From IMG/VR virus record IMGVR_UViG_3300029319_007452, positions 1-43,529 of that record: 43,529 nucleotides of DNA. One strand, 5' to 3'. The notes below the pieces were generated by a model. It worked only from the letters and a program-made list of their open reading frames with translations. It did not search any database and was not told where the DNA came from. Position 1 is the first letter of the stretch, and each line of letters starts with the position of its first letter. The DNA is from a virus. The translations under genes and the position numbers were made by a program. This document shows, piece after piece, positions 1 through 43,529 of the stretch.

Positions 1-169
1 CTGTTCTCGTGTTGTCTGTATAAAGTGGAAGTGTGTTTCTAATCTCCCAAGTATCTGACTTTAAATCTTTATCAGTAAAACATACAAAATCCCAACCTTC
101 GGGTTTGTAATCTGGTTCTACTAATGTATCATAACCACCAATAATTGCAGTATAAATAACTTTACTCAA
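1..169 (-). CDS. DUF616-like glycosyltransferase, partial (3' end off the window)
   Basis: This is the first 56 codons of a gene that runs off the left edge, too short to show as a normal open frame. The translation begins LSKVIYTAIIGGYD and continues to a GWDFVCFTD segment. Both resemble the start of DUF616 (TOD1/MUCI70-like) putative glycosyltransferases, which open with YTAIxGxYD and have an FxCFTD block. The start is inferred to be TTG at 169, because no in-frame ATG exists and an AGGA lies about 11 bases upstream. It overlaps the end of the preceding glycosyltransferase gene by 8 bases, which fits the coupled style of this operon. The family call rests on only 56 residues. Confidence 0.62.
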   Translation of the reverse strand, partial: MSKVIYTAIIGGYDTLVEPDYKPEGWDFVCFTDKDLKSDTWEIRNTLPLYTDNTRT

Positions 170-1112
170 AATCTTCTATCCTTTTGGGTCCATCTTTAAT
201 ATTCATATTAAATAACTTATCTTGTATAGTATTCATGTATTTGGGAAATGATAAATTAAACTGATTTCTTAAATCTCTGTTTCTTTTACCCCAAGACCAT
301 TTCCATCTATCAGTAAAAACTTCATGAGAATTATTACTTCTTGAATAACTATGATTAATAGTTAAATTAATACCTTCTTTCAACAGACCACTATCGTGAT
401 ATACAGATAATTTAGGAAACACAACATTAAAAAATCCCTTAAACATAAACTGATGTGACAAGTCATCACAATTTAATAACCTATTATCATATCTCTCATC
501 AATCTCAATATGTTCATTAAATAACTTTCTGTTTACACACACCGATTGCCAATTAACACTTTCTACTACAAAGTAATCCGTATTATACCACTCATCTGGT
601 AAATCTTTATACCACCCCGAAGTTGGTGGTTCTAATATACCATCTACTAAATTTCCTCTACCAATCGTAGGACTACCAGGTGTTCTTTTTATTCCATCTT
701 TAAATCTTTGATAACTACTGAAACCAAATGAACCAACTCGTTCTTCCAAAAAATCATATTCTTCTATAACTCTATTTACTTCTTCCCAAAAATTACTTTG
801 AAATGGAAATACATCATTTTCAAAAAACAACATCCAATTTGTATCAATGTTATTCTTAGATAAATATTCATTACATTTCTCAAAAACCGTTAAATTTGGT
901 GCAATAGCATTTTTGGTGACATCTGGATTTATCCATTTAATATTACTATACTTATCACACAATCCTCTTAACTTATCTTTCTGTTCATCGACTGAATTAT
1001 CATCATAAATTAATATATCTACCTTACTAAAATCTACTGGAGAATATTTGAATGCAAATTCTTCCATCATTTCGTACTGATTTTTATTACAATATAATAC
1101 TACAAATTTCAT
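162..1112 (-). CDS. GT-A fold glycosyltransferase
   Basis: The 316-residue product starts with a strand ending in DDNS (residues 37-40), the nucleotide-sugar-binding region of GT2-like enzymes. A second acidic site, FFEND at 96-100, sits where GT-A enzymes carry the metal-binding DxD. It is expected to transfer a sugar from a nucleotide donor to a surface glycan in the host cytoplasm. No signal peptide or membrane segment is visible. Its ATG overlaps the neuA stop by four bases (ATGA), so the two are probably co-translated. Donor and acceptor cannot be read from the sequence. A non-transferring GT-A homologue is possible, since the second motif is ExD rather than a strict DxD. Confidence 0.7.
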   Translation of the reverse strand: MKFVVLYCNKNQYEMMEEFAFKYSPVDFSKVDILIYDDNSVDEQKDKLRGLCDKYSNIKWINPDVTKNAIAPNLTVFEKCNEYLSKNNIDTNWMLFFENDVFPFQSNFWEEVNRVIEEYDFLEERVGSFGFSSYQRFKDGIKRTPGSPTIGRGNLVDGILEPPTSGWYKDLPDEWYNTDYFVVESVNWQSVCVNRKLFNEHIEIDERYDNRLLNCDDLSHQFMFKGFFNVVFPKLSVYHDSGLLKEGINLTINHSYSRSNNSHEVFTDRWKWSWGKRNRDLRNQFNLSFPKYMNTIQDKLFNMNIKDGPKRIEDFE

Positions 1113-1741
1113 AATAATTTCTCCATTAATTCTAAATCTTCTATTGTATCTATTTGAAAACTCCTTGAAAGTGGCATCTCTACTACACCCATCTTACCAC
1201 TATATCTTAATTTAGATTCTAACAAATTCTTTCTTTTAGTGATATAAAATGCTCCATTCTCAATATAAGTTTCTGGTTTATCTTGTCTCATAGGTCTGTT
1301 ATTAATTTCCCATTCAAATGGTTTTACATCCATTGTCCATCTCGGAATCCAATGTTCTTTAGTAACACTAAAAACAGAATCATACTCGTCCATCATTTCT
1401 AAACCTTTATTTATATCTTCTGATTTTATTAACGGCGAAGTTGGTTGAATGAAAACAAGTACATCAAATTCACTATCACGGGCGGCGTGTAGTAGGGCCT
1501 CCTCTGATTGTGATGTGTCTGTTGATATATCCTCTGGTCTTTCTATAACCTTTACACCATACTCTGATACTACTGATGCTATCTCACTTGAATCTGTGGA
1601 CACCCAAGTTTCATCTACATTAGATTGTTTAGATGATTCTATGGTATATGATATTAATGGTTTACCACCAAGTTCTACTATGTTCTTTAGTGGGATTCCT
1701 TTACTACCACCTCGTGCTGGTATAACCGACACTACCTTCAT
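1109..1741 (-). CDS. neuA: CMP-sialic acid synthetase (acylneuraminate cytidylyltransferase)
   Basis: The 210-residue protein activates a nonulosonic acid with CTP to give the CMP-sugar that sialyltransferases use. The family signature is clear: IPARGGSKGIPLKN at residues 7-20 binds CTP, QPTSPL lies at 99-104, and an acidic DTIED patch near 198-202 matches the metal-binding end of the fold. The length is normal for a single-domain NeuA. The exact acid (Neu5Ac, Kdn, legionaminic or pseudaminic) cannot be told by eye. It shares the cluster with a NeuB-type synthase and a GT29 sialyltransferase, so all three could act in one pathway. The ATG at 1741 overlaps the upstream stop as TAATG. Confidence 0.93.
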   Translation of the reverse strand: MKVVSVIPARGGSKGIPLKNIVELGGKPLISYTIESSKQSNVDETWVSTDSSEIASVVSEYGVKVIERPEDISTDTSQSEEALLHAARDSEFDVLVFIQPTSPLIKSEDINKGLEMMDEYDSVFSVTKEHWIPRWTMDVKPFEWEINNRPMRQDKPETYIENGAFYITKRKNLLESKLRYSGKMGVVEMPLSRSFQIDTIEDLELMEKLL

Positions 1742-2403
1742 TATAACTCCTTATAGTATCCACCAACTACGAATTTATTTGAATGATTTGCTGATGTAAC
1801 TGAATAATTTGGGTTATATTTTGATAAAGGAATTATCCTAAAATCAAAACTCATTCTTGTTACACTCGTTACATTTGGTTTGTTTCCATGCATACAAACA
1901 TTACCATTATTAGTCCAAAAATTCCCATAATCTCCCTCTAATGGTTGAAAATCTAATTTAAATGGTTCTGATTCAATCCACATTGTATTTGTTCCATAAC
2001 ACCGAGTAAGTGGCAACCAAATATTTATCTCACCTTTTGGATGTTTATGTAATGGATCAGAATCACAGTGCCAAGTATGAACTGCTTGGTTTTCATCAGG
2101 TAATTGAACTCTAAATGATGGTAAATATTGATAATGAAATTTCTCGTCCATAATAGGAACTATTTCATCGTGAATAAACTTATCATATGATTCATATAAA
2201 TCTGTCCAATTATCATTCAATTTTTTATAAAAGGTATCGTGAAAATCCGTAGTATTTTCTTCATTTATGGTCATCCTTTTATATTCATCTCTCACCCATT
2301 CAGATTTATTTTTATGTATTTTTTCTAATTCATCTACTTGAAATAATTCAGATACTAATTCTCTAAACCTATATTTGTCTGTATTGTAACTATATTTTTT
2401 CAT
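1741..2403 (-). CDS. 2OG-Fe(II) oxygenase-like protein (StrG/phytanoyl hydroxylase-like)
   Basis: The protein has the facial triad of Fe(II)/2-oxoglutarate oxygenases: HCD at residues 112-114 (His112, Asp114), a distal His near 172 in the CMHG segment, and Arg183 in TRMSFDF as candidate 2OG ligand. It resembles StrG-type proteins of sugar and aminoglycoside clusters, whose substrates are mostly unknown. Lying between neuA and a DegT-type sugar enzyme, it may hydroxylate a sugar or nucleotide sugar; this is inference. I place the start at the ATG at 2403 (220 residues). The frame could extend to a GTG at 2415, but that would deepen the overlap with the upstream gene. No strong Shine-Dalgarno distinguishes the two. 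Confidence 0.72.
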   Translation of the reverse strand: MKKYSYNTDKYRFRELVSELFQVDELEKIHKNKSEWVRDEYKRMTINEENTTDFHDTFYKKLNDNWTDLYESYDKFIHDEIVPIMDEKFHYQYLPSFRVQLPDENQAVHTWHCDSDPLHKHPKGEINIWLPLTRCYGTNTMWIESEPFKLDFQPLEGDYGNFWTNNGNVCMHGNKPNVTSVTRMSFDFRIIPLSKYNPNYSVTSANHSNKFVVGGYYKEL

Positions 2404-3538
2404 TAACAATACCACTTATAAATTGTATTTCCTCTTCCGTCAACGATGGATGATTTGGTACATAAAATCCATATTCATCTATAATAGAAACATTAGGTAA
2501 TTTCAATTCACCATAATTTTTTACATAAAATGGTTGAGTTCCCATTGAACCACATATCATAGGTCTAACCTCAACTTGGTTTTCTTGTAAACTTTTAACT
2601 ATCTCATCTCTATTTGGACTTACTATTGGATATGCAAAATTAGATGTAAGTGAATCATTATATGATCTTGGTTTCCAATAATCATTCTTAATTAAATCTT
2701 GATAAAGATTATAATTATGTTCTCTCTTCTTTCCCCAATCATTTATTTTATCAATTTGAGTTAATCCAATATATGCCTGTAAATCTGTTGACCTCATATT
2801 GAATCCAGAATAATAAAAAGTGTACATGGCATCAAAATCAGAAACATCCCAATCTTGTTGTAATTGAAATTGTGTTTCTACACTCAAATCTCTATCCCAA
2901 CCATGACTCCGTATAGATAACAATAACTCATATAACTCAAAATCATCAGTTGAAATAATTCCACCTTCAATTGTAGAAATATGATGACCAAAGAATGTAG
3001 AGAAACTTGACATCTTTCCAAATGTCCCAAGTTTTTGTCCTTTATACTCACATCCCATTGACTCACAAGTATCTTCTAAAAGAATAACATTGTACTCATC
3101 ACACAACTTAACTATCTTATCCATATTGGGAACTAATCCTAAGACAGAAACGAACATTAAAACAGATGGTGATTCCTCTCTAAATATTTTTTCAAGATGT
3201 CCTAAATCTGCAGATAAATCTTCCATATTAGAATCACATAGAACTGGTTCTAATCCTAATTGTATAACTGGTGCCAAATCTGTCGCCCAAGCAACTGATG
3301 GAACTACAATTTTATTATTTTTTAAATATTCACCTTGTTGTAATGCAGATAACATTAAAAGATTGGCTGATGAACCTGAATTACAAAATACTGAATATTT
3401 TGTTCCTAACCATTTAGAAAATTTTTTCTCAAATTCTAAAGTTACAGGTCCTTTAGTTAATCTTGGATAAGTTTTTAACCAATCTACTAATCTATCAATA
3501 TCATTATTATTTATTGTATCTTTGACTAAATTTATCAT
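2390..3538 (-). CDS. DegT/DnrJ-family PLP enzyme with His replacing the catalytic Lys (sugar 3-dehydratase type)
   Basis: The 382-residue protein has the DegT/DnrJ/EryC1/StrS aminotransferase fold: GSSANL at 55-60 for the phosphate, EDTCES at 155-160 whose Asp156 would hold the PLP ring nitrogen, and an IEGG at 190-193. At the position of the Schiff-base lysine, six residues before Glu191, it has His185 (FGHHIST). This swap marks the dehydratase branch, such as ColD (GDP-4-keto-6-deoxymannose 3-dehydratase) and RfbH/E1, rather than true aminotransferases. With gmd and an fcl-like gene nearby, a ColD-like role in making a 3,6-dideoxy sugar is the best inference. The ATG at 3538 follows a good AAGGAG site and overlaps the upstream gene by 32 bases. 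Confidence 0.88.
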   Translation of the reverse strand: MINLVKDTINNNDIDRLVDWLKTYPRLTKGPVTLEFEKKFSKWLGTKYSVFCNSGSSANLLMLSALQQGEYLKNNKIVVPSVAWATDLAPVIQLGLEPVLCDSNMEDLSADLGHLEKIFREESPSVLMFVSVLGLVPNMDKIVKLCDEYNVILLEDTCESMGCEYKGQKLGTFGKMSSFSTFFGHHISTIEGGIISTDDFELYELLLSIRSHGWDRDLSVETQFQLQQDWDVSDFDAMYTFYYSGFNMRSTDLQAYIGLTQIDKINDWGKKREHNYNLYQDLIKNDYWKPRSYNDSLTSNFAYPIVSPNRDEIVKSLQENQVEVRPMICGSMGTQPFYVKNYGELKLPNVSIIDEYGFYVPNHPSLTEEEIQFISGIVNEKI

Positions 3539-4403
3539 ATACTCTCCTTATACCATCTCCTAACGGAGTAAATTCAAAATCCTCTAAAATATTTAATAAT
3601 TTTGATGAATCAACATCTTTTCTAAATTGACCATCAGGTTTATTTTTATCAAATTCTAATTTTAAATGTTCCTTATCACACGCCTTAACTCCAATTTCAG
3701 CAATTTCTTTTATTGTATAAACATAATCTGGTGCAACATTAAAATTATCATTAATATCATTATCGATAACATACTTAATTACTCTTGCCAAATCAGTAGC
3801 GTACATAAATTGTCTAAGTGGTTTTCCAGTTCCCCACAAACTCAATACCTCATCCGATTCATATATCTTTTTAATTAATGCTGAAACAAAATGACTATGA
3901 TGTTCACCATATTTATCGTGTTCTCCATATAAATTACAAGGAATCAAATACGACCACTTTTTCTTGTATTGTTTTACATAAGAATCAATTTGTGTTGCAA
4001 TACATCTTTTTGCTATACCATAAGAAAAATTTGTAGGTGGTGGTGGACCATTAAATAAATCTTCTTCTACCATTGGATACTTTTTTACTACATCAGGATA
4101 TATACAAGTACTTAACATAGCAATTACTCTATCTGTATTATATTCGTGACACTTTCGTAAGACATTACTTGCCATTATAACATTTTGTTCCAAATACTCT
4201 ACTGGATAAGTCATGTTATCTATAAGATTACCTACTCTAGCAGCCAAATGAACAACAACCTTTGGTTTAAAAAAATCCATCATATCATCTACCCTATTTA
4301 TATCCATCAAATCAAAATCCCTTGATGAAATATAAACTGCATCGGGTAACACCTCTTTCAAATGTTTTCCTACTAACCCACTTCCTCCTGTTACTAAAAT
4401 CAT
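3507..4403 (-). CDS. fcl: GDP-L-fucose synthase-like epimerase/reductase
   Basis: This is an extended short-chain dehydrogenase of 298 residues, slightly shorter than typical GDP-fucose synthase (about 310-320). It has GGSGLVG (6-12) for NADPH, an STC block (Ser98, Cys100), Tyr128-xxx-Lys132, and a SHF segment with His171. In characterised enzymes the equivalent Cys and His carry out the C3/C5 epimerisations and the Ser/Tyr/Lys set does the 4-keto reduction. It could make GDP-L-fucose from the Gmd product. If it instead takes the product of the adjacent dehydratase-type DegT protein, it would act like ColC and give GDP-L-colitose. Sequence alone does not separate these. It sits two bases after the neuB-like gene. 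Confidence 0.88.
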   Translation of the reverse strand: MILVTGGSGLVGKHLKEVLPDAVYISSRDFDLMDINRVDDMMDFFKPKVVVHLAARVGNLIDNMTYPVEYLEQNVIMASNVLRKCHEYNTDRVIAMLSTCIYPDVVKKYPMVEEDLFNGPPPPTNFSYGIAKRCIATQIDSYVKQYKKKWSYLIPCNLYGEHDKYGEHHSHFVSALIKKIYESDEVLSLWGTGKPLRQFMYATDLARVIKYVIDNDINDNFNVAPDYVYTIKEIAEIGVKACDKEHLKLEFDKNKPDGQFRKDVDSSKLLNILEDFEFTPLGDGIRRVYDKFSQRYNK

Positions 4404-4405
4404 AA

Positions 4406-5260
4406 TTATCTCCTTCTTAATTTATCCCTAAATGGAATTTCACCAGATGTAACAACCTTTTCTCCATCACCGATAGCTCTCTCAAGTTCTCTTACTCCAC
4501 GAACTAACTTTATCAATCCATGTGGTTCAACGGAAACCATTTGGTCTGAACCCCACATTGCTTTATCTAAAGTAATATGTCGTTCAATTATATTTGCACC
4601 AAAACATATTGATGATATTGTCGTTGTCAATCCATATTCATGACCACTATATCCTACCTCACATCCGTATCTATCTCTTAAAGTTTTGATACAACTTAAA
4701 TTCAAATCATCAACTTGTGCTGGATATGTAGAATTACAATGTAAAAGTGCATATTCACATCTTTGTAATTGTGACCTGTAATTACCTACCTCTCCACCCA
4801 TAGCCTTTATTGCACCATCTATTTCTTCTATGGTGCTCATACCAGTTGATATTATGAGTTTATTAAATCTACTACTACACTCCTCAATAAGTTTATAATC
4901 TGTCAAAGTGGCAGATGCTATCTTTACCCAAGGTAAATCGTATTGTGATAAAAATTCAACACTATCCATATCCCAAGGTGATGCTGACCAATCTATTTTA
5001 CCCCTACAATACTCATCTATTTCATCATACTCATCTTGTCCAAATTCAATCTTATGTTTGTATTCTAAGTATGTCATCTCACCCCAAGGAGTTTGTTTCT
5101 TTATATTTTTCTGATGCTCAGGTACACAAATATCTGGATTTCTTTTTTGAAATTTTACTACATCACAACCAGCAATAACTGATATATCGATAAGTTTCTT
5201 GGCAACATCTAAATCACCATTATGATTGATTCCTATTTCTGCTATAATTTCTGTTTTCAT
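4406..5260 (-). CDS. neuB: NeuB-like nonulosonic acid synthase lacking the C-terminal SAF domain
   Basis: The 284-residue protein matches the TIM-barrel part of NeuB. It has EIGINHNG at 8-15, an ISTGMS segment, HCNSTYPA, GYSGHEYG, and an ERHITLDK segment followed by WGSDQ. NeuB enzymes condense phosphoenolpyruvate with an N-acyl-mannosamine-type sugar to form sialic acid or a relative. Most bacterial NeuB proteins are about 340-350 residues because of an antifreeze-like SAF domain; this one stops before it. Short stand-alone NeuB-family barrels are known, so this need not be a truncation. No NeuC epimerase is visible, so the sugar precursor would come from the host or from outside the window. 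It overlaps the HAD gene by ATGA. Confidence 0.9.
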   Translation of the reverse strand: MKTEIIAEIGINHNGDLDVAKKLIDISVIAGCDVVKFQKRNPDICVPEHQKNIKKQTPWGEMTYLEYKHKIEFGQDEYDEIDEYCRGKIDWSASPWDMDSVEFLSQYDLPWVKIASATLTDYKLIEECSSRFNKLIISTGMSTIEEIDGAIKAMGGEVGNYRSQLQRCEYALLHCNSTYPAQVDDLNLSCIKTLRDRYGCEVGYSGHEYGLTTTISSICFGANIIERHITLDKAMWGSDQMVSVEPHGLIKLVRGVRELERAIGDGEKVVTSGEIPFRDKLRRR

Positions 5261-5544
5261 ACTAACTCTATTATTTTTGATTTATCATCTATCCACAAAT
5301 CATATTGTGGTTTACCTACTCTTACATCGTGGTATTGACATCCCCACTCATCAAGTTGTTTTTTTGTAAAGTCCAACCAATCTATCTGTGTAACCGTTCC
5401 TCTTGCTGTCCAATATATAATTACATTACCTTCATCATACAATCTATTTATTTTATATATCTGTTCATACTTTGGTTCTGAATTATTATAATCTGTCCCC
5501 TCAGTCTTACAAATCGTTCCATCTATGTCCACATATATTATCAT
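5257..5544 (-). CDS. Small HAD-fold phosphatase
   Basis: This 95-residue protein opens with VDIDGT (Asp6 nucleophile, Asp8 acid/base). It then has a WTARG segment with the conserved Thr of HAD motif II and ends with a WIDDKS motif IV for Mg2+. It lacks a large cap domain, like the short HAD phosphatases found in capsule and LPS clusters. It lies between the NeuB-like synthase and the sugar-enzyme fusion, with TAATG and ATGA junctions on either side. Removing the phosphate from a sugar or nonulosonate phosphate is a reasonable inference; the substrate is not shown. A polynucleotide 3'-phosphatase role is less likely in this context. Confidence 0.78.
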   Translation of the reverse strand: MIIYVDIDGTICKTEGTDYNNSEPKYEQIYKINRLYDEGNVIIYWTARGTVTQIDWLDFTKKQLDEWGCQYHDVRVGKPQYDLWIDDKSKIIELV

Positions 5545-8090
5545 TAGTCTTTCAGAGTTATAAACTCACAACCTCTGTTTACTAATTCTTTATTATTTTC
5601 CTTGATATAATCAAAGAAATTCCATGCCAATACTAATATATTATCTGGTGGATTCTCATCCAATGAACCATTCTTACCTTTAATCGGTATTCTTACTCCA
5701 GGTAATAACTTACCATGTTTCATTTCATTATCTTCTATAATATAATCAATAGACTCACTATCTATACCATAATAATTCAAAACCGTAGTTGCCTTTGCTG
5801 GTGAACCATAACCTACGATTGATTTACCTTCATCTTTGAGACTCTGTATTTTAGAAACTGAATCCTCTTTGCACTTTTCTACTTTTTTTGCAAATTCTTT
5901 ATAGGTTTCTAACTTATCTAACCCAAATTCTCTTTCCATCTGTATAAATTTATGTACAGATGTATTAACAAGATGACCTTGTGCTCCAATATAAACTCTT
6001 ATTGAACCACCGTGAGTATCAACACGCTCTACATTAGATATTTGTAAACCCAATTGTTCAACAAAATTATTAAGTGATAATACACTCCAATAATTATAAT
6101 GTTCGTGATAAATATTATCAAAAGTTAAATCCTTTAATGTATCATATAAATACTGAACCTCAATTACTAAATGTCCACTCGGTTTCATTATCCTAAATGC
6201 GTTTCGGGTAATCTGTTCGAGATTATCTGAATGTGCAAATACATTAAATGCAGTTACTAAATCTGCTTCTTGTTTAATTTGACTTATTGTAGATTCATCT
6301 TCAAAATATCCATTGATAGTTGGAACTCCATTTTGTTCTGCAAGATAAGATAAGTTTTTTGCAGGTTCAACTCCACATACACTTATACCTTTCTCTTGAA
6401 GTGGTTTAAGAAATACTCCATCATTACTACCAATATCAACTACAAAAGAACCTTCCCTCAAAGCAAATTGTTCTGTAAGTAAATCTGCTGCATCTGAAAA
6501 ATGTTTTCTAAACACCTCTGTTGTAGATGACACATAAAGATACTCATTAAACATTTTCTCTCTCGGAACTGAATGAGACAACTGAACATTATGACAATTA
6601 GGACAATAGTTCATTTGTAATGGATACAACACATCCTTTTGATTTTCATCATCTAATAAATTATTTGCCAATGGTGAATTACCAAGTGAAACCACACATT
6701 CTAATCTTGTATTACCACAACATCTACATTCTGCTTTATAGTTTTCAAGTAGTTCTACTCTCATTCTCTCGTCCACTAACTCGTAAGGTAGTGTATGTTT
6801 ACCATAGTTATCGTGTTCTCTTTCACCATTGACGAGATTCAGAAATAGTGAATCTTCAAGAAATACCATTGTATGTGCAACTTGTGGTTCAGTAACCACT
6901 ACATCACCTGGCTCCATAAGTTGTGTAGTCATAGGAGCGTTAGGTGTTTTTAAATCTTTGAATACGCTAATATATCTACCACTAATCAAGATACACTTTT
7001 GTTGTTGTATTGGATGCCAATGGTTTGCTCTTACCGTACCTTTTTTAGATTCAATCCAACCAATCCAATTTATAGGTTCAGGTAACTCATAGTTAGTGAT
7101 ACGACCTCGTTCATCTACAAACTCTTTACCACCATCAAACTTATATTCCAATACATCTCTTCTCAATGATACATCAGACCAAGCATCAATCATACCCTTT
7201 ATATCATCACGGATATTATTTCTAAACTCAAATCCAGTATCAAGTAGTTTTTGATTTGATAATGTGTATCCTTGATTTGGTATTTCATCATCAGTTTCGG
7301 TCAAATCTAATGCTGGAACAAACTCTTTACATATTTCTGCTACATCTTTTACGGTCATATTCTCATTTCTCAAATGAAATACTTGTCTTTGAATATCATC
7401 TCGTTCTGCCATAAATTTCATACAACGAGCTACATCAAATAATGATACAAGTGATTTCCATTGGACACCACCACCAAATAATTTTATTGGATTACCAGTT
7501 GCTGCCATCTTAGAAAATAGATTAGGCATTATATTGATTCTCATTGAATCACCACCATAACCATATACAGAACCTAACCTCAATACTATATAATTGACCG
7601 ATGAATTTTCTAAATCTTCTTCTGATTGAACTTTACCTTTTGAATAGGTTAATACAGGACAAGTTTCTACTGACTCCTCAATATCAAATGCAGTTTCACC
7701 AAATCCTTCATACACTACATGAGTAGATGGAAAGATAACTTTTGTATTCTCACCAACCGAGTCGATTATATTATTTGTTCCATCAACTCCAACCTCACGA
7801 ATCTCTTTGTCTTGGTCATCATTGGATTCAGACTTTACATAAGCAACATCAGTAACTCCACCGAGATGATAAACCACATCTGCATCTTTTAATAAATCTT
7901 TGAAAAAATCTTTATCTAATAAATCTGATTGGTGATATTTAAATCCCCAAGATTTTAACTCCTTTACTCTTTCGGGTAAGAATTTCCTGTCCACGATATG
8001 AACATCATGTTCTAAATTTTCTTCTATATATAGTTTCGATAATTGTGTTCCAATATAACCTAAACCACCTGTTATGACTATTTTTGACAT
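5544..8090 (-). CDS. Three-domain sugar enzyme: SDR epimerase + cupin + C-methyltransferase
   Basis: One 848-codon frame holds three enzymes. Residues 1-300 are an extended SDR with GGLGYIG at 8-14 and Tyr149-xxx-Lys153. Residues about 315-440 are a cupin with NHWHP (357-360) and a later His406, like sugar epimerase/isomerase cupins and the C-terminal half of CapF. Residues about 450-848 are a sugar C-methyltransferase with a zinc site (Cys455/458 and CPNC 496-499), a SAM motif VVDIGSNDG (550-558), HEHYNYWS (662-669) and a C-terminal GYGSPAKATT block (760-769). The C-methyltransferase half resembles TylCIII-type enzymes of deoxysugar pathways. It likely builds a branched deoxysugar. The fusion shows no internal stop or frameshift. 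Confidence 0.9.
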   Translation of the reverse strand: MSKIVITGGLGYIGTQLSKLYIEENLEHDVHIVDRKFLPERVKELKSWGFKYHQSDLLDKDFFKDLLKDADVVYHLGGVTDVAYVKSESNDDQDKEIREVGVDGTNNIIDSVGENTKVIFPSTHVVYEGFGETAFDIEESVETCPVLTYSKGKVQSEEDLENSSVNYIVLRLGSVYGYGGDSMRINIMPNLFSKMAATGNPIKLFGGGVQWKSLVSLFDVARCMKFMAERDDIQRQVFHLRNENMTVKDVAEICKEFVPALDLTETDDEIPNQGYTLSNQKLLDTGFEFRNNIRDDIKGMIDAWSDVSLRRDVLEYKFDGGKEFVDERGRITNYELPEPINWIGWIESKKGTVRANHWHPIQQQKCILISGRYISVFKDLKTPNAPMTTQLMEPGDVVVTEPQVAHTMVFLEDSLFLNLVNGEREHDNYGKHTLPYELVDERMRVELLENYKAECRCCGNTRLECVVSLGNSPLANNLLDDENQKDVLYPLQMNYCPNCHNVQLSHSVPREKMFNEYLYVSSTTEVFRKHFSDAADLLTEQFALREGSFVVDIGSNDGVFLKPLQEKGISVCGVEPAKNLSYLAEQNGVPTINGYFEDESTISQIKQEADLVTAFNVFAHSDNLEQITRNAFRIMKPSGHLVIEVQYLYDTLKDLTFDNIYHEHYNYWSVLSLNNFVEQLGLQISNVERVDTHGGSIRVYIGAQGHLVNTSVHKFIQMEREFGLDKLETYKEFAKKVEKCKEDSVSKIQSLKDEGKSIVGYGSPAKATTVLNYYGIDSESIDYIIEDNEMKHGKLLPGVRIPIKGKNGSLDENPPDNILVLAWNFFDYIKENNKELVNRGCEFITLKD

Positions 8091-8099
8091 TATTTATTC

Positions 8100-8840
8100 C
8101 TATTTTATATAATTGTATTCTCTCATCCAATCACCAAATTCATCAATTATTAATTGTTCTTGAGTTGGTGAAAACACATCTTCCCAACCATTTATAATTC
8201 CGTTATTTGATGCATGTCGTGGATTATTCCGTAACCATTCATCGGAAACCTCTATACATTCTTTTGCTGTACATCCACTAAGATTTAATTTGTGTAACAT
8301 TTCTGTAATAACTTTTTCTTTATTATCCATATAAGCCTCATAGTGGAAAATATAATCCACACCAGTAGCAAGCCATTTATACCAACCCTCGTCTATTATC
8401 TTTGTACCCTGTTCTAATATTTGATTTTTTGGAATAAAATATTTCCTATCACCATCAAGTGGTACATAATTAGTATCATGATACTCGACCTTAAATTGTT
8501 TATAATTTTCTGGACACGGATTACCCTTAGAATCGATAAATATCCTAACCCCACTTTCTTCTGGATGTTGTCGTATAGTTGACCTAAAACCTGATGCTAA
8601 TACATCTCTAAAGTCCCTTCTACATATTACCCACTTTTCTGTATCTCGTTTGTTTCCAGGTCTCTCTTTTTTCCAATGAAAATATTTCAAAGGACCAAAA
8701 TTTTCTCTGGTCTCATCTTTTCCAGTTAGATCAATACCCATTGACTCTATTGCATAAGTGAGTATATTTTTAACTAAAGTAGTTCCAGTTCTACCCATTC
8801 CAACTACTGCTATATCTACTTCTGGACTATCCTTTCCCAT
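8100..8840 (-). CDS. Sulfotransferase-like P-loop protein
   Basis: The 246-residue protein begins with a strand and the loop GMGRTGTTL (residues about 14-22), the PAPS 5'-phosphosulfate loop of the sulfotransferase superfamily. A CRRDFRDVLASGF segment near residue 75 matches the 3'-phosphate-binding helix (R...S). It probably moves a sulfuryl group from PAPS to a glycan or other hydroxyl group. No membrane segment is seen, so it would act in the cytoplasm before export or on a soluble substrate. It lies between the trifunctional sugar enzyme and the sialyltransferase, so a sulfated surface sugar is a fair inference. Some sulfotransferase-fold viral proteins have no proven activity. Confidence 0.72.
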   Translation of the reverse strand: MGKDSPEVDIAVVGMGRTGTTLVKNILTYAIESMGIDLTGKDETRENFGPLKYFHWKKERPGNKRDTEKWVICRRDFRDVLASGFRSTIRQHPEESGVRIFIDSKGNPCPENYKQFKVEYHDTNYVPLDGDRKYFIPKNQILEQGTKIIDEGWYKWLATGVDYIFHYEAYMDNKEKVITEMLHKLNLSGCTAKECIEVSDEWLRNNPRHASNNGIINGWEDVFSPTQEQLIIDEFGDWMREYNYIK

Positions 8841-8848
8841 TTCAATTC

Positions 8849-9565
8849 CTAATACAGAGTTATATGTTTTAGTTCCACAAGATTATTTACATATTCCTTT
8901 TCTGCCAATGGATTATGTCCTCTACTATAAGGTGTTATACTTTCAAAATAATGTTGTTCGTCCCAACCTTCTTGAAAAAAAGTAAATCCAAAAACTGAAA
9001 CATTACTTGACCATTGAAGTGCCATCAATATTGCAGTCAAACCTAAACTTATATCACCTATCCCCAATTTCTTTTCTGCCTCATCTATAAAATCTTGACG
9101 AATATATAATATTTTAGATTCTGTATTATAGTTCTTAATAATTCCTTGTATTGCTGCATATAATGGTTCTGCCTTTATTATAAAGTGTTGGTCTTTAAGA
9201 TTAGTAAGAAAATTATCTTCGTATGATGAAAATTGACCTGTTAAATCTCTCCAAAAAGATTTACCTGCTATAAATCTAAAGTCTGTTTTTGTTCCAACAT
9301 TTTTCTCAAAACCTTCTGTTTTTGCTAAATTACAACGAAAAACTATATCATGAGAGTCTATAAACTCTCCTTGTTCCTCAGATAATAACTTACCAGAATT
9401 ACCAACTACTGCAACAGATTGTTCCCTCTGAACCTCTTTTGTGATATGATTCAATTCTCTCATCCGTTTAACTAATTCGTCAAGAGAATATTGTGATGGA
9501 TATTCTAAATCACGACTACGAAATACTGATTCCATTTCATCAGTAGTATAAAAATATTTACTCAT
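8849..9565 (-). CDS. GT29-family sialyltransferase
   Basis: All four sialylmotifs of family GT29 can be seen in 238 residues. Motif L spans about 50-96, with VAVVGNSG (51-58), DSHDIVFRCN and VGTKTDF. Motif S spans about 170-195 (SLGLTAILMAL ... VFGF). Motif III is HYFE at 205-208, and motif VS is His217-xxxx-Glu222. GT29 transfers sialic acid from CMP-sialic acid and is best known from animals, where the domain is Golgi-anchored. Here the N-terminus is short and has no membrane anchor. With NeuA and NeuB nearby, donor synthesis and transfer are both encoded. The acceptor is unknown. It overlaps gmd by 8 bases. Confidence 0.85.
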   Translation of the reverse strand: MSKYFYTTDEMESVFRSRDLEYPSQYSLDELVKRMRELNHITKEVQREQSVAVVGNSGKLLSEEQGEFIDSHDIVFRCNLAKTEGFEKNVGTKTDFRFIAGKSFWRDLTGQFSSYEDNFLTNLKDQHFIIKAEPLYAAIQGIIKNYNTESKILYIRQDFIDEAEKKLGIGDISLGLTAILMALQWSSNVSVFGFTFFQEGWDEQHYFESITPYSRGHNPLAEKEYVNNLVELKHITLY

Positions 9566-10532
9566 ATATTTTTAACCAATGGTCAATCATATCATCCATC
9601 AATTCTTCAAAAGTGAATTCTGGTTCCCATCCTAAAGTATTTCTAAGTTTTGATGAATCACCACGAAGATATTTCAATTCTTCTGCTCTAAAAAATCTTT
9701 CATCAATAGTAACATAATCCTTATAATTTAAATCTAATTTATTAAATACATAATTACACATATCACCAACCGAATTGGTAACACCTGTAGCACATACAAA
9801 ATCATCAGGTGTGTCGTGATTCATAATCATATGCATTGCTCTTACATAATCCTTTGAATGTCCCCAATCACGATATGCTTCTAAGTTACCAAGTGGTAGT
9901 TTATCTCGTAATCCATTCTTAATTTGAACAGCAGACTTAACAACTTTATTAGTTACAAAGTTAGAACCTCGTCTTGGTGATTCGTGATTAAATAAAATAC
10001 CATTACAGGCGAATAATTTATAAGCGTGTCTGTAATGTTGTGTCATATTAAATCCAAATACCTTTGTACATCCGTAAGGACTCGTAGGGTGCATTGGTGT
10101 TGTTTCTCTCTGATATCCATCTTCATCTACTGAACGACCAAACATCTCTGATGATGACGCTTGGTAAAATTTTGCCGTTGGACAATTATTTCTCCACGCT
10201 TCTAATATATTGACAATACCAAGTGCGTTTGCCTGAACTGTATATTGTGGTATATCAAAACTTATCCTAACATGACTTTGTGCTGCTATATTATATATTT
10301 CATCTGGTTGTATAGTTCGTATTAATCTTTCTAATGAACTGATATCAGTTAAATCTCCGTAGAAAGTTTCTACTCCATTTCCAACTAAATCATCAATTCT
10401 ATTTTCTTGATTTTCTGCTACAGAATTTCTCCTTACAATTCCATAAATTTCATAATCCTTTTCCAATAATAACTCAGCTAAATAACTACCATCTTGTCCA
10501 TTAATACCTGTTATAAATGCTTTTTTCTTCAT
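9558..10532 (-). CDS. gmd: GDP-mannose 4,6-dehydratase
   Basis: This SDR enzyme converts GDP-D-mannose to GDP-4-keto-6-deoxy-D-mannose, the entry point to GDP-fucose, colitose, rhamnose and perosamine. Within 324 residues it shows GINGQDGSYLAE (9-20) for NADP, the SSSEMFG block (126-132), Tyr153-xxx-Lys157, and the FNHESPRRG segment (181-189) diagnostic of Gmd. The length is close to bacterial Gmd (about 320-370). It has an ATGA overlap with the short DegT-fold gene upstream and lies in the same operon as an Fcl-like enzyme and a GT11 fucosyltransferase. The substrate GDP-mannose must come from the host, as no ManB or ManC is seen here. Confidence 0.95.
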   Translation of the reverse strand: MKKKAFITGINGQDGSYLAELLLEKDYEIYGIVRRNSVAENQENRIDDLVGNGVETFYGDLTDISSLERLIRTIQPDEIYNIAAQSHVRISFDIPQYTVQANALGIVNILEAWRNNCPTAKFYQASSSEMFGRSVDEDGYQRETTPMHPTSPYGCTKVFGFNMTQHYRHAYKLFACNGILFNHESPRRGSNFVTNKVVKSAVQIKNGLRDKLPLGNLEAYRDWGHSKDYVRAMHMIMNHDTPDDFVCATGVTNSVGDMCNYVFNKLDLNYKDYVTIDERFFRAEELKYLRGDSSKLRNTLGWEPEFTFEELMDDMIDHWLKIYE

Positions 10533-11329
10533 TTCAAAAATTCTCCTTGTGAAACATCAAATCCTACTTCCTTTTCTAAATATGGTTCAAATACTTTTTT
10601 ATCAGACAAATCAGAATAAGTAGTGGAACTTCCCGTATCCTCATTCTCATCTGGTACTGAATCCATTAACATAATACCTCGTGCTGCATCTTCGGGTGTC
10701 ATATACATATGCCAACCTATCATTGCAAATTCATCATCCATATAATATTCTCTTAAATTCCTACCATCATAAGATGCATATTTAAACCATTCATATGCTT
10801 CTTTATCATCAGTCAATATCATACCACCTCTTCCAATCGGTATTCTTTTTTTAATTTGAAATGATACCACTTGTATTGCATCATCTCCCACATACATTCC
10901 TTTTGTCCATCTTGTGGCTCCATCCCAAATATTGTATGGTTTTAATTGATAAACACCACTCCATTCGGTATCTTCAAATTTTAATTTACATCCTGCATGT
11001 ATAATTTGCATTGGTGGTGAAACATATGTTCTACTTGGTATCGTAATTGTTCCCCCAACTCCAACATATTTCATTGCCAAAAATAATCCATTAGAACAAC
11101 AATCAACCGAACAGGCATATTTACTACCAGCAAATTTAGCAACCTTATCTTCAAACATATCCACTACATCTCGTGGATCATCCCAATCATATCCCAATTC
11201 TTTTACTTGGTCAAGTTCTGGTCTTTGGAACTCTTTTGGAATTTTCCCAACTGGCCAACTTGTATAATGAATATCCTCACCATACTCATTACGAGTTTCT
11301 TCCTTTTTAAGTCCTTGATAATTTCCCAT
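10529..11329 (-). CDS. Short DegT/DnrJ-family aminotransferase-like protein
   Basis: The 266-residue protein keeps the core of a DegT/DnrJ PLP aminotransferase. It has CCSNGL near 77-82, Asp136 (IWDGATR) for the PLP ring nitrogen, and SFQIKKRIPIGRGG at 156-169, where Lys161 is in the Schiff-base position. Unlike the other DegT protein in this window it therefore has the lysine. It is about 100 residues shorter than the usual 370-390: the small C-terminal domain is largely missing and an acidic DENED region follows. It may be a compact phage version or a partly decayed enzyme. Next to gmd, amination of a GDP-4-keto sugar (perosamine-like) is possible but unproven. Confidence 0.72.
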   Translation of the reverse strand: MGNYQGLKKEETRNEYGEDIHYTSWPVGKIPKEFQRPELDQVKELGYDWDDPRDVVDMFEDKVAKFAGSKYACSVDCCSNGLFLAMKYVGVGGTITIPSRTYVSPPMQIIHAGCKLKFEDTEWSGVYQLKPYNIWDGATRWTKGMYVGDDAIQVVSFQIKKRIPIGRGGMILTDDKEAYEWFKYASYDGRNLREYYMDDEFAMIGWHMYMTPEDAARGIMLMDSVPDENEDTGSSTTYSDLSDKKVFEPYLEKEVGFDVSQGEFLK

Positions 11330-11338
11330 TACTTTCTC

Positions 11339-11875
11339 CTACTTTAAACACTCTACATTCAAACTCATTAATGTTCCATTCTCCTTATCCATATGTGGCA
11401 AATATGCCTGTGAATGGTCATCAAATTCTGAATGTTCAGTATTTTCCCAATCATATTTTTTTACTTCTTTCATTCCTACACTCTCTAACAATTTTTTTAT
11501 ACTATCAAAGTCATACACGGTCTTGTGATATATTGTTTTATCTGACATTGGCATCTTACCATATAATACTCCAAGAAAATTATCTAAAGGATATTCTCCA
11601 CTTGAATACAAATTTGCATATACTTCAAAATCAGGAACTGCTAATCTCATAACCCCATTTGGTTTCAAAACCTCTTTCCACCTTTCCAGTAACGGAATAA
11701 CTTCTTCCCTATCTAAATATTCAATAAAATGAGAAGCGTAAATTAAATCTGCAGTATTACTTTCATATTCTGTAATAAAAATATCATTTGAATCAAGATG
11801 GTCGTAATCTCCACCATCAACATGAACCCAATCATTACCAAAATTTCTCCAACCACAACCTATATTAAATTTCAT
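11339..11875 (-). CDS. Class I SAM-dependent methyltransferase (type 11-like)
   Basis: The 178-residue protein starts directly with the SAM loop FNIGCGWRNF (3-12). A DGGDYDH acidic segment and ASHFIEYLDREEV, the characteristic motif after the active-site strand, follow. Then comes LKPNGVMRLAVPDFE, the motif of predicted SAM methyltransferases in polysaccharide clusters. It is compact and lacks an N-terminal extension. The gene overlaps the cupin gene upstream of it by 11 bases and lies in the sugar operon, so O- or N-methylation of a sugar is likely. The substrate cannot be inferred. Confidence 0.72.
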   Translation of the reverse strand: MKFNIGCGWRNFGNDWVHVDGGDYDHLDSNDIFITEYESNTADLIYASHFIEYLDREEVIPLLERWKEVLKPNGVMRLAVPDFEVYANLYSSGEYPLDNFLGVLYGKMPMSDKTIYHKTVYDFDSIKKLLESVGMKEVKKYDWENTEHSEFDDHSQAYLPHMDKENGTLMSLNVECLK

Positions 11876-12296
11876 CTAAAAACTCCTTGTCCAATTTTCT
11901 TCCCTTATACGGACCTGTTTTATATTCATAAACTAATGTATCATCTTCTAATATTAAATAGGTATGACCACCACCTAAAGTCACAGAACAATCGCCTTGT
12001 TTCAAAATTGGTTTACCCAACAAAGTTCCATCTGTATCATAAAAATTACATTCAACACTACCTTTTACTACAACCCACGATTCTTGTGCTATAACTTTAT
12101 CCTCACCATCTTTCCAAATATGTTGATGTGGTCTGAATGTATGTCCTGTTTTCATATTCATAGAAGATAATTGTAAAAACTCATCTGTCCCCACAATATC
12201 TCGTCTGTGGCCATCCTCAATCGTATGAAATTCATCTACCTTATGTATAATATGTAATAATCTATCAGGATCTACTTTTGAATATAAAAACTCCAT
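11865..12296 (-). CDS. Cupin-fold sugar-cluster protein (WbuC-like)
   Basis: The 143-residue protein has a single cupin barrel. HQHIW supplies the first metal-binding His pair, a GDCSVTLGGGH strand-turn the later His, and the end has a GPYKGR...DKEF motif common in cupins of O-antigen clusters. It may isomerise or epimerise a sugar or nucleotide sugar; WbuC-type proteins lack a firm function. An in-frame ATG at 12335 would give 156 residues, but I choose 12296. There the ATG overlaps the upstream stop as TAATG and has a strong AAAGGAG five bases before it. The longer start would overlap the fucosyltransferase gene by 40 bases. Confidence 0.68.
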   Translation of the reverse strand: MEFLYSKVDPDRLLHIIHKVDEFHTIEDGHRRDIVGTDEFLQLSSMNMKTGHTFRPHQHIWKDGEDKVIAQESWVVVKGSVECNFYDTDGTLLGKPILKQGDCSVTLGGGHTYLILEDDTLVYEYKTGPYKGRKLDKEFLDEI

Positions 12297-13063
12297 TAGT
12301 TCTCCTTTAACGGAAATGGAATAATTCCATTCCATTTATCATAATCAGTTTCACCAAGTCTAATCATCCCATTATAATGATTTGGTTGCCATTCTTTATT
12401 AAACCATACTTGAGATGCATCACTCAACAAGGATGCCCACCAAGAAAAAGTACTATTAGAAAATAAAATCTTATCAAAACTACGAATAAAATTAAAATCG
12501 AAAAGTGTTTCTGCCATATATTTTTTCCAATCTTGATTAGTACTAACATTTACAGACGATGGTATTTCAGCATTATAATATGACTTAAAGGCCTTTGCAT
12601 CTTCAGAATCAGAACCATCTGTGATTAAATATAATTTATCAAATGATATTTCGTTATCCTCTATTGCCCTTTTATACCACTCAAATGGTGTATGTATATT
12701 GGGTCCATTATCTCCTAATCTTAAATGAACAACTAAATCATCAATATTTGTTTTTTCTACCTTTGGATAATAAGTCCTAATCTCATTCAAATAAGGTTTA
12801 TAATTATGTGGATTTTCTAACTCTACAGCCTGAGTCTTATTATAATCAATATTAACTCTTATATTTTCCGATTGATATTTTACAATATCTTGAGGATCAT
12901 TTATAAAACCATAATCAAGTAAAGATGTTCCTTTCCAACTATCCATTGTACCACTATAAGTTAATGAACATTTTAATTGTTTTGATAATATTCTACCGTG
13001 AGTATACTGAAATAACTGATTACCAAATCCATTTTTCCATATGATATTAACACAATCAGACAT
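12296..13063 (-). CDS. GT11 alpha-1,2-fucosyltransferase-like protein
   Basis: The 255-residue protein carries the GT11 signatures: NGFGNQLFQY at 11-20, HLRLGD at 113-118 (the HxRxGD GDP-binding motif), and SNSTFSWWA at 202-210. Family members transfer L-fucose from GDP-fucose, usually in alpha-1,2 linkage, and related enzymes can use other GDP-6-deoxyhexoses. This matches the Gmd and Fcl-like enzymes in the same operon, so it is the likely user of their product, whether fucose or a dideoxy relative. It has no signal peptide and would act in the cytoplasm. A GGAAGA sits six bases before the ATG. Confidence 0.88.
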   Translation of the reverse strand: MSDCVNIIWKNGFGNQLFQYTHGRILSKQLKCSLTYSGTMDSWKGTSLLDYGFINDPQDIVKYQSENIRVNIDYNKTQAVELENPHNYKPYLNEIRTYYPKVEKTNIDDLVVHLRLGDNGPNIHTPFEWYKRAIEDNEISFDKLYLITDGSDSEDAKAFKSYYNAEIPSSVNVSTNQDWKKYMAETLFDFNFIRSFDKILFSNSTFSWWASLLSDASQVWFNKEWQPNHYNGMIRLGETDYDKWNGIIPFPLKEN

Positions 13064-13838
13064 TTAATTCTTCCAACATTTCTTTTTTATATTTATACCA
13101 AAGTTCACTCAAAACATTAGCATCTTCTTTTTCTTCCCAAGGCTTTGGATATGGTTTCCTACCTTGACTTGTATCTGGAAGTGCACCTGCCCAATGAATA
13201 ATTTTTGTAGTATCTGTGATACCATATTCATGTATTACTCTATTAGAATCCGTGTGTGGTGCAACTTTCCAATTATAATCGTCTGATATTAAATTGAATT
13301 TCGGTACAACATGATTTATCATATGCTGAGTAAATAATCTTGTTTGTCCCATAGTATTAACACATTCAACTAATTCATTATATACTTCTTCACTCAACCA
13401 ATTTTTACCAATAACCATTAACCCACAATTAATATCGTCAGGACTACCACCACACCCTGAAACATACTCATTTGGTGCAGTTTCTATTCCTTCAGAGATA
13501 TCTCTAATACATAACATATCACAATCGAAAAAGAAAACCTTTTCATATTCCGTTGGTCTAAAACACTCCAACGATAAAAATGCTACTCTATGTTTTGGAT
13601 ACTGAACTGGTGCATCCATATAACTCTGATTATAAATATCTTCAAATTCTACATGAGGAACAAGTTTTTTGATCTTTTCTCTGTTCTCAACTGATAAGTC
13701 GGAAATTGCACTACTATGTAATATCTTCATTGGATATTCCATAAAATCCTTAACATTCTTTTTCATTGAATAAATCATAACAAGTGCACCATCAATGAAC
13801 TTGTCATCCAAATGTGTCATAAATAAAATATTTTTCAT
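13056..13838 (-). CDS. GT8-family glycosyltransferase
   Basis: In 260 residues it shows the GT8/glycogenin layout. An N-terminal strand with ALVMIYSM is followed by FFFDCDML, with the metal-binding DxD at Asp105/Asp107. Then come a DINCGLMVIG segment around 134-143 and a C-terminal IIHWAG close to PYPKPW. The His of IIHWAG is a metal ligand in GT8 enzymes. GT8 members use UDP-glucose or UDP-galactose in LPS core synthesis. The linkage here is unknown. It overlaps the GT11 gene by 8 bases and belongs to the same translation-coupled run. Confidence 0.82.
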   Translation of the reverse strand: MKNILFMTHLDDKFIDGALVMIYSMKKNVKDFMEYPMKILHSSAISDLSVENREKIKKLVPHVEFEDIYNQSYMDAPVQYPKHRVAFLSLECFRPTEYEKVFFFDCDMLCIRDISEGIETAPNEYVSGCGGSPDDINCGLMVIGKNWLSEEVYNELVECVNTMGQTRLFTQHMINHVVPKFNLISDDYNWKVAPHTDSNRVIHEYGITDTTKIIHWAGALPDTSQGRKPYPKPWEEKEDANVLSELWYKYKKEMLEELNV

Positions 13839-13848
13839 TTACTTTCTC

Positions 13849-14655
13849 CTATATTCCGTCATATGGAAAATGCCATTTCTTATCTTTAACATAACCACAT
13901 CTTATATTATTATCGATTATTTTTTTCTCATACATTTCTTTAACTACATTAGGATCCATATAATTATCACCATTGTTTTTCCAAGCGTAATTGGAATTGT
14001 GAAAATTAAATCTATCCATTGTACTTCTCCAAATAGTATTTGTACTAAAAACTGGAGCATCATCAGGAGGACCATCTCCTTTTGTTGCTAAAATATGATA
14101 TCCATCATTAATCCCAACTTCACCACCTTCACCTTCAAATTCCCAAGGTGTAAGTCCTGGTTTTAAATATTTTAACCAATAGTCTTTTCTCCATATACAA
14201 GGTCCAAGTAATGAAAGTCTGTACAATGAGTCTTGTCGTGCTTCAATTATTTTTAATCCATCAACTTCATCAAAACCTCTATGTGGTCTATTAACTGTAT
14301 CTCTCGTGAGATTAATTCTACCGACCTTTGGATTTTCTAAAAATTTAGACAATTTATCATATCTCTCAAAATTAGTGTAATCTACTAACATCGAATCATC
14401 AGTACTTATCATAATATGTTCATCATCAATTGAATTAAAAAAATTATTTAAATCTCTACTCCAATTATCTAATCTATCACTATTACCAACCGTAATAAAA
14501 TCAAAATTATCAGGTAATTCATGAGTTGGTTTTTCATACCCAAGATAAACTACTTTCTGTGGTCTATTCCAAAATTTATTAAACAAAAATGCATATGGTT
14601 TAATTAAATGTCTATAACGATCACAAGTTGGTACATATAAAGTTAAATCTTTCAT
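13849..14655 (-). CDS. Putative glycosyltransferase (GT-A-like)
   Basis: The 268-residue protein opens with DLTLYVPTCDRYRHL, the typical first strand of GT2-like enzymes, and has HIMISTDDSMLVD around residues 78-90, a plausible DxD site. After that the sequence is family-specific, with an EGEGG segment and several Trp-rich stretches. No signal peptide or membrane span is visible. Its stop-start junction with the next gene is an ATGA overlap, and both neighbours look like glycosyltransferases, which supports the role. Sequence alone does not show donor or acceptor. I am fairly sure of the fold but not of activity. Confidence 0.6.
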   Translation of the reverse strand: MKDLTLYVPTCDRYRHLIKPYAFLFNKFWNRPQKVVYLGYEKPTHELPDNFDFITVGNSDRLDNWSRDLNNFFNSIDDEHIMISTDDSMLVDYTNFERYDKLSKFLENPKVGRINLTRDTVNRPHRGFDEVDGLKIIEARQDSLYRLSLLGPCIWRKDYWLKYLKPGLTPWEFEGEGGEVGINDGYHILATKGDGPPDDAPVFSTNTIWRSTMDRFNFHNSNYAWKNNGDNYMDPNVVKEMYEKKIIDNNIRCGYVKDKKWHFPYDGI

Positions 14656-15338
14656 TTATTTAAAGTAGTTTCAGTTGATGGCTGTTCGTGCATTATTATA
14701 ATATCTTTAGGAACTGCACATAATACATCATCTCCCCATTTCCTAACACCATTATTATAATTCTCTTGAAATATATCTTCATAATGATGTGGAAGATTTA
14801 AAGGAAATCTATTTGGTCCATGTTGTTTTAATTCAATTAATTTTTCTTTTAACATATCAGTTTTATATAACGCATCTACTGATAAAGAAGAACCAGGTGA
14901 TTTTGATGCAGGATACAACCACAACTTATTACCTTCTTCATATCCACCATGATATTGTTCTTGTGTATATTTCCACAACCTACCTATTGGCATATAACTC
15001 ACATCCCTCTCAACAACTTCATTCATTATCTCAACCCAATCATTGTTTGTTATTCTATAATCAAAATCTTCACATAAAATTAAAGTGTATGGTGTTTTAA
15101 CCTTTTCTATAAGTTCAAGTGTAACCTCACCCCAATTTGATGTCAAATTATTGAAAAAATTTAATTTTTGTACATTAACATTATAAACATCTGATACTTG
15201 AAAGTAATTATCAAGAATTCCATAATTAATAAAAAAATCATAATCTTTGAATACCATAGACATTTTAGGAACTTCTCGTTCTATCAAAGCTAATCTATCT
15301 GATTGAGTACAGATAAAATTTTGTACTACTGACATCAT
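14652..15338 (-). CDS. Putative glycosyltransferase-like protein
   Basis: The 228-residue protein has a middle segment TPYTLILCEDFDYRI (around 81-95) that looks like the central strand and acidic metal site of GT-A enzymes. A YMPIGRLWKY segment and a PHHYEDIF segment follow. The N-terminus (VVQNFICTQSDRLALIE) also fits a glycosyltransferase-like strand-helix start. There is no recognised family motif beyond that. Two adjacent ATG codons (15338 and 15335) begin the frame; the first gives an ATGA overlap with the upstream fusion gene. It is probably part of the glycan pathway by position. A non-catalytic or novel-fold protein cannot be excluded. Confidence 0.52.
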   Translation of the reverse strand: MMSVVQNFICTQSDRLALIEREVPKMSMVFKDYDFFINYGILDNYFQVSDVYNVNVQKLNFFNNLTSNWGEVTLELIEKVKTPYTLILCEDFDYRITNNDWVEIMNEVVERDVSYMPIGRLWKYTQEQYHGGYEEGNKLWLYPASKSPGSSLSVDALYKTDMLKEKLIELKQHGPNRFPLNLPHHYEDIFQENYNNGVRKWGDDVLCAVPKDIIIMHEQPSTETTLNK

Positions 15339-16837
15339 AAGTAAATTTCTCCCTCTACGAAATTATGTGATAAAGGAAATTGTCTTTGTGATTCATAACA
15401 TTTGGAATATCTGACTACAAGATGATTTGTACCACATTGATTTGATAAATTAACTTTTGCCTTAGATTTTATATACAACTGAATCCTTAAATCAATATGT
15501 TTCATATCTAATACTTTATCTATCCAATCAAATGGTGTTTCTGAAATAGGTTTGGCTGACCAATAAAAATAAGGTAGTTGATGTTCTGTCAATACATTCG
15601 TAAAGTTTTGAACATCTCGGTCATAAGTTTCTTGATGATGTTTTCCATATTGAGTACCAAATCTATCAGAAATCAATAGACAACCAAAGTTAGGAATTGG
15701 TGATGGCCATTCAAATTTACCACCTTTTATATGTTCTAAGATTATCTTATCTCCAAACATTTTTTCTTCATCAGACCAATACATTTCTGGTTGTGAATCA
15801 CTCATTTCTTCTTCCGTAAATTGCCAAAACTCTAACATTTGTTTGATAAGTGGAATATCTGTATTGTCTTTATCATATATTCGATAGTGGTCATGGAATA
15901 CATCACCACTAATCTCATCAACAAACTCATCTACAAATGGATTATTATCAAATACTACATGAACATTATCGTGGTCTTTACCAAATAGTTTTTTTAATAA
16001 TTTTTTAGATGGAACAACTACTTTACAATCAGGATACTTTTCTTTCAATAATCGAGGCATTGCTGATACGATTCCCCAATCACCGATTCCGTGTGCTGTT
16101 CTCATAACCATAAACTCTTGTTTATCTAAATATTCATCGGGTATTCTAAAACCATCTGATTTTTCAAAACCCAATTGTAAAACTTTATCAACAATGTGAA
16201 GTTCATTATCTAAAATTCTATAAAAATTTTGACTTGGTATATATCTGTATTTACAAATAACACCCTCTTCTGCCTTTAACAATTTACCTGGTCTACAATC
16301 AGAACCCTTATCTTCACCAATATACTTAACCATTCCAAATGTTGGATGTTCTTGTACATATTGGTCAACAGCATCTTTCACATCCTTTTCTCTATGTGGT
16401 GGTTTAGGTAATCCATAGTCATCAAATACTAATATAAGTTCCTCATTTGGTTTAACTAATTGTAATGATTTCTGTATGTCATGCATTACATTTGGATATT
16501 CATGAACACAATCAATAAAAACTACATCAATATTCTCGAAGTTCCAATCTGATTGATAAACATCCTTCTGTAAAAATTCAATGTTATCTCTATCTTTATT
16601 TACATTTTCTGCAAATTTCAACAAATCCCAATCGTATTCACAAGATATAACCTTTTTAAACAAGAAACTCAATATTCTTGTTGTGTATCCCCTATTAGTT
16701 CCTATTTCTAAGCAAGTCTTATCTTGCCAATCCTCTCCAAAAAATTCAATTAAATCTCTTTTAAATTTTAGAGATGTTGTATCTTTATCCTGTCTTTTAT
16801 CAGGAATATCTTTTAATATCTTATCAACATCTACCAC
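15335..16837 (-). CDS. Fused SAM methyltransferase and GT9-like glycosyltransferase
   Basis: The 500-residue protein has two parts. Residues about 1-195 are a class I methyltransferase of the Methyltransf_24 kind: CLEIGTNRGYTT (SAM loop), VISCEYD, VVFIDCVHEYPNV and LVFDDYG. Residues about 240-500 resemble heptosyltransferase-like GT9 or another GT-B protein, opening MRTAHGIGDWGIVSAMPRLL and ending with a QLYIKSKAKVNLSNQCGTNHL segment that looks like a nucleotide-sugar site. The start is GTG at 16837: no in-frame ATG lies nearby, and GGGAGG stands four to five bases upstream. It may methylate and add the same sugar, which is inference. The glycosyltransferase half is less certain than the methyltransferase half. 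Confidence 0.7.
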   Translation of the reverse strand: MVDVDKILKDIPDKRQDKDTTSLKFKRDLIEFFGEDWQDKTCLEIGTNRGYTTRILSFLFKKVISCEYDWDLLKFAENVNKDRDNIEFLQKDVYQSDWNFENIDVVFIDCVHEYPNVMHDIQKSLQLVKPNEELILVFDDYGLPKPPHREKDVKDAVDQYVQEHPTFGMVKYIGEDKGSDCRPGKLLKAEEGVICKYRYIPSQNFYRILDNELHIVDKVLQLGFEKSDGFRIPDEYLDKQEFMVMRTAHGIGDWGIVSAMPRLLKEKYPDCKVVVPSKKLLKKLFGKDHDNVHVVFDNNPFVDEFVDEISGDVFHDHYRIYDKDNTDIPLIKQMLEFWQFTEEEMSDSQPEMYWSDEEKMFGDKIILEHIKGGKFEWPSPIPNFGCLLISDRFGTQYGKHHQETYDRDVQNFTNVLTEHQLPYFYWSAKPISETPFDWIDKVLDMKHIDLRIQLYIKSKAKVNLSNQCGTNHLVVRYSKCYESQRQFPLSHNFVEGEIYL

Positions 16838-17226
16838 GAAACCTCCCAGTCCTTAAACTCTGCAGCTATACAATCTACTTTGTAATCTTTTCTACCACCA
16901 TCTTCAAGTTGGTCTTGTATTTTATTTTTTGCTGTATTTCTAATACCATTTAATCCGTGAGTCAATCCAAGATTACCATCACCTTCACCAGCTCTGTATT
17001 TAGTTTCGTTATACCAAATATGAGTATTCATTTGTGCCAATACTATGATTGCTCTAATCATTTCACCTGTTGGTTTTTCCCAATTCATAAGTTCATTTAA
17101 ATCGTGAACTATGTCTTGGATTTCTTTAGCGTACTCTTCCTTATGTTCTGCTATAAACACCTCTTTTAATTGTATGATAGAAAGTCTATCTATCAGTTCA
17201 CTTATTGTTGGTAAATATTTTCTCAT
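16831..17226 (-). CDS. Conserved phage-type protein, possibly DUF4254-like
   Basis: I do not recognise a firm function for this 131-residue protein. It is largely helical by appearance, beginning MRKYLPTISELIDRLSIIQLKE, then a long charged helix, an IRAIIVLAQMNTHIWYNE segment and a C-terminal NKIQDQLEDG. The pattern recalls small helical phage proteins such as DUF4254, but the match is weak. Its first ten residues resemble those of the adjacent upstream sulfotransferase-like gene (MRKYxPxISE). It is joined to both neighbours by short overlaps (ATGA upstream, 7 bases downstream). It has no signal peptide, zinc site or membrane span. Confidence 0.6.
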   Translation of the reverse strand: MRKYLPTISELIDRLSIIQLKEVFIAEHKEEYAKEIQDIVHDLNELMNWEKPTGEMIRAIIVLAQMNTHIWYNETKYRAGEGDGNLGLTHGLNGIRNTAKNKIQDQLEDGGRKDYKVDCIAAEFKDWEVSW

Positions 17227-18008
17227 AATTTTATATATCTCTCACTATTTTCTCTTATAAAATCTATTCTTCTCTGTCCTCTATCAGCTCTATCCATAAC
17301 AAGGGAAATATCAAATCTTGACTTATTATGTGGTGTTGTATATGACGGACAAATTAATGGTTCTTTACTCACCCTACCATCTCGATAATCAATCCAATAC
17401 TTCTCTACCAATTCCTTTTTCAAATCTGGAGTTACATTGTCCTTTTCAATCGATTTAACTCCATTCCAACCAGAATCTCTTTCCTGTAACCATTCTAAAA
17501 ACTTAGGGTTACTTAAATTTTTCAAATCTAAAAAATATACACACGGATTCCATATTGCGTATTCTAAATCAAGTGAGTTATCTTCAAAACTTGCATGTCC
17601 ACTCCACATCCACGATATATCATAATCTATATGATGTACCTTTTCCCATAATTTCATATCACCAATTTCATGTGTTTCACTAAAAAATCCAAATGTATGT
17701 AACTCCTCAATATATCCACTTCTCCATCTATCTTTTACATCTCTTAATAAAACAATATAAATAAAATCATTGACTTGATTATCAAGTGATTCAACAACTG
17801 ACATTTGAGAATTGTGTTCTCCACCATACTCTAAAATCTTTTGTGGAATTGTAATATCACCATTACTATATAACCCATTAAAATAATTTATATCATTGTA
17901 ATTATCTACTAACCTATCTAATGAGTTTGAACCCATTTTAAATTTTCGACCAATGACTATCTTAGTAGTACCTACTGATTCAGATATCTTTGGTGAATAT
18001 TTTCTCAT
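17223..18008 (-). CDS. Sulfotransferase-like protein
   Basis: The 261-residue protein has a candidate 5'-phosphosulfate loop, IVIGRKFKMGSNSL, at about residues 17-30. It also has the helix YIVLLRDVKDRWRSGYIEEL near 80-100, which matches the 3'-phosphate-binding motif (R...S) of sulfotransferases. The loop is diverged (KMGSNSL rather than SGTTSL), so activity is uncertain. Its first residues MRKYSPKISE copy the start of the next gene downstream (MRKYLPTISE), suggesting a shared 5' end. The ATG at 18008 overlaps the upstream glycosyltransferase by 29 bases. It may sulfate a glycan made by this cluster; another P-loop kinase-like role is possible. Confidence 0.58.
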   Translation of the reverse strand: MRKYSPKISESVGTTKIVIGRKFKMGSNSLDRLVDNYNDINYFNGLYSNGDITIPQKILEYGGEHNSQMSVVESLDNQVNDFIYIVLLRDVKDRWRSGYIEELHTFGFFSETHEIGDMKLWEKVHHIDYDISWMWSGHASFEDNSLDLEYAIWNPCVYFLDLKNLSNPKFLEWLQERDSGWNGVKSIEKDNVTPDLKKELVEKYWIDYRDGRVSKEPLICPSYTTPHNKSRFDISLVMDRADRGQRRIDFIRENSERYIKL

Positions 18009-18639
18009 AAAACTCGTTTTGTTGTTCTTGTTTATCTATTGTTTTTGGATGATATAAACTTAATTCTTCTTGTGGTGGTAAATGTGCATATGTTTTACAA
18101 CCACCCAAAAATTCGTGAACTGGTTTACCTGTATATGGATGATTCTTCCATCTTATTACATCATTCTTTCTAAATACTCTGGCTTGATAATCGGGGTAAT
18201 TAACCCAACCCTTTTCACTTACTCTCCATCTCCACTTATTTATATGTTCTTCTGTGAGACCTTCTACCGTATTTACTCGTGGTATCCAAACCAAATCGAC
18301 ATCATTTATTTCTAACATCTCTGGTAGTATTCCTAATAAATTTTCATGTGGAATCTCATCTGCATCAATGTGGAAAATATAATCTCCACTACATTTTTCT
18401 ATTACTGAATTTTTTTGTGCTGGAAAATCACCATCAAGTTTTCTTTGATAATGGTTTATAACTTTTGCATCTGCATATTGTTGAGTCCAACTTGTTATGA
18501 CATCTTGTGTTTTCTCATCGGAATAATCATCACAAATTATAATCTCATCTTGTGATTGAGTTTTATGAATAAGAATTTCTAATAACCTATTTAGTTCATC
18601 TGCTTCATTATGAACTGTAATACCATAACTAATTTTCAT
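17980..18639 (-). CDS. GT2-family glycosyltransferase
   Basis: The 219-residue protein is a compact GT2 enzyme of the WaaE/KdtX type. It opens ISYGITVHNEADEL and has IIICDDYSDE (32-41), the nucleotide-binding acidic pair, then FHIDADEIP around 90-98 with the metal-binding DxD. A WRWRVSEKGW segment and a PVHEF motif near the C-terminus match LPS core glucosyltransferases. It should act on the cytoplasmic face of the membrane; no membrane segment is present. It is the most upstream glycan gene of the large island, 11 bases into the end of the phage-type gene before it. Confidence 0.82.
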   Translation of the reverse strand: MKISYGITVHNEADELNRLLEILIHKTQSQDEIIICDDYSDEKTQDVITSWTQQYADAKVINHYQRKLDGDFPAQKNSVIEKCSGDYIFHIDADEIPHENLLGILPEMLEINDVDLVWIPRVNTVEGLTEEHINKWRWRVSEKGWVNYPDYQARVFRKNDVIRWKNHPYTGKPVHEFLGGCKTYAHLPPQEELSLYHPKTIDKQEQQNEFYEKIFTKDI

Positions 18640-19126
18640 TTTCAGCTCTTTGACTCTCCATTAACAAAATTTTATCCTTTGGTAGTTTTATTGGTTCATA
18701 ATAAACAGAATTTCTTCTGGCCTGTTCCCAATTGTAACTCCTAAACTCTGCCTTTTTTCCTGCTGGTGTATTTATTATTTTTTTATACAATGCATCAGTT
18801 GCACCATATGTTCCAATATACCTTCCTGCAATATCTATTTTATAAATTTCATTTCTCAAAGAACGAATCGATACCCATCCTATTTCACTCAATAAATTCC
18901 AAGCCTGGTCTTTACTTGTAAAGATAGAAATATTAGATCGTTCTAACTTTAACCCATTTAAGTAATATTCCGTCTTACCACTTTTTAATTTTTTTTGGTA
19001 CTTATTGTTCAATACCAAAATAGTAGTTGTTCTTGGTTGTTGGGATTTATCAACTACCGATTGATACCTAAACGAAATAATATCACCAGGTTCAAGTTTA
19101 TTCCAAGATGTCCCAATCTTAGGCAT
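18629..19126 (-). CDS. Hypothetical phage protein
   Basis: I do not recognise this 165-residue protein. It looks beta-rich in the first half (GDIISFRYQSV, TTTILVLNNKY, YYLNGLKL), followed by a helical middle and a KAEFRSYNWEQARR segment. The net charge is positive. No zinc site, signal peptide or membrane segment is seen. It lies between the zinc-ribbon gene and the first GT2 enzyme, where phage core genes give way to the glycan island, and overlaps both neighbours by 8 to 11 bases. A nucleic-acid-binding SH3-like or structural role would fit, but nothing in the sequence shows it. Confidence 0.62.
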   Translation of the reverse strand: MPKIGTSWNKLEPGDIISFRYQSVVDKSQQPRTTTILVLNNKYQKKLKSGKTEYYLNGLKLERSNISIFTSKDQAWNLLSEIGWVSIRSLRNEIYKIDIAGRYIGTYGATDALYKKIINTPAGKKAEFRSYNWEQARRNSVYYEPIKLPKDKILLMESQRAENEN

Positions 19127-19580
19127 TTGGTTTTTCCACAGTTATTCCCATATCCTTACAGGCATCTATAAATTCATATTGACCATATTCTTTTGCATTT
19201 TCTACATCTAACTTTTCAGTATAAAATTCTCCATCCTTACCTGGAATTGGATATTGTTTTTGCTCTTCTTCTGGTACAGACACAACTTTTGCATATTTCC
19301 AAGTCCAAAGTTTTGTACTACCTTCTGGAAAAATGATACCTTTAGGACCCATATTAACAACTGATGGATACCAATATATTTTTCGTTCCGTATCAAAAAA
19401 TTTTAATTCATTAACAAGTTTAGTCGTATTAGTTTCAACTTTATCTAAATTTTCCTCAGTATAATAGGAATTACTCATAAACCCACAATTAAAACACATA
19501 TAAGAACTAAAATTATCTTGTATATCTTCAAAACAAGTATCCTTATCATAACATACTGGACAATCTACTACTCTTTCCAT
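19119..19580 (-). CDS. Zinc-ribbon protein, function unknown
   Basis: The 153-residue protein begins with a four-cysteine zinc ribbon, CPVC (8-11) and CFNC (29-32), after which comes a beta-rich domain with RKIYWYPSVVNMGPKGIIFP and WTWKYAKVV segments. Such small ribbon proteins are common in T4-like marine phages and are often of unknown role, possibly binding nucleic acid or a partner protein. It starts exactly at the stop of the GT4 gene (TAATG), which suggests coupling. No catalytic motif is visible outside the ribbon. Confidence 0.68.
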   Translation of the reverse strand: MERVVDCPVCYDKDTCFEDIQDNFSSYMCFNCGFMSNSYYTEENLDKVETNTTKLVNELKFFDTERKIYWYPSVVNMGPKGIIFPEGSTKLWTWKYAKVVSVPEEEQKQYPIPGKDGEFYTEKLDVENAKEYGQYEFIDACKDMGITVEKPNA

Positions 19581-20923
19581 TATTTAACCTTCTTTAATGT
19601 TGGTAATTCAATTTTTGGCTTTTCTGTTTGTTCTACCTTTTTGAGTTTTGGTAATTTCAAATCTACCGCTGTTGGTTGTTCATCAAATTTTGGTAAATAT
19701 TTATCTAAAATTTCTTCAAATCTCTTAGTCATTGCATCAAGTGAAAATTTTGTCTGATTTTTAATCGAAAGTTTCTTTCCTCTTATTACATACTTACTAT
19801 AATTATCAAAAACATCTTTTAAAATCTTTGATGCGTAATTATAATTAACTGTAAACCACTTTGAACCATCTACATACATAGCATCTGGAAATGAACCTCT
19901 TTTAACTTCATTAAGACTACCAGGTAACAAAATAGCATCTTTATCGTTTAAGAAATCTACTTGACCACCCCAATTCGGAGCTATTACTGGTTTTTCTGAA
20001 AGAGATGCTTCAAGTAATGGACGACCAAATCCCTCTCCGTGAGTAAAAGAAACATGAGCCTTTACTTTTGGATGGTTATACAAACCATTTATTTCTTCAT
20101 CTTCAAAATCTCCGTGTAGTAAATAAACACTTGGTAATTTACCATTCACCGTAACTTTAATCTGTTCAATCTTTTTCATAATATCTTCTCTATCTAACAC
20201 AGATGGTTGTGCTCCAGATGTTTTCAGAATCAGAGCTGGTTGTTTTCGTTGGTCTTTAAATGATTCATAAAAGGTTTTAATTAACATACCTAAATCTTTT
20301 CTATCTTGTCCAAGTCCACCTTGTAACCAATGTCCTACAAATAGGAAACAAAAATCTTCCTTTACATCTTCAAGTGTATCTACTAAATCTTTAGAGAATT
20401 CTTTAGTTGGTTTGTAAATATCAGTATCTGCACCTTCAAATAAAACTTCGAGTGGTCTTTCATTTTGAATAGCACCAAGTTTTTGATTAGTATTTTTATC
20501 GTGTTTATCAAATTTGGTATTCTGTATAGTATGTGCAACAAATGAGGCTGGTACTATATTAAGATTCATCCTATTTAATCCCTCTATCCATTCAGCAGGA
20601 CAATGTGTAGTTTCTATACCCGCAGTAATACCAATATTGTATTTTCCAAGTGTTTGAAATTCATTTGGAACTACAATATGAAAATGAATATCTGGTTGTC
20701 TATCCATATTCGGTTCTTTAAGTAACCTATCAATAATAGGTTTATCATATGGATTTTTTTCGTCAAGTGCATTCTGTGGTGTTGCTCCCCAACGAACTGG
20801 CCAAATTTTAACATCAAATTTATCCATATCGATTAGTGACCTACATATATCTCTACTATGAGAACCATATCCACTTCTCGTGCCTACAGGTGCTGTAACT
20901 AAAACTAATGGTTTATAACTCAT
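19580..20923 (-). CDS. GT4-family glycosyltransferase
   Basis: The 447-residue protein has a GT-B fold. The N-terminal half contains VTAPVGTRSGYGSHSRDI, with the Gly-rich loop. The C-terminal half has LFVGHWLQGG, a SVYLLHGDFEDEEINGLY segment and HGEGFGRPLLEASLSEKP, the ExxxxxxxE retaining motif that binds the nucleotide sugar. The last 50 residues are Pro/Lys-rich (repeats of LPKLKKV and LPTLKKV) and probably unstructured. It is one of two GT4 proteins here that flank a small basic gene, in phage core rather than in the sugar island. It may decorate DNA, virion protein or a host glycan; the target is unknown. Confidence 0.82.
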   Translation of the reverse strand: MSYKPLVLVTAPVGTRSGYGSHSRDICRSLIDMDKFDVKIWPVRWGATPQNALDEKNPYDKPIIDRLLKEPNMDRQPDIHFHIVVPNEFQTLGKYNIGITAGIETTHCPAEWIEGLNRMNLNIVPASFVAHTIQNTKFDKHDKNTNQKLGAIQNERPLEVLFEGADTDIYKPTKEFSKDLVDTLEDVKEDFCFLFVGHWLQGGLGQDRKDLGMLIKTFYESFKDQRKQPALILKTSGAQPSVLDREDIMKKIEQIKVTVNGKLPSVYLLHGDFEDEEINGLYNHPKVKAHVSFTHGEGFGRPLLEASLSEKPVIAPNWGGQVDFLNDKDAILLPGSLNEVKRGSFPDAMYVDGSKWFTVNYNYASKILKDVFDNYSKYVIRGKKLSIKNQTKFSLDAMTKRFEEILDKYLPKFDEQPTAVDLKLPKLKKVEQTEKPKIELPTLKKVK

Positions 20924-20932
20924 TTCTACCTC

Positions 20933-21070
20933 TTACTTAGATTTTCTACGAACTGTTTTTCTCTTCGTGTTTTTTCTTCTTGATTTCTTAACTCGTCTAT
21001 CATCACCATCTCGTCTATCTCCTAATATCCAACGATTGACCGTCTCAATAGCCTCTAAAAATTTATTCAT
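20933..21070 (-). CDS. Small, very basic 45-residue protein
   Basis: This short frame lies between two GT4 genes. It encodes MNKFLEAIETVNRWILGD followed by an Arg/Lys-rich tail (RRVKKSRRKNTKRKTVRK), about half of whose residues are basic. An AAGGAG stands eight bases before the ATG, and the frame ends 9 bases before the next gene, so translation is likely. The amphipathic helix plus basic tail suggests binding to nucleic acid or another polyanion, as in small phage DNA-binding proteins. I recognise no named family. The good ribosome site and tight fit in the gap are the main evidence that it is real. Confidence 0.66.
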   Translation of the reverse strand: MNKFLEAIETVNRWILGDRRDGDDRRVKKSRRKNTKRKTVRRKSK

Positions 21071-21081
21071 TTTTTTTCTCC

Positions 21082-22476
21082 TTATGCTTTATACAAACTG
21101 AACCTTTTTCTTGGTGTCCACTTTTCAAATGCCTGTTCCATATCATGAACAAATCGTTCACACATATTTTTACAAGACATTCCAATTTCTTCTTTCAACA
21201 TCCATTCTCTACCTTTTAATCCAGCTTCTTTCCGTTCTTCTTTTGGTGTATCATACCATTCTTTAAGTCTATCTGCTACATCATCAAATCTACACCTATC
21301 GTCATAAATATATGGTGTTGGTATTGAACCTTGTAATGAACGATTAGAAGGCCATACTGGTTTTACCCAATCTCCGTGAGTAAGGTCTGGATTATCTTTC
21401 CACTTTCTATCATCGTGTAGTGAATGTATCTCATCATAATCTTCGTGTGTTAGTTCTTTACCATTTAGTGCAAATCCACATTGGTCTTGTAGTCCACCTG
21501 TAACATTAACGATAATTGGTGTTCCACTCATTACTGCTTCTGCCGTTCCTAATCCGAATCCCTCGTTAGATGCCATATTTACTTGAACATCTGCTACATT
21601 ATAAAGATAATTAAGTTGGTTATCTTCTAATTTTTTTGTAGAAAAAATAACATCGTGATCTGGACAAACATTTTTGATAACCTCTGGTAAATCAGTTCCA
21701 TTACTATCTACTGGTGCCGTATGCATTATCAACACACACTTATCTGCCTTTTCCTTTGGTAACATATCACAAAATGTTTTATATGCCATTATAACATCAC
21801 TTGGAACTTTTCTACGAATATTCCTATTATTCCAAAATATTACAAAATCATATTCTCTGTTATGTAATATAGTTCTTCTAAACTTCTGTAACTCTTCCCA
21901 TTCCTTAACATCTAATTCATTAATCGGATGAAATTTATCATCAGGAATTCCATGTGGAATATAAGTACAATCCCAATCAGTTCTTGGTTTTTTTACTGCT
22001 GCATCTTTAACCATTGCAACTGTCTGTTTTGATATATTCATAATCAAATCACAAGACTCATAAAAGAACTCGTTATATCTTGGTGTTGGTCTGTCATCCC
22101 ATATATTGTAATAGAATATAGGAATATGCTGTCTAACCTCGTGTTCCATTTGATATAACCATACCCAAAATCTTGGGTCTGTATAGTGTAATATGGCATC
22201 TGGGTTTTCTATATTTATTAATTGTCTTATCAATTCTTGATCACCATATCCACTAACTGGATATATTTTAAGAGATGCATCTTCTATACCAGTATCTTCA
22301 CGAACTGATTCATCCATATTAACCACTTTACCTTGTTCAGGATGCTTGACTGCACCACCAACTTGAACCCAATCATATTTATCCATCGTACCAAGTACAA
22401 AATTTTTGGAAACCGTACCTACCCCACTCGACATTCGTAGGTCATCCGAAAGTAACATAATTTTCTTTTTAGACAT
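21082..22476 (-). CDS. GT4-family glycosyltransferase
   Basis: The 464-residue protein is a GT-B glycosyltransferase. The first strand and loop read KIMLLSDDLRMSSGVGTVSKNF. The C-terminal domain has DFVIFWNNRNIRRKVPSD, a NYLYNVADVQVNMASNEGFGLGTAEAVMSGTPIIV segment with the EGFG...E motif for nucleotide-sugar binding, and GLQDQCGF. Proteins of this type recur in marine T4-like phages near core genes; their acceptors are not known. With the other GT4 gene downstream it may form a pair acting in sequence. It is followed by the small basic gene within 12 bases and preceded by a GAGGG ribosome site. Confidence 0.82.
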   Translation of the reverse strand: MSKKKIMLLSDDLRMSSGVGTVSKNFVLGTMDKYDWVQVGGAVKHPEQGKVVNMDESVREDTGIEDASLKIYPVSGYGDQELIRQLINIENPDAILHYTDPRFWVWLYQMEHEVRQHIPIFYYNIWDDRPTPRYNEFFYESCDLIMNISKQTVAMVKDAAVKKPRTDWDCTYIPHGIPDDKFHPINELDVKEWEELQKFRRTILHNREYDFVIFWNNRNIRRKVPSDVIMAYKTFCDMLPKEKADKCVLIMHTAPVDSNGTDLPEVIKNVCPDHDVIFSTKKLEDNQLNYLYNVADVQVNMASNEGFGLGTAEAVMSGTPIIVNVTGGLQDQCGFALNGKELTHEDYDEIHSLHDDRKWKDNPDLTHGDWVKPVWPSNRSLQGSIPTPYIYDDRCRFDDVADRLKEWYDTPKEERKEAGLKGREWMLKEEIGMSCKNMCERFVHDMEQAFEKWTPRKRFSLYKA

Positions 22477-22499
22477 ATAACCCTCTTTGTTATAACTAT

Positions 22500-22697
22500 T
22501 TAAAATCGACTACCACTAATTTGCAAAGCATCATATTCGACAATAGATTTTTTGTATTCTTCATCTTTTAAATACTTATCCATTGACCTATTCACTAATT
22601 TTTGCAATGTAAATTCTTCGTTTAAAGCAACACCTCTAAATCTCTTGTATAAATCAGTTATGATTTTTACCGAGGTAAGCTTTGTATCACTCCTCAT
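22500..22697 (-). CDS. Ribbon-helix-helix-type small regulator
   Basis: The 65-residue protein has the length and pattern of an Arc/CopG/MetJ fold: a short strand (TKLTSVKIIT, about residues 5-14), helix A (LYKRFRGVALN), then helix B (TLQKLVNRSMDKYLKDEEYK). Dimeric RHH proteins place the strand pair in the DNA major groove and commonly bind tandem operators. It stands just before a GT4 gene and just after a 36-base AT-rich gap, so local autoregulation is possible. The ATG is preceded by GGAG. The RHH call is from pattern only. Confidence 0.64.
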   Translation of the reverse strand: MRSDTKLTSVKIITDLYKRFRGVALNEEFTLQKLVNRSMDKYLKDEEYKKSIVEYDALQISGSRF

Positions 22698-22707
22698 AAT
22701 ATTCTCC

Positions 22708-22723
22708 GTATATATGTATATAT
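22708..22723 (-). promoter_or_regulatory. Tandem 8-bp repeat, candidate operator for the RHH protein
   Basis: The gap before the RHH gene holds two perfect back-to-back copies of ATATATAC (minus strand), ending just upstream of the GGAG ribosome site. MetJ/Arc-type RHH proteins bind tandem 8-bp sites, and such proteins often repress their own gene. The repeat is made almost only of A and T, so chance is a real possibility. Confidence 0.25.
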
Positions 22724-22733
22724 AAATATCAAA

Positions 22734-23138
22734 TCAATCTAAAATAACCACCTTTTTATTCAATTTTTCAGCATGACTGATTGTGTCTAATGTGCCGTTT
22801 GATTTGTATCCCTCTGGTATGAATGCAACTATATAATCACTATACTCAGCAATTTGTTTATTTCGGTCAAAAAAATTGACCACATGATAGGATTTTCCAT
22901 AATCATTCCTATCTAAAATACAATGTTGATTATACTGATAATGTCGTGGTGGAAATTCTACATATTTCATATCAAATTCTAATGCGAATTTCTTTGCGTA
23001 ACCATCCGCTCCTTTTGGTTGTCCCCCACTTACTATCTCAACATTTTCTCCAAATTGTTCTTTGAGTTTATACACAAACTCTTTAATTTTTCTTTTATTA
23101 GTATATTTTCTTGCTCCTACTATACCAATTCTTTTCAT
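22734..23138 (-). CDS. SLOG/DprA-like nucleotide-binding Rossmann protein
   Basis: The 134-residue protein starts KRIGIVGARKYTN, then has IVSGGQPKGADGYAKKFA (about 35-52). This is the glycine-rich GGxxGAD loop shared by SLOG proteins (YspA/DUF2493, DprA and LOG families). A late IVAFIPEGYKSNGTLDT segment corresponds to the third ligand-binding loop. SLOG proteins bind nucleotides or nucleic-acid ends; some are signalling-nucleotide sensors or hydrolases in conflict systems. Stand-alone copies are common in phages, with no assigned role. It follows the 81-residue hypothetical gene directly, without a gap. Confidence 0.76.
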   Translation of the reverse strand: MKRIGIVGARKYTNKRKIKEFVYKLKEQFGENVEIVSGGQPKGADGYAKKFALEFDMKYVEFPPRHYQYNQHCILDRNDYGKSYHVVNFFDRNKQIAEYSDYIVAFIPEGYKSNGTLDTISHAEKLNKKVVILD

Positions 23139-23384
23139 TTAAGCTTTTGCTCCTAAATTATCATCCATTTTTATTTTTATTGTTTCTACCACCTCTCTCA
23201 TCGGATCATCATCTTCCATCAAATCTACAAATTCTTTATTTATCTTACCATCTTTAATACCACTCATAAATATTGTTGCCATCTTCATTCGTCTATTAAA
23301 CTCGGTTGTTCGTTTTTGTTGATCCTCTTTTGAAAGTTCATCAAATGGAGTTTTCATTAATTTCACATAATCTTTATGTTTCAA
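23139..23384 (-). CDS. Hypothetical small protein
   Basis: I do not recognise this 81-residue, charged and mostly helical protein. It has a TPFDELSKEDQQKRTTEFNR stretch and an acidic LMEDDDPM turn near residue 58. The start is TTG at 23384: GAGGAT lies six bases before it, whereas the first in-frame ATG (23357) has no ribosome site. It sits two bases after its upstream neighbour and directly abuts the SLOG gene, so the three are probably co-translated. Confidence 0.58.
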   Translation of the reverse strand: MKHKDYVKLMKTPFDELSKEDQQKRTTEFNRRMKMATIFMSGIKDGKINKEFVDLMEDDDPMREVVETIKIKMDDNLGAKA

Positions 23385-23386
23385 TA

Positions 23387-23836
23387 CTAATCCTCGTAGT
23401 CGTTTCTCTTTTGTTTTCTCTTCGGTTTTTCTTGTTTAGGTGGTTTATCCGATGTAATGAACTTTAAAGTATCCTTAAATTGTTCTAATCCTTGAATTAT
23501 CCCCACTACCTTATCTACATTAGAATGCTGATACTGAAATCTATACGGATATTGTAAATCAAAATCATCATCGTGGACAACATTATACCAAGTAAATTCT
23601 GCCCTATTGGGTTCATTATTCGGTTTTATTGTAGTTTTGTATTTAAGTAAACTTTCATATTTTTCTAAAAATGATTTTAAATCCTTTGGTGTTAAATCTT
23701 GATCATTATACCACAACTGAAGTTTAAAAGAATGATGCACATTAGCTTCATTAATTTTCTCTACCACCAATTCTTCTAATGGTGAATTAATAAAATCCGA
23801 AAGTTTTAATCTTAGTGTATAAATTTGTCCGCTCAT
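23387..23836 (-). CDS. Hypothetical phage protein
   Basis: The product has 149 residues from the chosen start. It looks like an alpha/beta domain with a beta-rich second half (AEFTWYNVVHDDDFDLQYPYRFQYQ) and a strongly basic C-terminal tail (PPKQEKPKRKQKRN). The open frame extends to an ATG at 23854, but the ATG at 23836 has GGAGAG nine bases upstream while the earlier ATG has none, so I prefer it. The basic tail may bind nucleic acid or acidic protein. I cannot assign a family. It follows the PD-(D/E)XK nuclease gene and may work with it. Confidence 0.6.
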   Translation of the reverse strand: MSGQIYTLRLKLSDFINSPLEELVVEKINEANVHHSFKLQLWYNDQDLTPKDLKSFLEKYESLLKYKTTIKPNNEPNRAEFTWYNVVHDDDFDLQYPYRFQYQHSNVDKVVGIIQGLEQFKDTLKFITSDKPPKQEKPKRKQKRNDYED

Positions 23837-23862
23837 ATTTCTCTCCATCCACATAATAAGTA

Positions 23863-24714
23863 TTATAAGTCTTTACATTTAGTATAAGCTTTACATTTCT
23901 TATGTGGTTCACATTTTTCGTAATTATTATCTTTTATATTTCCATCTTCATCATAACACTCAGCCATAAATGCTTCTAATCTTCTAAAAACTTTATTTAT
24001 AGATGGTTTACCATTTGCTGGTGTGAATGTTTGTATTCTCTTTTGCGGAAACTCTGTATTCTCATATAACTTTCTCTTTACTATAAAATACTCAACATCA
24101 ATTCTATCCATTGGAACATCGTGTTGTTTTGAGTAAAATGATTTATAAAGTAAAAGTTGGTCGGTCTTATTCTTATCCATTTTCTGATATTTATTCCAAC
24201 CCCAAGTTGATGTTTTAATATCAATAATCTTGATTCTATTCCTAACCGTATCCTTGATAATTAAATCAATAAACCCACGAAACTTTAGATTGTTTGGTAG
24301 GTCATAATTAAGTGCAGTTTCAATACCAATCAACTCATATCCTCGTTTACTAAAATACTGATTTCGTTTCTTCTTAAAGAAATCAATTATCTTTAACCCA
24401 TCATTATAAAACTCTACCATATCCTTTTTAGTACAAAAATCTTCTCCACCATTTTTCTGTCTGATTTCCATAAAGGTTTTTTTCATTCTATCTTCAAGTT
24501 CCTCATTTAAAAGTAATTTATCGGCCTCAACGATACTCTCAGAATACATGACCTTTAGGTATTCTTGTAGAACCTCATGCATCGCCGTACCAAACATTGT
24601 ATAGATATTATCTGTGAATGGTATTGCCTTATCCACATAGGTCAATTTCCAAGAATATGGACATTGTTCCCATAGTGCAAATTGACTATATGATATTGAT
24701 TTTTTCTTAGCCAT
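23863..24714 (-). CDS. PD-(D/E)XK nuclease, Cas4/RecB-like
   Basis: The 283-residue protein has the RecB/Cas4-type nuclease core: a His in FGTAMHEVLQ (His46), Asp150 in RGFIDLII, and the DxK pair Asp165/Lys167 in IIDIKTST, followed by a QLLLYKSFY helix. Cys18 near the N-terminus and three C-terminal cysteines spaced C-x5-C-x5-C resemble the iron-sulfur staple of Cas4 and AddB. It likely cuts or resects DNA during replication or recombination, or degrades host DNA. No Cas gene or CRISPR array is near, so it is not a CRISPR protein here. Thioredoxin lies just upstream, overlapping by 8 bases. Confidence 0.82.
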   Translation of the reverse strand: MAKKKSISYSQFALWEQCPYSWKLTYVDKAIPFTDNIYTMFGTAMHEVLQEYLKVMYSESIVEADKLLLNEELEDRMKKTFMEIRQKNGGEDFCTKKDMVEFYNDGLKIIDFFKKKRNQYFSKRGYELIGIETALNYDLPNNLKFRGFIDLIIKDTVRNRIKIIDIKTSTWGWNKYQKMDKNKTDQLLLYKSFYSKQHDVPMDRIDVEYFIVKRKLYENTEFPQKRIQTFTPANGKPSINKVFRRLEAFMAECYDEDGNIKDNNYEKCEPHKKCKAYTKCKDL

Positions 24715-24955
24715 TTAATTTTTGAATAACAGATTGTTTTGGTAATGCACCTACGAACCTATCTACTTCAACTCCATTTTCTTCAATTACCGTAGTTGGA
24801 ACTGACCTAACATTGTATTGTTGTGCTGTATTTTTGTTTTGGTCTACATCGAGTATTTGTACTAAATAACCCTCGTTCATTACTTCGGTCATTATTGGTT
24901 TGAATGCTTTACAAGGACCACACCAAGTGGCCGTAAAATATTTTGCTGTTCTCAT
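24707..24955 (-). CDS. Thioredoxin/glutaredoxin-like protein
   Basis: The 82-residue protein has the redox site WCGPC at 11-15 and a VRSVPTTV segment with the cis-proline. It is shorter than bacterial thioredoxin (about 105) and like the trimmed phage versions that supply electrons to ribonucleotide reductase or act as polymerase cofactors. No reductase gene is in the window. The gene begins at the stop of the Nmad1 gene (1-base overlap) and runs 8 bases into the nuclease gene. Confidence 0.88.
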   Translation of the reverse strand: MRTAKYFTATWCGPCKAFKPIMTEVMNEGYLVQILDVDQNKNTAQQYNVRSVPTTVIEENGVEVDRFVGALPKQSVIQKLNG

Positions 24956-25359
24956 TATTTACCCCATTTTCCATTTTTTACGATTGTTGCCATAATACCA
25001 TAGTTTGAAACATCAAGATAAGCATCTTCCATTGGTTCACCCTCTACGGCGTTTCCTCTATTACCCATAAGTAAAGTTTTTAACCTCTGTATCTTATCAT
25101 TCATTCTAAACCACAAACCTGTGAGTGATAAATGTATCTCATCAGGTGTTTGTAATTGTGTTCCAACACTTATGTTACCTGGACCGTAATCGTGTTGTTT
25201 GTGACAGAACAATTCGTATTGTTCTCTTTGTAATCTTTTAAATTCTTTGGTCATCTCTGGCCATTCTTGTTCCATCAATGATACAATGTCGCCGTGGTCA
25301 TCTGTTAAATAAGAATTTACCTCTTTTTTGGTACTTGATTCTTTTATTGCCTCTGGCAT
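24955..25359 (-). CDS. DUF1599 / nucleotide-modification-associated domain 1 protein
   Basis: The 134-residue helical protein has the family-typical core KQHDYGPGNIS (around 54-64), then LWFRMNDKIQRLKTLL and EDAYLDVSNYGIM. DUF1599 was proposed as nucleotide-modification-associated domain 1 (Nmad1), found next to enzymes that modify phage DNA; it resembles all-alpha nucleotide pyrophosphatases. The conserved Asp and Glu residues could bind Mg2+. It is close to a DNA methyltransferase and an amidinotransferase, which fits that context, but no activity is established. AAGGAG precedes the ATG, and the 48-base gap before it is among the widest here. Confidence 0.72.
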   Translation of the reverse strand: MPEAIKESSTKKEVNSYLTDDHGDIVSLMEQEWPEMTKEFKRLQREQYELFCHKQHDYGPGNISVGTQLQTPDEIHLSLTGLWFRMNDKIQRLKTLLMGNRGNAVEGEPMEDAYLDVSNYGIMATIVKNGKWGK

Positions 25360-25391
25360 ATTATCTCCTTATCTTATACTGGAATTTACGA

Positions 25392-25408
25392 ACTTTTAAT
25401 GTAAAAGT
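25392..25408 (-). other. 7-bp inverted repeat in the gap after the ClpP-like gene
   Basis: A perfect stem ACTTTTA-CAT-TAAAAGT begins within the stop codon of the protease gene. It is AT-only apart from one G/C pair and lacks a T-run, so a strong rho-independent terminator is unlikely. It may mark a weak processing or regulatory site, or be chance in AT-rich DNA. The rest of the gap holds TATAAG and the AAGGAG of the next gene. Confidence 0.22.
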
Positions 25409-26001
25409 CAAGTAATTTCGTCAATTATTCCGTAATCCAAACATTCTTGTGCTGTTAAATAGGTATCTTGTTTGGATACACCTTCCCAAAACTCTTGTGA
25501 TTTATTTGTAACCTCACCTAAAATACGATTTATATTTTCTAATAATTTTTTCAAATGGTCAGCTCCTTTTAGGACATCAGATGTTTTACCTGCCTCAAAT
25601 GCTGAACCCTCGTGAACCATAACCGTAGAATTTGCCGTCATTGTTCTTTTGCCAGTTCCACACGCTAATATTACTGCGGCTGCTGACATACAGGCTCCGA
25701 AACAATGTGTATTTACCTTTACTGGTAAAGTTTTGAAATAGTCAATTGTTCCTAACATAGAATAAACATCACCACCATAAGATGATAACACCAAATTTAT
25801 ATCTTGACCTTCATTATGTTGAATAAAATTATCAAATCTGGTCATTACTGCATATAATGAATCTTGTTCTATCTCATAGGTCAAATACATAGTGTTAGAC
25901 TTTGTATTTATTCCCCACTCTAAATTCTTGAATAATATCTGTGTTTTATCATCCAAACCATTCATATCTGCATAGTCTACTTTCAGTACTCTATCTGTCA
26001 T
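25408..26001 (-). CDS. clpP: ClpP-like serine protease (first copy)
   Basis: The 197-residue protein has the ClpP catalytic triad: Ser106 in GACMSAAA, His130 in VMVHEGS, and Asp179 in QDTYLTAQECLDYGIIDEI. A SSYGGDVYSMLG segment (73-84) matches the Gly-rich strand that binds the substrate backbone. ClpP forms barrel-shaped proteases fed by AAA+ unfoldases; no ClpX or ClpA is visible, so it may use the host unfoldase or act on phage proteins such as capsid or scaffold. A second, quite different ClpP lies at 37635-38246. The two might assemble together or act separately. Confidence 0.86.
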   Translation of the reverse strand: MTDRVLKVDYADMNGLDDKTQILFKNLEWGINTKSNTMYLTYEIEQDSLYAVMTRFDNFIQHNEGQDINLVLSSYGGDVYSMLGTIDYFKTLPVKVNTHCFGACMSAAAVILACGTGKRTMTANSTVMVHEGSAFEAGKTSDVLKGADHLKKLLENINRILGEVTNKSQEFWEGVSKQDTYLTAQECLDYGIIDEIT

Positions 26002-26003
26002 AT

Positions 26004-27092
26004 TTACTCCTTCTTAAAAACGAATATTGGTTCATATTTATAACCTGCTCCCATTACACTTGATAATGTCAATTGTAATGTTTCTTCTTGGGTAAAACCC
26101 AATTCTTTCGAAATATTTACTGTTTCTTCTTCTATGAATTTATACTTTGGTGTGTTTGCGATATTATACAACATATAACCACCACTCTTTAATCCATAAT
26201 AACAATTCTCTATGGTTTTTCTCAAAAACCCATTCACCCACTCATCCTGAGTAGGAAACTTTTTATAACTTTGTGTGGACTCGTCTGAATACTTTTCAGT
26301 ATCGAAATACGGGGGTGAAGTAAAACATAAATCGAGAGAAGATTTGTTTGGAAGATATTCTTCACTCCCTTGTTTATATATATCAACTTTTTTGTTAATA
26401 TAACTAAATTCTTTGCTCATTTGCAATAAACCTTCATAAGTCTTTGTAGATGGTTCAGTTCCTATGTAATGTTTGGTGTTAGATGATGAAAGAAACCCAA
26501 GTAGTCGTCCACCCCAACCACAACTCATATCCCAAATAGTTCCATCACCACCGAATTTCTCGTAGATAAGTTTTGCTGCTGTCGGTCTGAAATTAGATAC
26601 TGCTTGAACACCTGAATATAATTTAAGAGATTGTCGTAGTCTATTTTCGTGGAACTTGTTTCTCTCTCCGTTTGGGTCCTCACCCTTATAATGTTTCTGT
26701 TCCCAATTCCAACACTTTTTTATAACTGACTTAAATATCTTGTCGTCATTGAATGCTTCCATTGGTGATGTTCTTGAATGACCACATCTTACGGCCCAAA
26801 AATGTGGAAAGTATGACCAAGCCAATCTCAAACAATGCATAGTTTGGACTATCTGATTGTCAATGAAAATTGTATCGACATCAAACTTTTTGAGTTTCCT
26901 CATATGTTCGTGTTTTTCTTCTTCACGAATTGTGTAGTGGGGAAATCCATGACGCCTGTAATAATCGAATATGACATCTACACCATACTCTCTATCTACT
27001 ACATCTATTGAATTTGTAACCCTTTCGAACTCTAAGTCTTTTTCATCTACATCAATGAATTTACCGAGAGTTTCATAATTTACTCTTGTCAT
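26004..27092 (-). CDS. DNA amino-methyltransferase (m6A/m4C type)
   Basis: The 362-residue protein has motif I as IWDMSCGWGGRLLG (186-199) and the catalytic motif IV TSPPYF (258-263), typical of N4-cytosine and N6-adenine DNA methyltransferases. The first 150 residues are an extra domain with an H/W-rich segment (FPHFWAVRCGHSRTSP) that may set DNA specificity. It probably methylates phage DNA, which could shield it from restriction. No restriction endonuclease is adjacent, so it is likely an orphan enzyme. It has an ATGA overlap with the amidinotransferase gene. The target base and site cannot be read from sequence. Confidence 0.82.
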   Translation of the reverse strand: MTRVNYETLGKFIDVDEKDLEFERVTNSIDVVDREYGVDVIFDYYRRHGFPHYTIREEEKHEHMRKLKKFDVDTIFIDNQIVQTMHCLRLAWSYFPHFWAVRCGHSRTSPMEAFNDDKIFKSVIKKCWNWEQKHYKGEDPNGERNKFHENRLRQSLKLYSGVQAVSNFRPTAAKLIYEKFGGDGTIWDMSCGWGGRLLGFLSSSNTKHYIGTEPSTKTYEGLLQMSKEFSYINKKVDIYKQGSEEYLPNKSSLDLCFTSPPYFDTEKYSDESTQSYKKFPTQDEWVNGFLRKTIENCYYGLKSGGYMLYNIANTPKYKFIEEETVNISKELGFTQEETLQLTLSSVMGAGYKYEPIFVFKKE

Positions 27093-28105
27093 ATCCTATG
27101 GACATCCATTGTAACACAATGAAAACTACCACCAAGTGTTCTTGAATGTCTAAGTTTCATCGGTATAACCTCTATGTTATGTTTATATAATTCTTTATGT
27201 AACTCTGTTTGGTTCTCATCACATATAACTAAATTAGAATTTAATGATAATAAATTTATACCTATCCAAACTGATGCGTGATTGTAATCTCCATAGTATC
27301 CAATATCCACCATATCAGGACACCAAATCTTATCCCAAGATTTTAATACTTCTGGTATGTTATCTTCATTTACCCTTGTAGGATTAAGTAAACATAATCC
27401 CTCTCGTAATAATGCTATCGTAGAATCTAAGTGAGAATAAGAATACATATTTTCCAAAATATGTACTTTGTATTTACTACCAAGAAAATTCTGTAACCAT
27501 TGTGCCCCTAACTTGTTACCTGTATTGGAAACCAAATATAATATATCATCATTACATCTAAGGATATTTGCTGCATCAAATATAGGTTCTACCTCTGTTA
27601 ATGTTGATTCTTCTAAATTTTCTCTCTGATAACAATCATCTCTTAATCTTGGTTTTGGTGCCGATACCCACCTCGCACCTTTCTTCATATAATCAATAAA
27701 ATCATCACGAAATGAAAATGTTTCAAAGTATCTTGACCTCAAAGCCATAGGTGATTCAATTATAGTATCACCAATAACAACTACACTATCTCTTGGACAA
27801 TAAGTATAATATCCATCTGACATCCACTCACCGTTTGATAAGAATGGTTTAGAATTATCTTGTGTCGTTGGTCTTTTAACCTTTACTCCAAATGATTTAA
27901 GAGTAGATACTAATTCTTCTAAATCTTCTTTAGTTTCTTCTATAACTTGTTCTGGATAATAACCCTCTTTAACATCATCAATGTTATCTCTATCGGCATA
28001 GTTAATGCAATGAAGGTCTTTACCCTTTATTGGATTATTTGGATTTTCTATGTTACCTACAAATACTTCTTTTAAAGTATCCCATTCATTATTACTCTTT
28101 ACCAT
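27089..28105 (-). CDS. AGAT/StrB1-type amidinotransferase
   Basis: The 338-residue protein matches the glycine/inosamine amidinotransferase family. It has FDAAN (176-180; Asp177), a YSHLDST segment with His225-x-Asp227, LLNPTR, and GGSFHCVTMDV near the C-terminus with catalytic Cys330. These correspond to the Asp-His-Cys triad of human AGAT. Members move the amidino group of arginine to an amine acceptor, such as glycine (giving guanidinoacetate) or scyllo-inosamine. The acceptor cannot be assigned by eye. A GAMT/RMT2-like methyltransferase lies about 1.1 kb upstream on the same strand, raising the possibility of a guanidino-compound pathway. It overlaps gp62 and the DNA methyltransferase gene. 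Confidence 0.88.
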   Translation of the reverse strand: MVKSNNEWDTLKEVFVGNIENPNNPIKGKDLHCINYADRDNIDDVKEGYYPEQVIEETKEDLEELVSTLKSFGVKVKRPTTQDNSKPFLSNGEWMSDGYYTYCPRDSVVVIGDTIIESPMALRSRYFETFSFRDDFIDYMKKGARWVSAPKPRLRDDCYQRENLEESTLTEVEPIFDAANILRCNDDILYLVSNTGNKLGAQWLQNFLGSKYKVHILENMYSYSHLDSTIALLREGLCLLNPTRVNEDNIPEVLKSWDKIWCPDMVDIGYYGDYNHASVWIGINLLSLNSNLVICDENQTELHKELYKHNIEVIPMKLRHSRTLGGSFHCVTMDVHRI

Positions 28106-28548
28106 TAGGGTAGATTTAGTTTCTTGATTTCCTTTGGTTCTACTCCATATTTCTGAAGTATAGCTTTTAGATTTGCCTTATTTTGCTCTGTTGAGTAGAA
28201 TACATCCAAATATTCTTGAGCTTCGTTAAGACTTGATTCATAGTATTTTGCTACTATTTCCAATAACCATTTTTCATATTTCATTGACTTTTTTCCTTTA
28301 ACATACTTTAACCACTCTTTCTTCTTTGGAAGAACATTAGTATATAATTTATATAATTCTTTTGGCTTCAGATTATATCTCTGAAACTCATTTACAATAT
28401 CCACATACTCCATCTTCATAGACAAAAATCTATGTATCATATAGTTAGACCATTGCTTCTTCTCTGTTTCATTTAGAGAATCCCAATACCCTTTGGTCTG
28501 TTTTTGTGTGATGTGTGTGATGTGGTCAAATAGACCTTTGTTTTTCAT
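28105..28548 (-). CDS. 62: Clamp loader subunit gp62-like
   Basis: The 147-residue helical protein resembles the gp62 clamp-loader subunit of marine T4-like phages. Features are an N-terminal LFDHITHIT start, a WSNYMIHRFLSM segment, ELYKLYTNVLPKKKEWLKYVKGK, an EAQEYLDVF segment and a C-terminal QKYGVEPKEIKKL. It works with gp44 to load the sliding clamp gp45 for the replicative polymerase. T4 has genes 44 and 62 side by side; here they are about 9.9 kb apart with cargo genes between. It starts 2 bases after its upstream neighbour and overlaps the amidinotransferase gene by one base. Confidence 0.82.
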   Translation of the reverse strand: MKNKGLFDHITHITQKQTKGYWDSLNETEKKQWSNYMIHRFLSMKMEYVDIVNEFQRYNLKPKELYKLYTNVLPKKKEWLKYVKGKKSMKYEKWLLEIVAKYYESSLNEAQEYLDVFYSTEQNKANLKAILQKYGVEPKEIKKLNLP

Positions 28549-28550
28549 AA

Positions 28551-29261
28551 TTATAAATAGTCTTTTAACTTTTCAAGTTCAGAAATATTTGCTATATTTT
28601 GATATGTTTCATCTGTTGTATAACACTTATCAGACTCTAAAAATTGAGCAATTATATCATCTATTCTATCATCACGATATTTGATATTCAATTCTGATAA
28701 TAGCTTAAAAAAATTTTCTCTGTGATGTTCAGTATATTCATTTCTCGAATATAATTCTTCATATTTAAATGGTACTAAATCCTTACTTATAAAAGTTTTC
28801 AAATAATTCATCTTATTCCAAATATCATCCATATTGTTTTTTAAAGACTCTACATCAATACTCTCATACTTATGATTATTTTTTAAATACTTATGTGATC
28901 CTATTGGTGCAATCCAATGATTAGATTGAATGGCAAGTTCTTCTGATATAACCTTTTCCCATACATTCTCTCGATATAGAAATATTTTTTTAACTGGATA
29001 GTTTATTAGGTCATCAACAATATTATAAAATGCAGGTTCATCACAATTTATTTTACATCCACTATACCTTTCAAATAATTTATCCAAACACCATTTTATA
29101 TCGTAATCCCAAATATTTTTTGGAAATGGTAAATCAAATGTTTCCCAAGTCGGTGGTGGGGCATCAAACCACACCATTTTTTGTTTAGAGGCGACTTGAA
29201 GTGAACCAAGTAAATGATTTGAACCTGTCCTTTTCATGGACAATAATATAAATTTATCCAT
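28551..29261 (-). CDS. Stf0-like sulfotransferase-like protein
   Basis: The 236-residue protein opens KFILLSMKRTGSNHLLGSL (residues 3-21), with a RTGSN loop like the PAPS loop of Stf0/LPS sulfotransferases. KKIFLYRENVWEKVISEELA near 90-109 matches the later 3'-phosphate-binding helix. It would transfer sulfate to a carbohydrate or small molecule. It lies between gp62 and the GAMT-like gene, so it might act on the same product as those enzymes; that is only a guess from position. It is the third sulfotransferase-like gene in the window and the first of the cargo block that separates gp62 from gp44. Confidence 0.66.
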   Translation of the reverse strand: MDKFILLSMKRTGSNHLLGSLQVASKQKMVWFDAPPPTWETFDLPFPKNIWDYDIKWCLDKLFERYSGCKINCDEPAFYNIVDDLINYPVKKIFLYRENVWEKVISEELAIQSNHWIAPIGSHKYLKNNHKYESIDVESLKNNMDDIWNKMNYLKTFISKDLVPFKYEELYSRNEYTEHHRENFFKLLSELNIKYRDDRIDDIIAQFLESDKCYTTDETYQNIANISELEKLKDYL

Positions 29262-29799
29262 TTATAGTAATCCTATGTAACATAAAATAATCTCCGTGAA
29301 GATAATCAATATCTGGTGGATTTATTTTAATTTTTTCTGTTTCAACATTCTCATAAGGAATTTTATCAGTATTAGTCCAATGCCATATTGTAAATTTTGT
29401 ATCTTTTTTTGATATTTCATATATAAATTCTTCTACAAAATAAAAAAGATTAGGATCATCAAAAGTATCAAATAATATCCCATCATACTTTTCCAATCTA
29501 TCTCGGTTATCAAACCAATCACCTTCCAGTATTTTTACATTTGATTTATTACTTGACCATTCTTTTAAGTTTGAAAGTACATCATCATTTATTTCACATA
29601 TAGTATGTGAATCGATTTTATGTTGTTGGATAAAGTTTGATGCAATACCCATCCCATATCCAACCTCTAATATATCTCCACCATTGGAACACACCCACTT
29701 GGCCATTTTCTCCATTATAGGTGTTTCCCAAGAATGCATTACTATTCTACCACTACCATCTGATAACTTTATTGAATCATCATCAAATATGTACTTCAT
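29254..29799 (-). CDS. GAMT/RMT2-like SAM methyltransferase
   Basis: The 181-residue protein resembles guanidinoacetate N-methyltransferase and its relative RMT2 (arginine N5-methyltransferase). It has HSWETPIM with Trp24/Glu25, LEVGYGMG (44-51) for SAM, CEIND with Glu69, and GILFDTF with Asp111. In rat GAMT, a Glu in the WETP block and an Asp in the YDT block bind the guanidino group; both are kept. GAMT makes creatine from guanidinoacetate, the product of AGAT enzymes. The start is ATG 29799; the frame could extend two codons to a GTG. GAMT versus RMT2 cannot be settled by eye. Confidence 0.72.
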   Translation of the reverse strand: MKYIFDDDSIKLSDGSGRIVMHSWETPIMEKMAKWVCSNGGDILEVGYGMGIASNFIQQHKIDSHTICEINDDVLSNLKEWSSNKSNVKILEGDWFDNRDRLEKYDGILFDTFDDPNLFYFVEEFIYEISKKDTKFTIWHWTNTDKIPYENVETEKIKINPPDIDYLHGDYFMLHRITING

Positions 29800-30214
29800 A
29801 ACCACATCTTGTAAACAATCTCTTACTCATTTCATTCCATTCATCCACTTGGGCCCATACATAATCTAATTGTCTCAATTTTGCTGCTGTAATAATATAA
29901 CTAATTAATCCAAATCCATAACCCTGATTTCTTGAGTCTTTATGTACATAAAGATTTAAGCCCTCTTTAGTCTCATAGTTTAACCAATACCAACCTCTAA
30001 GTTTATTATCTATTTGTAGTACTGAAAATAACCAACCATCTTCTAATCTCTGTTTTGCATCTTCTACACTCCACATCTCATCCCAACCCAAGTCCTTCTG
30101 AAAAAGGTCTATCGCAGATTGTAGTTTATCTTCGTCTATCTCTTTCCAATATGATATTTGATGTGGAGTTGGGTAAAATTGATAATTGTTTAAATACCTA
30201 CGATACTCAATCAT
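29783..30214 (-). CDS. GNAT-family N-acetyltransferase
   Basis: The 143-residue protein has the GNAT acetyl-CoA site LNLYVHKDSRNQGYGFGLI, with the Q/R-x-x-G-x-G loop (around 105-110), and a C-terminal MSKRLFTRCGYEV segment typical of the last helix and strand. It may acetylate an amine or a small molecule; peptide N-termini are another common GNAT target. The start is ATG 30214, one codon after a possible TTG. It overlaps the 2OG oxygenase gene upstream by 8 bases and the GAMT-like gene downstream, so the three are probably co-translated. Confidence 0.78.
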   Translation of the reverse strand: MIEYRRYLNNYQFYPTPHQISYWKEIDEDKLQSAIDLFQKDLGWDEMWSVEDAKQRLEDGWLFSVLQIDNKLRGWYWLNYETKEGLNLYVHKDSRNQGYGFGLISYIITAAKLRQLDYVWAQVDEWNEMSKRLFTRCGYEVHI

Positions 30215-30878
30215 CAAATAAATAGTCCTCTATACTCTTTAAATTTGCTTCTTCACCGATACTTGGTAATCCTAAATTTGGTCTTTTATCGTATTTATGA
30301 TCACTAAATTCACCATGTTTACGAACATAATGTATAAATAATTGTATACATTCGTGTCCACCATATCTTTTTCTCCAATGACTCATTTTAGTTCCCTCAT
30401 AAAAACACATATCACCAGTCTTTAATACAACACCCTTTGCCTCTTCGTTTCTCATAGATTTTTCTACACCACTATGGTCAGCGGTATAACCACCATATTT
30501 CTCAAAATCATATTTTTGCATAAATATTGGCCAAATTTCATCATATTTTATAGGTAGTGTTGCACTAAATTCACAAGATGGTCTATCAATATGTGGTCTA
30601 AGTTCATCATCCTGATTATAAACTCTCATAAATGTATAACAGGGATAAAGTTCTTCTCCAACTATTTCTTCTGCAATTGGTAATGTCCATTTTAATATAG
30701 CATCATTTAATGGATCACCATACATATTTATTGTATTATTGACTTGATGGTTCTCGTCCCACGAAAACTCATTATTTGATATTTTTATTTTATAATACTC
30801 GTGTATGATTTCACAAGTTTCTTTGGATAAAACTTTTTTTCTTACTTCATAACCATTTTCATTAAACATTTTATCCAT
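30207..30878 (-). CDS. 2OG-Fe(II) oxygenase
   Basis: The 223-residue protein has His96-x-Asp98 in RPHIDRP and a distal His167 in KMSHWRKRY, giving the Fe(II) triad, with VVLKTGDMCFYEG in between as expected for the double-stranded beta-helix. It resembles prolyl-4-hydroxylase-like phage enzymes. It hydroxylates an unknown substrate using O2 and 2-oxoglutarate. The last 30 residues (DHKYDKRPNLGLP) are an extra tail. It lies directly downstream of the Hint-containing protein and its 153-residue partner. Confidence 0.78.
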   Translation of the reverse strand: MDKMFNENGYEVRKKVLSKETCEIIHEYYKIKISNNEFSWDENHQVNNTINMYGDPLNDAILKWTLPIAEEIVGEELYPCYTFMRVYNQDDELRPHIDRPSCEFSATLPIKYDEIWPIFMQKYDFEKYGGYTADHSGVEKSMRNEEAKGVVLKTGDMCFYEGTKMSHWRKRYGGHECIQLFIHYVRKHGEFSDHKYDKRPNLGLPSIGEEANLKSIEDYLFDD

Positions 30879-31332
30879 CCCAACTTGGAATACCAGAACC
30901 TGTATCAGCGGATGAAGATGGAATATAATAACTTTCCATTAATTTTCCCTCAATAAAGTGTCTAAATTTTCTATAAGTACCATATCCAGATACTGCTGTA
31001 TATTCAGTATCTTCAACTTGAATAGAATAAGCCTCTTCAAATAAACTTTCACTCATTTGAATATCATTACATAGTTGGGTTTTAAAACTACCAGTAAAGG
31101 ATGCGCTAATTGGTGCCCAAGTATTTGGAATATCATCCCACCCTTGCCAAGTTACACTAATAGGTTCAAACCAAAATAGTGGTTTAGAATCCACAAGTTC
31201 ATTGAATCTCTCCATAACACTACTCGATACTTGACCACTACCAGTAAAATCGTTTATATTCCAAAAATCCTTGTCATCTGGTGTAGGTAAATTTGCTAAT
31301 ACCGTTCCACCTATTTTTAGAGTTTTTGCCAT
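30871..31332 (-). CDS. Hypothetical protein, partner of the Hint protein by position
   Basis: The 153-residue protein is not recognised. It is rich in Ser, Thr, Trp and Phe and looks beta-structured (SASFTGSFKTQL, YSIQVEDTEYTAVSGYG), with a Ser/Gly-rich end. That composition is common in phage tail and decoration proteins. It starts three bases after the stop of the 902-residue Hint/LamG protein and may be co-assembled with it. No signal peptide, zinc site or enzymatic motif is visible. Confidence 0.5.
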   Translation of the reverse strand: MAKTLKIGGTVLANLPTPDDKDFWNINDFTGSGQVSSSVMERFNELVDSKPLFWFEPISVTWQGWDDIPNTWAPISASFTGSFKTQLCNDIQMSESLFEEAYSIQVEDTEYTAVSGYGTYRKFRHFIEGKLMESYYIPSSSADTGSGIPSWDG

Positions 31333-31335
31333 AAC

Positions 31336-34044
31336 TTATCCCTCATACATCATATCTTTATTATCATTAGTACCATACCACTCATCCCATTGTTCTGCTA
31401 TTTCTAATTTTGTCAATTGAGCATCATAAATAGCATACATAGATATCTGACAATTAGAATTATAATTAATCTGACTTGGAGTTGTGAGGGCATAATTTCC
31501 ACCACCTACTCCAATATCAGTACTTGGACTTCTCGGATTTGCTTGTGGAGTTGTTAATCCAGAGAAGTAAGTAAAATGATCTGGTGAACTTGGTTTTCTA
31601 TCAAAACCCATACTAAAATAAGGTGAAGGACCTTGGTCACACTTTACCCAAATACATCTCATCCTGGCAACATTTGTTCTTCCACTTGAATAAAATGTGG
31701 GACCTGGTGCACTAACTATCATATCTGTTTGAGCTGGTAGTGTTGTTAGTGTTCCTGTTGTATACAAACCCACATAACCTTGTGGCTGTACTCCATATGT
31801 CCAATTTGCTCCAGGTCCAATATCATGAAATCTATTCAGTGCTGGTGCTGAAGGGTTGTATCCCTCATGTGCAGCGTCATTAGAAGTTCCAGGTGCTGTT
31901 ACTGATACAGCCATAACTGAAGTCATTACTGCCTGTTGATAAAATAAAGTCTGAGTATGATATGGATTGCCTGGTTGTTTTTCTGCACCATATGTAAGGT
32001 CCTCTGGAACCATAAGTCCGTCAAAAAGAGGAAATCCTGGTCCTGGTATTTTACTATTACCCTTTATTGTTTCTGTGGTGGGTGTTGCTGGTTTTACTGT
32101 AAGATCCATATTTAATCTTGTAGTCAAATCATACCATGTTGGTATTGATCCAGGTGTATTACCTGGTAAACTCGATGGATGTCCAGCATCCCAATGACCG
32201 ATTAAATCTGGACCATTTATCAAACTATAAGTACTTGGGCCATTATGAACATGCATTCTATTCATAAAATAATTTTCTGTTGGCATTATCGTATAAATAT
32301 CCCAATGTGACCTTCTACCAATCATTTCTCTCATAGAAACTACTTTACATGCAATCATCTCACCATAAGCTTCAGATGTCTGTTTCATATCGGGTCTTTT
32401 CGGAGTCAAACATATCATTCCAGGTCGTAACTTCATTACTTCCATATTTTTGACTTGTTTAGTCAAATCTGGACGATATGATGCCCAACCAAATGTTGGT
32501 CTTGACTTTTCAATTCCAGATTCATTATGAGTTCCAAATGGTTCACTACCATCTCTTCTATCCCTACGAATCTCCTTGTCCATTGAATTTATTACTTTTA
32601 GTGGTTTTTCAAATAAAAATTCACTTTGAAAATATGTTCCGTGAGATTCGAATGTTATCTCAACCACTCTGTCTGGCATTTTTTGATCTTCAACCGAATC
32701 AATAATACCATCTACAATACCTTGTTCATCAAATGAAAGAACAGAATCTCGGTTTTCTGGATTATAAATTTTCTGATTTTTAGGGCCTAATACAAAATTA
32801 TCAGATTTAGAACTAATCTGTAAACCATCAATACCAAAAACATTATTTTCTGTCTTAATATATCTCGTTCTAGCAGATTCTCGTATTATTTCTTTTAATT
32901 CTATTTTAACTGAACGATTATCAACAAGTAACTCATCTCCAACCTCCAAACTCCAAACTGGTTTAAATTGACCATCAGAACAAAGAATAGATGCAGAATA
33001 ACATATTTTATATTGATTATTTATTTTAATGTATTTGTGATGAATAGGATTAGTACTATTTTCAATTTCAAGAACTCTACCACCATTTTTCAAAATAGAA
33101 TCAGTATTCAACTCTAACGCTTTAACTATACTTCCATCTTCCAATTCTACTTTACTTTCAGTTAAAATATTTCCTTTAGAAACTCTTGAAAGTTGTAGTT
33201 CATTATCACCTACTGGTAAATAATCCCAAAATTGAGTATATAAATTTGGATTTAAATGATAATTTGTTTTCTTAAAAATCATCACATAATCTTTAATTTC
33301 TACATGAAAACCAGTTTCTTTATCTATGTCTGCCTCTATAAATCTTTCTACATAATCAAACTCTTTTAATCTATCTTCAAAATCTTTTTCATTATCAAAC
33401 TTAAAAATACCTATACCTTGTTTTCTATCAACCTTTCGTCTTTTAAAAACAAACCACTTATCTTTTTCAAAAATGGATTCCCCGTCACCATAATATTTTG
33501 GATGATCTTCAAATATTTTCGTAGGAGTTATAAACCTATTCCAAGCTCTCTTGTCTGCGGCCATTCTATCAAGGATACAATTTTTATCCCATGCCAGTCT
33601 TAATATAAAATCGTCTTGTTTGTTATATTCAAAATCCCATATATTATTAATATCATTTGCAACTTGAAATTTTACGGTAGGTGTAAATGGATAATTTTTT
33701 ATTTCAGAGACTGCCTTCTCTAAGTGTTTATACCACTTTGAATCATTAAAATCTTTTTGTGATTCTTCAACTAACACAATAATATTTTTATATTGCCAAT
33801 GTCTTACCAGTCTACACAACATCTCATAATCAGTCCACTCTACTAAATCGTCATCAAATGCACTATTTGTATTTACTTCAAGTGAATATAAACCAAAATT
33901 AGATGGTATTATATCAAGCACAAAAATGACTCCCTCATTCCTCTTTAACTTAGAAGTCAAAGGCATGAGCTCATCTGTTACTAATCTTGATTTATAATAC
34001 AGAGAATGTTTGTACGATAACTTATCAAATATTTGTTTTTCCAT
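31336..34044 (-). CDS. Multidomain protein: ATP-grasp-like, Hint domain, LamG-like C-terminus
   Basis: Three parts can be seen in 902 residues. Residues about 140-280 resemble an ATP-grasp domain (WFVFKRRKVDRKQGIGIF and a following YVERFIEADI). Residues about 290-601 look like a Hint (hedgehog/intein) domain: an LTESKVELEDGS start, DGQFKPVWSLEVGDELL (358-374) and the ENYFMNRMHVHN end (590-601) with terminal Asn601. The usual Cys/Ser nucleophile at the Hint N-terminus is not obvious. Residues about 610-890 look LamG/concanavalin-like, from LIGHWDAGHPSSLPG to YAIYDAQLTKLEIAEQW. The start codon lacks a clear Shine-Dalgarno. It may be a self-processing virion or tail protein. Confidence 0.76.
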   Translation of the reverse strand: MEKQIFDKLSYKHSLYYKSRLVTDELMPLTSKLKRNEGVIFVLDIIPSNFGLYSLEVNTNSAFDDDLVEWTDYEMLCRLVRHWQYKNIIVLVEESQKDFNDSKWYKHLEKAVSEIKNYPFTPTVKFQVANDINNIWDFEYNKQDDFILRLAWDKNCILDRMAADKRAWNRFITPTKIFEDHPKYYGDGESIFEKDKWFVFKRRKVDRKQGIGIFKFDNEKDFEDRLKEFDYVERFIEADIDKETGFHVEIKDYVMIFKKTNYHLNPNLYTQFWDYLPVGDNELQLSRVSKGNILTESKVELEDGSIVKALELNTDSILKNGGRVLEIENSTNPIHHKYIKINNQYKICYSASILCSDGQFKPVWSLEVGDELLVDNRSVKIELKEIIRESARTRYIKTENNVFGIDGLQISSKSDNFVLGPKNQKIYNPENRDSVLSFDEQGIVDGIIDSVEDQKMPDRVVEITFESHGTYFQSEFLFEKPLKVINSMDKEIRRDRRDGSEPFGTHNESGIEKSRPTFGWASYRPDLTKQVKNMEVMKLRPGMICLTPKRPDMKQTSEAYGEMIACKVVSMREMIGRRSHWDIYTIMPTENYFMNRMHVHNGPSTYSLINGPDLIGHWDAGHPSSLPGNTPGSIPTWYDLTTRLNMDLTVKPATPTTETIKGNSKIPGPGFPLFDGLMVPEDLTYGAEKQPGNPYHTQTLFYQQAVMTSVMAVSVTAPGTSNDAAHEGYNPSAPALNRFHDIGPGANWTYGVQPQGYVGLYTTGTLTTLPAQTDMIVSAPGPTFYSSGRTNVARMRCIWVKCDQGPSPYFSMGFDRKPSSPDHFTYFSGLTTPQANPRSPSTDIGVGGGNYALTTPSQINYNSNCQISMYAIYDAQLTKLEIAEQWDEWYGTNDNKDMMYEG

Positions 34045-34072
34045 ACAAATAAATATCTTTTAAATTAAAATT

Positions 34073-34708
34073 CTATCTAAAAGGTTTACCGTGAACCCAT
34101 AAAACAAGTGATCTTCTTTCACCTTTAGTAACAGGAGTTACAGCATGTCGTAAAAATGATGGAAAAAATATAATCGTACCTTTAGTTTTTGGATATAACA
34201 TTTCATCACCATCAGCAGCCAAATAATCTTGAAATAAAACATCACCACCTTCATAATCATCTGGATCTGATAATAAAACAATTATACTCATTTTTCTATA
34301 AGATGATGGAGCATTTCCACCACAATCAACATGAAAATCATATTTCCCCTTTTCAGATGATTTATATCTCAAATATATTGCTGGTTCTAACATAGCCAAA
34401 AGGTCAAAATTCCAAGTTTGTTGATTTATATCCCAAACTAAATCTTGTAATTTTGAATATACCCAAGAAAAATCATTACCGAATGGTAATGGTTTTTGCC
34501 ATGCTTTTCTTTCTGAATCTTCATCGGCACTACCAAAAGTTGAATCACCATGAGTTAGTGCCTGTGTTTCTTGTATCAATTCTACTTGTTTTTCAAGTCT
34601 TTTTAATTCTATGTCACCAAAGGCACCCTCAATTGCAAAAGGACGATAATCTGCTCCCTTTGATGCTGTTATAGTTTTTATTGCCAATCCTGGATTTGCT
34701 GCAAACAT
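34073..34708 (-). CDS. PKHD/prolyl-hydroxylase-type 2OG-Fe(II) oxygenase
   Basis: The 211-residue protein has a textbook P4H domain: His126-x-Asp128 in YDFHVDCGG, EGGDVLFQDY between the iron ligands, FFPSFLRHAV with His188, and Arg198 in ERRSLVLWV binding 2-oxoglutarate. Phage PKHD-type proteins hydroxylate unknown targets, perhaps virion or host proteins. It directly precedes the 902-residue Hint protein in transcription order, which makes that protein a possible target; this is inference. Its own start is clear (ATG 34708), with no competing upstream start. Confidence 0.86.
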   Translation of the reverse strand: MFAANPGLAIKTITASKGADYRPFAIEGAFGDIELKRLEKQVELIQETQALTHGDSTFGSADEDSERKAWQKPLPFGNDFSWVYSKLQDLVWDINQQTWNFDLLAMLEPAIYLRYKSSEKGKYDFHVDCGGNAPSSYRKMSIIVLLSDPDDYEGGDVLFQDYLAADGDEMLYPKTKGTIIFFPSFLRHAVTPVTKGERRSLVLWVHGKPFR

Positions 34709-34720
34709 ATTAAACTCCTA

Positions 34721-35149
34721 TTATATTTTTTTAAATTTTTTATTTTTTGTTATTTCCAAATCTAAAGTATATATCGATTCTGAATCACATTTGAAATCTA
34801 TACTTGTCGGTAAAATAATTAAATTTGTTTTATGAACTACTGTTTTAAATGATGTTGATGATAAAAAATCATTTTTTTTATCACTCCAATTGAACTCCAT
34901 TTCCGTATTATCTTTTAATAACATTAAAACCTTAGTATTATTAGATTTAGAATTTAAATTATAATATAATTGTGATTTTATATTATGATTGTGTGATAAA
35001 AACTTCTTTAAATGTTCCATCAATAGAGATACAAACTCATTATTATCCAATGGATTATCATTCTCAAGTAAAATATGATACATTAAATGGTTATCAATAG
35101 AATAGTATATCTGTGGACCTAATATACTTATAAAATTATATTTAAACAT
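34721..35149 (-). CDS. Hypothetical protein (unrecognised)
   Basis: I do not recognise this 142-residue protein. It is rich in Asn, Lys, Leu and Ser, and looks beta-rich at both ends (NFISILGPQIYYSID and LIILPTSIDFKC). No motif, signal peptide or membrane span is evident. It lies between two 2OG oxygenase genes and overlaps the upstream one by 8 bases, so it is translated with them. Its low-complexity look could mean recent acquisition or rapid change. A role as substrate or partner of the oxygenases is possible but not shown. Confidence 0.5.
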   Translation of the reverse strand: MFKYNFISILGPQIYYSIDNHLMYHILLENDNPLDNNEFVSLLMEHLKKFLSHNHNIKSQLYYNLNSKSNNTKVLMLLKDNTEMEFNWSDKKNDFLSSTSFKTVVHKTNLIILPTSIDFKCDSESIYTLDLEITKNKKFKKI

Positions 35150-35702
35150 CTACTTCCAATACTCCTTCCATGTGAAAAGGTTTTAAATCTTTTTTTAATA
35201 ATATATTTCCTGCCACTACATATCTATTACCATCAAACTCCTTAGATGGAACTGAATGTCTAACCCATCCTGGAAATATAACTATTAAACCTCGTTTTGG
35301 ATATATTTTTTTATTATGTACTATTAATGGTGGAAACCCCTGTCCTTCATTTAAATAAATACAAAACGACCATTCACTATTGCCGTGGTCGTGTTCCTTT
35401 GCATATTCTTCAGACTCATATTTTGCACCCCACATATCTGAAAGAACCCAATCTAATGGCAACACCTCAAATAAAGATTTCATAAGTTTTGCAACTTCAT
35501 CCATCCTCTCATCTTCTTTCCAAGACCGATAACGAGTCATATTACATTTAAGATTGGTTCGATGAAACTCTTCATCACCTCTGTCATCAATCATCTCAAT
35601 TAAAGTATCAAGTATAGTATCATTATTAATCCGATACTGATGAATATTAGGTGGATTAGTTCTTGAGTGCCAACTCGTATCCTTTGTTAAATGTTCTATC
35701 AT
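35142..35702 (-). CDS. 2OG-Fe(II) oxygenase (FeII_Oxy_5-like)
   Basis: The 186-residue protein has KEHDHG (His104-Asp105-His106) before WSFCIYLNEG, and VIFPGWVRHSVPS with His149 followed by Arg160 in DGNRYVVAGNI. This is the iron and 2-oxoglutarate pattern of the phage 2OG-FeII_Oxy_5 group, common in marine phages. It is the third such enzyme within 5.5 kb. The substrate is unknown. The ATG at 35702 opens the frame, 24 bases after the upstream gene. Confidence 0.74.
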   Translation of the reverse strand: MIEHLTKDTSWHSRTNPPNIHQYRINNDTILDTLIEMIDDRGDEEFHRTNLKCNMTRYRSWKEDERMDEVAKLMKSLFEVLPLDWVLSDMWGAKYESEEYAKEHDHGNSEWSFCIYLNEGQGFPPLIVHNKKIYPKRGLIVIFPGWVRHSVPSKEFDGNRYVVAGNILLKKDLKPFHMEGVLEVDV

Positions 35703-35726
35703 TTTACAAATAACCCTTTACCCACT

Positions 35727-36329
35727 TTATATAACATATTTTTTAAATTCCTTTGCCAATAAAAAAACTTCTACATCACTACAAAAACATATAATCCTTG
35801 TTCTTGATGTTGAATCTTTATGTTTATAATATTTCTCCCAATCACTTTTTTTCATAAAATTTTCAAACAAATATTGACTTGCCGCAAATGTATCTACTCT
35901 ATTAGATTCATCATACGAATATCTCAAAATAAAAATATTATCTGGAACATCAAACTCTGGAATCGGTGTTGGCCAACTATCTACTATATATTCATCATAG
36001 TCAATTTCATTAGATTTAAACTTTTCTTTTAATGGATTTAACCAATCTGTACTTGGATTATCATCATATTTAATATTTCTTAACCCCAATACAAAAGTAA
36101 ATTTATTATTTTTTAAAAATTGAATATATGTATCATAATAAAAATTAATTCGTTCTACATCCCCTAAATCAATATTAGTATTTATCTCACTTAAATAATC
36201 ACCTATCCAATCAAATGCAACCAAAGTTCCACAATTTTTATTTCTCTCTGCAAAATAGTCATTGGCCAACCAGTAATTTGCTATTTCTAAGGTTATTTCT
36301 TCTCTACTCTTCTTTCCCATCTGCCTCAT
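35727..36329 (-). CDS. Hypothetical protein
   Basis: The 200-residue protein has no motif I recognise. It looks alpha/beta, with a helical N-terminus (SREEITLEIANYWLANDYF), an FTFVLGLRNIKY strand and a C-terminal RTRIICFCSDVEVFLLAKEF. Two in-frame ATG codons, at 36329 and 36320, are both inside the previous gene; a GAGG just before the second makes it a reasonable alternative start. It is the first gene of the cargo block after the core zinc-ribbon genes. Confidence 0.52.
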   Translation of the reverse strand: MRQMGKKSREEITLEIANYWLANDYFAERNKNCGTLVAFDWIGDYLSEINTNIDLGDVERINFYYDTYIQFLKNNKFTFVLGLRNIKYDDNPSTDWLNPLKEKFKSNEIDYDEYIVDSWPTPIPEFDVPDNIFILRYSYDESNRVDTFAASQYLFENFMKKSDWEKYYKHKDSTSRTRIICFCSDVEVFLLAKEFKKYVI

Positions 36330-36543
36330 CCCAATATCTTTCTATCCTATCTTCTGCACACTCATCATCTCCCATATGATCTATTCCATAATCAAAGTAA
36401 TCATTTATATATCGTTGGATATCATCAGGTCCTATGTATAATCCAGTCATAGATTCTCTCGGCTTAAATTTAATATTTCTATTATCTGTATTATCTTTTT
36501 GTATTCTTTTCCAAATATAATGTCCGAGTAAATTTAAAGACAT
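36304..36543 (-). CDS. Small acidic hypothetical protein
   Basis: This 79-residue protein starts with a short hydrophobic/aromatic segment (LNLLGHYIWKRI) and becomes strongly acidic (DDIQRYINDYFDYG, then MGDDECAEDRIER and an EADGKEE end). No family is recognised. Its ATG overlaps the zinc-ribbon stop (TAATG), so it is coupled to it. The acidic second half could mimic DNA or bind a basic protein, but this is only a remark on charge. Confidence 0.52.
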   Translation of the reverse strand: MSLNLLGHYIWKRIQKDNTDNRNIKFKPRESMTGLYIGPDDIQRYINDYFDYGIDHMGDDECAEDRIERYWDEADGKEE

Positions 36544-36857
36544 TATCCCATCAAATCTGGTCGTGAAAGTGAATCTTCTTTTGGTTTATTGATTTCATCA
36601 TCCAAACCAAGTCCAGCTCCTTCTACAAACATCTTTGGAACTTTTCCACAATTTCCACAACTATAAACCTGAACTGGTACAAGTGCTTCTTGTCCCGTTG
36701 GTGACATAATTGGTGAAATTCTCTTAATCACATTTGCCTGTATAAAAAGATAATTTCCACAATCATCACACTTTATAGTGTCTGCCTTTGATAAGTCTAC
36801 TTGAACTTGTGCCTGTGGTTCTTGACCAGATTGTGGTCTGTTTTTTCTTTTAGCCAC
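36543..36857 (-). CDS. Zinc-ribbon phage protein
   Basis: The 104-residue protein has a Gln/Pro-rich basic start, a CDDC knuckle (30-33) and a second CGNC (67-70), enough for one zinc ribbon, between which lie two beta strands. Similar short ribbon proteins occur beside replication genes in T4-like marine phages, with no known function. The start is GTG at 36857, supported by AAGGAG seven bases upstream; no ATG is suitably placed. It overlaps the kinase gene stop by 8 bases. Confidence 0.66.
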   Translation of the reverse strand: MAKRKNRPQSGQEPQAQVQVDLSKADTIKCDDCGNYLFIQANVIKRISPIMSPTGQEALVPVQVYSCGNCGKVPKMFVEGAGLGLDDEINKPKEDSLSRPDLMG

Positions 36858-37635
36858 TTTGTAACTCCTTTAACTTTACGGTTGCAACTCCGTGTTTCTG
36901 TACAACAAGTGTAGTACATTTTTGTGCAAAATTAATTGCTTTTTCTATATCTTGTGTATCTAAATAACCACGAACTAATGCTGCAAGAAATGTATCACCA
37001 GCACCACTAACATCCTTTACTGGTACTTCAGGAACAGAATATACTTTATTTCTATATCTACACCCCCTACTACCTAATGTAACAACAAGTTTATCCTCAA
37101 AACCATTAGATAATATCTCATGATTTTTTTTATATTCCAACTCATTTATTTTTATGAAATCTGCAAATTCAATCCATTTACCGAGTTTCTTTTTAGTATC
37201 TACAAATACATTGTCATTATTTTCACAAATAAACTGAATGTCATCTTCTTCTAAAAAACCCTTACAATAATCTGAAATGATAATTGCATCAACTTTTGTT
37301 ACATCATTAAAGTGTGGTTTACATTTATTATTCCGTATAGTTTCTAAAACTTTCTTATCTATCCGTTCACAATAATCATGTTCATCAACTCTCAATACCA
37401 TTTGACCACTACGATTATCAACATACCTTTTTTTAACTATACCATTTTTATTAGTAATAGTAGATATATTCATTTCTAATGATTCAACATTATGTGAGAC
37501 ATTTCGAGCCATTCCGTCATTCTTCTCCGTATGTGATGGAACAAATACGGGTATTGGTGCTTCAGGACTTATTCGTGTAATATCACCATATACAAATATA
37601 TCTTGACAACTATCTCCTATAACTAATACTCTCAT
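36850..37635 (-). CDS. PfkB-family kinase, HldE/RfaE kinase-like
   Basis: The 261-residue protein resembles the kinase half of HldE/RfaE, which phosphorylates heptose-7-phosphate on the way to ADP-heptose for LPS core. It has GDSCQDIFVYGD, then RISPEAPIPVF (21-31), KKRYVDNRSGQMVLRVDEHD (69-88), and DVSGAGDTF with catalytic Asp214. It is shorter than a typical HldE kinase (about 315) and lacks the nucleotidyltransferase half. A related sugar-1-phosphate kinase role is possible. Its ATG overlaps the ClpP stop by one base (TAATG). Confidence 0.8.
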   Translation of the reverse strand: MRVLVIGDSCQDIFVYGDITRISPEAPIPVFVPSHTEKNDGMARNVSHNVESLEMNISTITNKNGIVKKRYVDNRSGQMVLRVDEHDYCERIDKKVLETIRNNKCKPHFNDVTKVDAIIISDYCKGFLEEDDIQFICENNDNVFVDTKKKLGKWIEFADFIKINELEYKKNHEILSNGFEDKLVVTLGSRGCRYRNKVYSVPEVPVKDVSGAGDTFLAALVRGYLDTQDIEKAINFAQKCTTLVVQKHGVATVKLKELQSG

Positions 37636-38246
37636 TAAATTATCTCATCAATTAATCCATACTTTAAACAAGTTTCTGCATCCCACATTAAATCGTGTTT
37701 TAATATCTCATCAAGTTTCTTCATAGGAACTTTAGTATATTTCTTATACACATTTTTAATAGTTTTCATCATCAAATCAAGATTCTGTTTTTCATCTTCG
37801 AAATTAGAGTATGTTCCCCAAAATTGAGTCGATAATTGATGAATCAACATATAAGAATTCCTACTCATAAATCTGAAATTACCAACAACCGACATAAAGG
37901 TTGCTGCACTTGCACAGAATCCATCTACATAAGTATGTACTGGAACTTTTGCTCTCAGTATTGTGTCCATAGATGAAATACCACTTACAACTGAACCACC
38001 ACCTGAATTGATAAATATTTTTAGTGTTGGTGGTTGGTCTAAATCTAAAGTATTACATAATGTTAAACTTTTAGATTCTAACTCACCTATCTTTTTATTG
38101 AGTTCAGATGCACTATCTCGGTTTACACCAGCATAGTAATAAATCTTGTTCTCGTGAACTGATATATGTTTTTCTGGTTTACCACCATTTGGTGATGCAC
38201 TTTTTGGTGCGGGTGATTTCTTTTCACCCCAATATTTTCCGTTCAT
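37635..38246 (-). CDS. clpP: ClpP-like serine protease (second copy)
   Basis: The 203-residue protein has Ser113 in FCASAATFMS, His136 in MLIHQLS, and Asp185 in KHDLMWDAETCLKYGLIDEI, a full ClpP triad, with NSGGGSVVSG (80-89) as the Gly-rich strand. The first 25 residues are a Lys/Pro/Ser-rich extension. It differs enough from the other ClpP (25408-26001) to be an old duplicate or a separate acquisition. Phage ClpP-fold proteases may mature capsids or trim host proteins. It sits in the core block directly downstream of gp44 and the DUF4494 gene. Confidence 0.86.
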   Translation of the reverse strand: MNGKYWGEKKSPAPKSASPNGGKPEKHISVHENKIYYYAGVNRDSASELNKKIGELESKSLTLCNTLDLDQPPTLKIFINSGGGSVVSGISSMDTILRAKVPVHTYVDGFCASAATFMSVVGNFRFMSRNSYMLIHQLSTQFWGTYSNFEDEKQNLDLMMKTIKNVYKKYTKVPMKKLDEILKHDLMWDAETCLKYGLIDEII

Positions 38247-38452
38247 TATTCTACCACATCTACTATTTTTGATTGTTTTGCAATTATTGTTTCAAAAGCA
38301 AAAGGTGATGTCTTTAACCATTCATTTACCTTTGCTTCGGCAACACTTACTGAATCACATTCAACCAAATATGTCTTACGAACTTTCTTTTCTTTTACTC
38401 CGTTTTTTGTCTGTATTTCCTCAATGAATACAACCGTTGCTTCAAAGTACAT
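38246..38452 (-). CDS. DUF4494-like phage protein
   Basis: The 68-residue protein has the DUF4494 pattern: an N-terminal strand (FEATVVFIEE), a charged turn with KKVRKTYLVECDSVSVAEAKVNEW, and a short C-terminal strand ending KIVDVVE. DUF4494 proteins are small phage proteins of unknown function. An AAGGAG stands seven bases before the ATG. It lies 10 bases after gp44 and one base into the ClpP gene. Confidence 0.64.
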   Translation of the reverse strand: MYFEATVVFIEEIQTKNGVKEKKVRKTYLVECDSVSVAEAKVNEWLKTSPFAFETIIAKQSKIVDVVE

Positions 38453-38462
38453 TGTAACTCCT

Positions 38463-39383
38463 TTATTTTATAACTTGTAGTATTTCTATTATCATTGCCA
38501 TAGCGTTGATTTCTTTATCAACCACTTGGGCATCACTTAATTCATATTTTGCTATTATTAAAATACATTCGGCGATATGTCCCTTACCATAAGTATCAAC
38601 TTCGTCATATAAAAGACGAAATAAATCTGCAAAGTCCGTAACTTTTGCATCTGCCATCAACTGACGAACATTATTGAATGCACTCTTTTTATCTTGTTTT
38701 TCTAATATTTCCAATAACTTTAATTTATAGTCATTCTCCACGATACTCTGTTTATCAATCTCTAATTTACCACCTACCGATTGTCTTTGAGCTCCGTTGA
38801 TAACTCGTCTGATATCAGGATATCCACTATTGACTAATATAGCCAAATCTTCTCTTTCATAACTCACACTTTCTTGGGTTAAAATATTATGTAGATGTTT
38901 TGCTACATCATTTTTATTTGGTGGTATGACCTGAAATGTTTGACATCGAGATTGTATCGGGTCAATTATTCTCTCGACAAAATTACAAGTCAAGATGAAC
39001 CTACAATGTTTACTAAATGTTTCCATTAGATTACGAAGTGCTGCTTGTGCGTTAGGTGTGATGTAATCACACTCGTCCAAGATTATAACCTTGTAATCCT
39101 TGAAACCCATAGTGGATGCAAAGTTCTTAACCTTACTCCTTACGGTTTCTACATTGTTCTCGTCTGACGCGTTAATGTATAGATAATCACAATCTATATT
39201 ATTAACGAGTAATTTGGCGAGAGTGGTCTTACCTGTACCAGCCTTCCCAAACAACAAAAGATGTGGTAAGTCGCCACTCTCTAAATAAACCTTGACTTTA
39301 CTTTTTAATTGGTCATTACCAATATAAGTGTCAAGATTAGTAGGCCGATATTTTTCTACCCATAGAGTGTGTTCAGTTTGCAT
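38463..39383 (-). CDS. 44: Clamp loader ATPase gp44 (RFC small subunit-like)
   Basis: The 306-residue AAA+ protein begins LWVEKYRPTNLD, the usual start of RFC/clamp-loader subunits. It has Walker A GKAGTGKT (46-53), Walker B VIILDECD (99-106), sensor 1 TCN (132-134) and the SRC motif with Arg146 as arginine finger. The C-terminal third is the clamp-loader collar helices. It pairs with gp62 to open and load the gp45 clamp, powering phage DNA replication. Its partner gene is 9.9 kb downstream rather than next to it. Confidence 0.93.
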   Translation of the reverse strand: MQTEHTLWVEKYRPTNLDTYIGNDQLKSKVKVYLESGDLPHLLLFGKAGTGKTTLAKLLVNNIDCDYLYINASDENNVETVRSKVKNFASTMGFKDYKVIILDECDYITPNAQAALRNLMETFSKHCRFILTCNFVERIIDPIQSRCQTFQVIPPNKNDVAKHLHNILTQESVSYEREDLAILVNSGYPDIRRVINGAQRQSVGGKLEIDKQSIVENDYKLKLLEILEKQDKKSAFNNVRQLMADAKVTDFADLFRLLYDEVDTYGKGHIAECILIIAKYELSDAQVVDKEINAMAMIIEILQVIK

Positions 39384-40281
39384 TTTTTAGTTCCTCTAAA
39401 TATTCATTAAATTCTTCTTCAAAATTTTTTGATGACATTTTATTTTCCGAAAAACCACCTTTGAGATGAGTTAAAAATGGTTTATCTTTGTAGTAATATG
39501 TATGTAAAGTATCTGGTGTTTTCCAATTTGGATTATCATAATAAGGACCTAAATGTAAATACTTTAAATCATTATAAAGACAATAAATTGTTGCTCCATG
39601 ATTCGTATCACCATAATACCAATCTACATTATAATTATCAAAGAAATTTCTCTTACACAAGAAAAAATACGCATCTGCAAAACCAAGTTTTTTAGTATTT
39701 ACATATCCACCATTTGCGGGTCTCAACGATACCGTTTGTTGTGAATACTCTTTTATATATTTGTCTAAAAAATTTCTACTTAACAAATAAGTTGAAATCC
39801 ATATTTTCTTATTATCAACTGAAATATATTCAAGTTCTTCTTCTTCCATTTGTTTAATCATTTTATCAATACAATCTTGATGATAAAAGGTATCATTATG
39901 TTGTAAGACAACATAGTCTCCCTTAGATTTTTGTATTCCTAAATGAAATGCCATTGATGCCCACATTGTATCATTACCGAAATTATCTAAACTAAGTTGA
40001 ATATCCCTGTGGTTCATAAACTCAGGTATCTTTTTAAGTTCCTCAAGTGGAATTGCTTGCCATCCCTTAACTACCTTTACATTAGGTAATTCAATATCAG
40101 GCCATGTGTGACTATTATCGACTAATATAATTTCTTTATCACATTTAAGTGTATTAATATTCTTAATTGTTTTGATTGTCGAGTATACAACACTCGAAGA
40201 ATCAGAAAATTCGAATCCATCATTTAAATTTAAAAATTTATCCTTTTCTACAGTCATAAAAGGAACAATAAAACTAATCAT
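39373..40281 (-). CDS. GT2-like glycosyltransferase
   Basis: The 302-residue protein starts ISFIVPFMTV and has an EIILVDNSHTWPD segment (about 50-62), the acidic end of the first Rossmann half. YVVLQHNDTFYHQDCIDKM (about 133-151) follows; its HND lies where other GT-A enzymes have DxD. Many aromatic residues around 195-265 (GFADAYFFLCKRNFF, YYDNPNW) suggest a sugar-binding groove. It overlaps gp44 by 11 bases, so it belongs to the transcript that runs into the replication genes. Donor and acceptor are unknown. Confidence 0.64.
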   Translation of the reverse strand: MISFIVPFMTVEKDKFLNLNDGFEFSDSSSVVYSTIKTIKNINTLKCDKEIILVDNSHTWPDIELPNVKVVKGWQAIPLEELKKIPEFMNHRDIQLSLDNFGNDTMWASMAFHLGIQKSKGDYVVLQHNDTFYHQDCIDKMIKQMEEEELEYISVDNKKIWISTYLLSRNFLDKYIKEYSQQTVSLRPANGGYVNTKKLGFADAYFFLCKRNFFDNYNVDWYYGDTNHGATIYCLYNDLKYLHLGPYYDNPNWKTPDTLHTYYYKDKPFLTHLKGGFSENKMSSKNFEEEFNEYLEELKNAN

Positions 40282-41279
40282 AATTTGACCTCTTCTTTTA
40301 ATAAACCATTATCATGGTATATCTTTGCTTTATTTATTATATTTCCATAATCAAAATCACATTCTAATGCTATTTGACCATTAGAATACCAAAAAAACCA
40401 TTTTCCATCCATTTTATCATTTCTCATCAATCCCTCACATCTTTTTCCCCCACCAAAAAACCACTCCGTATATTTTCCCTCTAAACCAAGGCCTTTCTCC
40501 GTCCAGGACTTTTTTTTGTTTCCATTATTATACCATGTCATATTTCTCCACATATTATAACCAGTATCACTTCTGATTGATTCACTAACTTTTTGTCCTT
40601 TTTTGTTCCAATCAACAACTTTTAGTAAAACTGAACGATCATATGTTTCTTCTTTCACCTTTTTTTTATCTGAATCATTATATGTCCAAGTTCCGTCTTG
40701 ATAATTATTATCATATTTACCTTCTACTATTAATGTACCATCCACCCTATATCTTTTATACTTACCAATTCTAACTCCCATATTAAAATAGTCTATTGAC
40801 TGTATTTGTCCAGATGTATAATACGACTTAACCTCATCATGACTAGCATGATCACGAGTAACACCACTCTGTCTTAAACACCCATTTGCATAATAATATT
40901 CATATTTACCATCTAACTTATCATCTACAAAATTTTCTTTTGAAATTAAATTTCCATTTTCTCGATATTGAATCAACTCACCATTTAATTTACCATCTTT
41001 ATAATTACCTTCCCATTTTTTATTTCCATTTTCATGATAAAAAAGACACTTACCTTGTCTATCTCCGTTTTCATCTAACTCAACATGAGGTGCACCATTA
41101 TTATATAATCTTTTATTTTCTGTTTCTTGATCTAACTCTTCAACTAATTGTTTTTCTAACTCAGGATTTTTATCTCTCCATTTCAAATATTCCTTAAATC
41201 GTTTATCAAATGGTAATACAACCTTTCCGTCAATCTCTATAGCATTTTCATTATCTTTTATTTTTTTATATTTAATCAT
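40278..41279 (-). CDS. YwqK/MORN_2-type repeat protein (second of two)
   Basis: This 333-residue protein contains about ten imperfect 22-24 residue repeats with the core pattern G(K/E)xxxYxxNG, for example YHENGNKKWEGNYKDGKLNG. These match MORN_2 repeats of the YwqK family, which form beta hairpins. YwqK is named as an antitoxin in Bacillus, but no toxin is next to this gene, so that label should not be carried over. Its N-terminal 60 residues are non-repeat and charged. The ATG at 41279 overlaps the sister gene by 8 bases; the frame could begin at a TTG at 41291. A binding or scaffold role is likely. Confidence 0.76.
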   Translation of the reverse strand: MIKYKKIKDNENAIEIDGKVVLPFDKRFKEYLKWRDKNPELEKQLVEELDQETENKRLYNNGAPHVELDENGDRQGKCLFYHENGNKKWEGNYKDGKLNGELIQYRENGNLISKENFVDDKLDGKYEYYYANGCLRQSGVTRDHASHDEVKSYYTSGQIQSIDYFNMGVRIGKYKRYRVDGTLIVEGKYDNNYQDGTWTYNDSDKKKVKEETYDRSVLLKVVDWNKKGQKVSESIRSDTGYNMWRNMTWYNNGNKKKSWTEKGLGLEGKYTEWFFGGGKRCEGLMRNDKMDGKWFFWYSNGQIALECDFDYGNIINKAKIYHDNGLLKEEVKL

Positions 41280-42393
41280 CTTCCTTACCAATTAAATGTT
41301 TAAATCTTATATTCTCTTTTTCGTTACCCCCATTATCCCAAACCTTTCCGTCAATAAGTTCTCCATTTTTACAAACAACTTCACATTCTTTATGTCCATT
41401 AGGATGCCAATATGTCCATTTACCATCCATTTCTCCATTCTTCATTTTACCCCTTGACCTATTCTTTTTCAATCCTCTCATTCTCCATTCTTCATAAAGT
41501 CCTTCCATTACTCCATTTTTATAATTTCTCCTCATATGAATTTGACCAGTATAAAAATATTTTTCTCTCTTTCCATGTATAATGTCCATATCATACATAA
41601 AGGTTTCCTTTACTTTTCCATTGTCATAATAATAAATCCAATCACTATCCTTTTTACCCGATAACCAATACTGAATACTTGATTTTTCACCGTTCTTATA
41701 ATATTCTATACATTTACCATTTAATTTTCCATCTTTATATTTATATTTTTTCCACTCATTACCATTCGGATGCCATTCTTTTTTCTCTTGTATTTCTCCA
41801 TTTTGATATTTTTCTTCTTTTCGAATTTCTCCTTTGTCATTGAAATAAATCCACTTATCTATTTTTTTATCATCTTCATACATACCATCAAGAATAACTA
41901 AATCATGATTATATTGAATATATTTACCATCTAACTTATCATCTACATAATTTAATTCAAAAAGTTTTTTTCCTGACTCCGAATTAAATTGAACCCACTT
42001 ACCTATTTTTTTATTATTTTTATAATATCCTTCCTCTTGTTTAATTCCATTGTCATAATATGCAATAATCTCTCCTTCTAATTTATCATTTTTATAGTTA
42101 TATTGTTTGTATAAATTACCATTAGCATGATATTCTAAATACCCACCATTTTTCTTTCCACCAAAATAATTTTCCTCTTTCCATAAAACTCCATTATCAT
42201 GCCAAGTTTTCCAACATCCTACTTTTAAACCCTTATCATATTCTTGTTCAATACTAACTTGTCCATTTGAATGATAATGTATCCATTTACCTTGTGGTTT
42301 CCCATTAACGATTTCGTATTCTTGCCAAGTATTTCCATTTGGATGATCATATTTATGACGACCATCAGACATATCAACTCTAAACTCTGTCAT
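41272..42393 (-). CDS. YwqK/MORN_2-type repeat protein (first of two)
   Basis: The 373-residue protein is built of about fourteen repeats of 22-24 residues with a YxxNG core, such as WHDNGVLWKEENYFGGKKNG, covering nearly its full length. The shared repeat type and the adjacent position make it a paralogue of the gene downstream. It has no signal peptide and no catalytic motif. Long solenoid-like proteins of this type could bind protein, membrane or glycan. It lies between a GT8-like gene and the sister gene, within a glycan segment. Repeat number could vary between strains by recombination. Confidence 0.78.
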   Translation of the reverse strand: MTEFRVDMSDGRHKYDHPNGNTWQEYEIVNGKPQGKWIHYHSNGQVSIEQEYDKGLKVGCWKTWHDNGVLWKEENYFGGKKNGGYLEYHANGNLYKQYNYKNDKLEGEIIAYYDNGIKQEEGYYKNNKKIGKWVQFNSESGKKLFELNYVDDKLDGKYIQYNHDLVILDGMYEDDKKIDKWIYFNDKGEIRKEEKYQNGEIQEKKEWHPNGNEWKKYKYKDGKLNGKCIEYYKNGEKSSIQYWLSGKKDSDWIYYYDNGKVKETFMYDMDIIHGKREKYFYTGQIHMRRNYKNGVMEGLYEEWRMRGLKKNRSRGKMKNGEMDGKWTYWHPNGHKECEVVCKNGELIDGKVWDNGGNEKENIRFKHLIGKEDD

Positions 42394-43249
42394 TGTACTC
42401 TTTCCATTTTGGATAAAATCTTAAATTATTTTTGTTCCACGGCTGAAAAAAGTGAAAGAAGTGTAAAGCAATTGTATCTGAATAATCCGTATCATCATAA
42501 TACCCATTTTCCAATTCTTCAACCTTCCAATGAATGTTATCCATAACTGGATTTCTATTTATATATTCTTCACCCAAACTTTCCCATTTTTTATAAAAAA
42601 TAGCATTAAAAATTGTTTGATCCCACCACTTAGTTCTAGCCAACTCGTGATAACAATAATTAACTAAATAATCATTATATAATTTTTCAAAATAATTTTG
42701 TTCAATCAAATATTTGTTAAATAATAAAAAACAAGTTTGAAATGCAGAAGCATTCCCATACTTCTTTCTAACCTTTTCCAATTCAAATATTTGATTTTCA
42801 TTAACATCCAACTTATTATTATCAAAATAATCATCAGATGATTTTACATCCCAACCAATATCGTTTCCTGTAAATTGTTCAACGAGAGTTAACCCATCTA
42901 TATTTGCAAATAACTTAGATTTATCTCTTTCTTCTAAATTAAATTTAATTTTATTTAAAAAAAGTACATCTAAATCACAAAAAAATATCCAATCCCACTT
43001 TTTAAAATATTCATCAAACAGATAAAATTTATAAAAATGAACAGGAGGTTTTGAAGGTAGACTTTTACCATAAAAAATCTCCACCCCAAGTTTTGTTAAT
43101 TCAGTTACTTTACTTGTGTCCTTGTCCTCTTCAGGAATAATCAATACAAAATCACCATCCCATTTACCATCTACCTTGGCACTATGAAATAAACTTTTAG
43201 AATACTTTACATAATCATTGTTAGCAAGTGCCACAAAAACTTTTTTCAT
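42380..43249 (-). CDS. GT8-like nucleotide-sugar transferase
   Basis: The 289-residue protein begins KKVFVALANNDYVKYSKSLFHSA and has a WDWIFFCDLDVLFLN segment near 91-105, with the DLD metal-binding DxD as in GT8 and related sugar transferases. A later SAFQTCFLLFNKYLI and the C-terminal ALHFFHFFQPWN resemble the GT8 substrate-binding and HxxG/W regions. The acceptor is unknown. It overlaps the FkbM gene stop by four bases (ATGA) and the MORN gene by 14 bases. Confidence 0.7.
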   Translation of the reverse strand: MKKVFVALANNDYVKYSKSLFHSAKVDGKWDGDFVLIIPEEDKDTSKVTELTKLGVEIFYGKSLPSKPPVHFYKFYLFDEYFKKWDWIFFCDLDVLFLNKIKFNLEERDKSKLFANIDGLTLVEQFTGNDIGWDVKSSDDYFDNNKLDVNENQIFELEKVRKKYGNASAFQTCFLLFNKYLIEQNYFEKLYNDYLVNYCYHELARTKWWDQTIFNAIFYKKWESLGEEYINRNPVMDNIHWKVEELENGYYDDTDYSDTIALHFFHFFQPWNKNNLRFYPKWKEYNDRV

Positions 43250-43529
43250 TTAACAATCTCCATTATCATACTATCATTATCTCTATCAACATTCCTATAT
43301 CCAAACTTACTCAAATACATTTGAATATAAAGATTCTCATTAAAAGTTAAATGTAAAAACTCATAAACTATCTGAACGGGTTTTACTAAGCTAAAATCAG
43401 AATTCATCAAAATATCATATTCACATCCCTCAACATCAATCAAAAGTAATTCTATACTCTCAATATCATATTCTTCTATAATATTATTCAAAGTAGTAGT
43501 TTCTACATCTATTTCTGTTAAAATTAAAT
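43246..43529 (-). CDS. FkbM-family methyltransferase, partial (5' end off the window)
   Basis: The frame is open to the right edge. The translation reads TEIDVETTTLNNIIEEYD, then LLLIDVEGCEYDIL and a VYEFLHLT segment. The IDVEGxE block and the preceding VxTxTLxxLI strand are the hallmark of FkbM methyltransferases, which O-methylate sugars and other small molecules; the SAM-binding first half lies beyond the window. An internal TTG at 43491 could be read as a start but is inside the domain, so the true start is upstream. It completes the run of glycan-modifying genes at this end. Confidence 0.85.
   Translation of the reverse strand, partial: LILTEIDVETTTLNNIIEEYDIESIELLLIDVEGCEYDILMNSDFSLVKPVQIVYEFLHLTFNENLYIQMYLSKFGYRNVDRDNDSMIMEIVK

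Follow-up and report, generated by a model that had tools for sequence, protein, structure and literature searches.

Locus and genomic neighbourhood

The window, by which we mean the whole stretch of DNA analysed, is a 43,529-bp virus record. Its genes include one for a clamp loader (phrog_168, E 5.3e-85), along with many for sugar, methyl- and glycosyltransferase functions. A sequence-only reading had singled out a 902-residue protein in it, and the ORF lies at exactly 31336-34044, on the minus strand; the plus strand across this interval is crowded with stops. The order of parts given by that reading, an N-terminal part followed by Hint and a LamG-like end, was also borne out (Table 1). The ORF is not due to chance, because it has homologues on 23 other contigs, is under purifying selection in every part and encodes the predicted fold that we call Hint-1. 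As a single protein of 902 residues, it gave nothing above threshold in Pfam, PHROGs and PDB sequence searches.

Table 1. Features of the 902-residue protein and its conserved neighbours in the window
Feature	Coordinates	Strand	Basis
Complete ORF, 902 residues, stop included	31336..34044	minus	ORF call and homologues
Residues 1-290, weakly ATP-grasp-like	33175..34044	minus	Sub-threshold matches to PurK 3ax6 and ATP-grasp_3
Residues 292-412 (Hint-1), full predicted Hint fold without the catalytic residues	32809..33171	minus	AF2, Foldseek, VIA, hhalign
Asn292, Cys-1 position of Hint-1	33169..33171	minus	Starts of structure alignments; invariant 11/11
Hint-2, residues 413-601, Hint-superfamily candidate, block F/G intact, N-terminal catalysis lost	32242..32808	minus	Profile comparisons
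Asn416, N-F-x-x-G for C-F-x-x-G, proposed counterpart of Cys-1 in Hint-2	32797..32799	minus	Alignments by eye; 11/11
Residues 519-549, match to Pfam AXH positions 85-115	32398..32490	minus	Pfam profile
V599-H600-N601/G602-P603, proposed cleavage site after Asn601	32236..32250	minus	Invariant 11/11
Residues 602-902, lectin (LamG/concanavalin)-like, 32.6 kDa if released	31339..32241	minus	Low-confidence model, masses
Gene for a 2OG-Fe(II) oxygenase, next upstream and conserved there	34073..34708	minus	PF13640 E 1.1e-12 and synteny
Small gene, fast-evolving, next downstream and conserved there, without family match	30871..31332	minus	Synteny

Both neighbours are conserved. A homologue of the oxygenase gene lies directly upstream in 16 of 16 distinct contigs examined, and one of the small gene lies downstream in 13 of the 16; two contigs end before that position, and in L080 the homologue was not found at E 1e-4. 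Genes for 2OG-Fe(II) oxygenases flank the Hint protein, since besides that at 34073-34708 Pfam recognises another at 35142-35702 (minus strand); 30207-30878 (minus strand) was assigned to the same class by eye only, without a Pfam match. Two ClpP-like genes matching head-maturation-protease families (25408-26001 and 37635-38246, minus strand) are present in this one phage. Surface-sugar genes at 4406-10532 (minus strand) include NeuB (E 2.9e-72), a GDP-mannose dehydratase and a GT29-type sialyltransferase (PF00777, E 9.1e-32), the last from a mainly eukaryotic family, and at 5544-8090 an epimerase is fused to a C-methyltransferase. At 40278-42393 (minus strand) there are two adjacent proteins of repeated MORN-like units, recognised by eye.

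Distribution and selection

Protein and motif scans recovered relatives on the 23 other IMG/VR contigs (11 + 8 + 2 + 2 over successive scans), and the family belongs to a group of tailed phages. The gene is complete on 15 of these contigs, contig ends having cut the remaining copies, and all complete copies have the identical part order and lengths of 884-911 residues. Conservation was read from an alignment of 11 members, which are 36-76% identical to the window protein; mean-identity figures omit L073, which is truncated. When IMG/VR was scanned with the motif NYFxNxxxVHNG, 19 of the 24 stretches found lay on contigs of this family and the other five in other Hint proteins, and in GTDB genome contigs 96 stretches of the pattern included 0 relatives. 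Against 50,697 phage records, tblastn gave zero matches with the whole protein (E 0.01) and with one Hint-2 piece (E 10); a second piece gave matches to Staphylococcus phages at E 9 over 34 residues only, which we judged to be chance. No part has a paralogue in eight related records, the window included, with one match each per part.

Purifying selection (dN/dS) was found in all parts of the protein. The lowest dN/dS values fall in Hint-2 (0.165, 0.082 and 0.069 in the three pairs computable for all four parts, a fourth being saturated in both Hints) and the highest in residues 602-902 (0.25-0.60).

The N-terminal and C-terminal parts

The start of the protein had been read as ATP-grasp-like. 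Weak profile matches are indeed present, none of them above a cut-off. The matches place residues ~160-240 on the beginning of the ATP-grasp domain, the PurK profile 3ax6 matching at E 0.26-0.44 and ATP-grasp_3 in 3 of 10 members with a best E of 0.19, all sub-threshold. Elsewhere ATP-grasp_3 reached E 0.0046 in one of four records, at 12.5 bits and under the cut-off, and it scored 13.6 bits in L026, where membership by profile calls for 23.2. Apart from that single 0.0046, the values are E 0.07-0.44, which sets the protein apart from the ATP-grasp enzymes proper. Seven residues (D44, E56, N58, K165, K201, E233 and E249) are invariant in 11/11. The D...E-x-N motif of ATP-grasp enzymes follows the Lys motif, whereas here the E-x-N-like motif (residues 44-58) precedes it (201); that the fold is circularly permuted is our guess. 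Residues 1-290 were modelled poorly in the full-length AF2 prediction. Three other matches were rejected: the Pfam actin cross-linking domain in one of five pieces covering residues 1-75 (E 0.0061, short of the cut-off), ApeA chains with the N-terminal piece (E ~1) and a TRAP transporter (E 0.53), unrelated and dropped. The first two, not taken as real, make it harder to read residues 1-75 as ATP-grasp. From its sequence, the N-terminal part is a weak ATP-grasp candidate.

For the LamG-like end, the likeness is tentative: in a model whose pLDDT is mostly below 50 there, residues ~636-901 align with concanavalin-type lectin folds (VIA, Z ~8), and Pfam LamG gave no match in 6 members at E 10. 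Most matches are to the lectin-type domains found in clostridial neurotoxins and in related proteins; in a low-confidence model they report a common fold and have no bearing on toxicity. A PDB profile search with this part returned one match, attributed to chance. Residues 602-902 are the most variable part of the protein (mean identity 0.36), and this variability, together with the highest dN/dS, is as expected of a host-facing part.

Two probable Hint-type domains in tandem

The sequence-only reading described one Hint domain on the basis of two motifs. Both are present, DGQFKPVWSLEVGDELL at residues ~357-373 and ENYFMNRMHVHN at residues 590-601, directly before Gly602; in place of a single domain, two consecutive Hint-type domains are most likely. 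The former motif lies within a complete predicted Hint fold that ends at about residue 412 (Hint-1), and ENYFMN...VHN closes a separate stretch, 413-601 (Hint-2).

Full-length AF2 (10 rows) gave a pLDDT of 39 and was usable only over ~340-412. The model of residues 285-612 (13 rows) reached a mean pLDDT of 67; averaged in blocks of 10 residues, 295-414 lay at 80-93 save one block of 68, and 414-456 and 579-612 stayed below 50. With this model, the best 24 PDB matches of Foldseek were inteins, BILs, hedgehog or related Hint domains. The best 50 VIA matches listed (Z 11.5-15.1) were all intein or Hint structures and all fell on Hint-1. At the top stands the hedgehog autoprocessing domain 6tyy (Z 15.1, rmsd 1.8, 121 aligned), accompanied by the gp41-1 intein 6qaz (Z 14.8) and the BILs 6y75 (Z 14.4) and 2lwy (Z 14.2). 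A comparison by hhalign with a profile of ten phage Hints agrees (probability 95%, E 2.8e-8); the Hint region found nothing in PDB profile searches. We are confident, from the predicted structure, that Hint-1 is a member of the Hint superfamily over its whole length.

Many VIA alignments begin with Asn292 (model residue 8) on intein residue 1 or hedgehog residue 258, and many close with Ser412 (model residue 128) on about the last intein residue. These pairings locate both the missing nucleophile and the missing terminal Asn. Asn occupies position 292 in 11/11; positions 411-412 read SS, NT, QA, SA or KA and never HN in the 11 members; at the TxxH site (348-351, register by eye) Thr comes first in 3/11 and His last in 0/11. 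Judged by these residues Hint-1 is dead at both ends, lacking Cys-1, TxxH and the C-terminal His-Asn. Its conservation is also among the lower ones in the protein (mean identity 0.40, with 6 invariant positions out of 122). The word 'degenerate' in the earlier reading fits Hint-1; Hint-2 is more conserved than any other part (mean identity 0.68, with 68 invariant positions out of 189). The most distant members, L080, L073 and L108, have a Cys after Asn292 (NC[IM]L[RK]DEVELADGS), beside the lost nucleophile site.

Hint-2 is a Hint candidate by profile comparison. Against the ten phage Hints it scored 28.1 in hhalign, collinear over 115 columns, where the best of 30 column shuffles reached 17.7 and the reversed profile 9.1. 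Blocks F/G alone scored 26.9 (best of 40 shuffles 16.4). This match is not independent and is partly circular, because the reference set was seeded by the NYFxNxxxVHNG pattern: four Hints came from that scan and six from searches with two of the four. They are true Hints, the first four by PDB profile and 9 of ten scanned by Pfam. Without blocks F/G, Hint-2 still scored 23.4 against 16.7 for the best of 40 shuffles (E 0.0038, probability 9%), and residues 413-475 align with the first half of the Hint profile; the pieces 455-580 and 455-562 scored within the shuffle range. A control alignment, A4, scored 26.1, and as two of its rows begin with an ENYFMN..VHNG tail it is an unclean negative control. 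Pfam Hint models gave no match in the window protein (PF07591 none at E 1), PF07591 (PT-HINT) gave none in 12 Hint-2 members at E 10, where HMMER filters limit weak matches, and NCBIfam gave nothing relevant; hhalign of Hint-1 against Hint-2 found nothing.

The tandem has to be weighed against a single Hint spanning 292-601, with a long insert between blocks B and F, whose fold is completed by the hairpin 583-601 in place of 392-412 and which cleaves. Inteins often bear inserts at that place, and VHN would then be the natural end of one domain. However, 292-412 alone is a full Hint with its own end hairpin, with ~115-127 residues aligned to single-domain Hints, and 413-475 matches the first half of a Hint profile. 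We regard a single interrupted domain as quite unlikely.

The AXH match

The Pfam AXH profile (PF08517) matches Hint-2 in 12 of 12 members, sub-threshold throughout (best E 0.00088; 17.8 bits for the window member, curated cut-off 33 bits). The same profile matches a BIL-type phage Hint, L087 2450-2863, whose identity is clear from PT-HINT (E 5.4e-37) and 2lwy (E 5e-50); here the match covers AXH 1-89 (E 0.0018). Because it starts nearly at Cys-1 of L087, an overlap between the AXH and Hint profiles is suggested, with the AXH match of Hint-2 falling in Hint register. The modest profile comparison and this sub-threshold match, both at the level of sequence, make Hint-2 a candidate member of the Hint superfamily. 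That a domain of ataxin-1 and HBP1 matches both a clear phage Hint and Hint-2 hints that AXH itself belongs in the Hint superfamily. No connection between AXH and inteins was found in the literature searched; if real, it would tie an animal domain to this superfamily.

AXH domains bind partners and are not known to cleave. The main rival to cleavage holds that both Hints are dead and purely structural, the VHN being a relic and Hint-2 an AXH-like binding or assembly module. The wholly dead Hint-1 shows that the family tolerates such a domain, a weak Foldseek match to AXH (1oa8, E 0.038, probability 0.82) joins the profile matches in 12/12, and conservation spans all of Hint-2 and not just its end, which could reflect a role other than cleavage. 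Yet the AXH match ends ahead of block F and leaves block F/G unexplained, and His600-Asn601 and the Gly at +1 are invariant in 11/11, whereas the equivalent His-Asn positions of Hint-1 have drifted. A purely structural role is possible, and we hold it to be somewhat unlikely.

Proposed C-terminal cleavage

The end of Hint-2, HWDIYxI-PTENYFMNxxxVHN/GP, is spaced like blocks F and G of inteins. The block-F residue ahead of NYF is Glu in 8/11, Asp in 2/11 (with a four-residue insert) and His in 1/11. H600-N601, the C-terminal His-Asn that marks A-type BILs, is present in 11/11. At +1, where intein splicing calls for Cys, Ser or Thr, Gly602 stands in 11/11 aligned members, as the sequence-only reading had seen in the window protein. 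That reading had also seen no evident Cys or Ser nucleophile at the N-terminus; none is present in either Hint domain, and an invariant Asn takes its place in both (Asn292 and Asn416, 11/11 each, the register of Asn416 by eye). The TxxH site of Hint-2 (477-480, by eye) is LFEK in 11/11. With no nucleophile and with Asn601 followed by Gly, C-terminal cleavage without splicing would be, on these residues, the sole intein-type reaction remaining, in agreement with the earlier proposal. VHNGP is invariant in 11/11, while the flanking lectin part averages 36% identity and Hint-2 68%.

Could the protein instead be a class-2- or class-3-like intein remnant that still splices through an unrecognised nucleophile? 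Inteins of classes 2 and 3 do lack a position-1 nucleophile (PMC7765530, in the text available), but class 2 needs a nucleophile at +1, where Gly stands in 11/11, and class 3 needs a block-F Cys (same text), of which there is none in 580-601 in any of the 11 members. Moreover, the 'exteins' do not make one known domain, and we consider splicing exceedingly improbable.

We give a probability of about one half to the reading in which this is a four-part phage protein whose lectin-like end is freed by a C-terminal-only cut after Asn601. Hint-1, no longer reacting, would serve as a structural spacer or scaffold, and Hint-2 would have lost the machinery of the first splicing step and retained the C-terminal one. 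Asn601, aided by His600, would cyclise to a succinimide and break the bond to Gly602, turning the 103.6-kDa chain into an N-terminal piece of ~71 kDa (70.9) and a freed 32.6-kDa lectin-like piece starting with Gly-Pro. Because Asn occupies both position-1 sites and Gly the +1 site, we expect neither an acyl shift nor a branched intermediate, and no ligation. Asn cyclisation uncoupled from splicing is C-terminal cleavage in inteins and is also an A-type BIL activity (PMC7765530, in the text available). A C-terminal-only cut is the best reading because this cyclisation needs neither acyl shift nor ligation, and because the geometry is that proposed for polymorphic toxins. That Hint-2 is a Hint, the cut itself, the freeing of the lectin part and any virion role are all inferred.

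The C-terminal piece might also be separated by a virion protease or arise from an internal translation start, the Hint part being irrelevant. The two ClpP-like genes of head-maturation-protease type in the window would suit such a separation, although the coincidence of the Hint end with a domain border goes against it, and we think it very unlikely. A wider form of cleavage by Hint-2 can also be drawn, in which a dead Hint-1 scaffold and a thioester-free Hint-2 free the lectin with its Gly-Pro start in a single Asn-cyclisation step, Hint-2 is an intermediate between BIL-type Hints and AXH domains, and a permuted ATP-grasp possibly acts on the freed end with the conserved 2OG-Fe(II) oxygenase next door; all of this together is unlikely.

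If the cut after Asn601 occurs, it would provide a natural C-terminal-only Hint, which to our knowledge has been met chiefly in engineered intein mutants or as a side reaction. Such a trace-free, thiol-independent self-cleaving element could be a tool, and it would illustrate one possible route to the post-translational maturation of a lectin-like phage protein that perhaps recognises the host. Without a cut, the protein would be a striking example of Hint domains turned structural.

Comparison with known systems

BILs are known to retain the N-terminal Cys and TxxH, both gone here, where moreover two Hints stand in tandem. Otherwise A-type BIL domains are close relatives in kind, sharing the Hint fold, the C-terminal His-Asn, an occurrence in variable proteins and, as proposed here, cleavage at the C-terminal end without ligation (PMC7765530, in the text available), and Hint-1 aligns with the BILs 6y75 and 2lwy. 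In polymorphic toxins, a PT-HINT lies directly before the C-terminal part and its release has been proposed (PMC3482391, in the text available). The placement is the same here; the end is lectin-like, with no toxin domain found, and the PT-HINT profile gives no match. The AXH domain shares the sub-threshold profile match in 12/12 and differs in that the match of Hint-2 spans only AXH 85-115 of 116; we know of no AXH domain with an intein-type end. The solved folds nearest Hint-1, among the matches listed, are the hedgehog autoprocessing domain and the gp41-1 intein, from which it differs in having Asn for Cys-1 and no splicing residues.

Hints also occur in other phage structural proteins: Erwinia jumbo phages carry them in proteins labelled tail fibre or virion structural, and BFVD lists them in phage proteins under the names 'Hint domain containing', 'Fibronectin type III' and 'Collagen triple helix repeat'. 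Their surrounding domains are different and most keep the Cys; the exceptions among the phage Hints compared are L088, with Gly at that position, and L079, which is cut at its start. The putative tail fibre of Erwinia phage Yoloswag (L085 1478-2911) terminates about 10 residues past a Hint that has VHN-T, and the next two genes are also annotated as tail fibre. Hint/intein stretches were seen in two further genes whose annotation makes no mention of an intein, the terminase gene of Acinetobacter phage ME3 (L089 1480-1899) and one for a P-loop NTPase in Vibrio phage 13VV501A (L090 1501-1935).

The part order of the protein was not found described in the literature searched, which included the available text of PMC3482391, PMC7765530, PMC3556154, PMC5259590 and PMC7824862. 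In summary, Hints in phage structural proteins, as annotated, and release of the BIL or PT-HINT type are already known, whereas the tandem in which one Hint is dead and the other half-dead, the unvarying Asn where each nucleophile would be and the order of the parts are new as far as our searches went.
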